DNA of 54,598 nucleotides from Paludibacter jiangxiensis. Lineage in GTDB: Bacteria > Bacteroidota > Bacteroidia > Bacteroidales > Paludibacteraceae. The notes beneath the pieces are model-generated. The model was not told the DNA's origin and searched no databases. It worked only from the letters and a program-made list of their open reading frames with translations. The position numbers were made by a program, and so were the translations under genes. Below are positions 1 through 54,598 of the stretch, one piece after another. Location of the stretch: positions 1 to 54,598 of the forward strand of contig CAMBSB010000016.1 in the NCBI GenBank assembly GCA_945870155.1, in the 5' to 3' direction. Within the stretch, counting starts at the first letter, position 1. Each line of letters opens with the position of its first letter.

Positions 1-156
1 GTTTATAAGCCGCAAAGAAAAACTTCTAAGTTTTTCACTTTGCGTACTTTGCGGATATTTGATGATACAATAATTGGCATATTTAAACTTTGCGTTCTTT
101 GCGTTTATCTGTAAATTTTAAAGAAACCGACTAACTTATATAATGTCTAATACATT
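1..156. repeat. Intergenic repeat with hairpin and CTTTGCG units
   Basis: A stem-loop at 11-44 pairs CGCAAAG plus AAAAACTT with AAGTTTTT plus CTTTGCG. It is followed by the tandem-like units CTTTGCGTACTTTGCGG (38-54) and CTTTGCGTTCTTTGCG (88-103). The stretch lies just downstream of the minus-strand ABC exporter gene, so it may act as a 3' end structure, although there is no clean U-tract. It looks like a dispersed intergenic repeat; other copies lie outside the window if they exist. Confidence 0.5.
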
Positions 157-2349
157 TTACAATTCTAATTGATTTTTTACCAAACTATAATACGCTCCAT
201 GTTTTTTAGTGAGCTCCTGATGTGTTCCAATTTCTACTATCTCCCCTTTTTCGAGCACTACTATTTGATCTGCGTTTTTAACCGTACTTAGCCTATGCGC
301 AATAACTATAGATGTTCTACCTACAAAAAATTTGTGCAGGTTATCCATGATTATTCTTTCATTATTGGTATCCAATGCATTGGTTGCTTCATCGAGCATA
401 ACAAAGGCAGGATTTTTATACACCGCGCGGGCAATTAATATCCTTTGTTTTTGTCCCTGACTCAAACCATGTCCTTCATTTCCAATTTTGGTATTGTACG
501 TTAAGGGAAGTGTCTCGATAAATTCCTTGATATTGGCTGTGATTACAGCATTCATCAAGCGTTCTTTATCTATAATTTCTACACCCGGTGCAATATTTTT
601 AGCTATGCTGTCCGAAAAAATATAACCATCCTGCATCACCACACCACATTGTTTACGCCACTCGCGAATGCTGAAATTTTTCAGGTTAATTCCTCCTAAG
701 TGTATATCACCATTTTGCAAAGGGTAATAACCAAGTAAGAGTTTTATCAAAGTAGTTTTTCCACTTCCACTGGTTCCCACTATAGCTGTTTGTTTACCAG
801 CCGGAATGCATAAATGCACACCTTTAATCACGGGTACGCCTACCGAAGTGGCATCATAGCCAAAAGTAAGATTGCTTAATACCAAATCTTTATCAGTAGG
901 AATATCCAATATGCGTTGTTCGTCTGTTTGTTCTTCATCTTCTTTATCGTGTACATCGCTTAATCGTTCCAGACTTAATTTGGCATCCTGGGTTTCGCGC
1001 ACAAAAGAAATAAGTTGATCCACGGGACCATTGAGTTGTCCGATAATGTATTGTACAGCCATCATCATACCCAAAGTCATTTGCCCATCAATGACCAACT
1101 TAGCAACCATTGCTGTGATAATAATATTTTTAGTCTGATTTATTAGTAAAGCTCCCGAATCCTGATATTGCGAAAGTGCCATTCCTCTGATACGAATTCT
1201 AAAAAGTTTGGCCTGAATGCGCTCCCATTCCCAACGCTTTTGATGTTCACAGCCATTGAGTTTTACTTCCTGCATACCGGTAACCAATTGTATAACATTG
1301 CTTTGGTTGGCTGAGTTTTGGGCAAAGCTTTTGTGATCCAATTCAGCTCTGTATTTCATAAACATCCATACCCAACCCAGGTACAATGCACTGCCCAAAA
1401 AGAAAATAGCAAAAATACTGTAGCTATAGAGAAATAATACGATACTGAAAATTACCATATTAAACATTGAGAACAATATGCTCAGACTTGAATTGGTTAA
1501 ATAGCTCTGAATGCGCGAATGATCGTTAATACGCTGTAGAATGTCGCCAACCATTTTGGTGTCGAAATAACCCATAGGCAGACGCATCATTTTAATCAGG
1601 AAATCGGAAATAAGGGCTATATTAATGCGTGTACCCAGATGCAACAATATCCAACCACGTATAAAACCTACGGCGGAACTACTAAAAGTTAATACTAACT
1701 GAGCTATCAATACCAGGTAGATATAACCGATATTTTGCGCACTTATACCAAAATCGACTATGCTCTGAGTAAGAAAAGGCAACATTAATTGCAGTAAACT
1801 GCCAAAAAGCAAACCTAAAAAAAGTTGTACTACCAGATTTTTATAGGGACGGAGGTAGGAGAATAAAAATGAAAAACCTTTTCGATTTATTTTTTCACCC
1901 TCCAACTTATAAAAATCGGGGGTGGGTTCAAGCAACAAAGCCACACCCACATCTACACCACCGTCCCTGGTACTTAACCAGCAACGACAAAACTCTTCGG
2001 CGGTATATTTCACTTTCCCTGAAGCCGGGTCTGCAATATAAATACTATCCTTACCCTTTTTTTCAACAATATCATATACCACTACAAAATGAACCTGATT
2101 CCAATGAACTATGCAGGGTAAAGGAGCTGTTTTTAATTCATTATAATTTACCTTTACTCCAGTGGTTCTAAACCCAATATTTTCGGCAGCTTCGCTTACA
2201 CCCAACATGGAAGTACCCTCGCGGGTTATCAATGATTTTTCTCTTAAATTCTCAAGTGAATAAACCCGCCCATAATGCGCTGCTACCATGCGCAAACAAG
2301 TAGGTCCGCAATCCATGGCATCGTGTTGAAAATAATGTGGAAATTTCAT
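157..2349 (-). CDS. Peptidase-containing ABC transporter (C39 peptidase, bacteriocin-type exporter)
   Basis: An inner-membrane exporter that should cleave double-glycine leader peptides and export the core. The 730 aa match the usual length of the family. An N-terminal C39 peptidase domain (about 1-130) has the signature QHDAMDCGPTCLRM with Cys14, His87 and Asp107 as the likely catalytic triad. An ABC transmembrane domain follows (about 165-460), then a nucleotide-binding domain with Walker A GTSGSGKTT (525-533), signature LSQGQKQR, Walker B FVMLDEATNALD and switch His in IVIAHRLST. It is the last gene of the 7642-157 run and its start overlaps the upstream gene's stop by 4 bp, so the two are translationally coupled. 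An intact C39 domain implies GG-type substrates, and two such precursors are encoded at 11.3-13.4 kb. Family assignment is firm; the substrate is inferred. Confidence 0.95.
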   Translation of the reverse strand: MKFPHYFQHDAMDCGPTCLRMVAAHYGRVYSLENLREKSLITREGTSMLGVSEAAENIGFRTTGVKVNYNELKTAPLPCIVHWNQVHFVVVYDIVEKKGKDSIYIADPASGKVKYTAEEFCRCWLSTRDGGVDVGVALLLEPTPDFYKLEGEKINRKGFSFLFSYLRPYKNLVVQLFLGLLFGSLLQLMLPFLTQSIVDFGISAQNIGYIYLVLIAQLVLTFSSSAVGFIRGWILLHLGTRINIALISDFLIKMMRLPMGYFDTKMVGDILQRINDHSRIQSYLTNSSLSILFSMFNMVIFSIVLFLYSYSIFAIFFLGSALYLGWVWMFMKYRAELDHKSFAQNSANQSNVIQLVTGMQEVKLNGCEHQKRWEWERIQAKLFRIRIRGMALSQYQDSGALLINQTKNIIITAMVAKLVIDGQMTLGMMMAVQYIIGQLNGPVDQLISFVRETQDAKLSLERLSDVHDKEDEEQTDEQRILDIPTDKDLVLSNLTFGYDATSVGVPVIKGVHLCIPAGKQTAIVGTSGSGKTTLIKLLLGYYPLQNGDIHLGGINLKNFSIREWRKQCGVVMQDGYIFSDSIAKNIAPGVEIIDKERLMNAVITANIKEFIETLPLTYNTKIGNEGHGLSQGQKQRILIARAVYKNPAFVMLDEATNALDTNNERIIMDNLHKFFVGRTSIVIAHRLSTVKNADQIVVLEKGEIVEIGTHQELTKKHGAYYSLVKNQLEL

Positions 2350-3188
2350 TTGTAAATTTTGGTTGCAGAAAAGTAAAACACATCAGGAATTGGATTTAAA
2401 ATAGTTGACTTTGTACACTCTCTTTTAAATCTTACAAGATGATATAACATCGCTTCAAATGTGTTTTTATAATAGATATGACCATTATTCCAAGAGATTT
2501 TTCCAGGCGTACCTTCAACTACCATAAATTCAAAAAGCGCTTTTAATTCTCCATTTGTCTCAGCCTTTTTAACAATATGTGTCATACTCTCAATTTCACA
2601 ATCTACCTCAAATATTGATTGACCTAATGATAATTGTTTAAAAACAAAATTACATTCATCAAAACAATAATGATTAGCAGTACTAAAGACTTTTCGATAA
2701 TCGCGACTTTTCATAAACAAAGTATTTATATACTCATTGTTCCGAAATAAACAAAATGAACCTGTAATATAGTCATGTCGACTACTAATTACATCATAAT
2801 CAATTAAAACATCATCTGTGATAAATTCACGTATTTTACCATAAACAATATCAATATCACTAATACCCCAAAAATCATAACCGGAAATAATCTCAGGAAA
2901 GATAAAACCATAAGCGGGTTTAATATCACATAGTTTGTAAGGGTAATCAATATTCACTAAAAATCCTAATCTTTCTGAAGCAATTTTTATTATGTCGTTT
3001 AATGATTTGATTATAATTTTCAGATTTTCAGGCTTATTTTCAATATTTTCTTGATTATCAGTTATTATTACAAAATCCACATTCAAATTATACCTACAAG
3101 AATGAACAAAGTATTTAAAATACCATGGATAAGACCCATACCAACAAGTGATAAGTATTATTTTTTTTTGACACATATTTGTTTCCAA
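2346..3188 (-). CDS. DUF6625-like glycosyltransferase family protein
   Basis: A 280-aa protein without signal peptide or membrane segment, so probably cytoplasmic. It opens with a Rossmann-like strand (KIILITCWYGSYPWYFKYF) and has an acidic DxD-type motif in DFWGISDIDIVYG near residue 110, followed by SRHDYITGSFCLFRNN. These features match the DUF6625 glycosyltransferase-like proteins. It sits between a two-domain GT2 gene (35-bp gap) and the C39 exporter (4-bp overlap), so it probably acts on the same product, perhaps adding or extending a sugar on an exported peptide. Codon 5 (ATG at 3176) is an alternative start. The donor and acceptor are unknown. Confidence 0.7.
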   Translation of the reverse strand: METNMCQKKIILITCWYGSYPWYFKYFVHSCRYNLNVDFVIITDNQENIENKPENLKIIIKSLNDIIKIASERLGFLVNIDYPYKLCDIKPAYGFIFPEIISGYDFWGISDIDIVYGKIREFITDDVLIDYDVISSRHDYITGSFCLFRNNEYINTLFMKSRDYRKVFSTANHYCFDECNFVFKQLSLGQSIFEVDCEIESMTHIVKKAETNGELKALFEFMVVEGTPGKISWNNGHIYYKNTFEAMLYHLVRFKRECTKSTILNPIPDVFYFSATKIYK

Positions 3189-3223
3189 GTCAATACATTG
3201 TAAAAATCCAATTATAAATCTAG

Positions 3224-4816
3224 CTATTCCTTTAAATTGTAAAAGTTACCATCCATGCAAACAATGTCATTAACATCTAATAAGACGGCATTATCATTTA
3301 ACATGTGTTTGTAATTAGTTTGATCATTAGCAATGTCTTCTTTCTGATAAAAATTATATTTCTCTTTTCTTAAACTATTTGAAGCCATGCCATAATGTTT
3401 AAACAGTATTTCTCCATGTTTTATGTTTTGTTTGTACGGTACAACATCAAAATGTACTCGAATTTTAGGTGTAAATATCTGAGCATGTCCTATATTTCTA
3501 AACATCCTTAACTTTTCCATTATTCCATTCTTAGAGTATGGATAGTTTGAATTATAACAATCATTATTATTCCAGATATTTACAAAATTGAATAGAATAT
3601 TATCAGTTTTAATATCATTTTCTACTTTTCTGAAATTAGCAAATCTTTTATCAAATCTTTCATCTGTATCCATAAAGCAAATCCATTCTGTGCTAAAATA
3701 CGAAACTAAATCCAGCAAAAGGTTTCTATTCTCAATATCAATAAAGCCTATTCTAGTTTTCTTCACTTTTAATATTAGTTTTGAATTCTCAGCTAATTGA
3801 TATGTATTATCTGTACTACCATCATCTAGTAAAATAATTCCATCAAAATACAAAGACATGTTTTCCAAAAAATCTTGAATCATATCTTGTTCATTAAAAC
3901 TTTGAGTCAACAAAATTTTCTTGTATTTTTTACTGAAAATATTTTCACCACTTATTTTGTAGGTATCAAATTGATTTAAAAATTTTACAGCAATGTTTTC
4001 TGCATAAATATTATATTTCCAATCGTAAACAACATCATTATAATCAAGTCCCCAACCGTTTTTGTTCACCTCATAATTATTTGGATAATAAATATCAAGT
4101 TCTTCATTTATTGGAATAGACAACCGTTTTTCTCTTCTTTTTTCCATACCATTTTTGTCTTTTTCTCGATGATTAAGTTTAACTTCTGGTAGGAATAGTT
4201 TACTTAATCCAAGCATTTCTAATCTTGCTCTGATATTGTCGTCATCACCACCCCATAAAACAAGAGATTCATCATATCCTCCAATTTTATGAATATCTTC
4301 ACTCTTAACCATTATACTGCCATAAGGCACGTAACGATACCAATTTAATTGGTTTTGATCATCTTCAAGAGTAAAAGTAACTGATCCAATTGCAAAATGT
4401 TGATTATAATCTTCTAATGCTTTTCTAAGAATGTAAATTGCATCTGTTTGAAATTCAGATTCAGGAGAACAAACCATTATAAATTTCTTCGAAGCATGCT
4501 TTATCCCCACATTTATCGCCTTTACTGGATTGCGCCAAGCGTGTTTCTGATGGTTTACTATTACACGCCAATTAATAAAAGGGTAAGATTTTATTAATTC
4601 TAACAGCCCCGTTTCCTGACTATTTTCGTCCATCGAAATAACAACTTCAATACCATTGCGTTGGAAGAATGGAGCATTCAATGGTAAAACTCTTACAAAT
4701 TCATCCAGCTTTTTGTAAAATGGAATAACGACGCTTAAATCAAAATTATGTATGATGCTGTAAGGATCAAGCAAATCTTCCTTATTCAAAATTGGCTCAT
4801 TCTTCATACTTAACAA
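3224..4816 (-). CDS. Two-domain glycosyltransferase (GT2 plus GT2)
   Basis: A 530-aa cytoplasmic protein with two GT-A modules. The N-terminal module (about 25-235) starts LSVVIPFYKKLDEFVRVLP, carries SPESEF as a probable acidic metal site, and ends in the LVLWGGDDDNIRARL signature typical of GT2/GT7-like galactosyltransferase C-termini. The C-terminal module (about 300-500) has GIILLDDGSTDNT and WICFMDTDERF, a layout resembling peptide S-glycosyltransferases of the SunS type but without their TPR tail. Its 5' end overlaps the upstream gene by 20 bp, or 11 bp if translation starts at Met4 (4807). With the neighbouring exporter and precursor genes, a role in glycosylating a peptide is a reasonable inference; a cell-surface glycan is the main alternative. 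Confidence 0.8.
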   Translation of the reverse strand: MLSMKNEPILNKEDLLDPYSIIHNFDLSVVIPFYKKLDEFVRVLPLNAPFFQRNGIEVVISMDENSQETGLLELIKSYPFINWRVIVNHQKHAWRNPVKAINVGIKHASKKFIMVCSPESEFQTDAIYILRKALEDYNQHFAIGSVTFTLEDDQNQLNWYRYVPYGSIMVKSEDIHKIGGYDESLVLWGGDDDNIRARLEMLGLSKLFLPEVKLNHREKDKNGMEKRREKRLSIPINEELDIYYPNNYEVNKNGWGLDYNDVVYDWKYNIYAENIAVKFLNQFDTYKISGENIFSKKYKKILLTQSFNEQDMIQDFLENMSLYFDGIILLDDGSTDNTYQLAENSKLILKVKKTRIGFIDIENRNLLLDLVSYFSTEWICFMDTDERFDKRFANFRKVENDIKTDNILFNFVNIWNNNDCYNSNYPYSKNGIMEKLRMFRNIGHAQIFTPKIRVHFDVVPYKQNIKHGEILFKHYGMASNSLRKEKYNFYQKEDIANDQTNYKHMLNDNAVLLDVNDIVCMDGNFYNLKE

Positions 4817-6020
4817 GTATTTTATTTGTGATTAAATTTTCTACAAATTGAATGAATGTTTTTTTATTACTTCGTTTAATTTGATTGAAAACATAGATAG
4901 GAGTAGATGCAACTTCAAACAATTGTATTATTTTATATTCAGCATCACTAATTAGTGAATGAATTTTCATCACTCTACTATCTACTACTACATATGAATC
5001 ATTCTCATATTTAATAAAATAATACACAGAACTTAATATAAGTTTTGAACTCCATACATCTACTTTTAAAATGACTGAGTTAATCTGGTTTTCAAGTAAA
5101 TTTGAGGAATGTGTAAATTGATCTTCTACAAATGATCGAAGTTGAATTGTTTCATCTTTACCTTTTTCACTCATATTCACTAAACACTCAATTTCATAAG
5201 AAAGCAGGTTAAATGGTATTGACTCACCATACTGAGCACCTGGCCTTCCTTGAAAATAGTTTTGAAATTGCTGCTGAATGTTCTCTGTACTTACCATCCG
5301 ACCAAAACCATATCGTCCAATAACAATAGAAGGTTTTTCTAATTGTAAGCTTCTTAAAATAAACTCACCGGAACCGATTACACCACTTGAACTAGAAATA
5401 TATTCATTTAAATCACCTTCTTTTACTTTTATAATATCAATATTACTATTAATTAATTTCTTTAAAATTGCAGAATCATTATTTATGATTGTAAAATGAT
5501 ATTCACCATGATTATTCAAAACAGGTAATACTTTTAGTATAGTATCATTATCGGTACATACAATAATATTTGTTTTTTTCTGAGTTTTTATTAAGTCTTT
5601 ATTTATTAATTTAAAAGGAACAATCAAATTCGTAGTAAAATCATTCCGAAAAAAGTTCGGATGAAAATTCCGATCATCATTTATTAATAAAATTTTTTCA
5701 AATTGAGTTGTATTGAATAAATACTCCTTATTAATATCACTAACACAAAATGTATAAATAAGCGGTATATTGTAGTTCTTATGCAAATTCTTTACCCGAT
5801 TAAAGCCCTTTAAATTAAAAGCAATAATTGCATCATACCTAACTTCAATGTAACTATTTATAAAATTGACATTTGATTTTTTTTTATAATTATCAGTATT
5901 TTGAGATGACAAAAAATCAATTTTATAACCTTTTGCTATGAGCATATCAATTAAGCCTTCAACAATACTGATATGTGTTGGAGTTTTACTAAATACCGAA
6001 AAAAGAATTCTCTTTTCCAT
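4797..6020 (-). CDS. GT-B-like protein with PqqD/RRE-like C-terminal domain
   Basis: A 407-aa cytoplasmic protein that I cannot assign to a named family. Residues 1-300 look like a GT-B fold: an N-terminal HISIVEGLIDMLIAKGY segment typical of glycosyltransferase N-domains, and a motif near 215-245 (SGEFILRSLQLEKPSIVIGR) matching the nucleotide-binding signature of GT-B enzymes. The last 65 residues (VVVDSRVMKIHSLISDAEYK, then a helix-turn-helix-like stretch) resemble PqqD-type winged helices, the RiPP recognition elements that bind leader peptides. It overlaps the downstream GT2 gene and follows the S41 protease by 17 bp. If the RRE reading is right, this protein ties the glycosyltransferases to the GG-leader peptides. 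Confidence 0.55.
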   Translation of the reverse strand: MEKRILFSVFSKTPTHISIVEGLIDMLIAKGYKIDFLSSQNTDNYKKKSNVNFINSYIEVRYDAIIAFNLKGFNRVKNLHKNYNIPLIYTFCVSDINKEYLFNTTQFEKILLINDDRNFHPNFFRNDFTTNLIVPFKLINKDLIKTQKKTNIIVCTDNDTILKVLPVLNNHGEYHFTIINNDSAILKKLINSNIDIIKVKEGDLNEYISSSSGVIGSGEFILRSLQLEKPSIVIGRYGFGRMVSTENIQQQFQNYFQGRPGAQYGESIPFNLLSYEIECLVNMSEKGKDETIQLRSFVEDQFTHSSNLLENQINSVILKVDVWSSKLILSSVYYFIKYENDSYVVVDSRVMKIHSLISDAEYKIIQLFEVASTPIYVFNQIKRSNKKTFIQFVENLITNKILVKYEE

Positions 6021-6037
6021 TGAAAATCATGATTTTA

Positions 6038-7642
6038 TTAATTGATTTGTTTTGAAATAACTTCAATTGCTTTTTCAACATCTTTATCAACTGTTTGATT
6101 AAGATATTCATCAAGTGTATAATCAACTAAAATATCAGGTACGATACCTTCATTGAATGGTTGCAGAGAATATGGGAATAACACTCTTCTGGTACAAACT
6201 TTCGCAACTCCGTTTTCAGGAAATTTATCAAGTACCAAAGGTGAACCTGTTGAACCCATGGTAGGACGACCAATAAAAACAGGTCTATCTTTTCTTTCTT
6301 TTAGTACGATAAGGAAATCTTCTGCTGCCGAGCAGGTGCGACCTGAGATTAAAACTGCCATGGGAACATTAAATCTTTTTACCGTATTAGGTATCCTCAT
6401 AGTATCGGCAGCAAAAGTTTGAAAAGCTCTGTTCTTAAAATAAGTTTCATTCTCTTTTAAGTAATTACCATTTGCTTTTTTTACTCCGCTGTTTATTCTG
6501 GTTTGCCATGCGTAAGATAAAAAGTAAGAGTCTTTAATCATATAGTTAAGCAAATACCACCCTGTACGGGTATCACCGCCACCATTGGCTCTTATGTCGA
6601 TAATTATTCCCTTGGCACTATATAGGGTATCAATTATACTTTCAAACATCTTAACAAGTCTGTCTTTTGGATAAAATGAGTTGAAAGTTACACGGGCTAT
6701 ATTATTTTTTTCCCAAAATAGCTCTACCGGCTTATACCAAGGTTTTGGAGTCGGTCCTAGATATTTTCCTGCAACTGAGTTTCCATTACGGGGAGGAGTG
6801 TTGGTAAGAATTCTTCCATCGGGTGTTTTATAAGTAATTGTTATTTTCTTTGAAGATAAATCGGAGCCAAAAAGGCGGGAAGCAGATATTTCTTTTACTG
6901 TAGGTCTGTAACCAGAACAAACATAGGTTTCTACATATTTCTGCATATATTCAAGCATTGGCAAGTCGTTAATTTTTAAAATTTCAGAGCCCAAAGGAAT
7001 TTTTTTTACAAGATCCTCTCTTACATTAACTATATACAGTCTGTCGCCAAAATAACGTGCTTCCAATGGAAAGTAACTTGAATATCTGCCTTTCATTTTA
7101 TAAAAAACCTCCGAATGCAAATCTTTAAGACTCGCGGCAAATAACTCCATTTGGTCATAAAAATCATAATCGGTTTTTGTATCTAATACTTTAGGGATAT
7201 ATGACTCATATAAGCTATCTAAGTCGAATGGTAATCTATCAATAAAGGCAAAATTATATTTTGTTTCACTCCAAAACGAACTCAATGCATATACTTTGTC
7301 TTTATTACTAAGCGCATTGGGTATTTTATTGCTAAAGTTAATCAGCACCTGAGCAGTATCCTTATTATTTAAGACAATTGCTAGTTTTACCGGTTTATTA
7401 AGTTTCACAATGAAAGTGGCTGAATCAATGTCGGTGATAAACCGTATTGTTCGTTCCTTTTCAGTTTCACTATACATAGTATAAATGTCAGGATTTAGCT
7501 CGGGAGAAATAGTCCAATCATTTCTCCCTGTGTTAATCATCATTACTATGTTTTTTTTGTTTGAATGTATAATGGTTGGTTGCTTTGCAAACATAGTTAA
7601 TATAACCATGCATAAAATTAAAAATGAAATAACTCTTCTCAT
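6038..7642 (-). CDS. S41 family peptidase (C-terminal processing protease-like), exported
   Basis: A 534-aa protein with an N-terminal signal sequence (MRRVISFLILCMVILTMFA). The S41 core spans about 310-510: IIIDIRANGGGDTRTGWYLL, and the nucleophile motif GRTCSAAEDF with Ser438. A degenerate PDZ-like stretch precedes it (about 200-280, LGSEILKINDLPMLEYM). It probably works in the periplasm or at the outer membrane. It is the first gene of the five-gene run ending at 157, with only 17 bp to the next gene, so it could trim an exported product or be a linked housekeeping protease. The substrate cannot be read from the sequence. Confidence 0.85.
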   Translation of the reverse strand: MRRVISFLILCMVILTMFAKQPTIIHSNKKNIVMMINTGRNDWTISPELNPDIYTMYSETEKERTIRFITDIDSATFIVKLNKPVKLAIVLNNKDTAQVLINFSNKIPNALSNKDKVYALSSFWSETKYNFAFIDRLPFDLDSLYESYIPKVLDTKTDYDFYDQMELFAASLKDLHSEVFYKMKGRYSSYFPLEARYFGDRLYIVNVREDLVKKIPLGSEILKINDLPMLEYMQKYVETYVCSGYRPTVKEISASRLFGSDLSSKKITITYKTPDGRILTNTPPRNGNSVAGKYLGPTPKPWYKPVELFWEKNNIARVTFNSFYPKDRLVKMFESIIDTLYSAKGIIIDIRANGGGDTRTGWYLLNYMIKDSYFLSYAWQTRINSGVKKANGNYLKENETYFKNRAFQTFAADTMRIPNTVKRFNVPMAVLISGRTCSAAEDFLIVLKERKDRPVFIGRPTMGSTGSPLVLDKFPENGVAKVCTRRVLFPYSLQPFNEGIVPDILVDYTLDEYLNQTVDKDVEKAIEVISKQIN

Positions 7643-8198
7643 GTTGTATTTGTTTTAATTATTTTAAATGTTCAATTTCCCTATCAATTATTTTAATTAC
7701 ACCCCTTGTACAAAGTAGCGTATAAAATTCATTACCAGCTGTTTGGAATAGTGTCCCGCTTTATTAAAGCTAAAAGGATTCCGATAGCTATCGGAACCTA
7801 CCTACCTCAGGAAGGCTTTGCATTTAACCCGACGAATTCTGGACTCTTAGCCGAACTCCCTCACCAATTACACTTTAGCTAACAGAGTGTTATTTTGAGC
7901 TTTTTGCTTTATAACCTAAGCTGAACTGAGAGATTCATTTGGAAAACCAAAATTCAATCTCACATTTATAGTGGATTGAGCTATCAGGTTTTCTTTCAAA
8001 AGCATAGACAAAAAAATGATAATAATTATTTTCTTCATATATTGTTTGGGATTAATAGTACACAAAGTACCAGTTTATAAGTATTTAGTAAAATTAGCTC
8101 TAAAGAGCTTTAGCTTTTAACTTATAAGAATCTTTAGCTACATATCATTCCAAACCACATACTTTAAAAATGAAATTAATTAGTATCAAAATCGATTT
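7643..8198. other. 556-bp intergenic region with a perfect palindrome and a gene remnant
   Basis: There is no intact gene here. It contains the perfect 18-bp palindrome TTCCGATAGCTATCGGAA at 7779-7796 and a truncated signal-peptide ORF at 7916-8038. The stretch 7710-7760, with ATTCATTACCA followed by a GTGTCCCGC motif, loosely resembles intergenic sequence near 14730-14760. I see no convincing TAnnTTTG promoter for the minus-strand gene at 7642. Confidence 0.5.
7916..8038 (-). pseudogene. Remnant of an exported protein gene (40 codons)
   Basis: ATG at 8038 opens a frame for MKKIIIIIFLSMLLKENLIA followed by QSTINVRLNFGFPNESLSSA and a TAG at 7916-7918. The first 20 residues are a good signal peptide, and the mature part starts like a Bacteroidota exported or DUF4369-type protein (QSTINVRLNFGFP), then stops. 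It is most simply the 5' remnant of a larger exported gene, possibly another thioredoxin-type paralogue of this locus. Confidence 0.4.
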
Positions 8199-9395
8199 TT
8201 AAAGATTTTTTCTAAATATATTGATTTCATCTGTATAAAATTTCAAATCTTTTACACTATTCTGTTCTGTTGCCACTTTTATTGCTTTTTCTTCATGTTC
8301 AATGGCTTCTTTAATAAAACCCAGACCAAAAAGAATATGTGCATAAGTATCATTTATAGGGTGATTGTCAGGGAGTGATTTTAAAGCATGCTCTTGCCAT
8401 GTTTTAGCTATTTTAAGTGCTTCAATATCATTAAAAGCCTTATAATTTTCATAAATTCTCCAACATACGTCATTTATCATCATAGGTTCAATAATGTCTT
8501 GTGTCATTATAAGCTTTGTTTTGCCAATAAGATAATCCCAACTTGCTTTATTGGTTTTGTTATTAAGAAATTTCCAATTTGACTCCGTAAATTCCTTTGT
8601 CATAATTGCTTTTGAATATAACTCAGGGTCTATTTGTTTAATTGAAGCTGCCTTTTCCGAATTGTCGCGATTTTTATAAAGATGAGTTATGAATACATTT
8701 ATTATTTTGTTATCAACGTCTTTTTTGCCAAATTTCTGATTATAGGCATCCCTGTGATTTATAAAATACCTGAACTGAGAATTATCAATATTATTAATGT
8801 GTTTTGTAAATAAATCCCATGCTTCTTTTGACATTTTTGCTTCATCGCTGGCTGTTTTAAAATATTCTTCAATCAATACATCCTTGTCTTTACCATATTC
8901 ATAGGCATTTAAATATTCCGTTAATGTTTCGATGCTTTTGTCCCCGGACTTCATTTTGTGCGTAATGGATAGTAAATTTTTAGTATTATCCATAGCTTTT
9001 TTTGCGAGTACGATAAGCATGTCGGCTTCCATAGCCCCAATCCCTACATGCACCATTTCTCCTTCAGCATTTAAAAACATAAGTGTAGGATATACTTTTA
9101 TACCGTATTTCAAAGCAATACTTTTACCTTCGCCTTGTTCCATATCGAACGAAAGATTTATAAAATGAGTATTATAAAAATCACCCACTTCTTTTTTTGG
9201 AAAAATGGTTTTGGTTAAGTACTTACATGGTCCACACCAACTGGTGTAACAATCGATAAACAAAAGTTTCCCTTCGCTTTTCGACTTTGTTAATGCTTCC
9301 GACAATGTACTGTAGTTGCTGAATTTGATACCTGCTTCTTGAGCATTAATTGAAATGCTACATACAAGGATGAATAATAATGCAAATCTTTTCAT
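8199..9395 (-). CDS. Exported thioredoxin-fold protein (WCGPC)
   Basis: A 398-aa protein with a signal peptide (MKRFALLFILVCSISINAQ) and a thioredoxin domain at about 25-135 containing CYTSWCGPCKYL and the cis-Pro region VYPTLMFLNAEGEMV. The remaining 260 residues are helical, with a TPR-like end (NDTYAHILFGLGFIKEAIEH), a layout common in Bacteroidota thioredoxin-like oxidoreductases. It should act as a disulfide reductase or isomerase in the periplasm. It is one of three thioredoxin-fold genes within 6.5 kb, close to genes for cysteine-containing GG-leader peptides, which suggests a role in forming or correcting disulfides in those peptides. Its own regulation is not visible. Confidence 0.88.
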   Translation of the reverse strand: MKRFALLFILVCSISINAQEAGIKFSNYSTLSEALTKSKSEGKLLFIDCYTSWCGPCKYLTKTIFPKKEVGDFYNTHFINLSFDMEQGEGKSIALKYGIKVYPTLMFLNAEGEMVHVGIGAMEADMLIVLAKKAMDNTKNLLSITHKMKSGDKSIETLTEYLNAYEYGKDKDVLIEEYFKTASDEAKMSKEAWDLFTKHINNIDNSQFRYFINHRDAYNQKFGKKDVDNKIINVFITHLYKNRDNSEKAASIKQIDPELYSKAIMTKEFTESNWKFLNNKTNKASWDYLIGKTKLIMTQDIIEPMMINDVCWRIYENYKAFNDIEALKIAKTWQEHALKSLPDNHPINDTYAHILFGLGFIKEAIEHEEKAIKVATEQNSVKDLKFYTDEINIFRKNL

Positions 9396-9704
9396 AATTT
9401 TAATTTGTAAATAGTTTATTTGTTTGATATTATAGTAAGAAAAATTTGATAAAATTTACCCATACTTACATCTTGTTGTATGGCAAAGGCTTCAGCCTAA
9501 GCAGAAGCTAAACTTGTCCCAGAATATCTGGAAAAGAAAACTCGTAGTTACCATTTTCTTTGCAAATATAATTCTATTCTGCTTCTGAATATGCAAGGGC
9601 AAATGGTACATACCGATTTATCGGTAGCATTGCTCTTAGAAGCGTCATAGCGTGACGCTATACTTAACAACCCCACCAACTATGCTACACCAATTAATAG
9701 TTTT
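9396..9704. repeat. Intergenic region with two hairpins and a shared repeat
   Basis: There is no gene. Hairpins lie at 9611-9626 (TACCGAT/ATCGGTA) and 9641-9659 (AGCGTCA, loop TAGCG, TGACGCT). They are followed at 9666-9696 by a segment (core ACAACCCCACCAACT) that recurs at 14776-14808 in the same orientation, again beside a gene 3' end. The stretch probably holds a degenerate dispersed repeat; the hairpins could also terminate the minus-strand signal peptidase gene, which ends at 9705. Confidence 0.5.
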
Positions 9705-11240
9705 TTATTTTTCAGCGTTTGTGAAAAACCGATTCCAACGAATCTTACCGCTAAACCAACCTTTGTCTTTATTCAATGACAACCATACCATCACTGGTCG
9801 CCCAACAATATGGTCTTCTGGAACAAAACCCCAATAACGCGAGTCGGCTGAATTATGTCGATTGTCTCCCATCATCCAATAATAATTCATTTTAAACTGA
9901 TATGTAGTCGCTGGTTTGTTATTAATGTAAAATACTCCTTTTCTTACTTCAAGTTTATTGTGTTCGTAAACACGGATTATTCTTTCGTAAATCGGAAAGT
10001 TGTAATTGTTCAAAGCTAAACGCATTCCTCGTTTAGGAATCCAGATTGAACCATAATTGTCACGTGTCCAAGTTTTGTTACCGCCTAAAGGGAAAACCTC
10101 GATATTCGGGCAAATAACAGATAGTGTGAAACCATTTCTTTTGATAATTGACAAACTCTGATCTACTATTGCTTGACATGAAGTGTTTTCTTGTTCAATC
10201 TTTAATTGTATTACACCAGTCAGACTAAGCAATTTTTGATAACTATCCTGAGTTAATGGAAAATGATAAACAGGTAATTCAAGACTGAAGTTTAATGACT
10301 TTAATTGTTCTGCACTTTGTGTATTATCTAATATCATTCTGTCTTCTTGGCTCACGCCAAGTTTATCCAATACTTCGTTATTCAGTAGAGTTCCATCTGT
10401 CTGAATATAATAGTTGAACTGTATTCCGGGAATTTTTTCCTGTTTCAGTCCGTTTACATATACCTGATTATCTTTAATAGTCAGCCAGTCACCTGCAATA
10501 GCTACACAACGTTTTACATAGTTTTCACGACGGTCAACTGGTCGATAAACAATTTCTCCGTAGTCTCTTGTATTTGATTTTACAATCTCACGACCATATT
10601 GGTAACAAAGTTCAGCAGTAGGTTTTACTGTGGGCATCTGACTTCTCATAAAAGCAAATCCTTCTTCATAGCAACTTGTGTAATAATCAGGATTCTGACG
10701 ATTCACAGCCACAGTATCTCCTGTCGGAAAATTGAATACCACAATGTCATTGCGTTTTATTTCGTCGAAACCTTTCAAGCGTTTGTAATCCCATTGTGGA
10801 TTTTCAAAAAAAGATTTGCAATTGAGCATCGGGAAAGTGTGTTGAACCAGTGGAAACGATAATGGAGTGTTTGGTACACGAGGGCCATAACTAGCCTTAC
10901 TTACAAACAAGAAATCGCCTACTAACAAAGTTTTTTCGAGCGAAGAACTTGGTATTTGGTAATTCTGAAACAGAAAAGTATTGATGAAATATACTGCTAC
11001 CAAAGCGAAAACAATCGCATCTACCCAACCCATAATAGTTAATACATACTTGTTTTTTGACGACTTCCACCAAGTCCAAGGAATGTAATGAGTAATGAAA
11101 GCGTCAACTATTAAAGGCAAACCCAAAAGCCACCAATAATTTCCAACCCACTTTATAAATAATATATATAATAAACACCAAAATATCGATTTTACCAAAT
11201 CCTGCTTGTTAACATTTAAGCTAATATTCATTTTTCTCAT
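9705..11240 (-). CDS. lepB: Signal peptidase I, large Bacteroidota form
   Basis: An inner-membrane serine protease that removes Sec signal peptides. It is about 511 aa from ATG 11240; TTG at 11246 is possible but less likely. Two N-terminal membrane stretches (about 20-55 and 68-92) precede the catalytic Ser motif YQIPSSSLEKTLLVGDFL near residue 100, the general-base Lys in ENYVKRCVAIAGD, and the conserved C-terminal box MMGDNRHNSADSRYWGFVP. A long insert of about 200 residues between Lys and the C-terminal box is usual for Bacteroidota LepB. It lies just downstream of a GG-leader precursor and upstream of a thioredoxin gene. It may be the housekeeping enzyme or a locus-specific copy; the window cannot decide. 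Confidence 0.93.
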   Translation of the reverse strand: MRKMNISLNVNKQDLVKSIFWCLLYILFIKWVGNYWWLLGLPLIVDAFITHYIPWTWWKSSKNKYVLTIMGWVDAIVFALVAVYFINTFLFQNYQIPSSSLEKTLLVGDFLFVSKASYGPRVPNTPLSFPLVQHTFPMLNCKSFFENPQWDYKRLKGFDEIKRNDIVVFNFPTGDTVAVNRQNPDYYTSCYEEGFAFMRSQMPTVKPTAELCYQYGREIVKSNTRDYGEIVYRPVDRRENYVKRCVAIAGDWLTIKDNQVYVNGLKQEKIPGIQFNYYIQTDGTLLNNEVLDKLGVSQEDRMILDNTQSAEQLKSLNFSLELPVYHFPLTQDSYQKLLSLTGVIQLKIEQENTSCQAIVDQSLSIIKRNGFTLSVICPNIEVFPLGGNKTWTRDNYGSIWIPKRGMRLALNNYNFPIYERIIRVYEHNKLEVRKGVFYINNKPATTYQFKMNYYWMMGDNRHNSADSRYWGFVPEDHIVGRPVMVWLSLNKDKGWFSGKIRWNRFFTNAEK

Positions 11241-11321
11241 ATGCAAAATATGTTGTTTTTGTTTTTTACAATTTAACCAAAGAAGTCAATTTTAATAGAC
11301 ATCTTTGGAAATTTTAAATTA

Positions 11322-11474
11322 TCAATAATTCATGCCAAATTTACCAGACACACAAGTATTGCAAAGTGAAACTTGTGGAAACGTAAAACAATCACTATTT
11401 GAATTACATGATTTAATACATTTATCATAACTACCACTTCCAACTAAAATGTTTCTCATTTCTTTACGACTCAT
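11322..11474 (-). CDS. Cys-rich GG-leader-type precursor peptide (peptide B), leader truncated
   Basis: A 50-aa ORF starting ATG 11474. It begins MSRKEMRNILVG, the C-terminal half of a Bacteroidota GG-type leader, followed by a core with five cysteines in the spacing C-x3-C-x5-C-x8-C-x2-C (SGSYDKCIKSC, SDCF, SLCNTC). A 7-codon ORF (11471-11494, MKTLKEK) lies immediately upstream, and its TGA overlaps this ATG. Comparison with the paralogous leader at 13374 shows that 22 bp are missing after MKTLK, which splits the leader into two frames. The peptide may still be made by coupled re-initiation, but the leader would be short. The core probably forms disulfides and is exported by the C39 transporter at 157-2349. 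Leader family by similarity; product unknown. Confidence 0.55.
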   Translation of the reverse strand: MSRKEMRNILVGSGSYDKCIKSCNSNSDCFTFPQVSLCNTCVSGKFGMNY

Positions 11475-11491
11475 TTTTCCTTTAATGTTTT

Positions 11492-11595
11492 CATAAATTA
11501 TATTTTATTGATTATAAAGTAATAGCGGCAAATTTCTTTTTTTATTTATTAATATCAAATGGCAACTATACCTTCCGTGCACTATACTTTTAATT
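11492..11595 (-). repeat. Conserved 5' leader region, copy 1
   Basis: The roughly 100 bp upstream of the MKTLK start closely match (about 80% by eye) the sequence upstream of the second precursor at 13372-13475. Shared blocks are the TCATAAATTATATTTT end, an ATAAAG-AATAGC-GCAAAT block and the distal block CCTTCCGTGCACT. Such conservation of a non-coding 5' region suggests a shared promoter or leader transcript controlling the two precursors. I find only an imperfect TAnTTTG-like box (CAAATT on the plus strand), so the start point is uncertain. Confidence 0.55.
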
Positions 11596-11739
11596 GTATA
11601 AATGACGATTATTTTAAAATGAAAATTATGTAAATCGTCTATATTATAAGTCCCATGTAGTTGATATACATTAATATAGTTGGTTTTAGTAAATTTATTT
11701 CTTTCTAATAACACCAATTGTTCATCGTTTATATTAGTT

Positions 11740-13044
11740 TTAGTTCATTTCATTTAAATATCTTTCTATTACACTTATAAATTTTGCATCTGACGGATGT
11801 AGTAAATTTGCATCAAGAATTTGACCATTTTGATCCAGCAAAATAAAACGTGGTATAGTCGTTATATTAAGTTTACTCAAAATATTTTCATCTTTTATTT
11901 CACTGAGTAAAAAACTATTTGTTGAATTAAAAATATCAGATTTCATTTTAGTTGATTTCAACCAATCAGTTTTACTCTTATCTATTGAAACGAAAATGTA
12001 TTTTACTTGAGGATAAGAATTTATCATTCTCTTTGCATATGGTAGTTCCTCTAAACAAGGTTTGCACCAAGAAGCCCAAAAATCTATTACCGCTAATTTA
12101 CAACCACTTTCTTTTATTATTCTCTTAAGGTATATAGAATTGACTTTTTGATCGAAATCTTTTTTTATTTCATCGATAAATTCTTTATTTTTACAATTCG
12201 TATAAAAAAGATTTAATGTATTGTTATTTATCTTTTGATGTGATAGCAGAACATTATTTTTTATGCTATTATATAATAGATAATCAATAATATCTTGATT
12301 CTTAAAATTGATTCTGACAAAATTTAAATAACTATAAATATTATCAGTTCTAAAACCAGCCATTTTCATTTTTATATAACTATAAGCTGTTAAAACTCTA
12401 CGATACTCTGCAATATTTAATAAATCGCCGGTGCTCGAGAAACTTTTCTCTAATACTTTAAACCCATCATTTTGATTTTGTTGATTATGAATTTTATTTT
12501 CTACTGTTAAACACCATAATAGCAAATTAAATTGACTATAAAATTCTTTTGAAATAAGCTTTTTGGAAAAATATTCATTAAGCATTTTTTTTTCGTTTGA
12601 ATAGTTATCATCAAATGAAGCTGATTTTGATTTAGACTCATTTCTTAACTTTCTTATGAAATTAGGCTCAAGCGAGCCATATTTAACAAAGCATTCATTA
12701 ATAAATTCAGATTCATATTTTCTTATTGAATTTGTTTCACAAGAATAATCAATCAACCCCTTTTTGTTAATATTTAGATTAATTATTTCATTAGGTTTTG
12801 CAAAAATTACGGTACGTCTATTAATATCAACACATTGAATAAATTGAGATTTTGGCGTTTTTATATTTATAATTGCATTATTTAAACTAAGAACTGATAT
12901 AGACTTACCATGTTCAGAATACAAATATGTAAAACTAATTGCGTCATTATTTTTACTATCATACTTCAAAGTTATTTGCTGTGATTGTATTGAATTAAAT
13001 GAAAAAATGAAAATGCATATAAAGAGAAATCTTGTTGTATTCAT
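11740..13044 (-). CDS. TlpA-like thiol-disulfide oxidoreductase, exported
   Basis: 434 aa when started at ATG 13044, which gives the signal peptide MNTTRFLFICIFIFSFNSIQ; the longer open frame to 13164 covers the tail of a precursor peptide and is not the real start. The C-terminal 140 residues form a TlpA/AhpC-TSA thioredoxin domain with DFWASWCKPCLEELPYAKRM and cis-Pro TTIPRFILLDQNG. The N-terminal 280 residues are a poorly conserved helical or beta region like that in other Bacteroidota TlpA-like proteins (DUF4369-type). It is paired with the precursor peptide immediately upstream and is paralogous in layout to the gene at 13502-14656. It probably acts in the periplasm on disulfides, plausibly those of the Cys-containing peptides. 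Confidence 0.85.
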   Translation of the reverse strand: MNTTRFLFICIFIFSFNSIQSQQITLKYDSKNNDAISFTYLYSEHGKSISVLSLNNAIINIKTPKSQFIQCVDINRRTVIFAKPNEIINLNINKKGLIDYSCETNSIRKYESEFINECFVKYGSLEPNFIRKLRNESKSKSASFDDNYSNEKKMLNEYFSKKLISKEFYSQFNLLLWCLTVENKIHNQQNQNDGFKVLEKSFSSTGDLLNIAEYRRVLTAYSYIKMKMAGFRTDNIYSYLNFVRINFKNQDIIDYLLYNSIKNNVLLSHQKINNNTLNLFYTNCKNKEFIDEIKKDFDQKVNSIYLKRIIKESGCKLAVIDFWASWCKPCLEELPYAKRMINSYPQVKYIFVSIDKSKTDWLKSTKMKSDIFNSTNSFLLSEIKDENILSKLNITTIPRFILLDQNGQILDANLLHPSDAKFISVIERYLNEMN

Positions 13045-13096
13045 AGTGTATTTGATTGTTAAATGAGTGTACAATAATTTTGTACACTCATTAGAT

Positions 13097-13374
13097 TTAA
13101 CATGATGCACAACACCAAAAGCCTCTAGCTGCCCCTCTATTCCTATTTGAGTCGCAAATGCCATGGCCGCGCTTTGAATATAGCTTTAACCCCAATAATA
13201 AGTCCCTCCACCAAATTCCGGTTTAAAAATACTTTTGACACAACAATTACCACCGCCACCGCCTTGCGAATCAGGTGCCTCTTATTGATTTTCATCTCCT
13301 GCCATAATGTTTCTCATTTCTTTTCTAGTCATTTTTCCTTGAATATTTTCAATGCTTATTTTTAATGTTTTCAT
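13097..13374 (-). pseudogene. GG-leader precursor peptide (peptide A) with in-frame stop and shifted Cys-rich tail
   Basis: ATG 13374 encodes the leader MKTLKISIENIQGKMTRKEM then RNIMAG, a typical Bacteroidota GG-type leader (compare TIGR04149 natural-product precursors). After DENQ a TAA stop occurs (13282-13284). The same frame then continues with EAPDSQGGGGGNCCVKSIFK and a Gly/aromatic end to a second TAA at 13186-13188. In another frame, ending at 13097, lies a tail with GHGICDSNRNRGAARGFWCC and ASC. This looks like a precursor whose core has been broken by a nonsense change and probably a frameshift. Alternatively the 30-aa form is the product, although it would have almost no core. The leader reading is strong; the decay scenario is inferred. 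Confidence 0.55.
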
Positions 13375-13475
13375 AAATTATATTTTGATTGTTTATAAAG
13401 CAATAGCTGCAAATTACTTCGATTAAATTATAAATATCCAATGGCAACCACACCTTCCGTGCACTGAACTTAACA
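13372..13475 (-). repeat. Conserved 5' leader region, copy 2
   Basis: Paralogue of the leader region at 11492-11595, including the GGCAACnAnACCTTCCGTGC-type block at 13443-13465 and the GCAAAT block. Together with the MKTLK leader and a following TlpA-like gene it forms a repeated module: 5' region, precursor, thioredoxin or processing gene. Confidence 0.5.
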
Positions 13476-13501
13476 ATAGAAGTATATTAGATTTTAGTAT
13501 T

Positions 13502-14656
13502 TTACTCAACTTTAATCAAGTTCATTAGCAAGTTTTGTAATTTCACTATATTAGTATCTTGTTCTTGTTCTTTATTATAAATCACTTTTCCCGATGGATC
13601 AATTAAAATATATTGTGGAATTGGACCTACAGCATAGTTTTTTACTATTTCCTGATTTCCAAATACATGTACAAAAGATGTGTTTGTCTTTTTTAATGCT
13701 CTTGAAAAACTTGCAAACTCTGTATCGAGTGAAATTGATATAATTTCAAGTTTATTTTCAGGATACTTTTCCCTTAATTCTTGTATCTTAGGTGTTAGTT
13801 GTAAACATGGCAAACACCACGAAGCCCAGAAATCAAGTAAAATGTATTTTCCTTTTAAATTGCTTGATGAATACTCTTTTTTATTTATATCTAACACCTT
13901 AAAGCTTGGCGACTCACTTCCTTTCTTAGAATTTATTTGGCTTTTTAGGGCATTTTCAACATTAAAACCTAATTGTGTTAACTTTAGACTATTTGGAAAA
14001 GTATTTCTGAAGAACTCAAGCTTTTCTTTTGCACTTATTGAATTGCGTACCAGTACAACATAATTAAAATAATAATATAAAAAGTAATAATCATTGGGGT
14101 GTATACTTATCATTTTAAGATCTACTAATGCCAAACTGTCAACCATTGTCTGAAATATTTCTCTTTTTTGAGGTTGTATCTCAAAACTATCAATATTTTG
14201 ATATAGAAACCTGTCAATTTGTAAACGAGCTTGTTGAATATCAACATCAACTTTCTTTTTATATAAATCATAGTGAGATATTGCATTTACAGTATTGGAT
14301 TCGGTAATAGGGTTATCCAAAGATTTCAATTTTGGATTAAAATTGATTTTTGCAGGCTTTTCAGATATCCAAAATTTGTAACCTTTTACAAAACCTTTAT
14401 CATTTTCTCTCCAATAATAAAACGAGATAGTTGCATAACGATCAAAAAATGAATCAGTTAAAATCCATTTATTATTTTTTATCACAGGCGTGATGTGCTT
14501 ATCTAACTTTCCATTATCAAAATATACCGAAAGTCTCTCTAAGTTAATACCTTCAGGAAAACACACTTCTAAATTTATGTTTTTCCCAAATAAAGAATTT
14601 ACAACACCCCAAATCAAAAGCAATAAAAAAATCTTATTTTTTATAGTTTTATTCAT
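13502..14656 (-). CDS. TlpA-like thiol-disulfide oxidoreductase, exported
   Basis: 384 aa from ATG 14656, the start that places the signal peptide (NKTIKNKIFLLLLIWGVV) at the N-terminus; the frame stays open to 14722. The N-terminal 240 residues resemble the DUF4369-type region of Bacteroidota TlpA proteins. The C-terminal domain has LDFWASWCLPCLQLTPKIQ and the cis-Pro motif GPIPQYILIDPSGK. It is the most upstream gene of the peptide locus and sits immediately before the peptide A leader region. It should be a periplasmic disulfide reductase or isomerase. It shares only the general fold with the 11740-13044 protein. Confidence 0.87.
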   Translation of the reverse strand: MNKTIKNKIFLLLLIWGVVNSLFGKNINLEVCFPEGINLERLSVYFDNGKLDKHITPVIKNNKWILTDSFFDRYATISFYYWRENDKGFVKGYKFWISEKPAKINFNPKLKSLDNPITESNTVNAISHYDLYKKKVDVDIQQARLQIDRFLYQNIDSFEIQPQKREIFQTMVDSLALVDLKMISIHPNDYYFLYYYFNYVVLVRNSISAKEKLEFFRNTFPNSLKLTQLGFNVENALKSQINSKKGSESPSFKVLDINKKEYSSSNLKGKYILLDFWASWCLPCLQLTPKIQELREKYPENKLEIISISLDTEFASFSRALKKTNTSFVHVFGNQEIVKNYAVGPIPQYILIDPSGKVIYNKEQEQDTNIVKLQNLLMNLIKVE

Positions 14657-14775
14657 AATCATTTTATAAAGAGGAATATCCAAATTTGTAATCTTAGCTT
14701 CGGCGAATCGTTCTATGTTCACAGTAGAGTATTAAATTCATTACCAAATTTTCGGCAAAGCGTCACTTGGCTGTT

Positions 14776-14808
14776 GCACAACCCCACCAACTACGCTAAG
14801 CCAATCAA
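14776..14808. repeat. Second copy of a ~31-bp intergenic repeat
   Basis: The segment with core ACAACCCCACCAACT, then GCTA and CCAAT, matches 9666-9696 with a few differences and lies 8 bp from the 3' end of the next minus-strand gene. The upstream TAAATTCATTACCA stretch (14730) resembles 7716-7730. It appears to be a scrap of a dispersed repeat family. Confidence 0.4.
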
Positions 14809-14815
14809 CGGTACG

Positions 14816-15727
14816 TTAAATTTTCATTATTTTCGTGTTGTTTGTAATTCCTTTGTCGTCTTGTATTAAAATGAAATACATTCCATTAGGATAAGACGAA
14901 ATGTCTAAATTGGTTTCTTTTTGGAAATTACCAGTTTTAATTAATCTCCCTAAATTGTCTAGTAGGCAAATTTTATAATTTATATTGTCGTAACAGCTAA
15001 TTTTAATCACCCCTTTAGTTGGGTTAGGACCTAAATCGACCTTTAACTGCTTGTCTTTAATGCTTTTAATACTTGTCCATTTGTATGTATAAGTGCAAGA
15101 GTCCGCAATCCCAGTTGAATAATAGCCAAATACGGAGTCTTCATAACAACGTAGTCCTCCTGAATAATTAAAGTCACACGCACCTGACCAATAGGGATAT
15201 AAATTAAAAAGATATGTAAAATCTCCTATAGGATAAATTATTTTGGAAGAATAGTGAGACCCATAAGCAGAATAACTTGTATGGTACGATACATTCAATA
15301 CTTTGAGTGTTTTGTTTAGTATTTTTGTTGTGGTTATGGAGTCAACAACAACTTTAATTGTGTCAGGGTTAGAAAGCTCATGTTTAATAAGTATTGTCCA
15401 GAAACCGCTTGTTGCAACTTTAAAATCATAGAGTTTTTGGAACTTGTCGAAATCTTTATCCCAAAAATACACGGCACTGTCCTGCGAATACACTATTTCA
15501 GTTTCATCTTTTCTGTTGCTGCACTGCAACACTTTTGATTTACGCAATAGTTTGCAGTTTTTCCCCTGTACCAGTGTGTCTTTCACCGATTCTATTTTCA
15601 GGTAAGCTTTATCACCAGTGCTTGCAAAGTTTTCGGTATAATACCATTTGGCTCCAATTGGTGCGAAGTCTTGTGCCATAAGCTGAAATGTCACAACAAT
15701 CATAAATGTAATAATTAAAGTTTTCAT
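14816..15727 (-). CDS. Secreted protein with T9SS type A C-terminal sorting domain
   Basis: 303 aa with a signal peptide (MKTLIITFMIVVTFQLMAQ). The body (FAPIGAKWYYTENFASTGDK...) is typical of unnamed Bacteroidota extracellular proteins. The last 75 residues are a Por/T9SS sorting domain: VDLGPNPTKGVIKISCYD, then LDNLGRLIKTG and SSYPNGMYFILIQDDKG. It is expected to cross the outer membrane by type IX secretion and be released or anchored. The body function is not recognised. It lies in a run of minus-strand surface-protein genes. Confidence 0.8.
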   Translation of the reverse strand: MKTLIITFMIVVTFQLMAQDFAPIGAKWYYTENFASTGDKAYLKIESVKDTLVQGKNCKLLRKSKVLQCSNRKDETEIVYSQDSAVYFWDKDFDKFQKLYDFKVATSGFWTILIKHELSNPDTIKVVVDSITTTKILNKTLKVLNVSYHTSYSAYGSHYSSKIIYPIGDFTYLFNLYPYWSGACDFNYSGGLRCYEDSVFGYYSTGIADSCTYTYKWTSIKSIKDKQLKVDLGPNPTKGVIKISCYDNINYKICLLDNLGRLIKTGNFQKETNLDISSYPNGMYFILIQDDKGITNNTKIMKI

Positions 15728-15783
15728 GTTTTTTTCTTTATAACCCCTAACGTCAAATGAATTTCTTACTATCTTGTCGATTA

Positions 15784-16362
15784 TTATTTTACACCAATTA
15801 ATTCAAATCTCGTACTATCTTTCATTATTAGTTGAACTAAGCCATATTCTTTGTTGTAAACAAAATTTTGAATTCCATTTTTATTTGAATAGGGAGATAC
15901 ATTTGAGTCATAAATATAGCAATTAGTATAATCTATATTTAGGATTGTTCTATTATTTATTAATTCTGATTTTTTTATGTAAAGACCAAAAATTTGATCA
16001 GATTTGTAATAATAAATACTATTTCTATCTAATAATGTAATCCCTAGCTCTATTACATTAGTTTTGCCAGATACACTCAGCCATACATGGTAAATTGAAT
16101 GGGGCAGGTAGAATCTTGAACCTCCATAATCATCAGTGACAGACCTGAATCCGTAAACATAATCAATAGATCCTCCCGAAAAATAGCTATCAACACTGAC
16201 TTTACAAGTATCAGTCTGATTGTATAGGTAGATTAGAGTGTCGTATTTGTTTAATATGTATTCAGCATTATCTTGACTCAAATCGTCTATTCCAAATATA
16301 CAAGAAGATAAAATAAATACGAGTCCTAAGAAAATTAAAAGTTTTATAATTCGTGTTTTCAT
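15784..16362 (-). CDS. Hypothetical lipoprotein
   Basis: 192 aa with a lipoprotein signal (MKTRIIKLLIFLGLVFILSS-C, lipobox near residue 21), so membrane-anchored in the periplasm or on the surface. The mature part is rich in Tyr, Asn and Ser and shows no domain I recognise. It sits 56 bp upstream of the T9SS protein gene in the same orientation and may be cotranscribed with it. Confidence 0.6.
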   Translation of the reverse strand: MKTRIIKLLIFLGLVFILSSCIFGIDDLSQDNAEYILNKYDTLIYLYNQTDTCKVSVDSYFSGGSIDYVYGFRSVTDDYGGSRFYLPHSIYHVWLSVSGKTNVIELGITLLDRNSIYYYKSDQIFGLYIKKSELINNRTILNIDYTNCYIYDSNVSPYSNKNGIQNFVYNKEYGLVQLIMKDSTRFELIGVK

Positions 16363-16699
16363 TTTGATTTAAAAGTTAATCGTTAAAAGATACCCCTGTC
16401 CTCCCGGATATAAATTCATTCTTTTGTAGGATAAAACGGGACGCTGTTGTTGGGAACCAACGGTCAGCGTAGCTAATTATTTCCCGCTCGGCTCTGCCGC
16501 TTGGCTTGCCAAGACTCCCAAATCTTGTATTCTTTCCCGAAAGTTATCGGGATTGTAATGCGTTCTTATAACAAATTTGTTTATCGGATTAAAAACCTGC
16601 TTACGGTAGGTAGGTCCTTATAGTACAAAGCCTACCATTTGTACATTTAATCAATTACATATGCGGCTGGACAGGGGATGGATAGTTTACTTTATATTT
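16363..16699. other. 337-bp intergenic region occupied by a TIR element
   Basis: There is no gene. Almost the whole gap is the repeat element at 16393-16677 described separately. Confidence 0.6.
16393..16677. mobile_element. Non-coding element with terminal inverted repeats, copy 1 (MITE-like)
   Basis: 285 bp bounded by CCCCTGTCCTCCCGGATAT at the left and its imperfect inverse (GGACAGGGG end) at the right: 16 of 19 bases pair, the outer 9 perfectly. No ORF inside. The first ~65 bp and last ~45 bp closely match the element at 23367-23606, while the interior differs. Shared ends and a variable middle suggest a non-autonomous mobile or hairpin repeat. No clear target-site duplication was seen. 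Confidence 0.6.
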
Positions 16700-17971
16700 T
16701 TATTGCCGTATCCATTTAATATTAGTAAAAGTATTATTTCTGTTGTAAGCTCGAATTATATAAGTGCCCCTAGGCAAACTTGTAATATTTATAGTTTTTG
16801 CTGATTCATTGTGCCTAACGTTTTCAGAAAGTATTTTTAGTCCTGTAATGCTTAAAATTTCAACTTTCTCAACTGAAATCTCACCAAATCTAACAGTTAG
16901 GTTAGTTGAACTATTCTCAATTGATAGTTTGTTGTTTATTCTATTACTTAACCCATCGTGAATGTCAGGGATATATCTTTTCAAATGAAATAGAGAAGAA
17001 CCGGAAATCATATATTCGGTTGTATCATTCACAAAGTTCATATCTGAATGGTTATAATCAAAACTTGATAATGGGTATATCTCAAAACCTTCTGAAGAAT
17101 AAGGATCAATTTTGTTTAGATTTATTCTCTGGACAAAAATTATACATCCACTCGAACCTGTTGTACAGTCTCCCCAGAAACCATATCCAATACTATCATT
17201 TTTCATAACAAAACTTGAAACACTTATTCCTCCATAATTTGAAGGTTGTATAAATTTATTGTTATCAACATTGATGGACCAACCTCTGTATTCATTGCCG
17301 ATTAAAATACAAGCATGGTTTTGAGTTTGATTAACAGATAACAAACCAAACATTGAAATCGGATTGTTGTTTGGATTATGTACGGCAATATCTTTAAATA
17401 CCCAATTACTACCCTTATCGGAAGAAAAGAAACAGGTATGGGCATTTCCCACAATATAACCTATGTTATTCCTGAATGAAATATCATTTAGATTAGACGT
17501 GGTTGCCATGTCTTTTATTTGCCATGTAGATCCGGCATCTGTTGAGAATAGTATTTTGCCACCATCACCCACTGCCCAGATATTATCAGTTCCCGTAGCT
17601 GCTATAGCATTCAGATTTACGGTTACACCACTAGTTTGTTGTGTCCAGTTTACTCCTGCATCAGTTGTTCTCAGAATTGTTCCATTGTTTCCAACAGCAA
17701 ATCCGGTAGTGTGATTACAGAAAATAATATCGTTCAGTTGAGAGCTAACAGGATATTGTTTCGTCCAAGTCGATGTACGATTTGTTGATTTAGCGATTAA
17801 TCCATTTCTACCTACAATATAAACAGTATCCAAGCCTTGGGTACAAATTTTTTGCAACCATTCATTTTGTAAGCTGTTTACATAATCCCATTTATAAGCT
17901 GTTTGAGCTGATGCTTTAATAAAAGATACGCTAATAATGAATGTTGCGTAAAGCAATAATTTAGTTTTCAT
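16700..17971 (-). CDS. Secreted YCF48/BNR-repeat beta-propeller protein with T9SS sorting domain
   Basis: 423 aa with a signal peptide (MKTKLLLYATFIISVSFIKA). Repeats of the YCF48/BNR type run from about 30 to 200, with GxxGTILRTTDAGVNWT, GDGGKILFSTDAGSTWQ and CFFSSDKGSNWVF. The C-terminus (about 345-423) is a Por sorting domain: VEKVEILSITGLKILSE and SLPRGTYIIRAYN. It is predicted to be a secreted beta-propeller; in Bacteroidota such proteins are surface-exposed but mostly uncharacterised. It probably has its own promoter in the 510-bp gap upstream, though the best box seen (TATCTTTA, plus-strand 18037-18044) lacks a well-placed -33. Confidence 0.85.
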   Translation of the reverse strand: MKTKLLLYATFIISVSFIKASAQTAYKWDYVNSLQNEWLQKICTQGLDTVYIVGRNGLIAKSTNRTSTWTKQYPVSSQLNDIIFCNHTTGFAVGNNGTILRTTDAGVNWTQQTSGVTVNLNAIAATGTDNIWAVGDGGKILFSTDAGSTWQIKDMATTSNLNDISFRNNIGYIVGNAHTCFFSSDKGSNWVFKDIAVHNPNNNPISMFGLLSVNQTQNHACILIGNEYRGWSINVDNNKFIQPSNYGGISVSSFVMKNDSIGYGFWGDCTTGSSGCIIFVQRINLNKIDPYSSEGFEIYPLSSFDYNHSDMNFVNDTTEYMISGSSLFHLKRYIPDIHDGLSNRINNKLSIENSSTNLTVRFGEISVEKVEILSITGLKILSENVRHNESAKTINITSLPRGTYIIRAYNRNNTFTNIKWIRQ

Positions 17972-18189
17972 AATGCTGTAATTTGCTTTTTATATATCAA
18001 TTGTTTAGGAATAATTTTACTAAAGATTTAGATGCGTAAAGATAATAAATAATTTTTCAAATCCTAAGCTTTAACAAAAAAATGATGCAGAGTTTACATT
18101 TTGAAACAAAGCCCAAGGATCTAATACATGACTCCATTGTAGACGTTTTACATCAGGGTAATTCGTCAAAATAATATTTTTAATTTTAC

Positions 18190-18230
18190 TTTAAAACCTG
18201 ACTGGTTTCCCAAAACCAGTCAGGTTTAAA
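18190..18230. repeat. Hairpin repeat of AACCTGAC type
   Basis: TTAAAACCTGACTGGTTT and its complement AAACCAGTCAGGTTTAA pair around a CCCA loop, a stem of about 17 bp. A related hairpin lies at 18428-18462. It could serve as a bidirectional terminator, but the duplicated arm sequence suggests a REP-like family. Confidence 0.6.
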
Positions 18231-18427
18231 CAACTCCATAAGCTTGTTTCAGTTGAAATTATAATATATATCTGCTTTCTAATTTGACAAAGTATTGTTT
18301 TTTTAAAAATTTCTATTGACTACTGTCTTTACTTTTCCATTTCAAACTCCGGAAAGCCAAAATACGACCCCGTAATTGCGTATTTTAACCTTCCTGAATT
18401 CTACTTTAAAAAAGCGTTTATAATCTT

Positions 18428-18462
18428 AAAACCTGACAGGTTTTTGGAAACCTTTCAGGTTT
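18428..18462. repeat. Second hairpin of AACCTGAC type, next to a gene 3' end
   Basis: AAACCTGACAGGTTT pairs with AAACCTTTCAGGTTT across a short TTGG loop. It lies 20 bp beyond the stop of the minus-strand DUF6261-like gene, which it may terminate. Confidence 0.55.
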
Positions 18463-18481
18463 AGATTTTTAATGCCCTTAC

Positions 18482-19198
18482 TTAGCTTGGTGTTTCGGTT
18501 GGGGTGTCTGTTTTTTTTGATGCTTGTTTACTGTTGCTGGCAGCTTTCACTATTTCATTCAGCTCGATGTATAATGGTGACCAATTGGCATCTATGTCAT
18601 TCATCATTTCCACAAATTGCAAATAATTGCGCACAGCCGTAATCATTTTCTTTTGAAGCGATGTTGCCGATTCCATAGCTCTTAATTGGGCATTAGCAAC
18701 TGTTTGGTCGCTAAAGTTCAGTTCAAAACTTTGCTGAGCCGATTTCATTAACTCGTAAACTTCACTTAAATGTAATCTTTCAATTTTAGCTTTATTAGCC
18801 GGTATTTCCAACTCTTCAATTAGTTTATCCATGTGTGAGGATTGATCGCCATAGCTGTAACGAAATAAATCGAGACCGTGCGAGCGAAAAATAGCATACA
18901 AGTCCAGCGCATCCTGTTGTGTGGCTAGTCCATGTATTTGACTAAGTCCCTGTACACTGTTTCTCATTCCTTTAAATAAGTTGTCGCGCAATAAATCGGC
19001 TTTGGCAACCAAGGCTCCTTTTCCACTGAAAGTGTTTTTGTCGAAAACTATCAGATATTCATCTGCCACTTCCATAAGTTTCACAAGCAATGGATGATTT
19101 AAAACCATTACATAAGCTTCTTTTTTTGAAATTCCCAATACTCTTTTAACCAATTCGGCTAAAGTCTCAGTTGTGAGACTTGAATAATTAATTTTCAT
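18482..19198 (-). CDS. DUF6261-like protein
   Basis: 238 aa, cytoplasmic, nearly all alpha-helical. The pattern (TTETLAELVKRVLGI, FDKNTFSGKGALVAKADLLR, RDNLFKGMRNSVQGL, FRSHGLDLFRYSYGDQS) matches the DUF6261 family of Bacteroidota, whose function is unknown; such genes are often found beside repeats or mobile elements. The C-terminus is a Thr/Pro/Lys tail. It is isolated here, with repeats on its 3' side and a degraded frame upstream. Confidence 0.7.
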   Translation of the reverse strand: MKINYSSLTTETLAELVKRVLGISKKEAYVMVLNHPLLVKLMEVADEYLIVFDKNTFSGKGALVAKADLLRDNLFKGMRNSVQGLSQIHGLATQQDALDLYAIFRSHGLDLFRYSYGDQSSHMDKLIEELEIPANKAKIERLHLSEVYELMKSAQQSFELNFSDQTVANAQLRAMESATSLQKKMITAVRNYLQFVEMMNDIDANWSPLYIELNEIVKAASNSKQASKKTDTPTETPS

Positions 19199-19202
19199 GA
19201 TA

Positions 19203-19710
19203 AAATAAAATTAGAAGTAAAACATATATTTAAGAAAAAATGATTTATATTGAATGTGTCTACTATTTAATTACTTGATAGTTGCTTGTATTCATCCTTT
19301 GTATGGAATTAATTTCTGCATTTGGTTTATACTTAATTATTGCTTTGTTTTAATTGCTTCATGCCGTATTTTTTAATCCATTTTTAAACTTTAATTCCAG
19401 CCATCTGAATATTTAAAAAATTTTTTTGACTTAAATACATTCAATCTGTAATAATAAAAATTTACTTTCAGATAAGTTCCTGCAATTTGAGTTTATATAA
19501 GTTTGCTATGGTCTAATTTACAACAGCTTGAGGTAATTTTTTTATCAATTATTTTATATTCATGTTAGCTGTATTTGTATAAACTTGTAAGTAATTATAT
19601 CTTTGTCCATTTGCATCAATTTATTCAACAGTTTCGCCACCTTTAATTTTGCCCATTTATGTAGTTCATAATTCTTTGAAACATGCAGCATCTTTTTTTA
19701 CTCTTTTCAT
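19203..19710 (-). pseudogene. Possible heavily degraded gene (helix-turn-helix-like)
   Basis: One frame from ATG 19710 (MKRVKKDAACFKEL) runs about 165 codons with at least ten in-frame stops, but readable stretches remain between them: MGKIKGGETVE, IDANGQRYNYLQVYTNTANM, TIANLYKLKLQELI, MAGIKV and KWIKKYGMKQLKQSNN. Many stops would be Gln or Arg codons after a single C-to-T reversal. The MAGIKV-KWIKKYG part resembles the DNA-binding end of small phage or transposon HTH proteins. The sequence is AT-rich, so chance continuity is possible. The rest of the 19199-20043 gap shows only the kinase promoter region. Confidence 0.25.
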
Positions 19711-19803
19711 ACTTTTGTTTTTTTGAAGATAAATGATGCTACAATATTATAGTATTTTTTCTTAACATCTTCTCACGTGATTCTCATAATTTTCTATGAG
19801 GCA

Positions 19804-19992
19804 TCTAATATTTAATACAAATATCATTAACACAGCTTAATATTGTGGTTCAATCATCTTCTTATAATCATAATTTTATGTAAATGATGCTGCTTTATAA
19901 AGTTAAATTAGTATTTTTGACGAATTAAAACTCAATGCTAATAAGGGTTTACACATAAATATTAGAACTATATTAGACACTCTAATATTTAA
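19804..19992 (+). promoter_or_regulatory. Putative promoter and operator repeats upstream of the histidine kinase
   Basis: TATTTTTG at 19912-19919 fits the Bacteroidota -7 consensus TAnnTTTG; the -33 is weak. CTAATATTTAA occurs at 19804-19814 and 19982-19992, and its inverse AAATATTAG at 19957-19965, giving one perfect 9-bp inverted repeat (19957-19990, 16-bp loop) plus an upstream copy. These could bind a regulator, perhaps the OmpR-type protein encoded at 22641. Confidence 0.35.
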
Positions 19993-20043
19993 CATAAAAT
20001 GGTCTGAATTTTAAGCAGGTACTAAGCCGTAAAGTCTCCAAAA

Positions 20044-21411
20044 ATGAAATTGATCACACCCATACATATCACCTACATAGCGGCAATTTGTTTGCTGTTT
20101 ATCCTGGGGTCACAGGCATATTTGGTTTATGATTATTTTCAGACTACCCGTGCAGGGCTGATACGTGAGTCGGATACAGTTTTGGAAGAGGCGTTTAAAA
20201 AGGATTTGGCATTAAGATACACTCAAAGTTCGATTCTTGATAAAAAAACTCCAATTAATTTGAATTTAAAATCAACAAAACCTGCTTTCGAAAAAAGGAC
20301 TAAATATGATTTTAGTAACCGGAAAGATTATAAAAACAATATTCTGGGTTTATTAGATATTGTCATGAACATTCAAATAAGCAAAACTATACCCTTGGAT
20401 ATACATCAAATGGATAGTATTATATCCGGTATTTTAAAATCCAGGGGTATTAATACCAATTATATGATTTATATGCTCCATCCAAAAAGTGGCAAAATCA
20501 TATTAAAGTCGGATATCAATTATAAATCTACTTCACTATTTCAAATTTCATCCAAGTACCTGACCATAGATATTATTAATGATAAAGCCTTACAATTGGT
20601 ATTGGTGAATCCCTTTGGCATTGTTATCAAGCGCATGAGTTTTATGTTACTAAGTTCTTTGATATTATCAATTATATGTTTACTGGCATTCAGGGCATTG
20701 TATGACATGCTGGCCCGGCAAAAAAAACTGGTTGCTTTTAAAAACGAATTTTTAAGTACCATAGCGCATGAATTAAAACGTCCGGTAGCCAGTTTGTCGT
20801 TTAACCTGGATTGCCTGAGTGCTCCTGCATTTATCAACAACCAATCTAAACGTGATATGCTGCTCAGCAAATCGATCAATGCCACTACCGAGCTGAATAG
20901 TACTATTAATATGATAGTGGGGCTTGCCAAGCTGGAGGAAGGCTTGTTGACATTGGACTTAAAACCCATCAACCTGAAAGAATTGCTTGATGAGCTAAAA
21001 ATAAGGTTTATAAGTAATGCGGTAAAACAAATTGAAATTGAAACCACCTACCAAGCGGATAAAGATTTTATTATTACGGGCGATGCCCAATTGCTGAGTC
21101 AGTGTTTTGCCAATTTGATAGATAATGCCATAAAGTATTCTGATAATGAAGTATTGATAATTATAAGCATATGTGAGGAAGCCGGGGGAATAAAAGTTTC
21201 GGTCAAAGACAATGGATTGGGCATACCCGAAGCCAAATTACCCGTGATTTTTGATAAATACACACGTGTACATGCCGATATAACCAAAGTAAATGGCTTT
21301 GGAATAGGATTGAACTATGTTAAAACCATAGTCGAAAAACACGGGGGTACAGTGGAAGTTAAAAGCGAACCGGGCAAAGGAAGTGAATTTATTGTGTTGT
21401 TACCAAAGTAA
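20044..21411 (+). CDS. Sensor histidine kinase (HisKA, two membrane segments)
   Basis: 455 aa. Membrane segments at about 7-29 and 198-220 enclose a ~170-residue periplasmic sensor domain of unknown ligand. The cytoplasmic part has the HisKA H-box FLSTIAHELKRP with His242, then the HATPase_c N-box FANLIDNAIKYSD, G1 VKDNGLGIPEAKLPVIFDKY and G2 GFGIGLNYVKTIVEKHGG. It should autophosphorylate and pass phosphate to the OmpR-type regulator at 22641-23333. The two genes would be adjacent were it not for the 1.2-kb REP/transposase island between them. Confidence 0.93.
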   Translation: MKLITPIHITYIAAICLLFILGSQAYLVYDYFQTTRAGLIRESDTVLEEAFKKDLALRYTQSSILDKKTPINLNLKSTKPAFEKRTKYDFSNRKDYKNNILGLLDIVMNIQISKTIPLDIHQMDSIISGILKSRGINTNYMIYMLHPKSGKIILKSDINYKSTSLFQISSKYLTIDIINDKALQLVLVNPFGIVIKRMSFMLLSSLILSIICLLAFRALYDMLARQKKLVAFKNEFLSTIAHELKRPVASLSFNLDCLSAPAFINNQSKRDMLLSKSINATTELNSTINMIVGLAKLEEGLLTLDLKPINLKELLDELKIRFISNAVKQIEIETTYQADKDFIITGDAQLLSQCFANLIDNAIKYSDNEVLIIISICEEAGGIKVSVKDNGLGIPEAKLPVIFDKYTRVHADITKVNGFGIGLNYVKTIVEKHGGTVEVKSEPGKGSEFIVLLPK

Positions 21412-21851
21412 AAATTCCCCGTCAGGGGATAGATATTAATAAAAATAAATTAGGTGTAGTACAAGCAAGCGTTAAGCTGGGTAAAATAAAATGAATGTAT
21501 ATGTCCTACGGACAAAAAATATATTTTTTAATTTGTTCTATTGATATATAAGTCCTACGGACTATCTTTCAAATTTTAAAATTGTTGTTTAAATCGAATT
21601 ATTTCCCGTTAGGGGATATGTGTTAATAGAAATTGTTGTATAAATCGAATTATTCCCCATAGGAGATATAGAAAAGTTTATTAATCAAATTATTCCCCGT
21701 TAGGGGATAGATATCAATAGAAATTGTATATTTATCAAAATATTCCCCGTAGGGGATGGATATTAATAGCAATGTTTTTTAATATAAATAGTCCCCGTTA
21801 GGGAATAAATATTAATAATAAAACAAATTACAATTATCAATTAATAAAATT
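21412..21851. repeat. REP-like palindrome array, left flank of the transposase gene
   Basis: The array starts 2 bp after the kinase stop. Palindromes of the type ATTCCCCGTnAGGGGAT, mostly followed by AGATATTAATAG, lie near 21414, 21599, 21648, 21694, 21742 and 21787. GTCCTACGGAC palindromes lie at 21503-21513 and 21551-21563. The stretch 21414-21566 is repeated directly at 22460-22612. Spacing is irregular, so this is not a CRISPR array. Short palindromes flanking a Y1 transposase gene are the hallmark of REP/RAYT systems. Confidence 0.8.
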
Positions 21852-22612
21852 ATGGCAAATACATATTCAAAAATTTATCTGCATTTCGTTTTTGCTGTCC
21901 AAAATAGATTATCTTTAATATCTCCGTCATGGCAAATCGATTTATACAAATATATGAATGGTATAATATCTCAAAATGGTCATAAAACTTATGCTATAAA
22001 TGGTATGCCAGATCATATACATGCATTGGTAAGTTTAAATCCAAAGCAATCACCTTCCGATTTAATGCATGATGTAAAACGAAGTTCTTCGTTATGGATT
22101 AATGAAAACAAATTGGTTATGGGTAAGTTTTCATGGCAGGAAGGATATGGAGTTTTTAGTTATGGCAATTCGCAAATTCCAGTTATATCAAAATACATTG
22201 AAATGCAAAAGGAACATCATACAAAACAAACTTTTATTGAAGAATACACTAGTTTGCTTAAATTATTTGAAATTGAATTTGATGATAGATATATTTATAA
22301 AAAAATAGAATAAGAAAAAATTAATCCCCTACGGGGAATATTTTCGAAACCGACTATTATTCTATTGACATATAAGTCCTACTGACTATTTTTCTTTTTT
22401 ATAAATGTTGTTTAAATCGAAATTATTCCCCGTAGGGGATAGATATCAATAGAAAATGTATTCCCCGTCAGGGGATGGATATTAATAGAAAAATATATTA
22501 GGTGTAGGACAAGCAAGCGTTAAGCTGGGTAAAATAAAATGAATGTATATGTCCTACGGACAAAAATATCTATTTTTTGATTAGTTCTATTGACATACAA
22601 GTCCTACAGACT
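21414..22612 (+). mobile_element. REP/RAYT-type island inserted between kinase and regulator genes
   Basis: A ~1.2-kb unit: direct repeat (21414-21566), palindrome array, IS200-like transposase gene (21852-22313), second palindrome array, direct repeat (22460-22612). The direct repeats share an exact GTTAAGCTGGGTAAAATAAA segment. The island fills exactly the gap between the two-component genes, so it probably split an ancestral operon or sits in the spacer. Confidence 0.7.
21852..22313 (+). CDS. IS200-like Y1 transposase (RAYT-type)
   Basis: 153 aa, the full length of a single-domain Y1 HUH transposase. The HUH motif is PDHIHALV (His55, His57); the catalytic tyrosine is Tyr115 in SKYIEMQKEHH, with the QxxHH pattern of the family. 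These enzymes cut single-stranded DNA at hairpins; RAYT relatives act on REP palindromes. The gene is embedded in such palindromes on both sides, so those are its likely substrates. It appears intact. Confidence 0.92.
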   Translation: MANTYSKIYLHFVFAVQNRLSLISPSWQIDLYKYMNGIISQNGHKTYAINGMPDHIHALVSLNPKQSPSDLMHDVKRSSSLWINENKLVMGKFSWQEGYGVFSYGNSQIPVISKYIEMQKEHHTKQTFIEEYTSLLKLFEIEFDDRYIYKKIE

Positions 22613-22640
22613 TTTTATTGAACTCTAAAACAACAATCTT
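22314..22640. repeat. REP-like palindrome array, right flank
   Basis: CCCCTACGGGG palindromes, inverted relative to the left side at 22322-22337, continue with copies near 22424 and 22460. GTCCTAC(G/T/A)GAC-type palindromes lie near 22365, 22552 and 22602. The stretch 22350-22430 also repeats the order of 21532-21610. The array ends about 25 bp before the response-regulator start. Confidence 0.75.
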
Positions 22641-23333
22641 ATGAAAAAAATACTTATTATTGAAGATGATTTAAATTTAGGTGTACCACTGAGTGGTGCA
22701 TTAGAAATGTCCGATTATGAAGTTTTGCATCTTAGTACCGGTGACAAAGCATTAGAAAACATGCGGGAATATAAGCCCGATATTATTATACTGGATATAA
22801 TGCTGAATGGGAAGTTAGATGGTTTTGAAATAGGCAAACTTATACGCAAAGAAAAGGATACGCCTATACTATTTACTACCTCGCTTAATGGAAACGATGA
22901 TTTGAAACAGGGTTTTAGCCTTATAAACACCGATTATGTGCGTAAACCCTATAAGTTTATGGAAGTGGTTTTAAGATTGGATAATTTGATGGCCATGTAT
23001 CAGAAAACACATAAACCTGAGGATGTTTTTCATTTGGGACATTTTTGTTTTTCGCCCGAAGAACATTCCCTAAAGTATGAATGTGAGAAAATTCATCTGA
23101 ATAATTACGAAACTGCGGTGCTTGCTTTTTTATGCAAAAATATAGACGGTTTTGTAAGCAGGGCAAGTATCATCGAGGAAGTCTGGAACGAGAAAAACAC
23201 AAAACAAAAAGAAGCATCGTTAAATAACATACTGAGTAACCTGCGCAAATACCTGCAAACCGATACAAGCATAGAGTTGGAAACGAAAATGGGTATCGGG
23301 GTACGTTTGGCATTGGTTGCGAATAAGAGTTAA
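22641..23333 (+). CDS. OmpR/PhoB-type response regulator
   Basis: 230 aa. Receiver domain 1-120 with acidic Asp9-Asp10 (IIEDDLNLG), phospho-acceptor Asp52 (IIILDIML) and the Lys of YVRKPY. A winged-helix trans_reg_C domain fills about 130-226 (LNNYETAVLAFLCKN, NNILSNLRKYLQTD). It is the probable partner of the kinase at 20044. Its last ~45 codons plus 3' flank are duplicated almost exactly at 25798-25936. Confidence 0.92.
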   Translation: MKKILIIEDDLNLGVPLSGALEMSDYEVLHLSTGDKALENMREYKPDIIILDIMLNGKLDGFEIGKLIRKEKDTPILFTTSLNGNDDLKQGFSLINTDYVRKPYKFMEVVLRLDNLMAMYQKTHKPEDVFHLGHFCFSPEEHSLKYECEKIHLNNYETAVLAFLCKNIDGFVSRASIIEEVWNEKNTKQKEASLNNILSNLRKYLQTDTSIELETKMGIGVRLALVANKS

Positions 23334-23366
23334 ACGATGATTTGAAGAATTAATAGTTTAAAATAA

Positions 23367-23606
23367 CCTGTCCTCCCGGATATAAATTCATTCTTTTGTA
23401 GGATAATACGGGACGCTGTTGTTGGGATTTATTTCCAATCCCAACTCTTGTGTTCTTTGGATTTTTAATCCATTCTTAAAAAAACAGATTTGTTTATCGG
23501 ATTGTAAATCCTCATAGAAAATAGGGTGGGATTAAAAAGAAAATCCCACCCACATGCAACGCCTACCATTTGTACATTTAATCAATAACATATCCGAGTG
23601 GACAGG
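23367..23606. mobile_element. Non-coding element with terminal inverted repeats, copy 2
   Basis: 240 bp from CCTGTCCTCCCGGATAT to its inverse CATATCCGAGTGGACAGG. The ends match the element at 16393-16677; the middle differs and holds an internal hairpin (GGGTGGGATT / AATCCCACCC, 23524-23555). The left end coincides with the point where the regulator-tail duplication stops matching (23366/25936), which suggests the element is linked to that rearrangement. Confidence 0.6.
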
Positions 23607-23798
23607 GTAATGAATTTAAACGCTAAATGAATGTGTATCCTGTCGTAAATATCACCTGAAAACAAACTCCGAAATTGAGATACAGATTCAAAACACTTTC
23701 ATTTAAAGAATCCAATTATACTTCTTCCATAGAATTAGCTACTGTTCAACTTTGTTTTATTCTTTATTTTCATTATTGCGTTAAATAAAATTTTTTTA

Positions 23799-23829
23799 TT
23801 TGGTAATTTAGTACTTTTAATTAACTTTG
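23799..23829 (+). promoter_or_regulatory. Bacteroidota-type promoter
   Basis: TTTG (23799-23802), 19-bp spacer, TAACTTTG (23822-23829) fits the -33/-7 consensus well. It would transcribe the broken gene at 23929 and then the Big2 lipoprotein gene at 24245. Confidence 0.6.
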
Positions 23830-23928
23830 TAACACAAAAACGACAAAAAAACTAAGTTCTAAAGCCTTCATTATGAGGCGTAACTGAAGGTCTTTTTCAA
23901 GAGTAGGCAAGATTTTAAAACAGATATT

Positions 23929-24176
23929 ATGAAAAAAATCACATTGCTATTGACGACAATTTGTTTTTTTTATTTATATACGGAGAAAATAAATAATACA
24001 AATTTTCTGGTAAAAACGCCTTGTGGAATAGTATAACAACAGGTTCAATGGGTAATCCGCATGAATGGCAAACCATTTACACATTAGGAGACACGGTTGT
24101 ATATAACGAACTGAAATATTTAGAAGTCAGGAGTGGAGCAAATTATTGGAGTGCTCATACAATAGGTGGACTTTGA
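23929..24176 (+). pseudogene. Broken exported-protein gene
   Basis: ATG 23929 gives a signal-like MKKITLLLTTICFFYLYTEK and ends after 35 aa (TAA 24034-24036). A shifted frame then reads HEWQTIYTLGDTVVYNELKY up to TGA 24174-24176, a pattern seen in the N-termini of Bacteroidota T9SS cargo (W...Y..GDT). This looks like a secreted-protein gene with internal deletions and a frameshift. It lies between a good promoter and the next lipoprotein gene. Confidence 0.45.
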
Positions 24177-24244
24177 GAAAATACTTTGACAAAAAAAGTT
24201 TTAACTAATATTTATGTACAAAGAACATTAAATTATACCAAAAA

Positions 24245-25477
24245 ATGAAAAATTTCTTATGCCTTTTAATTCTGTCTATTTTCTTGTTTTCTTGTAAAGA
24301 TGATTTTACTTTGTTGGAGTTAGACAAACAAGAAATAACAATGAAAGTTGGCGAAGTGGAAACTTTGAAAATAGTAAAATTTTCTCCTTCAAAACCTGAA
24401 AACTATATGGTTTATGTTAGTTCTGAGAACTCAAATATCGTAAAAATTGAAGATGGTAAACTAATTGCAATACGACAAGGAAAAACATCTATAAAAGTTA
24501 TGGTTGAAGATGTTTCAACCACTTGCCAGGTAATTGTTTCTGGTGTTTATGACGAAAAAAATGATATTTATTTAGCTGGTTTTGGAGATGCTAACAATGC
24601 AATATATGCTGTCAACGGCATTACTTACACATTACCTTCTGAAAAAGATTTGAGTTTAGCAACATGCATTGATATTCAAGGAAAGAATATTTGTATCGGG
24701 GGATTTGAATACAATAGTAAAGGACAAGGAGAGCCTGCAAAAGCAGTATTGTGGATAAACGGTGAAAATACAAGATTATCAGATAATGGTGTAGTAACAG
24801 GTGTTGCTTTTTTAGGAAACGATATCTATGCAGTCGGGCAGAATACTTCTACCAATTCTTACAGTGTTGCAACAATATGGAAAAATGGTACACCGATCAG
24901 TTTAAAACACGAACCCTCTTTTGCCAACGCCATATCTATTCATAATAGCGATATTTATGTTACCGGACATTGTTATGTAGAATCAAATAGTTGGAAAATG
25001 ACAGCTGTTTATTGGAAAAATGGGAATTTGATGCCACTTTCCACAAAAGAAAGTTATGCCATTGATATAACAACTTCGGGAGACGATTTTTATATTTGTG
25101 GAAGAGAAAAAGTTAATGGTATTAGCATTGCCAAATATTGGAAAAACGGAGTTGAGTTTAATTTATCTGACGGTACTCAAAATTGTGGTGCTTCAAGAAT
25201 TGCTGTGGAAGGAAATGATGTTTATATCGCAGGGTACGAACAATTAAAAAAAGATTTTTATATTCCTGTCTATTGGAAAAACGGTGTGAAACAAATATCC
25301 ACAAAAGAAATGTTGCATGGATACACGCCACTAATTGCAGTTTCAAAAGGCAATATTTATTTTAGTTCTAGTCTCTTTTACGCCAATGAGGATCTTTACT
25401 TGAAAAATAATCAACATTTTAATTTCTGTGGCAAACCATATATGAAAGTACATGCAATAAAATTAGTTGCAAAATAA
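24245..25477 (+). CDS. Lipoprotein with Big2 domain and WKNG propeller-like repeats
   Basis: 410 aa. Lipoprotein signal MKNFLCLLILSIFLFSC with the lipidated Cys at 17. A bacterial Ig-like group 2 domain follows (about 25-100: LDKQEITMKVGEVETLKI, RQGKTSIKVMVED). The rest is six or more repeats of the form DIYxxG...A.YWKNG, a beta-propeller-like pattern. It is probably anchored on the outer membrane or cell surface; no function is recognised. It is driven by the promoter at 23799. Confidence 0.82.
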   Translation: MKNFLCLLILSIFLFSCKDDFTLLELDKQEITMKVGEVETLKIVKFSPSKPENYMVYVSSENSNIVKIEDGKLIAIRQGKTSIKVMVEDVSTTCQVIVSGVYDEKNDIYLAGFGDANNAIYAVNGITYTLPSEKDLSLATCIDIQGKNICIGGFEYNSKGQGEPAKAVLWINGENTRLSDNGVVTGVAFLGNDIYAVGQNTSTNSYSVATIWKNGTPISLKHEPSFANAISIHNSDIYVTGHCYVESNSWKMTAVYWKNGNLMPLSTKESYAIDITTSGDDFYICGREKVNGISIAKYWKNGVEFNLSDGTQNCGASRIAVEGNDVYIAGYEQLKKDFYIPVYWKNGVKQISTKEMLHGYTPLIAVSKGNIYFSSSLFYANEDLYLKNNQHFNFCGKPYMKVHAIKLVAK

Positions 25478-25538
25478 TTAATCACCAAAAGAAAAAGACA
25501 AAAATGCCTGCTTACAATACTAAGACTTCTCTGTTCGG

Positions 25539-25625
25539 CGTAGTTTCCAAACTACGACGAGTTAAAAGGAGAGCTCCTGCTTTCCATATTCTAATTTAAT
25601 GTGGAAAGCTGGAGTTTTCCTTTTA
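25539..25625. repeat. Two adjacent hairpins, REP-like
   Basis: CGTAGTTT/AAACTACG (25539-25556, 2-nt loop) is followed by an approximately 25-bp inverted repeat: AAAAGGAGAGCTCCTGCTTT at 25565 pairs with the strand ending AAAGCTGGAGTTTTCCTTTT. It may terminate the lipoprotein gene, but the length suggests a mobile hairpin. Confidence 0.55.
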
Positions 25626-25726
25626 GCTTTGACATCGCTGGCCGTTATGCCAAACTTTAGATAATGAAATTTATATGCTACAAAGAACGGGGGCTTTCCT
25701 TTTTGTGCAAAAACACGAACAAGTAA

Positions 25727-25900
25727 GTAAGAAAAACTAGAATTCTTGAAGAAGTTAGGAAATTTGAGAACACAAAAACAACTTCGATTACTAATACGCT
25801 CAGTAACCTGCGTAAATACCTGCAAACCGATACAAGCATAGAATTGGAAACGAAAATGGGTATCGGGGTACGTTTGGCATTGGTTGCGAATAAGAGTTAA
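25727..25900 (+). pseudogene. C-terminal fragment of a second OmpR-type response regulator
   Basis: An open frame without a start reads RILEEVRKFENTKTTSITNT and then the same LSNLRKYLQTDTSIELETKM end as the regulator at 22641-23333, to TAA 25898-25900. Identity over 25798-25936 (coding end plus about 36 bp of 3' flank) is near complete, with a handful of differences, but the upstream part is diverged. It is therefore either the tail of a decayed paralogue later homogenised or a duplicated end. Confidence 0.65.
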
Positions 25901-25942
25901 ACGATGATTTGAAGAATTAATAGTTTAAAATAACCCCATAAT

Positions 25943-25979
25943 AAAAAAGAGACTATCCAATGGGACAGTCTCTTTTTTT
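25943..25979 (-). terminator. Terminator after rplQ
   Basis: The stem AAGAGACT/AGTCTCTT with a 12-nt loop is flanked by an A-run and a T-run, so it works in both directions. It lies 21 bp past the rplQ stop and closes the ribosomal operon; it would also stop plus-strand readthrough from the regulator remnant. Confidence 0.85.
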
Positions 25980-25999
25980 GCTTTATTATTTGGCTGAAA

Positions 26000-26518
26000 T
26001 TATTCAGCTACTTCTTCTTTTTTTGCTTCAGCTTCAGGAGCTTCTACCACGGGAGCAGGAGCAGCGGCAGCTACAGGAGCAGCAGCTTCAACTTTTTTAG
26101 CAGCTCCGGCACGACGTGTACGGGCAGCTTTTTTGGCTACTTTTTCCTTCAACATGTTTTCGTTGTAATCTACCAATTCGATTATACACATTTCGGCATT
26201 ATCACCCTGACGGAAACCTGTACGCAAAATACGTGTGTATCCTCCCGGACGATCGGCAATTTTTTGTGCTATATTCTGAAACAATTCAGTAATTACTTCT
26301 TTGTTTTGCAAATAACTGAAAACTGTACGACGTGAATGTGTAGTATCTTCTTTTGATTTTGTTAGCAATGGCTCTACATAAACCTGTAAAGCTTTTGCTT
26401 TAGCCAATGTGGTAGCAATTCTCTTATATTGAATAAGAGAAGAAGCCATATTAGCCAACATTGCCTTTCTATGAGCCGTTTTACGGCCTAAATGATTGAA
26501 TTTTTTATTATGTCTCAT
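26000..26518 (-). CDS. rplQ: 50S ribosomal protein L17
   Basis: 172 aa. The L17 core spans about 1-120: [40 protein letters not shown] and [21 protein letters not shown] low-complexity Ala/Pro/Glu tail of about 45 residues follows ([20 protein letters not shown]), a Bacteroidota extension absent from E. coli L17. It is the last gene of the alpha cluster, 4 bp after rpoA and just before a strong terminator. Confidence 0.98.
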
Positions 26519-26522
26519 CTCG

Positions 26523-27515
26523 TTACTCTTTATCTAATTTATATTTAGCCAAATCCATTCCAAATGACAGATTCAAGCTTTCTAATTTCTCGTCCAACTC
26601 TGTAAGTGATTTTTTACCGAAATTACGGAATTTCAATAAATCGTGTTTATGAAATCCTGCTAATTCGCCTAAAGTTTCAACATCGGCTGCTTTTAAGCAA
26701 TTCAAAGCACGAACTGAAAGTTCCAGGTCGGTCAATTTTGTTTTCAACAACTGACGCATGTGTAAAATTTCTTCATCGAACTCCTCAGCTCCTTCGCTTT
26801 CGGTGATTTCCAGCGATATTTTTTCGTCGGAAAACAACATAAAGTGATGAATTAAAATTTTAGCCGATTCTTTCAAGGCATCTTTTGGATGTATTGAACC
26901 ATCGGTGCTGATTTCAAGCACTAATTTTTCGTAATCGGTAACCTGTTCTACACGGAAATTCTCGATAGAATATTTTACATTACGTATTGGTGTAAAAATA
27001 GCATCAATAGGTATAACTCCCATTTCTGAATTTGAAACTTTGTTTTCTTCAGAAGGTGTATATCCACGGCCTTTGTTTACAGTAATATCTATTTGAAAAC
27101 TTGCAGTTGAATCCAACTCACAAATAACCAATTCCGGATTTAACACTTCAAATCCTGTAAAATACTTACCTATATCGCCGGCTTTAAATTCCGATAAACC
27201 CGATACATTAATTGTTACTTTTTCATTATCAATATCTTCAACAATTTGTTTAAAACGAACTTGTTTTAGATTTAAAATAATATTAGTAACATCATCTATA
27301 ACACCCGGGATTGTTGAATATTCATGATCTATACCTTCGATTTTGATCGAAGTAATTGCAAAACCTTCGAGTGAAGACAATAGAATACGGCGTAAAGCAT
27401 TACCTATAGTAATACCGTAACCGGGTTCCAAAGGACGAAATTCAAATTTGCCTTGAAATGCGTCAGCTTCCAACATGATTACCTTTTCAGGTTTTTGAAA
27501 TGCTAATATAGCCAT
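26523..27515 (-). CDS. rpoA: RNA polymerase alpha subunit
   Basis: 330 aa, standard length. The N-terminal assembly domain has [20 protein letters not shown] and [14 protein letters not shown] [13 protein letters not shown]. The C-terminal domain has [20 protein letters not shown] and [19 protein letters not shown], the DNA- and activator-contacting helices. It lies between rpsD (10 bp) and rplQ (4 bp). Confidence 0.98.
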
Positions 27516-27525
27516 AATTCACTTA

Positions 27526-28131
27526 TTATTTAGAGTATAACTCAACAATTAATTGTTCTTTGATATTTTCAGGAATATCTTCGCGTTCAGGAATATGTAA
27601 AAAAGTTCCTGATAAAGAAGAAGCATTCCATTCAATCCAAGGATATTTGCTGTGGTTAAAGCCATTCAATGCAGCAGCAATAACTTCCATTGATTTGTCT
27701 TTTTCGCGAACAGCTATCACCTGACCTGCACGAACATGATAAGAAGCAATATTTACAACTTTACCATCAACAGTGATGTGCTTGTGACTAACCAACTGAC
27801 GAGCGCCCGAACGTGTAGGAGAAAGACCTAAACGGAAAACAATGTTGTCCAAACGTGCTTCCAATAGTTGCAATAAAACTTCACCGGTAACACCTTTAGT
27901 GCGTTGCGCTTTTTCGTATAAGTTGCGGAATTGTTTTTCCAATACACCATAAGTATATTTGGCTTTTTGTTTTTCGCGTAACTGTATACCATATTCCGAC
28001 GTTTTTTTACGACGTCCCTGACCGTGTTGTCCGGGAGGATAATTCTTTTTCGCTAACACTTTATCAGGTCCGAAAATAGCTTCACCAAACTTACGGGCAA
28101 TTCTTGACTTTGGTCCAATATATCTTGCCAT
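27526..28131 (-). CDS. rpsD: 30S ribosomal protein S4
   Basis: 201 aa. [20 protein letters not shown] and [20 protein letters not shown] at the N-terminus; the S4 RNA-binding domain has [20 protein letters not shown] and [19 protein letters not shown]. It is a primary 16S-binding protein and, in many bacteria, the alpha-operon repressor. A 219-bp gap with a microsatellite separates it from rpsK. Confidence 0.98.
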
Positions 28132-28350
28132 TTTTTATTTTTTATTTTTTATTTATAGTAAAATGATTTGCCGTTTACAAATTGTATTCAAATTTTGCCG
28201 CGATTGCTGAGAGGTTAGATACTGCAATCATAAATCGGAATAAATTAGTACATACAAACCTATTGATTCAATTTTCAAATCTTCAAACTTTCAAATCTTC
28301 AAACTTTCAAATTTTCAAATCTTCAAACTTTCAAACTTCAAACTTTGATA
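28132..28350. repeat. Microsatellite-bearing gap between rpsK and rpsD
   Basis: At 28266-28347 about nine imperfect 9-bp units of the type TTCAAACTT / TTCAAATCT / TTCAAATTT occur in tandem on the plus strand. The short plus-strand ORF across it is an artefact of the repeat. Otherwise the gap is featureless AT-rich sequence. Confidence 0.7.
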
Positions 28351-28740
28351 TTAAACGCGTCTACGTTTCGGAGGACGACAACCATTGTGTGGTAATGGAG
28401 TAACGTCAACGATTTCAGACACTTCGATACCTGCACCATGTACAGTACGAATGGCTGACTCACGTCCGTTTCCTGGTCCTTTTACATAGGCTTTTACTTT
28501 ACGTAAGCCTAAATCGAATGCAACTTTTGAGCAATCCTGAGCTGCCATTTGAGCTGCATAAGGAGTGTTTTTCTTCGAGCCACGGAATCCCATCTTACCT
28601 GCCGACGACCAAGATATAACCTGACCATCACCATTTGTAAGTGTAACAATAATGTTGTTGAAAGATGAATGTACGTGTAATTGTCCCACGCCATCAACTT
28701 TAACGACTCTCTTTTTGGCTGCAACTGTTTTCTTTGCCAT
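28351..28740 (-). CDS. rpsK: 30S ribosomal protein S11
   Basis: 129 aa. Conserved blocks [40 protein letters not shown] and the C-terminal [12 protein letters not shown]. It is part of the 30S platform. It follows rpsM by 50 bp. Confidence 0.98.
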
Positions 28741-28790
28741 ATTATTTCAATAATTATTTAGCTTTTCTAAAATTCGCTAACAGTTAAACT

Positions 28791-29171
28791 TTATTTAGTT
28801 GCTTTTTTCTTGTTAGCAACTGTTTTCTTTTTACCTTTACGAGTACGAGCGTTATTCTTCGTACTTTGTCCCCTCAATGGCAGACCGATACGGTGGCGTA
28901 CTCCACGGTAGCAACCAATATCCATCAATCGCTTGATGTTCAATTGTACTTCCGAACGAAGATCACCCTCTACTTTGTATCCGGCACCTATGATTTCGCG
29001 GATTTTAGCTGCTTGGTCGTCAGTCCAATCCTTCACTTTGATGTTGATATCAACATCAGCTTCTTCTAAAATCTTTTTTGCATTACTGCGACCTATTCCG
29101 TAGATATAAGTCAATCCGACTTCCCCGCGTTTGTTTTGAGGTAAATCTACTCCTACAATTCTTATAGCCAT
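28791..29171 (-). CDS. rpsM: 30S ribosomal protein S13
   Basis: 126 aa. [33 protein letters not shown], and [20 protein letters not shown] with a Lys-rich end. It contacts the 50S subunit and P-site tRNA. It follows rpmJ by 28 bp and opens the alpha cluster. Confidence 0.98.
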
Positions 29172-29199
29172 AAATTAAATTTTGCTAAAAATAAAATAC

Positions 29200-29316
29200 T
29201 TATCCTTGACGTTGTTTAAACTTAGGATTTTTTTTGTTAATAACATATAAGCGACCTTTTCTGCGAACAATTTTACAATCGTCGGTGCGCTTTTTTACTG
29301 ATGCTCTTACTTTCAT
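29200..29316 (-). CDS. rpmJ: 50S ribosomal protein L36
   Basis: 38 aa (ATG 29316 to TAA 29200): [20 protein letters not shown], then [18 protein letters not shown]. Of the usual zinc ligands only one Cys remains ([10 protein letters not shown] with no other Cys; [12 protein letters not shown] in place of the C-x4-H end), so this is the zinc-free form. It lies between the hairpin-ended element and rpsM. Confidence 0.95.
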
Positions 29317-29331
29317 GATGAATGAATTATC

Positions 29332-29450
29332 TGCCCCCCATCCCCCTAAAGGGGGAGTTTGGAAGAGCTATTTGTTGATTTTATTTAATTATTAAATTTG
29401 CCACTATTAATTATCTGCTCAAATTCCCCCTTTAGGGGGTTAGGGGGCAA
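29332..29450. mobile_element. Hairpin-ended element in the ribosomal operon, copy A (rpmJ-infA)
   Basis: 119 bp. The left arm (29332-29360; GCCCCCCATCCCCCTAAAGG then GGGAG) and right arm (29421-29450; CCCCCTTTAGGGGGTTAGGG then GGC) are inverted copies of about 25 bp. Each arm also folds on itself (CCCCCTAAAGGGGG). The middle is AT-rich and non-coding. Sister copies are at 34541-34648 and 41453-41595. Confidence 0.7.
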
Positions 29451-29451
29451 A

Positions 29452-29670
29452 TTACTTATATCTGAACGATATTCTTCCTTTTGATAAATCATAAGGCGAC
29501 ATTTCAACTTTCACTCTATCGCCGGGTAAAATTTTAATATAATGCATACGCATTTTACCTGAGATATGTGCCGTAATCACGTGACCGTTTTCCAGTTCTA
29601 CACGAAACATAGCATTGGATAACGCTTCGATAATAGTCCCGTCTTGTTCTATTGCATTTTGCTTGGCCAT
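29452..29670 (-). CDS. infA: Translation initiation factor IF-1
   Basis: 72 aa. [40 protein letters not shown], and [20 protein letters not shown], the complete S1-type OB fold. It binds the 30S A site during initiation. It lies 81 bp after map; its stop abuts the C-rich element. Confidence 0.98.
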
Positions 29671-29751
29671 TTTTTTTATTTACGATTTACGAATTTAAAA
29701 ATTTACGATTGATAGATTCAAATTGCACTTGTAACTACCGTCATGTAAAAT

Positions 29752-30537
29752 TTAAATTGCTTTGTTGCCTAATATTTGTTCTATATATTCAAAACTTGAT
29801 AGAATATCAGCTTTTCCTCGTCTGATAGCAATTGAATGTTCGAAATGAGCCGAAGGTTTACGATCTACTGTTCGTGTTGTCCATCCATCTTTTTCGAATA
29901 CCAAATGTCGGCTTCCAAGGTTTATCATAGGTTCAATAGCTATGGTCATTCCTGATTTTAGCATTACACCATTTCCTTTTCTACCATAATTAGGCACTTC
30001 GGGCGCTTCGTGTAACTTACGACCTACGCCATGTCCAATCATTTCGCGAACAACTGAGTATCCTCTTTCCTCGCAATAGGACTGTATGGCATAACCAATA
30101 TCGCCTAATCTTTTCCCCTCCTGAGCTTGTTCAATACCTTTGTAAAGTGACTCTTTAGTTGCGCGCAATAAATCAATAATTTCCGGTTTAACATCACCCA
30201 CACAAAACGTGTAAGCCGAATCGCCATGAAATCCATTTTTATACACACCACAATCAACAGAAATTATATCACCATCCTGTAGTATAACATTATCCGAAGG
30301 TATACCATGAACCACTTGTTCATTTACCGAAGCACAGATTGATTTAGGAAAACCTCCGTAACCGAGAAAACCCGGTACACCTCCATTGTCCCTAATATAT
30401 TCATCTGCAACTTTATTTAACTCATTAGTACTTACTCCAGGTGCAATTATTTTCGCCATTTCGGCTAAAGTTTTTGCCACTATTTGATTACTAATTCGAA
30501 GGAACTCTATTTCTTCGTCTGATTTTAAAAAAATCAT
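29752..30537 (-). CDS. map: Methionine aminopeptidase, type I
   Basis: 261 aa. Metal ligands in ISVDCGVYKNGFHGDSAYTF (two Asp), GHGVGRKLHEAPEVPNYG (His), GMTIAIEPM (Glu) and FEHSIAI (Glu). It removes the initiator Met from nascent proteins. Its position between secY (12 bp) and infA is usual in Bacteroidota. Confidence 0.97.
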   Translation of the reverse strand: MIFLKSDEEIEFLRISNQIVAKTLAEMAKIIAPGVSTNELNKVADEYIRDNGGVPGFLGYGGFPKSICASVNEQVVHGIPSDNVILQDGDIISVDCGVYKNGFHGDSAYTFCVGDVKPEIIDLLRATKESLYKGIEQAQEGKRLGDIGYAIQSYCEERGYSVVREMIGHGVGRKLHEAPEVPNYGRKGNGVMLKSGMTIAIEPMINLGSRHLVFEKDGWTTRTVDRKPSAHFEHSIAIRRGKADILSSFEYIEQILGNKAI

Positions 30538-30549
30538 TCAGTGGATAAA

Positions 30550-31893
30550 TTAGTAGGCAGAAGCTCCGCCCGAACGTCCTTTGATTCTACCCGATTTCAT
30601 TAATCCATCATAATGACGCATTAACAAGTGACTTTCAATTTGCTGTAAAGTATCAAGCACTACACCTACAAGAATTAACAATGAAGTTCCTCCAAAAAAC
30701 TGAGCAAATTCCTGATTAATTCCCATAATGCTAGCAAAAGCTGGCATAATTGCAACAATTGCTAAAAATATAGAACCCGGCAAAGTGATACGCGACATAA
30801 TCAAATCGAGATATTCAGCAGTGCGTTTACCCGGTTTGATACCCGGAATAAAGCCATTATTGCGTTTCATATCTTCGGCCATTTGAGTTGGATTCACTGT
30901 GATAGCTGTATAGAAATACGTAAAAGCCACAATCATTAAACCAAACACCAAATTATACCAGAAACCATTATTGTTCATAAATGCACCAACAAAACTATTT
31001 ACTGTTTCGGAATGCGAGAAGCCTGCTAAAGTTACAGGTATAAACATAATAGCCTGAGCAAAAATGATTGGCATTACACCGGCTGCATTAATTTTTAACG
31101 GAATATATTGACGTACACCACCATATTGTTTATTGCCAACTACACGTTTAGCATATTGTACAGGTATTTTGCGAGTACCTTGAACCAACATAATAGAAGC
31201 AGCAATAACAACTAAAAGGAAAACAATTTCCAATAAGAACATTACTAAACCACCACCTGCATCGCCTAAACGAGAAGCAAACTCTTTGATAACAGCACCC
31301 GGAAAGCGAGATATAATACCTACAAGGATAATAAATGAAATACCATTTCCAATTCCTTTATCGGTAATACGCTCACCTAACCACATTACAAACATACTAC
31401 CACCGGCTAAAATCAAAGTAGAGGTTACAGTAAACCAAAAACTACTAGGTAAAGTCGAACCTGCCTGAGCCAACTGAACACTTAAATTAATAAGGTACGA
31501 AGGTCCTTGCAAAAGCAAAATGGCAACTGTCAGATAACGAGTATATTGGTTCATTTTCCTACGTCCGCTTTCGCCTTCGCGTTGCATTTTTTGGAAATAT
31601 GGAACAGCTATCGTTAATAATTGAATAACAATAGATGCCGAAATGTAAGGCATAATACCCAATGCAAAAACTGAAGCATTAGCAAATGCACCACCCGAGA
31701 ACATATCCAACAAAGCCATCAAACCACCGCTGGTTTGATCTTTCAGGGCTGTAAGTGCAGTTGGGTCAATACCCGGAAGAACTATAAAAGATCCAAAACG
31801 ATAAATCAACACCAACAAAATTGTTGTCAACAGTCGACTACGAAGATCTTCAATCTTCCAAATATTTTTTATTGTCTCTATGAGTTTCTTCAT
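30550..31893 (-). CDS. secY: Protein translocase subunit SecY
   Basis: 447 aa with about ten membrane segments. Conserved LLTTILLVLIYRFGSFIVLP at TM1, the plug-region GGAFANASVFALGIMPYISA, and the cytoplasmic loop NNGFIPGIKPGKRTAEYLD. It is the core of the Sec channel. It follows rplO by 5 bp. Confidence 0.98.
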   Translation of the reverse strand: MKKLIETIKNIWKIEDLRSRLLTTILLVLIYRFGSFIVLPGIDPTALTALKDQTSGGLMALLDMFSGGAFANASVFALGIMPYISASIVIQLLTIAVPYFQKMQREGESGRRKMNQYTRYLTVAILLLQGPSYLINLSVQLAQAGSTLPSSFWFTVTSTLILAGGSMFVMWLGERITDKGIGNGISFIILVGIISRFPGAVIKEFASRLGDAGGGLVMFLLEIVFLLVVIAASIMLVQGTRKIPVQYAKRVVGNKQYGGVRQYIPLKINAAGVMPIIFAQAIMFIPVTLAGFSHSETVNSFVGAFMNNNGFWYNLVFGLMIVAFTYFYTAITVNPTQMAEDMKRNNGFIPGIKPGKRTAEYLDLIMSRITLPGSIFLAIVAIMPAFASIMGINQEFAQFFGGTSLLILVGVVLDTLQQIESHLLMRHYDGLMKSGRIKGRSGGASAY

Positions 31894-31898
31894 TTTGA

Positions 31899-32345
31899 TT
31901 ATAATTTTACTACGGTTCCACCTGCGGCTACAATTGCTTCTTCAGCCGATTTTGAGAAAGCATTTGCTTCTACATCGATTTTAACTGACAAAACACCTTT
32001 ACCAAGAATTTTCACTAAAGCAGTTCTTGACACAAAACCTGCGTCTCTTAAATCCTGAACACCAATTTTTGTTAAGCTGGCGCTTTGAGCTAAAATTTGC
32101 AATGTTTCGATATTGATAGCTTTATATTCAACACGATTCACGTTTTTGAAACCAAATTTTGGTAATCGGCGTTGAATAGGCATTTGACCACCTTCGAAAC
32201 CAATCTTTTTGGAATATCCCGAACGTGATTTTTGACCTTTGTGCCCTTTTGTAGATGTTCCACCTAAACCCGAACCGGTACCACGACCAATTCTTTTTCT
32301 TGTTTTTACGGAGCCTGCTGCAGGGGTTAAATTACTTAAATTCAT
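31899..32345 (-). CDS. rplO: 50S ribosomal protein L15
   Basis: 148 aa. N-terminal KTRKRIGRGTGSGLGGTSTK and GHKGQKSRSGYSKKIGFEGG, followed by QMPIQRRLPKFGFKN. It is a late 50S assembly protein. Upstream, in the 97-bp gap to rpmD, is a small hairpin (CTCGC/GCGAG, 32386-32400). Confidence 0.98.
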   Translation of the reverse strand: MNLSNLTPAAGSVKTRKRIGRGTGSGLGGTSTKGHKGQKSRSGYSKKIGFEGGQMPIQRRLPKFGFKNVNRVEYKAINIETLQILAQSASLTKIGVQDLRDAGFVSRTALVKILGKGVLSVKIDVEANAFSKSAEEAIVAAGGTVVKL

Positions 32346-32442
32346 ACGAATAAATTTTATTATTTAAATTCAGTATGTAACAGGCCTCGCCTAAAGCGAG
32401 ACTTGTTGCATATCTTTATATTTAAAAAGTATAAGAATAATA

Positions 32443-32619
32443 TTAATTGATCACTTCAACCAAGTGTTTCACTTTAGCTACCATACCCAAAATTTGAGGA
32501 GTAGCTTCGTGTTCAACTACGGCATTCATTTTTTTCAAACCCAATGCTTCAAGAGTCAATTTTTGAACTTTTGGACATTTGATTTTACTGCGAACTTGTT
32601 TTACTTTAATTGTTGCCAT
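32443..32619 (-). CDS. rpmD: 50S ribosomal protein L30
   Basis: 58 aa (ATG 32619 to TAA 32443). MATIKVKQVRSKIKCPKVQK, LTLEALGLKKMNAVVEHEAT, then PQILGMVAKVKHLVEVIN, a full bacterial L30. It sits between rpsE (12 bp) and rplO as in other spc operons. Confidence 0.96.
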   Translation of the reverse strand: MATIKVKQVRSKIKCPKVQKLTLEALGLKKMNAVVEHEATPQILGMVAKVKHLVEVIN

Positions 32620-32631
32620 AATTTTATTTGA

Positions 32632-33138
32632 TTAACCGTTAAACACTTTATCAAGCGATACACCACGATTTTGAGCTACTGTATGAGCATCGCGTAATTC
32701 ACCTAAAGCAACAATGGTTGCTTTTACAAGATTGTGAGGATTTGATGAGCCTTTTGATTTTGCCAAAACGTCGGTAACACCAACACTTTCGAGCACTGCG
32801 CGCATCGCACCACCGGCTTTTACTCCTGTACCATGTGATGCAGGTTTAATAAATACCTGAGCACCACCAAATTTTGAAAGTTGTTCGTGAGGAATAGTTC
32901 CATTGAACACCGGTACTTTAATCAGGTTCTTTTTGGCAGCTTCTGTTCCTTTAGCAATAGCGGCTGTTACTTCACCTGCTTTACCAAGTCCCCAGCCTAC
33001 TATACCATCTTCATTTCCTACCACAACAATAGCCGAAAAACTGAAGGTACGTCCTCCTTTTGTTACCTTGGTAACGCGGTTTATAGCTACTAATCTGTCT
33101 TTTAATTCCAGATCGTTGGTCGTTTTTACTTTATTCAT
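32632..33138 (-). CDS. rpsE: 30S ribosomal protein S5
   Basis: 168 aa. Double-stranded-RNA-binding part [20 protein letters not shown] and [21 protein letters not shown]-terminal part [20 protein letters not shown]. It is involved in decoding accuracy. It follows rplR by 18 bp. Confidence 0.98.
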
Positions 33139-33156
33139 ATTTGTTGCCTTACTTGA

Positions 33157-33501
33157 TTAAAATTTAAGACCAGCTTCACGAGCAGCGTCCGCTAATTGTT
33201 TAACTCTACCATGGTATAAATAACCGTTACGGTCAAATACCACCTCTGTAATTCCAGCTGTTTGCGCTGTTTTAGCTACTAATGCACCAACTTTGGCTGC
33301 TTGTTCCAATTTTGATACTTTTTCTTTCATACCCAATGATGTAGCAGAAGCCAATGTTACTCCATTTACGTCATCAATAAGCTGAACATAAATTTGTGTA
33401 TTACTTCTAAATACGGTCATACGGGGTCTTTGTGCAGTTCCGGACACTTTGTGGCGGATATGTGCTTTTATTCTTGTTCTTCTATCTAAATTTGTTGTCA
33501 T
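33157..33501 (-). CDS. rplR: 50S ribosomal protein L18
   Basis: 114 aa. [40 protein letters not shown], and the C-terminal [26 protein letters not shown]. It binds 5S rRNA together with L5. Confidence 0.98.
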
Positions 33502-33522
33502 AACTTTACAAGTTTACGTAAA

Positions 33523-34077
33523 TTATTTTTTACCTGCAGATTTACCTGCTTTGCGGCGAACAACTTCTCCCACAAAACGAACACCTTTTCCTTTGTAAGG
33601 CTCTGGTTTGCGGAATGAGCGTATTTTTGCGCAAACTTGTCCAATCAACTGCTTGTCTGCACTTTCTAAAATAATCAATGGATTTTGATTACGTTCGTTT
33701 TTAGTTTCTACTTTTATTTCAGCAGGTAAACCTAAAAATATATTGTGTGTGTAACCTAAAGCAAGTTCTAAAACTTGTCCCTGATTTGATACACGATAAC
33801 CAACACCAATTAATTCTAAACTCTTTTTATAACCATCCGAAACACCTGTTACCATATTCTGGATCAACGAACGATACAAACCATGCATCGAGCGATTGAT
33901 TTTCTCATCATCTGGACGGGTAACTGTACATACAGCACCATCAATAGAAACAGATATACTTGGATTAATTTCTTGGAATAATGTTCCTTTTGGGCCTTTT
34001 ACTGTAACTAAAGTGTCTTTAACAGTAATAGTAACACCGGCAGGAATGTTAATGGGCAATTTTCCGATTCTTGACAT
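33523..34077 (-). CDS. rplF: 50S ribosomal protein L6
   Basis: 184 aa. MSRIGKLPINIPAGVTITVK at the N-terminus and the signature PEPYKGKGVRFVGEVVRRKA GKSA near the C-terminus. It lies near the factor-binding centre of 50S. There are 21 bp to rplR and 18 bp from rpsH. Confidence 0.98.
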   Translation of the reverse strand: MSRIGKLPINIPAGVTITVKDTLVTVKGPKGTLFQEINPSISVSIDGAVCTVTRPDDEKINRSMHGLYRSLIQNMVTGVSDGYKKSLELIGVGYRVSNQGQVLELALGYTHNIFLGLPAEIKVETKNERNQNPLIILESADKQLIGQVCAKIRSFRKPEPYKGKGVRFVGEVVRRKAGKSAGKK

Positions 34078-34095
34078 TTTTCTTTCCTCCTTCTT

Positions 34096-34491
34096 TTAAT
34101 AAATGTAACAAATTACTTCACCACCTACTTTCAAGTCGTCAGCTTCTTTGTTGGTCATAACACCTTTTGAAGTAGAAAGAATTGCAATACCCAATCCGTT
34201 CAATACGCGTGGCATGTCTTTGTAGCCTACATATTGACGAAGACCCGGAGTTGAAACTCTGATCAATTTTTTAATCGAGTTAACCTTGTTAACTGGATCG
34301 TATTTTAAGGCAATTTTAATAGTGCCTTGAGGACCCTCTTCTACATATTTGTAGTTCAGGATATAGCCTTTTTCGTGCAATATCCGGGTCATTTCCTTTT
34401 TTAAATTCGATGCTGGAATTTCCACAACTCGGTGGTTAGCTTTGATAGCATTCCGCAATCTGGTTAAATAATCTGCAATTGGATCTGTCAT
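34096..34491 (-). CDS. rpsH: 30S ribosomal protein S8
   Basis: 131 aa. MTDPIADYLTRLRNAIKANH and the C-terminal signature GLGIAILSTSKGVMTNKEAD. It is a primary 16S binder and, in E. coli, the spc repressor. A 160-bp gap containing a C-rich element separates it from rpsN. Confidence 0.98.
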   Translation of the reverse strand: MTDPIADYLTRLRNAIKANHRVVEIPASNLKKEMTRILHEKGYILNYKYVEEGPQGTIKIALKYDPVNKVNSIKKLIRVSTPGLRQYVGYKDMPRVLNGLGIAILSTSKGVMTNKEADDLKVGGEVICYIY

Positions 34492-34540
34492 GTTATTGTT
34501 TTTAAATTGATCCCGACTTTCGGGACAATATTTAACTTTT

Positions 34541-34648
34541 GCCCCCTAACCCCCTAAAGGGGGAACATTGGAAGCGTTTAATTGAATTTTAATGCTCTTA
34601 TACTGTTAATTGCACCTAATAACTCCCCCTTTAGGGGGTTGGGGGGCA
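34541..34648. mobile_element. Hairpin-ended element in the ribosomal operon, copy B (rpsH-rpsN)
   Basis: 108 bp with the left arm GCCCCCTAACCCCCTAAAGG plus GGGAA (34541-34565) and a right arm ending TTAGGGGGTTGGGGGGC (34632-34648). Its end lies 3 bp from the rpsN stop. A separate small hairpin, TCCCGACTTTCGGGA, is at 34511-34525. Confidence 0.7.
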
Positions 34649-34651
34649 ATT

Positions 34652-34921
34652 TTACCAGCTTGCTTTTTTAATTCCTGGTATCAGGCCTTTAGATGCCATT
34701 TCACGGAACTGAATACGTGAAATACCAAATTGGCGCATATATCCTTTTGGACGACCAGTAATTTTGCAACGGTTGTGAAGACGTACCGGTGAAGCATTTT
34801 TTGGTAATGATTGCAATGCATCATAGTTTCCTTCTGCAATAAATTGCTCGCGTTTTACAGCGTATTTAGCAACCAGTTTGGCTCTTTTTACCTCACGGGC
34901 TTTCATTGATTCTTTTGCCAT
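34652..34921 (-). CDS. rpsN: 30S ribosomal protein S14
   Basis: 89 aa. [20 protein letters not shown] and [20 protein letters not shown], then [20 protein letters not shown]. It is the longer, zinc-free type (no C-x2-C pairs). It lies 12 bp after rplE. Confidence 0.98.
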
Positions 34922-34933
34922 TGTATCTCTAAA

Positions 34934-35479
34934 TTAGTTTTTCTTAAATGGTAATCCGAATTCTTTCAATAATGCAAAACCTTCTTCATCGGTTGGAGCA
35001 GAAGTTACGAATGTAATATTCATACCCAACATGCGTGAAATAGCATCAATATTGATTTCAGGGAAAATAATTTGCTCAGTAATACCAAGTGTATAATTAC
35101 CACGACCATCCATTTTGTTTTCAATACCCTTGAAGTCACGTACACGAGGTAAAGCAACGCGTACCAAGCGTTCCAAAAATTCGTACATGCGATCTCCTCT
35201 TAAAGTTACACGTACACCGATAGGCATTTTTTTACGTAACTTAAAGTTAGAAATATCTTTTTTCGAAATGGTAGCAACGGCTTTCTGACCAGTAATTGTT
35301 GTCATTTCATTGATAGCTACTTCAATGATTTTTTTATCAGCAACAGCAGAACCCAATCCTTGATTTAAAACTATTTTTTGTAGTTTAGGGGCTTGCATTA
35401 CTGAACTATAGCCAAAATCTTTCATTAAGATTGGAACGATACGTTCTCTGTAATCTTGTTTTAAATTTGCTGTGTTCAT
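34934..35479 (-). CDS. rplE: 50S ribosomal protein L5
   Basis: 181 aa. [40 protein letters not shown] and [20 protein letters not shown]. It binds 5S rRNA and contacts P-site tRNA. It lies 2 bp after rplX. Confidence 0.98.
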
Positions 35480-35481
35480 TC

Positions 35482-35796
35482 TTAAATTTCTCCTCCTGAT
35501 TTTTTAGAAATTCGCACCAATTTACCTTCTGCATTCAATTTTCGTCCAACACGTACGGGTTTACCGTTTTCTACGGGATTTAAATTTGAAATATGAATAG
35601 CTGCTTCCTGTTTTACGATGCCACCTTGAGGACTTTTCGCGTTAGGCTTGGTGCTTTTTGACACCAATTTCACACCTTCTACAATTGCGCGTTGTTCTTT
35701 CACAAGAACTTCCAACACGCGACCGGTTTTTCCTTTGTCAACCCCGGCGTTTACGTATACTGTGTCACCTTTTTTTATGTGTAATTTACTCATCAC
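35482..35796 (-). CDS. rplX: 50S ribosomal protein L24
   Basis: 104 aa (103 if the second Met, 35793, is used). The KOW motif [20 protein letters not shown] is followed by [20 protein letters not shown] and the C-terminal [17 protein letters not shown]. It initiates 50S assembly. Confidence 0.98.
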
Positions 35797-35814
35797 TAAT
35801 TTGTTTTTCGAAGA

Positions 35815-36180
35815 TTAAAGCACTTCAGGTGCAAGTGATATGATTTTCATATTAGTAGCACGCAATTCACGAGCTACTGGGCCGAATATACGGCTTCCAC
35901 GGATTTCACCGGCACTGTTTAATAAAACACATGCATTGTCATCGAAACGAATATAAGAGCCATCTGCACGACGAACTTCTTTTTTCGTACGAACAATTAC
36001 TGCTTTGGATACGATACCTTTTTTGATGTCGCTCGAAGGGATTACACTCTTCACAGCTACAACAATGATATCGCCCAATGTAGCGTAACGTTTGCTGGTT
36101 CCTCCTAATACACGGATACAAAGTGCTTCTTTAGCACCACTGTTATCCGCCACTATGAGTCTTGATTCTTGTTGTATCAT
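35815..36180 (-). CDS. rplN: 50S ribosomal protein L14
   Basis: 121 aa. [20 protein letters not shown] and the signature [20 protein letters not shown], then [11 protein letters not shown]. It is the first gene of the spc cluster, here only 3 bp from rpsQ, so S10 and spc are transcribed as one unit. Confidence 0.98.
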
Positions 36181-36183
36181 AAT

Positions 36184-36441
36184 TTACTTAACTCTTTCGA
36201 TAATTTCAGTTAATCTCCATCTTTTTAGTTTACTCAGCGGGCGAGTTTCCATGATGCGTACTGTATCACCAATGTTACAGTCGTTCTTCTCGTCATGAGC
36301 ATGATATTTTTTTGTCTTATTTACGAATTTACCGTAAATAGGGTGTTTTTCTTTCCACTTTACAGCTACAGTAATGGTTTTATCCATTTTGTTACTGAAA
36401 ACGACACCCGTTCTTTCTTTTCTTAAATTTCTTGTTTCCAT
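36184..36441 (-). CDS. rpsQ: 30S ribosomal protein S17
   Basis: 85 aa from ATG 36441 ([20 protein letters not shown]); the open frame reaches 36555 but overlaps rpmC, so the internal start is chosen. The core has [20 protein letters not shown] and [20 protein letters not shown]. It is a primary 16S binder. Confidence 0.97.
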
Positions 36442-36454
36442 CAGGGTTTGAATT

Positions 36455-36649
36455 TTATTGATTAATTTCACGCTGACGTAACTCTGTCGCAAGACGAGCG
36501 ATAGTACGACGTACCACCTTAATTTGCATTGGATTGTCAAGCGGAGAAATGGCATGATTCAATTTTAAACGAACCAGGTGCTCATTTTCAACATCCATGC
36601 GTTCTTGAATCTCTTTATTGTTTAATTCTTTAATTTCTCTTGTTTTCAT
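36455..36649 (-). CDS. rpmC: 50S ribosomal protein L29
   Basis: 64 aa. [20 protein letters not shown] and [20 protein letters not shown], a two-helix L29. It lies at the peptide-exit tunnel. It follows rplP by 5 bp. Confidence 0.97.
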
Positions 36650-36654
36650 TTTCC

Positions 36655-37089
36655 TTACACATTTAGAGTGGTGAAATCATAATCTCGTCTTACTACAAAT
36701 TTTGTAGTTACGGGTAGCTTTTGAGCCGCCAAACGCAAGGCTTCTTTTGCGATATCGAAGGATACACCTTCTACTTCAAAAAGAATACGTCCCGGAGTGA
36801 TAGGAGCAACGAACCCTTCTGGGGCTCCTTTACCTTTACCCATACGAACCTCTGCAGGTTTTTTAGTAATCGGTTTGTCAGGGAATACGCGTATCCAGAT
36901 TTGACCTTGACGTTGCATATAACGAGTAACAGCAATACGGGCGGCCTCAATTTGACGACCAGTTAACCATTTAGACTCTAACGATTTTATTCCAAAAGAA
37001 CCGAACGCCAACTGATTACCTCTTTGGGCATTTCCTTTCATGCGCCCCTTCTGCTGTCTCCTGAACTTTGTTTTTTTAGGTTGTAACAT
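36655..37089 (-). CDS. rplP: 50S ribosomal protein L16
   Basis: 144 aa. [20 protein letters not shown], then [20 protein letters not shown] and the signature [20 protein letters not shown]. It organises the A-site region of 23S rRNA. It lies 30 bp after rpsC. Confidence 0.98.
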
Positions 37090-37119
37090 AATTTCCTTAA
37101 ATCAAATTCATTTATACAG

Positions 37120-37893
37120 TTAATTTTTTTTCTTTTTAAAACCACCTTTACCTCCACGATCATTGCGGTCGTTGCGATCTTTGCGATCACCGCGGTCGTT
37201 GTTGTAACGATCACCACCACCACGAGATGTTTCTTTAGTTGCTGTAAAGTTTGGAGCTAAGTCTTTTTTACCGTAAATTTCGCCACGGCAAATCCATACT
37301 TTGATACCAATTAAACCTACTTTAGTTAAAGCTTCAGCATGTGCATAATCAATGTCAGCTCTTAAAGTATGAAGTGGAGTACGTCCTTCTTTATACATTT
37401 CAGAACGTGCCATTTCGGCGCCATTCAAACGACCTGAACACATGATTTTGATTCCTTCGGCTCCGATACGCATTGAAGAGGCAATAGCCATTTTCACTGC
37501 ACGACGGTAAGCAATTTTTCCTTCTACCTGACGAGCCACATTGTTAGCAACAATTACAGCATCTAATTCAGGGCGTTTAATTTCGAAGATATTGATTTGA
37601 ATGTCCTTATCGGTAATTTTTTTCAACTCTTCTTTTAGTTTATCAACTTCTTGACCACCTTTTCCGATAATGATACCGGGGCGTGCAGTACAAACTGTGA
37701 TAGTTACCAATTTCAACGTACGTTCGATAACGATACGCGATATGCTAGCCTTAGCGAGACGGGCATTCAGGTATTTTCTAATCTTGTGATCTTCAAGAAT
37801 GGTATCACCATAATTGTTACCACCGTACCAGTTTGAATCCCATCCACGAATGATTCCTAAGCGGTTACTTATCGGATTAATTTTTTGTCCCAT
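37120..37893 (-). CDS. rpsC: 30S ribosomal protein S3, with basic low-complexity tail
   Basis: 257 aa. The KH domain has [20 protein letters not shown]; the C-terminal S3 domain has [19 protein letters not shown]. The last ~40 residues are an unusual Arg/Asp/Gly/Lys-rich tail ([20 protein letters not shown] then KKKKN), longer than in E. coli and encoded by a locally GC-rich repetitive stretch. It lies at the mRNA entry channel. Confidence 0.98.
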
Positions 37894-37900
37894 CGAGCAA

Positions 37901-38311
37901 TTAATTTTCGTTATCGTTAGTATTTTTGGTATCTACAAATATTGTAACGTGATTCGAGCGTTTGCGAATACGGTATCCACGACCCTGAGGTGCTGTGCGT
38001 AAACGTTTTAACATAGTAGCTGAATCTACATAAATATTACTTACATATAAATTTGCGTTATCGGCTTTTTGCTCAGTTTTGGTTTCCCAATTGGCAACAG
38101 CTGACTTCAGCAATTTTTCTAATCTTCCTGAAGCTTCTTTTGACGAAAACTTCAGTACACTCAAGGCTTTGTTTACCTCCATACCGCGTATCATATCTGC
38201 CACAAGGCGCATTTTACGTGGTGAAGTAGGAACGTCGTTGAGCTTAGCAAAGTAAAGAGTCTTATTCGCTTCTTTTCTTTCTTCGGCTGATATTTTTTTT
38301 CTTGCACCCAT
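37901..38311 (-). CDS. rplV: 50S ribosomal protein L22
   Basis: 136 aa. [20 protein letters not shown] and the C-terminal [20 protein letters not shown], whose loop lines the exit tunnel. It lies 7 bp before rpsC. Confidence 0.98.
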
Positions 38312-38354
38312 TTTCTTGAAATGTTTTTTTTATTCTAATTTAAATTTCAATGGA

Positions 38355-38621
38355 TTATTTTTTCTTTCCTCCGTGACCGCGGAAGTTACGAGTTGGTGAA
38401 AATTCACCTAACTTGTGACCTACCATATTTTCGGTTACATATACGGGGATAAACTTGTTTCCATTGTGAACTGCAATTGTGTGACCTACAAAATCAGGTG
38501 ATATCATTGAAGCGCGAGCCCATGTTTTGATAACGGTTTTTTTTCCGCTTTCATTCATGGCTAAAATCTTTGTTTCAAGTTTCAGATAGATGTATGGTCC
38601 TTTTTTTAATGAACGGCTCAT
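38355..38621 (-). CDS. rpsS: 30S ribosomal protein S19
   Basis: 88 aa. [40 protein letters not shown] core and the signature [20 protein letters not shown]. It is part of the 30S head with S13. Confidence 0.98.
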
Positions 38622-38643
38622 ATTATTTACTTAATTTTTTCGA

Positions 38644-39468
38644 TTATTTTTTCTTTCTTTCAATAATATATTGACTTGACTGTTTTTTAGGAGCACGTGT
38701 TTTGTACCCTTTAGCTAACAAGCCTTTGCGTGAACGTGGGTGTCCTCCTGAAGAGCGGCCTTCACCTCCACCCATCGGGTGATCAACAGGATTCATAACT
38801 ACACCACGTACGCGAGGACGACGTCCAAGCCAACGTGAGCGACCTGCTTTACCCGATCTCTCAAGTGCATGATCAGAATTTCCAACAGTTCCAATAGTAG
38901 CTTTACAAGTTGCAAGAACTTTGCGAACTTCGCCTGAAGGTAATTTGATAATGGCATATTTGTCTTCGCGAGAAGCCAACTGAGCAAATGTTCCTGCCGA
39001 GCGTACCATCGCGGCACCTTGACCCGGGCGTAATTCAATGTTATGAATTATTGTACCCAGTGGAATGTTTTGCAAAGGAATTGCATTACCTACTTCAGGA
39101 GCAGCATTCTCTCCTGACATAATTACCTGACCAACTTGCAATCCGTTTGGTGCAAGAATGTATCTTTTTTCACCGTCAGCATAAAAAAGCAATGCAATAC
39201 GAGCCGAACGATTCGGATCATATTCAATGGTTTTTACAGTTGCGGGAACACCGTCTTTGTTGCGTTTAAAGTCAATTACTCTATATTTCTTCTTGTGTCC
39301 GCCACCTAGGTAGCGCATGGTCATTTTACCATCGTGGTTACGACCTCCGGATTTTACTCCGCCTACAACAAGAGATTTTTCTGGCGCACTCGCAGTAATT
39401 GTGTCGAACGTGCCAATAATCTTGTGTCTTTGCCCCGGTGTTGTGGGTCTTAGTTTACGTACAGCCAT
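38644..39468 (-). CDS. rplB: 50S ribosomal protein L2
   Basis: 274 aa. [40 protein letters not shown] and the signature [20 protein letters not shown]. It is required for subunit joining and the peptidyl-transferase centre. Confidence 0.98.
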
Positions 39469-39474
39469 TTTTTA

Positions 39475-39765
39475 TTAAATATTGCTATAAAAATCAATTT
39501 GTTCTCCGTCTTTAACTGTAATAATTGCTTTTTTATAAGCAGATGTTTTTCCATTTATTGCACCACTTTTTGTGAAGCGGCTTTTTTGTTTTGGAGCTAC
39601 AATCAACGTATTTACGTCCATTACAGTTACATTATACATAGTCTCTACTGCTTCCTTGATTTGAATCTTGTTAGCATCTTTTTGAACTCTAAAGCCATAG
39701 CGGTTCAGTTTTTCGCTCAGCTTTGTCATCTTTTCTGTAACGATTGGTTTTATGATAATTCCCAT
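39475..39765 (-). CDS. rplW: 50S ribosomal protein L23
   Basis: 96 aa. MGIIIKPIVTEKMTKLSEKL and RYGFRVQKDANKIQIKEAVE, ending KKAIITVKDGEQIDFYSNI. It is the docking site of trigger factor and SRP at the exit tunnel. Confidence 0.97.
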   Translation of the reverse strand: MGIIIKPIVTEKMTKLSEKLNRYGFRVQKDANKIQIKEAVETMYNVTVMDVNTLIVAPKQKSRFTKSGAINGKTSAYKKAIITVKDGEQIDFYSNI

Positions 39766-39776
39766 TTCTGTTCTCC

Positions 39777-40406
39777 TTATGCTTTTAAAATTTGTTCAAT
39801 TGCCATTACCGAATCTTCAGTCATCACAAGAGTTTTTGCATTAAGCACAATGTAAGTGTTTAATTCAGAAACTGTTACGACATTTGCCTTAGGTAAATTA
39901 CGAGCCGACAAATATACGTTTTTATTTGCAGTTGCTAAAATTATTAATGGCTTTTTATCAGCTACTTGTAAACTTTTTGTCATAGCTAAGAATTCTTTCG
40001 TTTTTGGAGCAGCAAAATCCAAATTATCAACTACCGTGATAAGGTTATTTAAAGCTTTATACGAAAGAGCCGATTTGCGGGCAAGTTGTTTTACTTTCTT
40101 GTTTAATTTGAAGTTATAGTCGCGTGGTGTTGGACCAAACATACGACCTCCGCCTACGCGAACACCCGATTTGATATCACCCGGACGAGCTCCACCACCG
40201 CCTTTTTGACGGCCTAATTTGCGTGTACTACCCGACAACTGGCTACGGCCTTTTGACGAGTGTGTTCCCTGACGTTGGTTAGCCAAATACTGTTTCACAT
40301 CTAAATAAATAGCATGGTCGTTTGGCTCAATACCGAAGACTGCATCGCTTAACGATACTTTTCTTCCTGTGTCTTCTCCTTTAATATTTACTACACTAAG
40401 TTCCAT
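39777..40406 (-). CDS. rplD: 50S ribosomal protein L4
   Basis: 209 aa. Tunnel-lining loop [20 protein letters not shown], then [20 protein letters not shown]. In E. coli L4 represses its operon; no equivalent leader is evident here. It lies 2 bp after rplC. Confidence 0.98.
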
Positions 40407-40408
40407 GG

Positions 40409-41026
40409 TTATTTATTGATGATTACGATTGAACCTTTAGCTCCGGGAACTGAACCTTTGATTAAAATCAAATTGTGTTCCGGAATCACTTTTAATACTT
40501 GTAAGTTTTGTATAGTAACTTTATCGCCACCCATACGACCACCCATGCGCATACCTTTAAATACACGTGAAGGATAAGATGAAGCTCCTAACGAACCCGG
40601 TGCACGTAAACGGTTGTGCTGTCCGTGTGTTGCCTGACCTACTCCACCAAAACCATGACGTTTTACAACACCCTGGAATCCTTTTCCTTTTGAAGTTCCG
40701 ACTACATCGACAAATGTATCTGCTTCGAACATTTCAACGGTGATTGCTTCACCTAATTTGAATTCTGATTCGAATCCTTTGAACTCAACCAAGTGTCTTT
40801 GAGGTGCTACTCCTGCTGCTTTGAAAATTCCGGCTTCGGCTTTGTTGGTGTGTTTTTCAGTTTTTGTCTGAAAACCAACCTGAACAGCTTCGTAACCATC
40901 AGATTCTACAGTTTTAATTTGAGTAACAACACAAGGACCTGCTTCAATAACAGTACATGGTACATTTTTACCATCGGCACTGAAAACGGATGTCATTCCG
41001 ATTTTTTTTCCTAATAATCCTGGCAT
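40409..41026 (-). CDS. rplC: 50S ribosomal protein L3
   Basis: 205 aa. [20 protein letters not shown], then [20 protein letters not shown] and [20 protein letters not shown]. It is an early 50S assembly protein near the peptidyl-transferase centre. A 102-bp gap to rpsJ holds a degenerate C-rich element. Confidence 0.98.
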
Positions 41027-41041
41027 TTCAATTGTTGTTTA

Positions 41042-41128
41042 ATGACCCCTAACCCCAATACGGGGGATCGGCCTGTTTAATTTTTGATATATTCTTTCCC
41101 TAAAAAACCCTTTATGGGTCAGGGAGTC
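41042..41128. repeat. Degenerate copy of the C-rich hairpin element (rplC-rpsJ)
   Basis: The left part, GACCCCTAACCCCAATACGG then GGGAT, and the right part, TTTCCCTAAAAAACCCTTTA then TGGGTCAGGGAGTC, are recognisable but decayed inverted arms like those of copies A to C. Confidence 0.45.
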
Positions 41129-41434
41129 TTACACTTTAATTTCTACTTCTACTCCGCTTGGTAATTCAAGTTTCATCAAGGCATCAACTGTTTTGGCTGT
41201 TGAGCTATAGATGTCAATCAAACGTTTGTATGAACATAATTCAAACTGTTCGCGTGATTTCTTGTTTACGAATGTAGCACGGTTTACTGTAAAAATACGT
41301 TTGTGTGTTGGTAATGGAATAGGACCACTTACTACTGCGCCTGTAGCTTTTACAGTTTTTACGATTTTTTCGGCCGATTTGTCAACCAAATTGTGATCGT
41401 ATGATTTTAATTTAATTCTGATTTTTTGACTCAT
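41129..41434 (-). CDS. rpsJ: 30S ribosomal protein S10
   Basis: 101 aa from ATG 41434 ([20 protein letters not shown]); the longer frame to 41533 runs into the C-rich element and is rejected. It has [20 protein letters not shown] and the C-terminal [17 protein letters not shown]. It also acts in transcription antitermination as NusE. Confidence 0.98.
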
Positions 41435-41452
41435 TGTCTTTTTATATTTTCT

Positions 41453-41595
41453 GCCCCCTAACCCCCTAAAGGAGGAATTTGGGAACATTTGTTTAATTAT
41501 TATTTTTTTTCTTTTGATCCAATTAAGAGTCATTCGCTAATTGGATATTTATTAAATTTTGGCACTTCAAATCCCCCCTTTAGGGGGTTGGGGGC
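41453..41595. mobile_element. Hairpin-ended element in the ribosomal operon, copy C (rpsJ-fusA)
   Basis: 143 bp. Left arm GCCCCCTAACCCCCTAAAGG then AGGAATTTGGGAA (41453-41485), right arm CCCCCCTTTAGGGGGTTGGG then GGCC (41573-41595), touching the fusA stop (41596-41598). The middle is AT-rich and longer than in the other copies. Confidence 0.7.
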
Positions 41596-43713
41596 CTATA
41601 AAAGTTCCACTTTACCTTTAGCTTCAGCAACTACTTCTTTAGCAATTGAATTAGAAACTTCGGCATAATGATCGAATTCCATTGTTGATGTTGCACGACC
41701 CGAACTAATTGTACGCAATGCAGTAACATAACCAAATGTTTCAGCCAAAGGCACTTTTGCTTTCACAATTCTGGCACCGGTACGGCTTGATTCCATGCCT
41801 TCTACCTGACCACGACGTTTGTTTAAGTCACCAATTATATCACCCATACTTTCTTCAGGTGTAACAACCTCCATTTTCATGATAGGTTCCAACAGAATTG
41901 GTTTGGCTTTTGCACAAGCTTCTTTATAAGCCATTTGAGCACAAATCTCGAATGATAACTGGTCAGAGTCAACTGCGTGGTATGAACCATCAATAACAGT
42001 AACTTTCAATTTGTCAAGTGGGAAACCTGCTAAAACACCATTTTTCATGGCACTTAGGAATCCTTTTTGAATAGAAGGTATATATTCTTTTGGTATATTA
42101 CCACCTTTAACCGAATCGATAAATTGTAATGAACCTTCAAATTCTTTATCAGCAGGCTCAACACGTACTATCATATCGGCAAATTTACCACGACCACCGG
42201 ATTGTTTCTTATAAACTTCGCGTATCTCAACTGCTTTAGAGATAGCTTCTTTGTATGAAACCTGAGGACGACCCTGGTTACATTCTACTTTGAACTCACG
42301 TTTCAAACGGTCGATAATGATTTCGAGGTGAAGTTCACCCATACCACTGATAATAGTTTGACCTGATTGTTCTTGAGTATGTACAGTAAATGTAGGATCT
42401 TCTTCAGCCAGTTTATTTAAGCCCATACCTAATTTATCTAAATCCTTTTGAGTTTTAGGCTCAATAGAGATTCCGATAACAGGTGCAGGGAAATCCATTG
42501 ATTCAAGTGTAATTGCATGTGCTTCATCACAAAGTGTATCACCTGTGCGAATATCTTTAAATCCAACACCGGCACCAATATCACCAGCTGAAATTAATTC
42601 AACAGGATTTTGTTTATTTGAGTGCATTTGGAAAATACGTGAAATACGTTCTCTTTTTTCAGAGCGAGTATTGTACACATAAGAACCTGCGGGTAATTTA
42701 CCTGAGTAAACTCTGAAGAAACAAAGACGTCCAACATAAGGGTCAGTTGCAATCTTAAATGCCAATGCACACAATGGTTCATTTGCATCTGGGTGACGTA
42801 CAACTTGTTTTTCAGGATCACGTGGATCGAAACCTATTGTTTCAGGAGTATCCATTGGACTTGGCAAGTAAGCACAAACTGCGTCAAGCATAGTTTGAAC
42901 CCCTTTATTTTTGAAAGCTGAACCACAAATCATTGGATTAATTTCCATAGACAATGTAGCTTTGCGGATAGCAACTTTAATTTCATCAACAGTAATAGTT
43001 GAAGGATCATCAAAGTATTTTTCCATCAAAACATCATCGTACTCAGCAACAACTTCCAACATTTTATCTCTCCATTCTTCTGCTTCAGCCAATAAGTCAG
43101 CAGGTATATCCTCTACAGAATACTCAGCTCCCATTGTTTCATCATGCCAAAGAATTGCTTTCATAGCAACCAAATCAATAACGCCTTTGAATTTTTCTTC
43201 AGCACCAATTGGAATTTGAATTGGACAAGGTTTTGCTCCTAAAACTGTTTTAATTTGGCGAATAACTTCGTAAAAGTCGGCTCCTGAACGGTCCATTTTG
43301 TTAACGAAACCGATGCGTGGAACATTGTATTTATCGGCTTGACGCCAAACTGTTTCAGATTGTGGTTCAACACCACCTACTGCACAAAAAGTAGCAACAG
43401 CACCATCAAGAATACGCAATGAACGCTCTACTTCAACAGTAAAGTCAACGTGTCCCGGAGTGTCAATCAAATTAATTTTGTATTTTTCTCCCAGATAATC
43501 CCAAGAAGTAGTAGTAGCTGCCGAAGTAATTGTGATACCTCTTTCTTGCTCTTGCTCCATCCAGTCCATCGTAGCAGCACCATCGTGTACCTCACCAATT
43601 TTGTGAGTTAAACCGGTATAAAACAAAATACGTTCTGACGTAGTTGTTTTTCCGGCATCGATATGCGCCATGATACCGATATTTCTGTTATAAATTAAAT
43701 CTCCTTTAGCCAT
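41596..43713 (-). CDS. fusA: Elongation factor G
   Basis: 705 aa. G1 [21 protein letters not shown]2 [12 protein letters not shown]3 [18 protein letters not shown]4 [12 protein letters not shown]; domain IV has [10 protein letters not shown] and domain [18 protein letters not shown]. It translocates tRNA and mRNA on the ribosome. The str cluster here lacks tuf, as expected for the phylum. Confidence 0.98.
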
Positions 43714-43795
43714 TTTATGTCTTAAAATTCTTTTTTTATACCTTATATAATCTTATATACAACTCTTTATTCCCCTTTCGGGAATTCAAGGGTCA

Positions 43796-44272
43796 TTAAA
43801 ATCTGAAATGTGCGAATGCGCGGTTAGCTTCAGCCATGCGGTGCATATCTTCCTTACGTTTGAATGCGCCTCCTTGGTTGTTAAATGCATCAACGATTTC
43901 GGCAGCCAATTTATCAGCCATCGAACGTCCTCCGCGTTTGCGTGAGTATAATATAAGATTTTTCATTGAAACAGATTCCTTGCGATCAGCACGGATTTCA
44001 GTAGGGACTTGGAATGTAGCTCCACCCACACGACGCGATTTAACTTCGACTAGCGGGGTAATATTCTCGAGGGCTTTTTTCCAAATATCGAGTGGAGATT
44101 TTTCTTCGTTTGGAAGTTTGTTTTTCACAACTTCGAGCGATGAATAGAAAATGTCGAAGGCAGTAGATTTTTTGCCATCATACATCAAGTGGTTTACAAA
44201 TTTTGTAACCATCGACTCATTGAAAACAGGATCCGGTAGGATCATCCGTTTTTTTGGTTTCGATTTTCTCAT
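43796..44272 (-). CDS. rpsG: 30S ribosomal protein S7
   Basis: 158 aa. [20 protein letters not shown], the core [20 protein letters not shown] and the C-terminal [20 protein letters not shown]. It organises the 3' major domain of 16S rRNA. The 202-bp gap to rpsL has only AT-rich sequence with an (AT)n run at 44447-44459. Confidence 0.98.
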
Positions 44273-44474
44273 TTTTTAATAAAATTTCCGTTTTTTGTTT
44301 TTGTTGGTTGCTTTAGTTATGCTTCAATAATTCCTCCGAATTATTTACTCAACCTGTCATCTGCTACCTTGAAAACGCAAACAAGTTTTTAAACTTGATT
44401 TTGTTAGTTTGTTTTTTTTGAAAAAGAATTTAGCTTACATCCTTATATATATATATATAGGATAAATGCTCATC

Positions 44475-44894
44475 TTATTTTTTCTTTCCTTTTGCTGGTG
44501 CACCCTTAGCTGCTACTTGTCCTGGTTTTGGGCGTTTCGCTCCGTATTTTGAACGACGTTGCGTACGACCGTTTACTCCTGCTGTGTCAAGTGTTCCACG
44601 AACCACGTGATAACGTACACCCGGAAGATCTTTTACACGACCACCACGTACCATTACGATAGAGTGCTCTTGTAAATTGTGTCCTTCACCTGGAATGTAT
44701 GCATTCACTTCTTTTTGGTTAGTTAAACGTACACGGGCAACTTTACGCATTGCTGAGTTCGGCTTTTTAGGAGTGGTAGTGTACACACGAACGCAAACAC
44801 CGCGACGCTGTGGACATGAATCCAAGGCTGGCGATTTACTTTTGTCGATGAGTTCTGCTCTTCCTTTTCTAACTAATTGCTGAATTGTAGGCAT
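44475..44894 (-). CDS. rpsL: 30S ribosomal protein S12
   Basis: 139 aa from ATG 44894 ([20 protein letters not shown]); the frame stays open to 45104, but conservation and the promoter at 44960-44989 set the start. It contains [20 protein letters not shown], where Lys of TPKKPN is a classic streptomycin-resistance position and here is wild type, and [20 protein letters not shown]. It is the first gene of the whole ribosomal block. Confidence 0.98.
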
Positions 44895-45240
44895 TTTACT
44901 TTGTTTTAATAACTTATATTGTTTTTTTTGACCTCTTGGTTTTTCTCCAAAATGGGTTGCAAAGATAGATGTTTTTTTTATAATAGCAATGGCTAAACCA
45001 AAAATATTTCTGAATTTACAAAACAAATGCGATAAAAGACTATTGTTGAATGATTTAAAATGCATATTAATACCTGTTTCTGTCGATTTATTGCAATTAA
45101 ACAACCATTATTGGTGTTGAACAAAGATAAAATTGTGCTTGAAAATAAGTAAATGAAAAATACGCATTTTTCCGTATTTAAAATTCTGATTGAAAATTTG
45201 AACTTTGCATACTATTTACATACAAAAATATTTATATTAA
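44895..45240. other. 346-bp divergent intergenic region (rpsL / small membrane protein)
   Basis: Contains the rpsL promoter. Towards the plus-strand gene at 45241 I see only an imperfect -7 box (GAACTTTG near 45202), and no gene. Confidence 0.5.
44960..44989 (-). promoter_or_regulatory. Promoter of the str-S10-spc-alpha block
   Basis: On the minus strand: TTG (44989-44987), 19-bp spacer, TATCTTTG (44967-44960), a near-perfect match to the Bacteroidota -33/-7 consensus, 65 bp upstream of the rpsL start. Confidence 0.75.
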
Positions 45241-45510
45241 ATGAAAACACTTTCGATTTTATTAATTATAGTTTTTGCATTATTAATATGCGTTAATATT
45301 TCCAGATACATTCATACATTTAAATATCACAAAAAACAAATAGAAAATTTAAATGACTTATTGTTTAAAACAAAACACAAACAAATTATATTAAATCAAC
45401 AACTTAAGATCCTTCGAATTTCTGAAGATGATCAAAAGTCAAATTTATACGCTTTATATACCAGAATGAATGAACTGGTTGAAACATTTTTGAATGTAGA
45501 GAATAAATAA
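45241..45510 (+). CDS. Small membrane-anchored coiled-coil protein
   Basis: 89 aa: one N-terminal membrane segment (MKTLSILLIIVFALLICVNI) followed by a basic, helical stretch likely to form a coiled coil (KKQIENLNDLLFKTKHKQII). Not recognised. It lies alone between the ribosomal promoter and the sensor kinase gene, with no visible link to either. Confidence 0.5.
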   Translation: MKTLSILLIIVFALLICVNISRYIHTFKYHKKQIENLNDLLFKTKHKQIILNQQLKILRISEDDQKSNLYALYTRMNELVETFLNVENK

Positions 45511-45855
45511 AATCAATTAGTGAATGGTATCTGTGAAATTTGTGGAATTAATAACATCACATCTACAAACCACAAAATTGGGACTTTATGACTTAGTTTA
45601 TAAATCTAAAAAACTAATAGCGAATTAAGTTTTAAAAGTTTGATGATAAAATACATAAACAACATATTCAATGTAATAAGATCTAGAACACAGAATATTT
45701 AATATAGCTTCTCTCTGCAAAATCAATTTTTAAATTCACTTTATTTGGACATTTAAACATTTTATACAAAAACAATGTTATTGAAAATATTATTCTGAAA
45801 ATTCCAAAACAATATATTTATTTTAAATGCAATTTGCTCCGTATCATAAAACTCA
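45511..45855. other. 345-bp AT-rich intergenic region
   Basis: I see no gene, hairpin or consensus promoter here. Confidence 0.4.
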
Positions 45856-47838
45856 ATGATTAAACGCAAAAAAGTCAAATTTGTCAATTGTAATAATATG
45901 ATGAAGTCCGGTATTTTATTAATGTTTGTTTGTTTTAGTTTGCGCATTTTATCGCAGGACGTAAATTCAAATATTCAAAAACTAAAAGAAAAACTAAAAA
46001 CCAACCCCGATGCGCGAAATACGGCAATAATATTTTCTGATTTAACCTGGTATTATTCAACTATTTCCATTGATTCAGCTTTGAATTATGGCGAAAAAGC
46101 CATTGTTGCTTCAAAAGCTTTAGGAGATTCAACTTTGATAGCACAGGTTTTCAGCGATGTAGGAGCAGTTTATTTCAGAAAAGGTGATTTCGAAAATTCG
46201 AAAATTTATTACCTGAAAGCATATATTATTCGTAAAATTCGGAACGATTATAAAGGTTTGGCCAAGATTAACAATAACTTAGCGAATATTTACGAAAAAA
46301 CACAACAGTATAAAGCAGCGATGAGCTCTTTTTTAGAGGCATTGAAGTATTTTGAAGGTGTAAAAGATGAAAAAAACATACATATCATAAAAGGAAATAT
46401 TGGCCTAATATTATTGAAAATCAAGAATTACGACAAAGCTTTTACCTATATAAGCGATGCAGTTCAATATCAGGAAGCCAATAATTCGACCGAGGAGTTG
46501 TGTGTATCGTGTCTAAATTTAGGGAATGTATATCTACAGCTGAAAGACACAGTGAACGCATTGAAACTTTACGAAAAAAGTTTGAAAGCATGCACAACAG
46601 TCGGAAATAAAAAGGGAATTTCTAGTGGTTATAATAATATAGCAGCCATTAAAACTGAACAAAAAAAATCGAAGGATGCAAAAGCGCTTTATGCTAAAGT
46701 GAAAAGTCTGAGAGCAGAATTGAATTCCGAACTGGACAAAGCTAATTTTGATTTAAATTTGGCAATTGAATTTATAGCAAAAAAGGATTATAAAAATGCT
46801 AAAATACTTTTGATAAATGTAGAGAATATATTCAGCAAAACAAAGAATAATAGCAACTTACAACTCAATTACAAATCATTAATTGAAACATACTCCCACT
46901 TAAATCAACCCGAAAGCGTGCGTGTATATGTAAACAAATTAATGGTTTTAAACGCCAATTTGCTCGAGAGTTCGGTATTGAAAGAAACTGCAGAACTTGA
47001 AACAAAATATCAAACCTTAAAAAAAGAAAAACTCTTGCTTCAAAAAGAAAGTGAAGCTCGAGAAAAAAACATATTACTTATAAGAGTCTCATTTTTAGGA
47101 TTTTTTATTGCACTAATGGGTTTCATTTTTTATCGTCAACAAAGATTGAAACGCAAACAAGAAAGTCGTGAATTTGAATTAAAAACAGCTATTGCCGAAA
47201 TTGAAACCCAAAACATGCTGCAAGAACAGCGTATCAGTATTTCGCGCGACTTACACGACAACATTGGGTCTCACCTTACTTTCATTATTTCGTCAATTAA
47301 CAACTTGATGTATAAACATAAAAATATAAATGAAACATTATACAACCAGCTTAAAAAAATTGAATCTTTTGCAACAGAAACTATCGCCGAACTGCGTGAT
47401 ACTATTTGGGCATTGGACATAAAAAGTTTTCAGTTCGATGATTTAAAAAACAGATTAATCGCTTTTATCGAGAAACAAAAATTTGTCAATCCTGAATTTA
47501 GCATCGAGTTTGAAGTAGAAGAAAAAACAGGAGAGCCAGTGCTAAATTCTTTTGCAGGCATAACCATTTATCGTATCATTCAGGAATTCACTAACAATAC
47601 TTTAAAACACGCCAAAGCCACCAAACTAAATATCATAATATTCTTAGAAGGTGAGTTTCTACATGTTAAACTGACTGATAATGGAATAGGCTTCGACATT
47701 GCAAATTGCAATCGAGGACATGGACTTTACAACATGGAAAAACGTTGCAAGGAATTAAATGGATCAATAAGCATGTTTTCAGAACCGGAAAAAGGAACTA
47801 CAGTAAACATGACATTTGATTTAGAATTTTTAAAGTAA
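45856..47838 (+). CDS. TPR-containing sensor histidine kinase (HisKA_3)
   Basis: 660 aa; 646 if translation starts at ATG 45898, which puts the signal peptide (MMKSGILLMFVCFSLRILSQ) at the N-terminus. Exported TPR repeats fill about 35-370 (SDVGAVYFRKGDFENSKIYY, NNLANIYEKTQQYKAAMSSF, NLGNVYLQLKDTVNALKLYE). A coiled coil leads to one membrane segment near 410-430, then HisKA_3 with ISRDLHDNIGSHL (His467) and HATPase_c (IIQEFTNNTLKHAKATKLN, VKLTDNGIGFD). Such kinases pair with LuxR-type regulators; the one at 53783 is the only candidate in the window. Confidence 0.93.
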   Translation: MIKRKKVKFVNCNNMMKSGILLMFVCFSLRILSQDVNSNIQKLKEKLKTNPDARNTAIIFSDLTWYYSTISIDSALNYGEKAIVASKALGDSTLIAQVFSDVGAVYFRKGDFENSKIYYLKAYIIRKIRNDYKGLAKINNNLANIYEKTQQYKAAMSSFLEALKYFEGVKDEKNIHIIKGNIGLILLKIKNYDKAFTYISDAVQYQEANNSTEELCVSCLNLGNVYLQLKDTVNALKLYEKSLKACTTVGNKKGISSGYNNIAAIKTEQKKSKDAKALYAKVKSLRAELNSELDKANFDLNLAIEFIAKKDYKNAKILLINVENIFSKTKNNSNLQLNYKSLIETYSHLNQPESVRVYVNKLMVLNANLLESSVLKETAELETKYQTLKKEKLLLQKESEAREKNILLIRVSFLGFFIALMGFIFYRQQRLKRKQESREFELKTAIAEIETQNMLQEQRISISRDLHDNIGSHLTFIISSINNLMYKHKNINETLYNQLKKIESFATETIAELRDTIWALDIKSFQFDDLKNRLIAFIEKQKFVNPEFSIEFEVEEKTGEPVLNSFAGITIYRIIQEFTNNTLKHAKATKLNIIIFLEGEFLHVKLTDNGIGFDIANCNRGHGLYNMEKRCKELNGSISMFSEPEKGTTVNMTFDLEFLK

Positions 47839-48003
47839 AGAATCTGAAACAGAAATTTATACCTTCATAGAGTTTTATTTTATCAATAGATCATTTCACA
47901 ATTATAATACAATTGCTTAAGCTCGTTTTTAAATTGATTCTATTTAACAGGTATATTTTAAAATGAATTTTACGATTTTTTTTACCATAGATATACTTGG
48001 TAG

Positions 48004-48055
48004 CATTATTTTCAAAGGCATATAAACTTTTCTTTGAAAATAATGTTTATATTTG
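48004..48055 (+). promoter_or_regulatory. Perfect 14-bp inverted repeat and -7 box before the collar-protein operon
   Basis: CATTATTTTCAAAG (48004-48017) and CTTTGAAAATAATG (48032-48045) are exact inverses around a 14-bp loop; TATATTTG (48048-48055), a consensus -7 box, follows 2 bp later. The placement suggests an operator overlapping the -33 region. There is no U-tract, so a terminator for the kinase gene is less likely. Confidence 0.5.
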
Positions 48056-48109
48056 TAATAAAAATAAATATGGAATGAAAATAGTATTTAAAATTAAAAA
48101 TTATTCAAT

Positions 48110-48709
48110 ATGAAAAAACTTTCGCTATTATTTGCTTTATTTTTTGTGTTTTTACTAACAAAAGCACAAGATCAATTTATTGGTGAAATTAGAATTTTTG
48201 CCGGATATTTCGCTCCTCGATATTGGGCATTTTGCGATGGTCAGCTTTTGCCCATATCACAGAATACAGCTTTATTTTCGTTACTTGGCACTACGTATGG
48301 TGGTAATGGTCAAACTAATTTTGCACTGCCAAATTTAAATGGGCGAACTCCAATTGGTTATGGTCAGGGGCCTGGTTTATCACTCCGTGACTTAGGTGAA
48401 TCAGGAGGTTCGGACAATGTTACTCTTGTAACATCAGAATTACCATCACATCAACATTCTATGATTACAAGTGGGTCGGTTAGTTTACCAGCAAGCAGTG
48501 TAGCAGGCAACTCTGACTCGCCTGTCAATACCAACGCGGCCAATGTTACCAATGCTTACAGTGCTAGTGCTGGTAGTAATATGAAAACAACCGATTATAC
48601 AGTTGAACTATCAGCAACAGGCTCCTCGCAACCGCATAATAATTTACAACCTTATGTAGTTGTTCGTTACATTATCGCACTACAGGGTATCTACCCACCA
48701 CGACAATAA
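48110..48709 (+). CDS. Exported phage-tail-collar-domain protein 1
   Basis: 199 aa. Signal peptide MKKLSLLFALFFVFLLTKAQ, then a tail-collar (MdpB / microcystin-dependent protein) domain: FIGEIRIFAGYFAPRYWAFC, DGQLLPISQNTALFSLLGTT and YGGNGQTNFALPNLNGRTPI. The C-terminal part has the usual SHQHSM and QPHNNLQPYVVVRYIIALQG. The domain normally forms phage tail-fibre tips; here it is fused to a Sec signal and no phage genes are nearby. First of three tandem paralogues. Confidence 0.9.
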   Translation: MKKLSLLFALFFVFLLTKAQDQFIGEIRIFAGYFAPRYWAFCDGQLLPISQNTALFSLLGTTYGGNGQTNFALPNLNGRTPIGYGQGPGLSLRDLGESGGSDNVTLVTSELPSHQHSMITSGSVSLPASSVAGNSDSPVNTNAANVTNAYSASAGSNMKTTDYTVELSATGSSQPHNNLQPYVVVRYIIALQGIYPPRQ

Positions 48710-48730
48710 ACAAATATTAAAATAAAATCT

Positions 48731-49330
48731 ATGAAACTATATAATTATTTAATAGCGATATTTATGCTATTTACACTAAGTGTGAATGCACAATCAGAAC
48801 AGTACTTAGGAGAAATCCGAATTTTTTCCGGAAATTTTGCACCCAAAGGCTGGGCTTTATGCAATGGTCAATTACTCCCAATTAATCAGAATCAAGCATT
48901 GTTTTCCTTACTTGGTACAACTTACGGTGGCAATGGTCAAACTAATTTTGCTTTGCCAAATCTGATGGGCAAATTAGCAATGGACGAAGGCAATGGTCAT
49001 AATCCAGGTGAAACAGGAGGTACAACATCCCACACACTTACCACAGCCGAAATTCCTATGCATACACATTCAGCTACAAGTGTATCCATTACTCAAAATG
49101 CAAACAGTATTGCAGGCAATTTAAGTTCCCCTGTAGGAAATTATTATGCTAAAAACACAATTCGTGGTAATGAATTTAATTCTGAGTCCAATGCAACAGG
49201 AGTTTCACTTCCACTTCCTACCAATACTGTTGGAAATACGGGAAGTACGCAAGCTCATACCAACATGCAACCTTATGCAGTAGTTACATTTATTATTGCT
49301 TTGCAGGGAATTTATCCAAGTCAGAATTAA
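48731..49330 (+). CDS. Exported phage-tail-collar-domain protein 2
   Basis: 199 aa. Signal peptide ending SVNAQ; collar domain YLGEIRIFSGNFAPKGWALC, NGQLLPINQNQALFSLLGTT, YGGNGQTNFALPNLMGK; C-terminal HTHSATSV and HTNMQPYAVVTFIIALQGIY. It lies 21 bp after the first paralogue, which it closely resembles except in the variable middle (about 95-165). Export is clear; the role, perhaps adhesion or a surface fibre, is inferred. Confidence 0.9.
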   Translation: MKLYNYLIAIFMLFTLSVNAQSEQYLGEIRIFSGNFAPKGWALCNGQLLPINQNQALFSLLGTTYGGNGQTNFALPNLMGKLAMDEGNGHNPGETGGTTSHTLTTAEIPMHTHSATSVSITQNANSIAGNLSSPVGNYYAKNTIRGNEFNSESNATGVSLPLPTNTVGNTGSTQAHTNMQPYAVVTFIIALQGIYPSQN

Positions 49331-49350
49331 TCAAACAATAAAATAAAAAT

Positions 49351-49941
49351 ATGAAAAAAAATACCTTTATTATAATGATATTAAGTGTTATAATGCTTCA
49401 AAGCATAAAAGCACAATATGTTGGTGAGATACGCATGTTTGCAGGAAATTTTGCTCCCGCAGGATGGGCATTTTGTAATGGTCAAAGCTTGCCAATTTCT
49501 GAGAATGAAGTGTTGTTTATGCTTATTGGAACTACTTATGGTGGAGATGGACAATCTTATTTTAATTTGCCTGACTTTAGAGGACGTGCTCCAATGCATC
49601 AGGGTTCGGGTTATGTAATAGGTGAGCTTGGTGGAGTAGAGGATGTAACCCTTACAACGAATCAAATACCAAATCACACTCATTCAGCTTCGGTAGTAAC
49701 AAAAGTGTATAATCAAGCAGGAAAAACCGACACGCCTGTGGCGAATTATGTGGCGGTTAATCCGGCACGTGGGTTGGAATTTTCGACTACTTCGAATGGA
49801 AATATGGCTGGAAATTTAAGTTATACGGCAGCAAGCATTACTTCACCATCAGGTGGTAGCCAGCCTCACAACAACATGAAACCGTACCTGGTAATTAATT
49901 ATATTATATCGCTTTATGGAGTATTTCCTTCGCAAAACTAA
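49351..49941 (+). CDS. Exported phage-tail-collar-domain protein 3
   Basis: 196 aa. Signal peptide MKKNTFIIMILSVIMLQSIK; collar domain YVGEIRMFAGNFAPAGWAFC, NGQSLPISENEVLFMLIGTT, YGGDGQSYFNLPDFRGRAPM; C-terminal HTHSASVV and QPHNNMKPYLVINYIISLYG. It lies 20 bp after the second paralogue, so the three form one operon with the beta-helix gene that follows 14 bp downstream. Confidence 0.9.
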   Translation: MKKNTFIIMILSVIMLQSIKAQYVGEIRMFAGNFAPAGWAFCNGQSLPISENEVLFMLIGTTYGGDGQSYFNLPDFRGRAPMHQGSGYVIGELGGVEDVTLTTNQIPNHTHSASVVTKVYNQAGKTDTPVANYVAVNPARGLEFSTTSNGNMAGNLSYTAASITSPSGGSQPHNNMKPYLVINYIISLYGVFPSQN

Positions 49942-49955
49942 TTAAATAACAAAAA

Positions 49956-51443
49956 ATGAAAAATATAATTACAATATTAGCACTCCTGCTAATTTCAATT
50001 TCTAATGTATTTTCGGCAAGTTATACTGTTACAAAAACAGCAGATGATTTAACATCGGGCACTTTGCGCTCTGCTATTATTAGTTCAAATGCAGCCGGTG
50101 GAAGCAATACAATTACTATAACAACCACAGGAACAATAACTCTTACGTCAGCACTGCCTGTTGTAACTACGCCGGTAGTAATAAATTGTACCGATGCTTC
50201 AGGCATAACTATCAGTGGAAATAATTTGTATCGGATTTTTGAAGTAAGTATTGCAACCGGAACTGTTACGTTTAAAAATTTGAATATTTTAAACGGAAAA
50301 GGCGATGGTGGTGGTGGAGGAATCTTTGCAATCACCTCAGCAACAGGCAAAATAATTTGTGAAAACTGTTCCTTTACCGGTTGCTCAGCTATTGGAAGTC
50401 AAGCTTATGGTGGAGCTATACAGTCATCGGCCGATGTAGATTTACTTAATTGCACTTTAACCGGAAATTCTGCAATAGATGGCGGTGGAGCTATAGAGAT
50501 TTTAGATGCGCTTGCAGTACTTACCATTAACCATTGTACAATTTATCAAAACTCTACAAGTAGTTCTAACATTGCTGGTGGTATTGATTTATATTTAGGT
50601 AAGCTAAACATGACTAACTCCATAGTTGCGAATAACACCAATGGTAACGCTAGTGGAGCGAGAGATGTATCCAAAGATGCAGGAAATATAAATACAAATC
50701 TAAGCAATTATAATATTTACACCACTGCACCATTTAGTGGAGCGAATGACTTAACAAATAAAACAATCGGTCAAATTGGCGTTTCAGCATTAACCAACAA
50801 TGGTGGTAAAGTAAAAACAATGCGTATTGCTTTATCAAGTATTGCACGAAATGCAGGAACAGGAAGCATAGCAACTGATGCACGTGAACTCGCTCGCGAA
50901 GGTATTGTTGATATTGGCGCGTTTGAATCATTAAGTCCAACAGCAACTACAAATTCTGCTACCGGCATCACAAACACAACAGCAGTTTTAAATGGAGTGC
51001 TCGACAATAAAGGTTATACGGTTTCATTAGTCGAGTTTGAATATGGAAATAGTACTGGCAACTATGCGCAAACTCAAACAGCCACGCTTTCAGGTGGCAC
51101 CACTGCCAGCTATAGTTTAACAAGTCAAGCGCCAGGATCTACAGTATATTATCGATTAGCAATAACAGTTGATGGTTATAAATTTTATGGTTTAGAAAAA
51201 ACTTTAACTTTGTTGCTTCCAACCGACATTGACGAACAAAACTCACTTAAACAGCTAGTTTACAGCCAAAAATCTAAACAACTATCAGTAAATGGCTTAT
51301 TCGATTATGTTGAAGTTTTTGATGCAACTGGAAAACTTGTTCAAAGAACAAAATCAAATTCACTTAATCTTAACGGACAAGGTATGGTAATAGTACGTTT
51401 ACATTCGAATGGCAAATTTACAAGTCAAAAAATAGTTTTGTAA
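49956..51443 (+). CDS. Secreted right-handed beta-helix protein (choice-of-anchor Q) with T9SS-type C-terminus
   Basis: 495 aa. Signal peptide KNIITILALLLISISNVFSA. A parallel beta-helix (about 20-320: TLRSAIISSNAAGGSNTITI, NLNILNGKGDGGGGGIFAI, CTLTGNSAIDGGGAIEILD) ends in the choice-of-anchor-Q motif GIVDIGAFES. A fibronectin-like segment (about 330-410) leads to a C-terminal sorting-like domain (FDYVEVFDATGKLVQRTKSN, GQGMVIVRLHSNGKFTSQKI). It should be a surface or secreted protein, cotranscribed with the collar proteins. Confidence 0.85.
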   Translation: MKNIITILALLLISISNVFSASYTVTKTADDLTSGTLRSAIISSNAAGGSNTITITTTGTITLTSALPVVTTPVVINCTDASGITISGNNLYRIFEVSIATGTVTFKNLNILNGKGDGGGGGIFAITSATGKIICENCSFTGCSAIGSQAYGGAIQSSADVDLLNCTLTGNSAIDGGGAIEILDALAVLTINHCTIYQNSTSSSNIAGGIDLYLGKLNMTNSIVANNTNGNASGARDVSKDAGNINTNLSNYNIYTTAPFSGANDLTNKTIGQIGVSALTNNGGKVKTMRIALSSIARNAGTGSIATDARELAREGIVDIGAFESLSPTATTNSATGITNTTAVLNGVLDNKGYTVSLVEFEYGNSTGNYAQTQTATLSGGTTASYSLTSQAPGSTVYYRLAITVDGYKFYGLEKTLTLLLPTDIDEQNSLKQLVYSQKSKQLSVNGLFDYVEVFDATGKLVQRTKSNSLNLNGQGMVIVRLHSNGKFTSQKIVL

Positions 51444-51758
51444 ATGTCAAATTTTTTCGGTAATACAAATTAAAAAGAACTTAAACTTTATTTACACTGT
51501 TAGACAAAATTAATTTGCTTTACGCAAGAAGTTAAAAAATCAATGTCAGATATTGCTTTTGAGCTTAAACTTGCATTCCGAAATCAAAAAGGAAAAACCT
51601 TTATATTCGAGAGTAGAATCAAAGCTTTGATTTTATAAATTTCTACTAAAAAAAATGAATTAAACCTTGTCTACTTACAGCAGGCGAGGTTTAATTTTTA
51701 ATAAGTCATTGTTATTGTAAATTTATTCTAATAATTAAAATTGTGACATAGTAAAAAA
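51444..51758. other. 315-bp intergenic region with a weak terminator
   Basis: No gene. AAACCTTG/CGAGGTTT (51662-51692) followed by TTAATTTTTA is a plausible weak terminator for the collar/beta-helix operon. No consensus promoter was found for the next gene. Confidence 0.4.
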
Positions 51759-53063
51759 ATGAAAGCATTTATTTATTTAACCCTTTTCGTTGGCTTAACA
51801 TTCTCTGCTTGCACACCAACTGACGAAGATATTGATAAAAACAAGTCCACCATTGCTCAGGAGTTAGACCCTGCAAAAAGCTTTTATGCAGCCAATGGCG
51901 GCATTTTTAAGTATCGTATTTATCAATCTCCACCTACCGAGGGCGAAACAAACAACAACAATTATCACATTGCTGAAGCCTATAAAATCATTGACAATCA
52001 GGGTGTTTTCTCTGTAATTTCAAAATATAGTGTTCCTTCCATCGGTCTGGTTGGGTATGGAGCCACACTCAATTGTAAGGGCGAATACAATCACCCGGAC
52101 TCAACCAATAGAGTAACTATCTTTAAATCGCAATACGACCAAGTTCCAACTTATGATGAATATGAAATTGATATGAATAATACGCGTCTTTTGACGTATA
52201 ATTATACTAATGGTAGTCATGGTGAATTTGGTTTCGATAATATTATACTTTATGTCAACAACCCTGTGTTTTTTCAAGGTGCAATTTCGTCAAGATCAAA
52301 TCGGGGATATATGCACACACTCAATCATGCCAATTTTATGTTGAGTATGGGTTATAATTCCAATTCGGGTAGCCCCACCTTGTATCGCTACAATCCTGCA
52401 AATTATACCTGGATAGGTGATGCGGTTTCTCAAATTGAATGGGTTCCCTGCAGCAATACCAATATCCCTTTGAAAAACGATGCTTCAAAAGCCGGAAATA
52501 CGGATAAGGTTTTTTGGGCATATCTAAGTTACACTACCAATCTTGCAAACGGAAAGATAAATATTCTCAGTTATAACGGAAGCACTTTTAGCGATGTTAC
52601 AAGTTTGGGTGGCATTGGTAGTATAGGAATAGGCTGGAGTTCTATTAGCTCAATCACAATATACAAAAATCCAACGAATCTGAATAAACCCTACATGGTT
52701 GTAAGGCACTATGATGCTGAAATTTTAGACATTTACAAGTTCAATGGAACAGCTATTGAAAAAGTTAAAACAGGTGTATCAATACCTTCAACAATTGCTT
52801 TACTACCTGGCGACACCAAGCGGGTGATTAAAGACATAGCCTTTTCGGGTAATAATGTTTATATAATCTCGGGTAATGATAAAAATTTGTACAAACTTTC
52901 GGGCAATAGTTTTGTGATTGAAAAGCCAAACCTGACCTTGACGGACGATAGAATTTCGGCATTGGAATCAACTCCAACCGGCATTTTAATTTCAATAGTC
53001 AAAACAATTCCGACCAAACCATTGTCCAAAATTGTATCTGATATAGTTTACATCACAAATTAA
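51759..53063 (+). CDS. Hypothetical lipoprotein
   Basis: 434 aa with lipoprotein signal MKAFIYLTLFVGLTFSAC (Cys18). The mature protein has recurring aromatic strand-like segments (YWAYLSYTTNLANGKINILS-type, VYIISGNDKNLYKLSGNSFV), suggesting a beta-propeller, but no family is recognised. It starts 315 bp after the beta-helix gene and is followed after 8 bp by the FISUMP gene. Confidence 0.6.
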   Translation: MKAFIYLTLFVGLTFSACTPTDEDIDKNKSTIAQELDPAKSFYAANGGIFKYRIYQSPPTEGETNNNNYHIAEAYKIIDNQGVFSVISKYSVPSIGLVGYGATLNCKGEYNHPDSTNRVTIFKSQYDQVPTYDEYEIDMNNTRLLTYNYTNGSHGEFGFDNIILYVNNPVFFQGAISSRSNRGYMHTLNHANFMLSMGYNSNSGSPTLYRYNPANYTWIGDAVSQIEWVPCSNTNIPLKNDASKAGNTDKVFWAYLSYTTNLANGKINILSYNGSTFSDVTSLGGIGSIGIGWSSISSITIYKNPTNLNKPYMVVRHYDAEILDIYKFNGTAIEKVKTGVSIPSTIALLPGDTKRVIKDIAFSGNNVYIISGNDKNLYKLSGNSFVIEKPNLTLTDDRISALESTPTGILISIVKTIPTKPLSKIVSDIVYITN

Positions 53064-53071
53064 AAAAACTT

Positions 53072-53752
53072 ATGGAAAAGAAACTATTTACACGCATTTG
53101 GCAATTCGTATACGCCATCATTATTCTTTTATTTGCAAGCAGTTGCGAAGCCGATGATTTTAAAACCGACACATTCACCGACCCACGCGATGGAAATGTT
53201 TATAAGACAGTAACTATTGGCACACAAACGTGGATGGCTGAAAATCTGAGATATTTACCCAGTGTAGTTAGCCCTCTAAGGCAATCGCAATACACAGTTT
53301 ATCATTATGTATATGGTTACGACGGCACTAATGTTGATGAAGCCAAGGCGACATCGAATTACAAAACTTATGGAGTTTTATACAATTGGACAGCTGCCAA
53401 AGCTGCTTGTCCGGCAGGTTGGCATTTACCCACTGACGAAGAATGGACACAGCTAACAGAATACCTTGGAGCAAGCGATGCGGGTGGCAAACTCAAAGAA
53501 AAAGGGACTAAGCATTGGAACAGTCCCAACACGGGAGCAAGCAACAAAGCTAATTTCAATGCCCTTCCGGGTGGAGGAAGATTTAGCACCTATCAATTCA
53601 CTTATTTAGGCGATATGGGTTATTGGTGGACAGATTCACATGATGGCACCGGACTTTATTATTATCGGTATATACAACAAAATGATAAGGGAATAATGCG
53701 TGGTTACGTTGTGAGGGATGCTGGTTTTTCGGTTCGTTGCGTGAAAGATTGA
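53072..53752 (+). CDS. FISUMP-domain lipoprotein
   Basis: 226 aa. Lipobox LLFASSC near residue 27. The Fibrobacter succinogenes major paralogous domain (TIGR02145) covers the rest: DPRDGNVYKTVTIGTQTWMA, ENLRYLP, YGVLYNWTAAKAACPAGWHL, PTDEEWTQLTEYLG, ALPGGGR, YWWTDS and the end VRDAGFSVRCVKD. The domain is common on Bacteroidota cell surfaces; its function is unknown. Confidence 0.88.
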   Translation: MEKKLFTRIWQFVYAIIILLFASSCEADDFKTDTFTDPRDGNVYKTVTIGTQTWMAENLRYLPSVVSPLRQSQYTVYHYVYGYDGTNVDEAKATSNYKTYGVLYNWTAAKAACPAGWHLPTDEEWTQLTEYLGASDAGGKLKEKGTKHWNSPNTGASNKANFNALPGGGRFSTYQFTYLGDMGYWWTDSHDGTGLYYYRYIQQNDKGIMRGYVVRDAGFSVRCVKD

Positions 53753-53782
53753 TTAGAAAAAACTGATCTAAAATAAATTAAA

Positions 53783-54430
53783 ATGATAAAAGTAGCATTG
53801 GTCGATGATAACAGTTTTCTGAGACACACGATTTTAGAAAAATTGCAGTTTTTCGATGATATTGAATGTAAATTCGTTGCCGAAAACGGTAAAGATTTAC
53901 TTGTGAAAATTGAGAAAAACACCACCATTGAACTTATACTGATGGACATAGAAATGCCCATGATGAATGGTATAGATGCAACAGCCGAAATCAAGCGTCT
54001 TTATCCACAGGTTAAAATAATTATGCTGACCGTTTTTGATAATGATGAAAATATATTCAACTCAATCAAGGCCGGGGCAGATGGATATTTGCTCAAAGAA
54101 ATTACGCCCGATGAACTTTATAAAGCCATAATCGACACCATGCATGGAGGAGCTTCCATGACGCCTTCCATAGCATTAAAAACCTTGCGTATGTTCAGAC
54201 AACCCATTGATTTTGAAGCAGAAAATGCCAACCCCGATTTAAAACTTACCGACAGAGAAATAAAAGTATTGGAGCAACTATCCACTGGAATAAAGTATGA
54301 GCAAATTGCCTCCAATCTTTTTGTTTCCACCGGGACTATTCGCAAACACATAGAGAATATTTATTTCAAACTTCAGGTTCACAACAAGTTAGAAGCAATA
54401 CAAAAAGCACGAAAAAACAAGCTAATTTGA
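53783..54430 (+). CDS. LuxR/NarL-type response regulator
   Basis: 215 aa. Receiver domain 1-120 with VALVDDNSFLRHT, phospho-acceptor Asp55 in LILMDIEMPMMNG, and the switch Thr and Lys regions (IIMLTVFDNDE, GYLLKEI). A LuxR HTH fills about 148-212: LTDREIKVLEQLSTGIKYEQ, IASNLFVSTGTIRKHIENIY. The probable partner is the HisKA_3 kinase at 45856. It lies 30 bp after the FISUMP gene, so likely in that operon. Confidence 0.93.
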   Translation: MIKVALVDDNSFLRHTILEKLQFFDDIECKFVAENGKDLLVKIEKNTTIELILMDIEMPMMNGIDATAEIKRLYPQVKIIMLTVFDNDENIFNSIKAGADGYLLKEITPDELYKAIIDTMHGGASMTPSIALKTLRMFRQPIDFEAENANPDLKLTDREIKVLEQLSTGIKYEQIASNLFVSTGTIRKHIENIYFKLQVHNKLEAIQKARKNKLI

Positions 54431-54455
54431 ATTTAAATATACGGAATTCATCGTA

Positions 54456-54486
54456 TTGTGTTCCTAGCTGTATACATGTATCTTTG
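54456..54486 (+). promoter_or_regulatory. Bacteroidota-type promoter at the window edge
   Basis: TTG (54456-54458), 20-bp spacer, TATCTTTG (54479-54486). It would drive a gene beyond the end of the window. No coding start is visible in the last 112 bp. Confidence 0.5.
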
Positions 54487-54598
54487 CATTAATAATTTCA
54501 AATAAAATATAGCTCAAAATCAACATTTAATTGTGAAAAACCAACAAACTATTTCAACTAAAAGTTGAACGTTAGAAAGTTTATAATTTTGTATATCT

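Follow-up and report, generated by a model that had tools for sequence, protein, structure and literature searches.

The glycocins, represented by sublancin with its glycosyltransferase SunS, enterocin F4-9 and thermoglycocin, are the described systems that the locus considered here resembles through a leader peptide, a GT2 glycosyltransferase, thiol oxidoreductases and a C39 exporter. Passages of PMC9576775 count ten experimentally identified glycocins as of 2022, in Bacillota, and most characterised members carry five Cys in the core, according to parts of PMC12457901 and PMC8620827. Glycosylation of leader peptides in Bacteroidales is already in print as a prediction for the GlyS clusters (PMC10352776, in part), as are fusions of an RRE to a glycosyltransferase (PMC7470986 and PMC12710340, in part). 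The bacteroidetocins (class IIf) offer a second point of comparison, with a short leader, a Cys-containing core, a C39-type exporter and a thiol oxidoreductase in the relevant sections of PMC6671954, and the radical SAM leader peptides of Bacteroidales (TIGR04148/TIGR04149/TIGR04150) a third.

The window, the whole stretch of 54,598 nucleotides that was analysed, contains a gene cluster that is fairly likely to direct a glycosylated, disulfide-bonded and secreted RiPP through a leader-peptide pathway, here without a TIGR04148 radical SAM enzyme. A small Cys-rich peptide is probably made, sugar-modified and exported by this Bacteroidales-type bacterium. The features are as follows.

157..2349, minus strand: C39 peptidase-containing ABC exporter (PCAT; PF03412 1.2e-34, PF00664, PF00005)
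2346..3188, minus strand: DUF6625 protein, possible glycosyltransferase (PF20330 6.2e-60)
3224..4816, minus strand: double glycosyltransferase, N-terminal half with a GT7C region and C-terminal GT2 half (PF00535 4.7e-18 in two stretches, PF02709 2.7e-7)
4797..6020, minus strand: GT-B-like protein of 407 aa, possibly with a leader-binding (RRE-like) domain at its C-terminus (TIGR03975 end region)
6038..7642, minus strand: S41 peptidase (PF03572 1.5e-18; PDB carboxyl-terminal proteases 1.2e-7)
8199..9395, minus strand: thioredoxin-fold protein (PF13899, PF13098, PF00085)
9705..11246, minus strand: second signal peptidase I, a LepB paralogue (PF10502 7.5e-39)
11322..11474, minus strand: precursor A, an open ORF with a short leader ending VG and a 38-aa core with 5 Cys
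11559..11583, minus strand: 25-nt box upstream of precursor A, common with B
11740..13044, start taken at 13044, minus strand: TlpA-like thioredoxin-fold protein (PF13905 4.6e-14)
13072..13281, minus strand: stretch beyond precursor B that looks coding by codon score in the frame of the leader, with a second in-frame TAA
13282..13374, minus strand: precursor B, an ORF with a leader ending AG plus four residues, then an in-frame TAA
13441..13465, minus strand: 25-nt box upstream of precursor B, common with A
13502..14656, start taken at 14656, minus strand: TlpA-like thioredoxin-fold protein (PF13905 9.5e-19, PF00578, PF08534)

The family matches bear out much of the first-pass annotation, which had read from the letters a C39 exporter, a DUF6625 protein, a double GT2, an S41 protease and three exported thioredoxin-fold proteins. 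The exporter, the thioredoxin-fold proteins and the two leader-sharing precursor genes all lie on one strand, and a search of the genome that holds the window returned the exporter as its only C39 protein (one match). Just beyond the exporter is a contig edge, overlooked earlier. Of the traits found in glycocin loci the C39 exporter is present, and thiol-disulfide oxidoreductases are present as the three thioredoxin-fold proteins, whose activity is predicted and whose export is predicted by eye from their N-termini. A duplication of a whole gene-peptide unit is not borne out, since the two TlpA-like proteins align in the thioredoxin domain only (28% over 97 residues). The second LepB had also escaped the first reading; it shares 68% identity with the LepB of contig C159 and perhaps has a place in the pathway, judging by its position only. 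For LanB, LanC, YcaO and ATP-grasp, the absence stated earlier has the scope of a Pfam scan of the cluster plus selected other ORFs of the window. The earlier statement that no radical SAM enzyme is present agrees with a genome-wide search for the TIGR04148 maturase in which nothing passed the cut-off of 300 and eight sub-threshold matches reached at best 53.6 bits, the assembly being a draft and the contig stopping next to the exporter.

Precursors A and B are alike in their leader and in the region upstream of it, at 75% over 166 columns (E 1.5e-33), and have unrelated cores; a conserved leader with a variable core is the pattern of RiPP precursors. The leader DNA pattern occurs at these two places only in the genome, and the 25-nt upstream box gives two matches against none in 100 shuffles. 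The frame of precursor A has a codon score of 13.9, the two alternatives giving 7.1 and -6.1. Relative to B its leader lacks 22 nt, with the last 12 leader residues kept. In B the 70 codons past the first TAA score 23.0 in the leader frame (-13.6 and -14.7 in the others), so that B is either a broken gene or an assembly error. A frame change within B was rejected on the ground that the leader frame scores as coding throughout, an ORF in an alternative frame (13143-13295) fails as the peptide with its frame at -13.6, and recoding of TAA finds no support, with 16 of the 20 window genes used having TAA stops. The earlier description of two precursors with Cys-containing cores therefore holds for A only, with its five Cys, as B is cut by TAA; the leaders, first read as GG leaders, end in VG and AG and neither in GG. 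Glycocin precursors have a double-glycine leader and a core of some five Cys; of these A has the Cys, but its leader has a VG end, and B is broken. These defects raise the prospect of a cluster of the proposed kind that no longer works in this genome, B having two in-frame TAA and A having lost part of its leader. That is improbable: every enzyme gene is open, A retains the end of its leader in a frame that scores as coding, and an error of the draft assembly is possible.

The sugar side of the proposed pathway turns on the double glycosyltransferase and its neighbour. In a comparison of a family profile with the PDB, the N-terminal half of the double enzyme matches galactosyltransferase structures, and the C-terminal GT2 half best matches 7msk, with SunS next, so among solved structures the second half is, by profile, closest to glycocin glycosyltransferases. 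The acidic motifs are kept in 53 relatives. The pathway may on sequence grounds work like that of the glycocins, yet the double enzyme of the window has no match to the SunS model TIGR04195. Among the 53 relatives 34 match that model weakly (best E 5.6e-12; one relative at 42 bits, the cut-off being 350), and many other GT2 models score much the same, TIGR04283 in 38 of the 53. For the 407-aa protein the first-pass label of a GT-B enzyme with an RRE-like end stands weakly. Neither NCBIfam nor Pfam names a GT-B family for it and it has no Pfam glycosyltransferase match of its own, one of nine relatives matching PF13477 at 0.002. Its C-terminus matches TIGR03975 at positions 486-598 (E 4.7e-4; seen in two of nine members) and one relative gives HTH_47 at 0.0036, but a profile built from the final 98 residues found no RRE in the PDB, and hhalign gave a null result when five clustered radical SAM or pseudo-rSAM proteins were compared by their N-termini. 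Designed TIM barrels among the PDB profile matches of alignment A5 were judged to be chance. The DUF6625 protein gave no match in a PDB sequence search, and that it is glycosyltransferase-like is a possible reading carried over from the earlier annotation.

Comparative evidence comes from relatives. The genes for the 407-aa protein and for the double enzyme sit side by side in all five places where that flank is on the contig. A motif search, which also fires in unrelated stretches, puts a leader-peptide ORF within 7 kb of the double enzyme at each of the six places, in five genomes, where that enzyme was found full or nearly so. Of six peptides from relatives, four score above cut-off against a curated leader model (TIGR04149 in three, NF038153 in one) and two match no model; C39 was found in four of the six places. 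Scanning genome contigs with the 407-aa protein and with alignment A1 gave no confirmed locus. A G392 match (E 3e-4) was dropped because it overlaps a transporter-like ORF in another reading, and contig C21 of G348 was set aside as a pair locus, having no more of the GT-B-like gene than a broken piece, no recognised double enzyme and no leader ORF in 19 kb.

The first-pass annotation had proposed that homologues lying consistently in polysaccharide loci would count against a peptide pathway; applied to the gene pair, this check did not refute the pathway, since leader ORFs lie near the double enzyme at all six places with a full or nearly full copy. Single-domain relatives of the second half do lie among glycan genes without C39 (G200 and G219), and one of these loci also has DUF6625, which is thus not diagnostic. 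An ordinary polysaccharide locus with the exporter as a chance neighbour would accommodate those relatives and the three glycosyltransferase-like proteins, but is very hard to credit given the C39 exporter, the duplicated leader with divergent cores and the RiPP models in relatives. An unglycosylated, bacteroidetocin-like disulfide peptide, served by the exporter and thiol oxidoreductases while the glycosyltransferases make another glycan (surface or immunity-related), is unlikely but deserves more weight. The core set in PMC6671954, as far as its relevant sections go, recurs in the window, and GT2 and DUF6625 relatives are found in glycan loci; against this, the pair stands beside leader peptides in six of six places, and in the text of PMC6671954 that was available 'glycosyl' has 0 occurrences and no glycosyltransferase passage was found. 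Bacteroidetocins A and B have a 15-residue leader ending GG and 4 Cys, whereas precursor A has 12 residues ending VG and 5 Cys, and the window differs again in having glycosyltransferases. Overall the glycocin-like pathway first proposed gains from the leader peptides near the double enzymes, and is tempered by one broken precursor, single-domain relatives in glycan loci, an unconfirmed RRE and the contig edge beside the exporter.

A glycosylated product remains the preferred reading. What the sequences show is the gene content, the pattern of leader and core, and the return of the pair next to leader peptides in other genomes. A working order of events can also be suggested, in which it is inferred that the peptide accepts the sugars, which sugars are added and in what order, that the leader is bound, that disulfides form and what S41 and LepB do. 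Precursor A, and formerly B too, would bear a leader of the double-glycine type. In the cytoplasm the GT-B-like protein would form one unit with the two-domain glycosyltransferase, the former holding the leader while the SunS-like GT2 half of the latter places a first sugar on a core Cys, Ser or Thr; the GT7C half would lengthen the chain, possibly together with the DUF6625 protein. The C39 exporter would then cut off the leader and carry the peptide across the inner membrane; the thioredoxin-fold proteins may set disulfides, and the S41 protease, perhaps also the extra LepB, would complete processing.

Such a pathway departs from the glycocins in its two-domain glycosyltransferase lacking a SunS model match, its separate GT-B-like partner, its DUF6625 protein and its host in Bacteroidales rather than Bacillota. 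The same pair lies inside TIGR04148/TIGR04149/TIGR04150 clusters in G223 and G348; in contrast to TIGR04148/TIGR04149 clusters, the genome here lacks TIGR04148 above cut-off and precursor A, scanned alone, matches nothing in NCBIfam up to an E of 1, hence no TIGR04149. A radical SAM enzyme (G223, G348) or a LanC-like protein (G297) often accompanies the pair in relatives, so having no modifying enzyme besides glycosyltransferases is a trait of this contig and not of the family. Behind the pair in G223 come a GT10 fucosyltransferase, a GT2 and two Gly_transf_sug proteins, and then the precursor. Compared by description only, the available passages on GlyS clusters and RRE-glycosyltransferase fusions (PMC10352776, PMC7470986, PMC12710340) yielded no account of a GT-B-like and GT7C-GT2 pair. 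A tentative and rather doubtful extension is that Bacteroidales use a dedicated two-protein machine, a leader-holding GT-B-like protein and a fused GT7C-GT2, to build glycans on secreted leader peptides, ranging in size from a sugar or two to oligosaccharides. The window would then be a stripped-down form with glycosylation as the main modification, and would represent a RiPP class separate from the glycocins. The G938 locus has an intact peptide and the pair, its partner protein being listed as Parabacteroides bouchesdurhonensis. If true, the link between such a pair of glycosyltransferases and leader peptides in Bacteroidales, among them genomes that are apparently Parabacteroides, would open peptide glycosylation in common gut bacteria to direct testing.

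The minus-strand gene set listed by the first-pass annotation at 157-14656 was found, comprising a C39 exporter, a DUF6625 protein, the double glycosyltransferase (3224-4816, a GT7C half followed by a GT2 half), a 407-aa GT-B-like protein (4797-6020) whose gene is adjoined by that for an S41 protease, and three thioredoxin-fold proteins. Absent from that list is a signal peptidase I gene within the cluster (9705-11246), a second lepB copy with 68% identity to the LepB of contig C159, which itself adjoins a WbqC-like gene as judged by eye. The source genome is a draft (5.79 Mb, 339 contigs, 97.9% complete) of which the window is contig C16 entire, and as the last base of the exporter gene is 157, any genes beyond it are lost at the contig end. 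Elsewhere the window carries an IS200-like transposase flanked by a histidine kinase gene and a response regulator gene (20044-23333), and three successive phage tail collar domain (PF07484) proteins preceded by a TPR histidine kinase (48110-49941). Three adjacent radical SAM-like ORFs of the same genome (G000:C50:18602-22684) all fall under the cut-off for the maturase model TIGR04148.

Two short genes are the putative precursors:

11322-11474, minus strand: precursor A, leader and upstream region in common with B
13374-13282, minus strand: precursor B, leader and upstream region in common with A

Over the upstream region and leader A and B are 75% identical in 166 aligned columns, a 25-nt box 5' of both gave two matches against none in 100 shuffles, and across the source genome the leader pattern is restricted to these two sites. 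The cores have no relation to each other, and a common leader with unrelated cores is, at the sequence level, the pattern expected of RiPP precursors. The leaders had been taken for GG leaders in both cases, but that of A ends in VG and that of B in AG; the A leader also lacks 22 nt of the B leader, its reading starting at an internal ATG. Cys-containing cores had likewise been proposed for both, and this holds for A (five Cys; no match of the precursor to NCBIfam families) but not for B, the reading frame of which ends at a TAA four residues past the leader. Beyond this TAA the frame is coding-like, with a codon score of 23.0 over 70 codons (against a mean of 24.9, sd 8.8, for 122 real genes and maxima of 15.2 for 244 wrong frames and 20.2 for 66 intergenic stretches), and holds a second in-frame TAA, both lying within 13072-13374. 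Because TAA is an ordinary stop here, ending 16 of the 20 window genes used in the scoring, precursor B is read as either a disrupted gene or a product of misassembly.

A profile of 53 double glycosyltransferases, when compared with solved structures, matched through its second half 7msk (8.3e-10, under a generic name in the output), which we take to be the thurandacin enzyme, and the SunS structures 7msp (4.4e-8) and 7msn (8.2e-8), and through its first half 6p61 (2.7e-10), chondroitin synthase and beta-1,4-galactosyltransferases. Across the 53 proteins the second-half acidic motifs LDD and DxDE are invariant, and WGG(E/D)DD of the first half is invariant or nearly so. The SunS model TIGR04195 is matched weakly by 34 of these relatives and not by the window enzyme, and 38 of the 53 match TIGR04283, which makes the resemblance to SunS no more than suggestive. 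The 407-aa protein is tentatively a GT-B enzyme, from PF13477 at 0.002 in one of nine relatives; its candidate RRE, a leader-binding domain, comes from the end region of TIGR03975 at 4.7e-4 in two of nine members, and RRE tests against the PDB and by hhalign were negative or uninformative.

Searching with the 407-aa protein alone returned five entries, itself included, and a profile of eight GT-B-like proteins at least nine (8000 candidates scored). The double glycosyltransferase gave at least 400 matches at E<=1e-30, and among the 120 listed the names are Bacteroidales, Bacteroidia, Paludibacteraceae and Parabacteroides chinchillae; longer relatives have Pfam domains that include PF08795 (P0028) and PF01522 (P0085). 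Genome searches with the double enzyme covered overlapping sets of 100 relatives, 395 genomes of the phylum and 393 of the order, and by family 71 (that of genome G297), 123 (G348), 3 (G223) and 399 (another family). Full or nearly full double enzymes occur in six places in five genomes, namely the window, G223, G297, contigs C3 and C29 of G348 (on C29 the contig boundary removes the start) and G938, and the two-domain form is thus rare among the sampled genomes. In all five places with the upstream side on the contig, only partly so for G348:C3, the double glycosyltransferase gene is immediately preceded, on its own strand, by a GT-B-like gene that overlaps it or lies within 50 nt of it.

Each of the six places has a leader-peptide ORF in the neighbourhood of the double glycosyltransferase, about 6.5 kb away in the window and elsewhere as follows:

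L031:302-502: G223 leader peptide, about 6.9 kb from the double glycosyltransferase
L017:6781-7152: G297 leader peptide
L018:3360-3551: G348:C3 leader peptide
L028:1615-1866 and 8170-8373: G348:C29 leader peptides
L027:11560-11802: G938 leader peptide, 76 nt from the double glycosyltransferase

A strict GG motif misses the window's own leaders, for which a looser one is needed, and it matches one ribosomal-protein-like ORF there. Over eight other stretches (about 114 kb in total) it matched twice (L042, L040) and not at all in L019, L020, L039, L041, L043 and L045; such stray matches make the motif by itself unspecific. Curated models are the stronger evidence, and among the six peptides of the relatives TIGR04149 is passed by three (L031 and both in L028) and NF038153 by one (L027, where TIGR04149 falls under cut-off), those of L017 and L018 matching none.

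TIGR04148 and TIGR04150 are found above cut-offs in G223 and G348:C29, and as fragmented genes with pieces under cut-off in G348:C3. A C39 exporter is present in the window, G223, G297 and G348:C29, and none was recognised in the 7.2-kb G348:C3 contig or in 36 kb of G938 (for the last 16 kb, among ORFs of at least 200 aa, two of them translated). The G297 cluster has a LanC-like protein, and by eye no radical SAM was recognised across 36 kb; beside it (L040:10683-15994) are several CPBP-like membrane proteins, again by eye, and further aspartyl-protease-like paralogues. In G223 the pair is followed by a GT10 fucosyltransferase, a GT2 and two Gly_transf_sug proteins, and the cluster (L016:9530-16371 with L031:302-502) runs from glycosyltransferases to a GLPGLI protein, TIGR04148, TIGR04150, C39 and HlyD. 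A protease gene directly follows the precursor in G938 (S41), G297 (aspartyl/PDZ type) and G348:C29 (aspartyl/PDZ type, weak matches), in contrast to the window, where the S41 gene neighbours that of the GT-B-like protein.

Homologues lying consistently in polysaccharide loci had been set as evidence against a peptide pathway. This is not so for the two-domain enzyme in its six places, given the leader ORFs there, but describes G200 and G219, where single-domain relatives of the second half are surrounded by other glycosyltransferases and by ABC transporters in which no C39 domain was seen by eye. Stretch L043, one of these loci, also holds a DUF6625 piece. A broken second-half copy in G1197 has no leader ORF in a 15-kb stretch, and G348:C21 holds a broken GT-B-like gene piece, alone. 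These contexts indicate that the second half is related to the enzymes of glycan loci, and it is for the two-domain form alone, at no more than six places, that an association with leader peptides is shown.

Parts of the literature describe regions with rSAM, LanC and GlyS in certain strains of B. fragilis and P. distasonis, two out of nine chosen clusters having glycosyltransferases (PMC10352776), a putative glycocin gene in one B. fragilis strain (PMC4922554), fusions of RRE with glycosyltransferase (PMC7470986, PMC12710340), bacteroidetocins (PMC6671954) and glycocins (PMC12457901, PMC8620827, PMC9576775); in these parts no description of the GT-B-like and GT7C-GT2 pair was found. A 2021 study by Singh and Rao is on glycocin clusters beyond Firmicutes, and such loci may already be included there.

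Overall the window probably encodes a Bacteroidales glycosylated leader-peptide RiPP pathway that uses this recurring pair, here without the TIGR04148 maturase. From the earlier glycocin-like assignment we retain as likely that such a pathway works in the manner of glycocins; however its glycosyltransferase, when tested, did not match the SunS model, and so it is not classed as a glycocin pathway.
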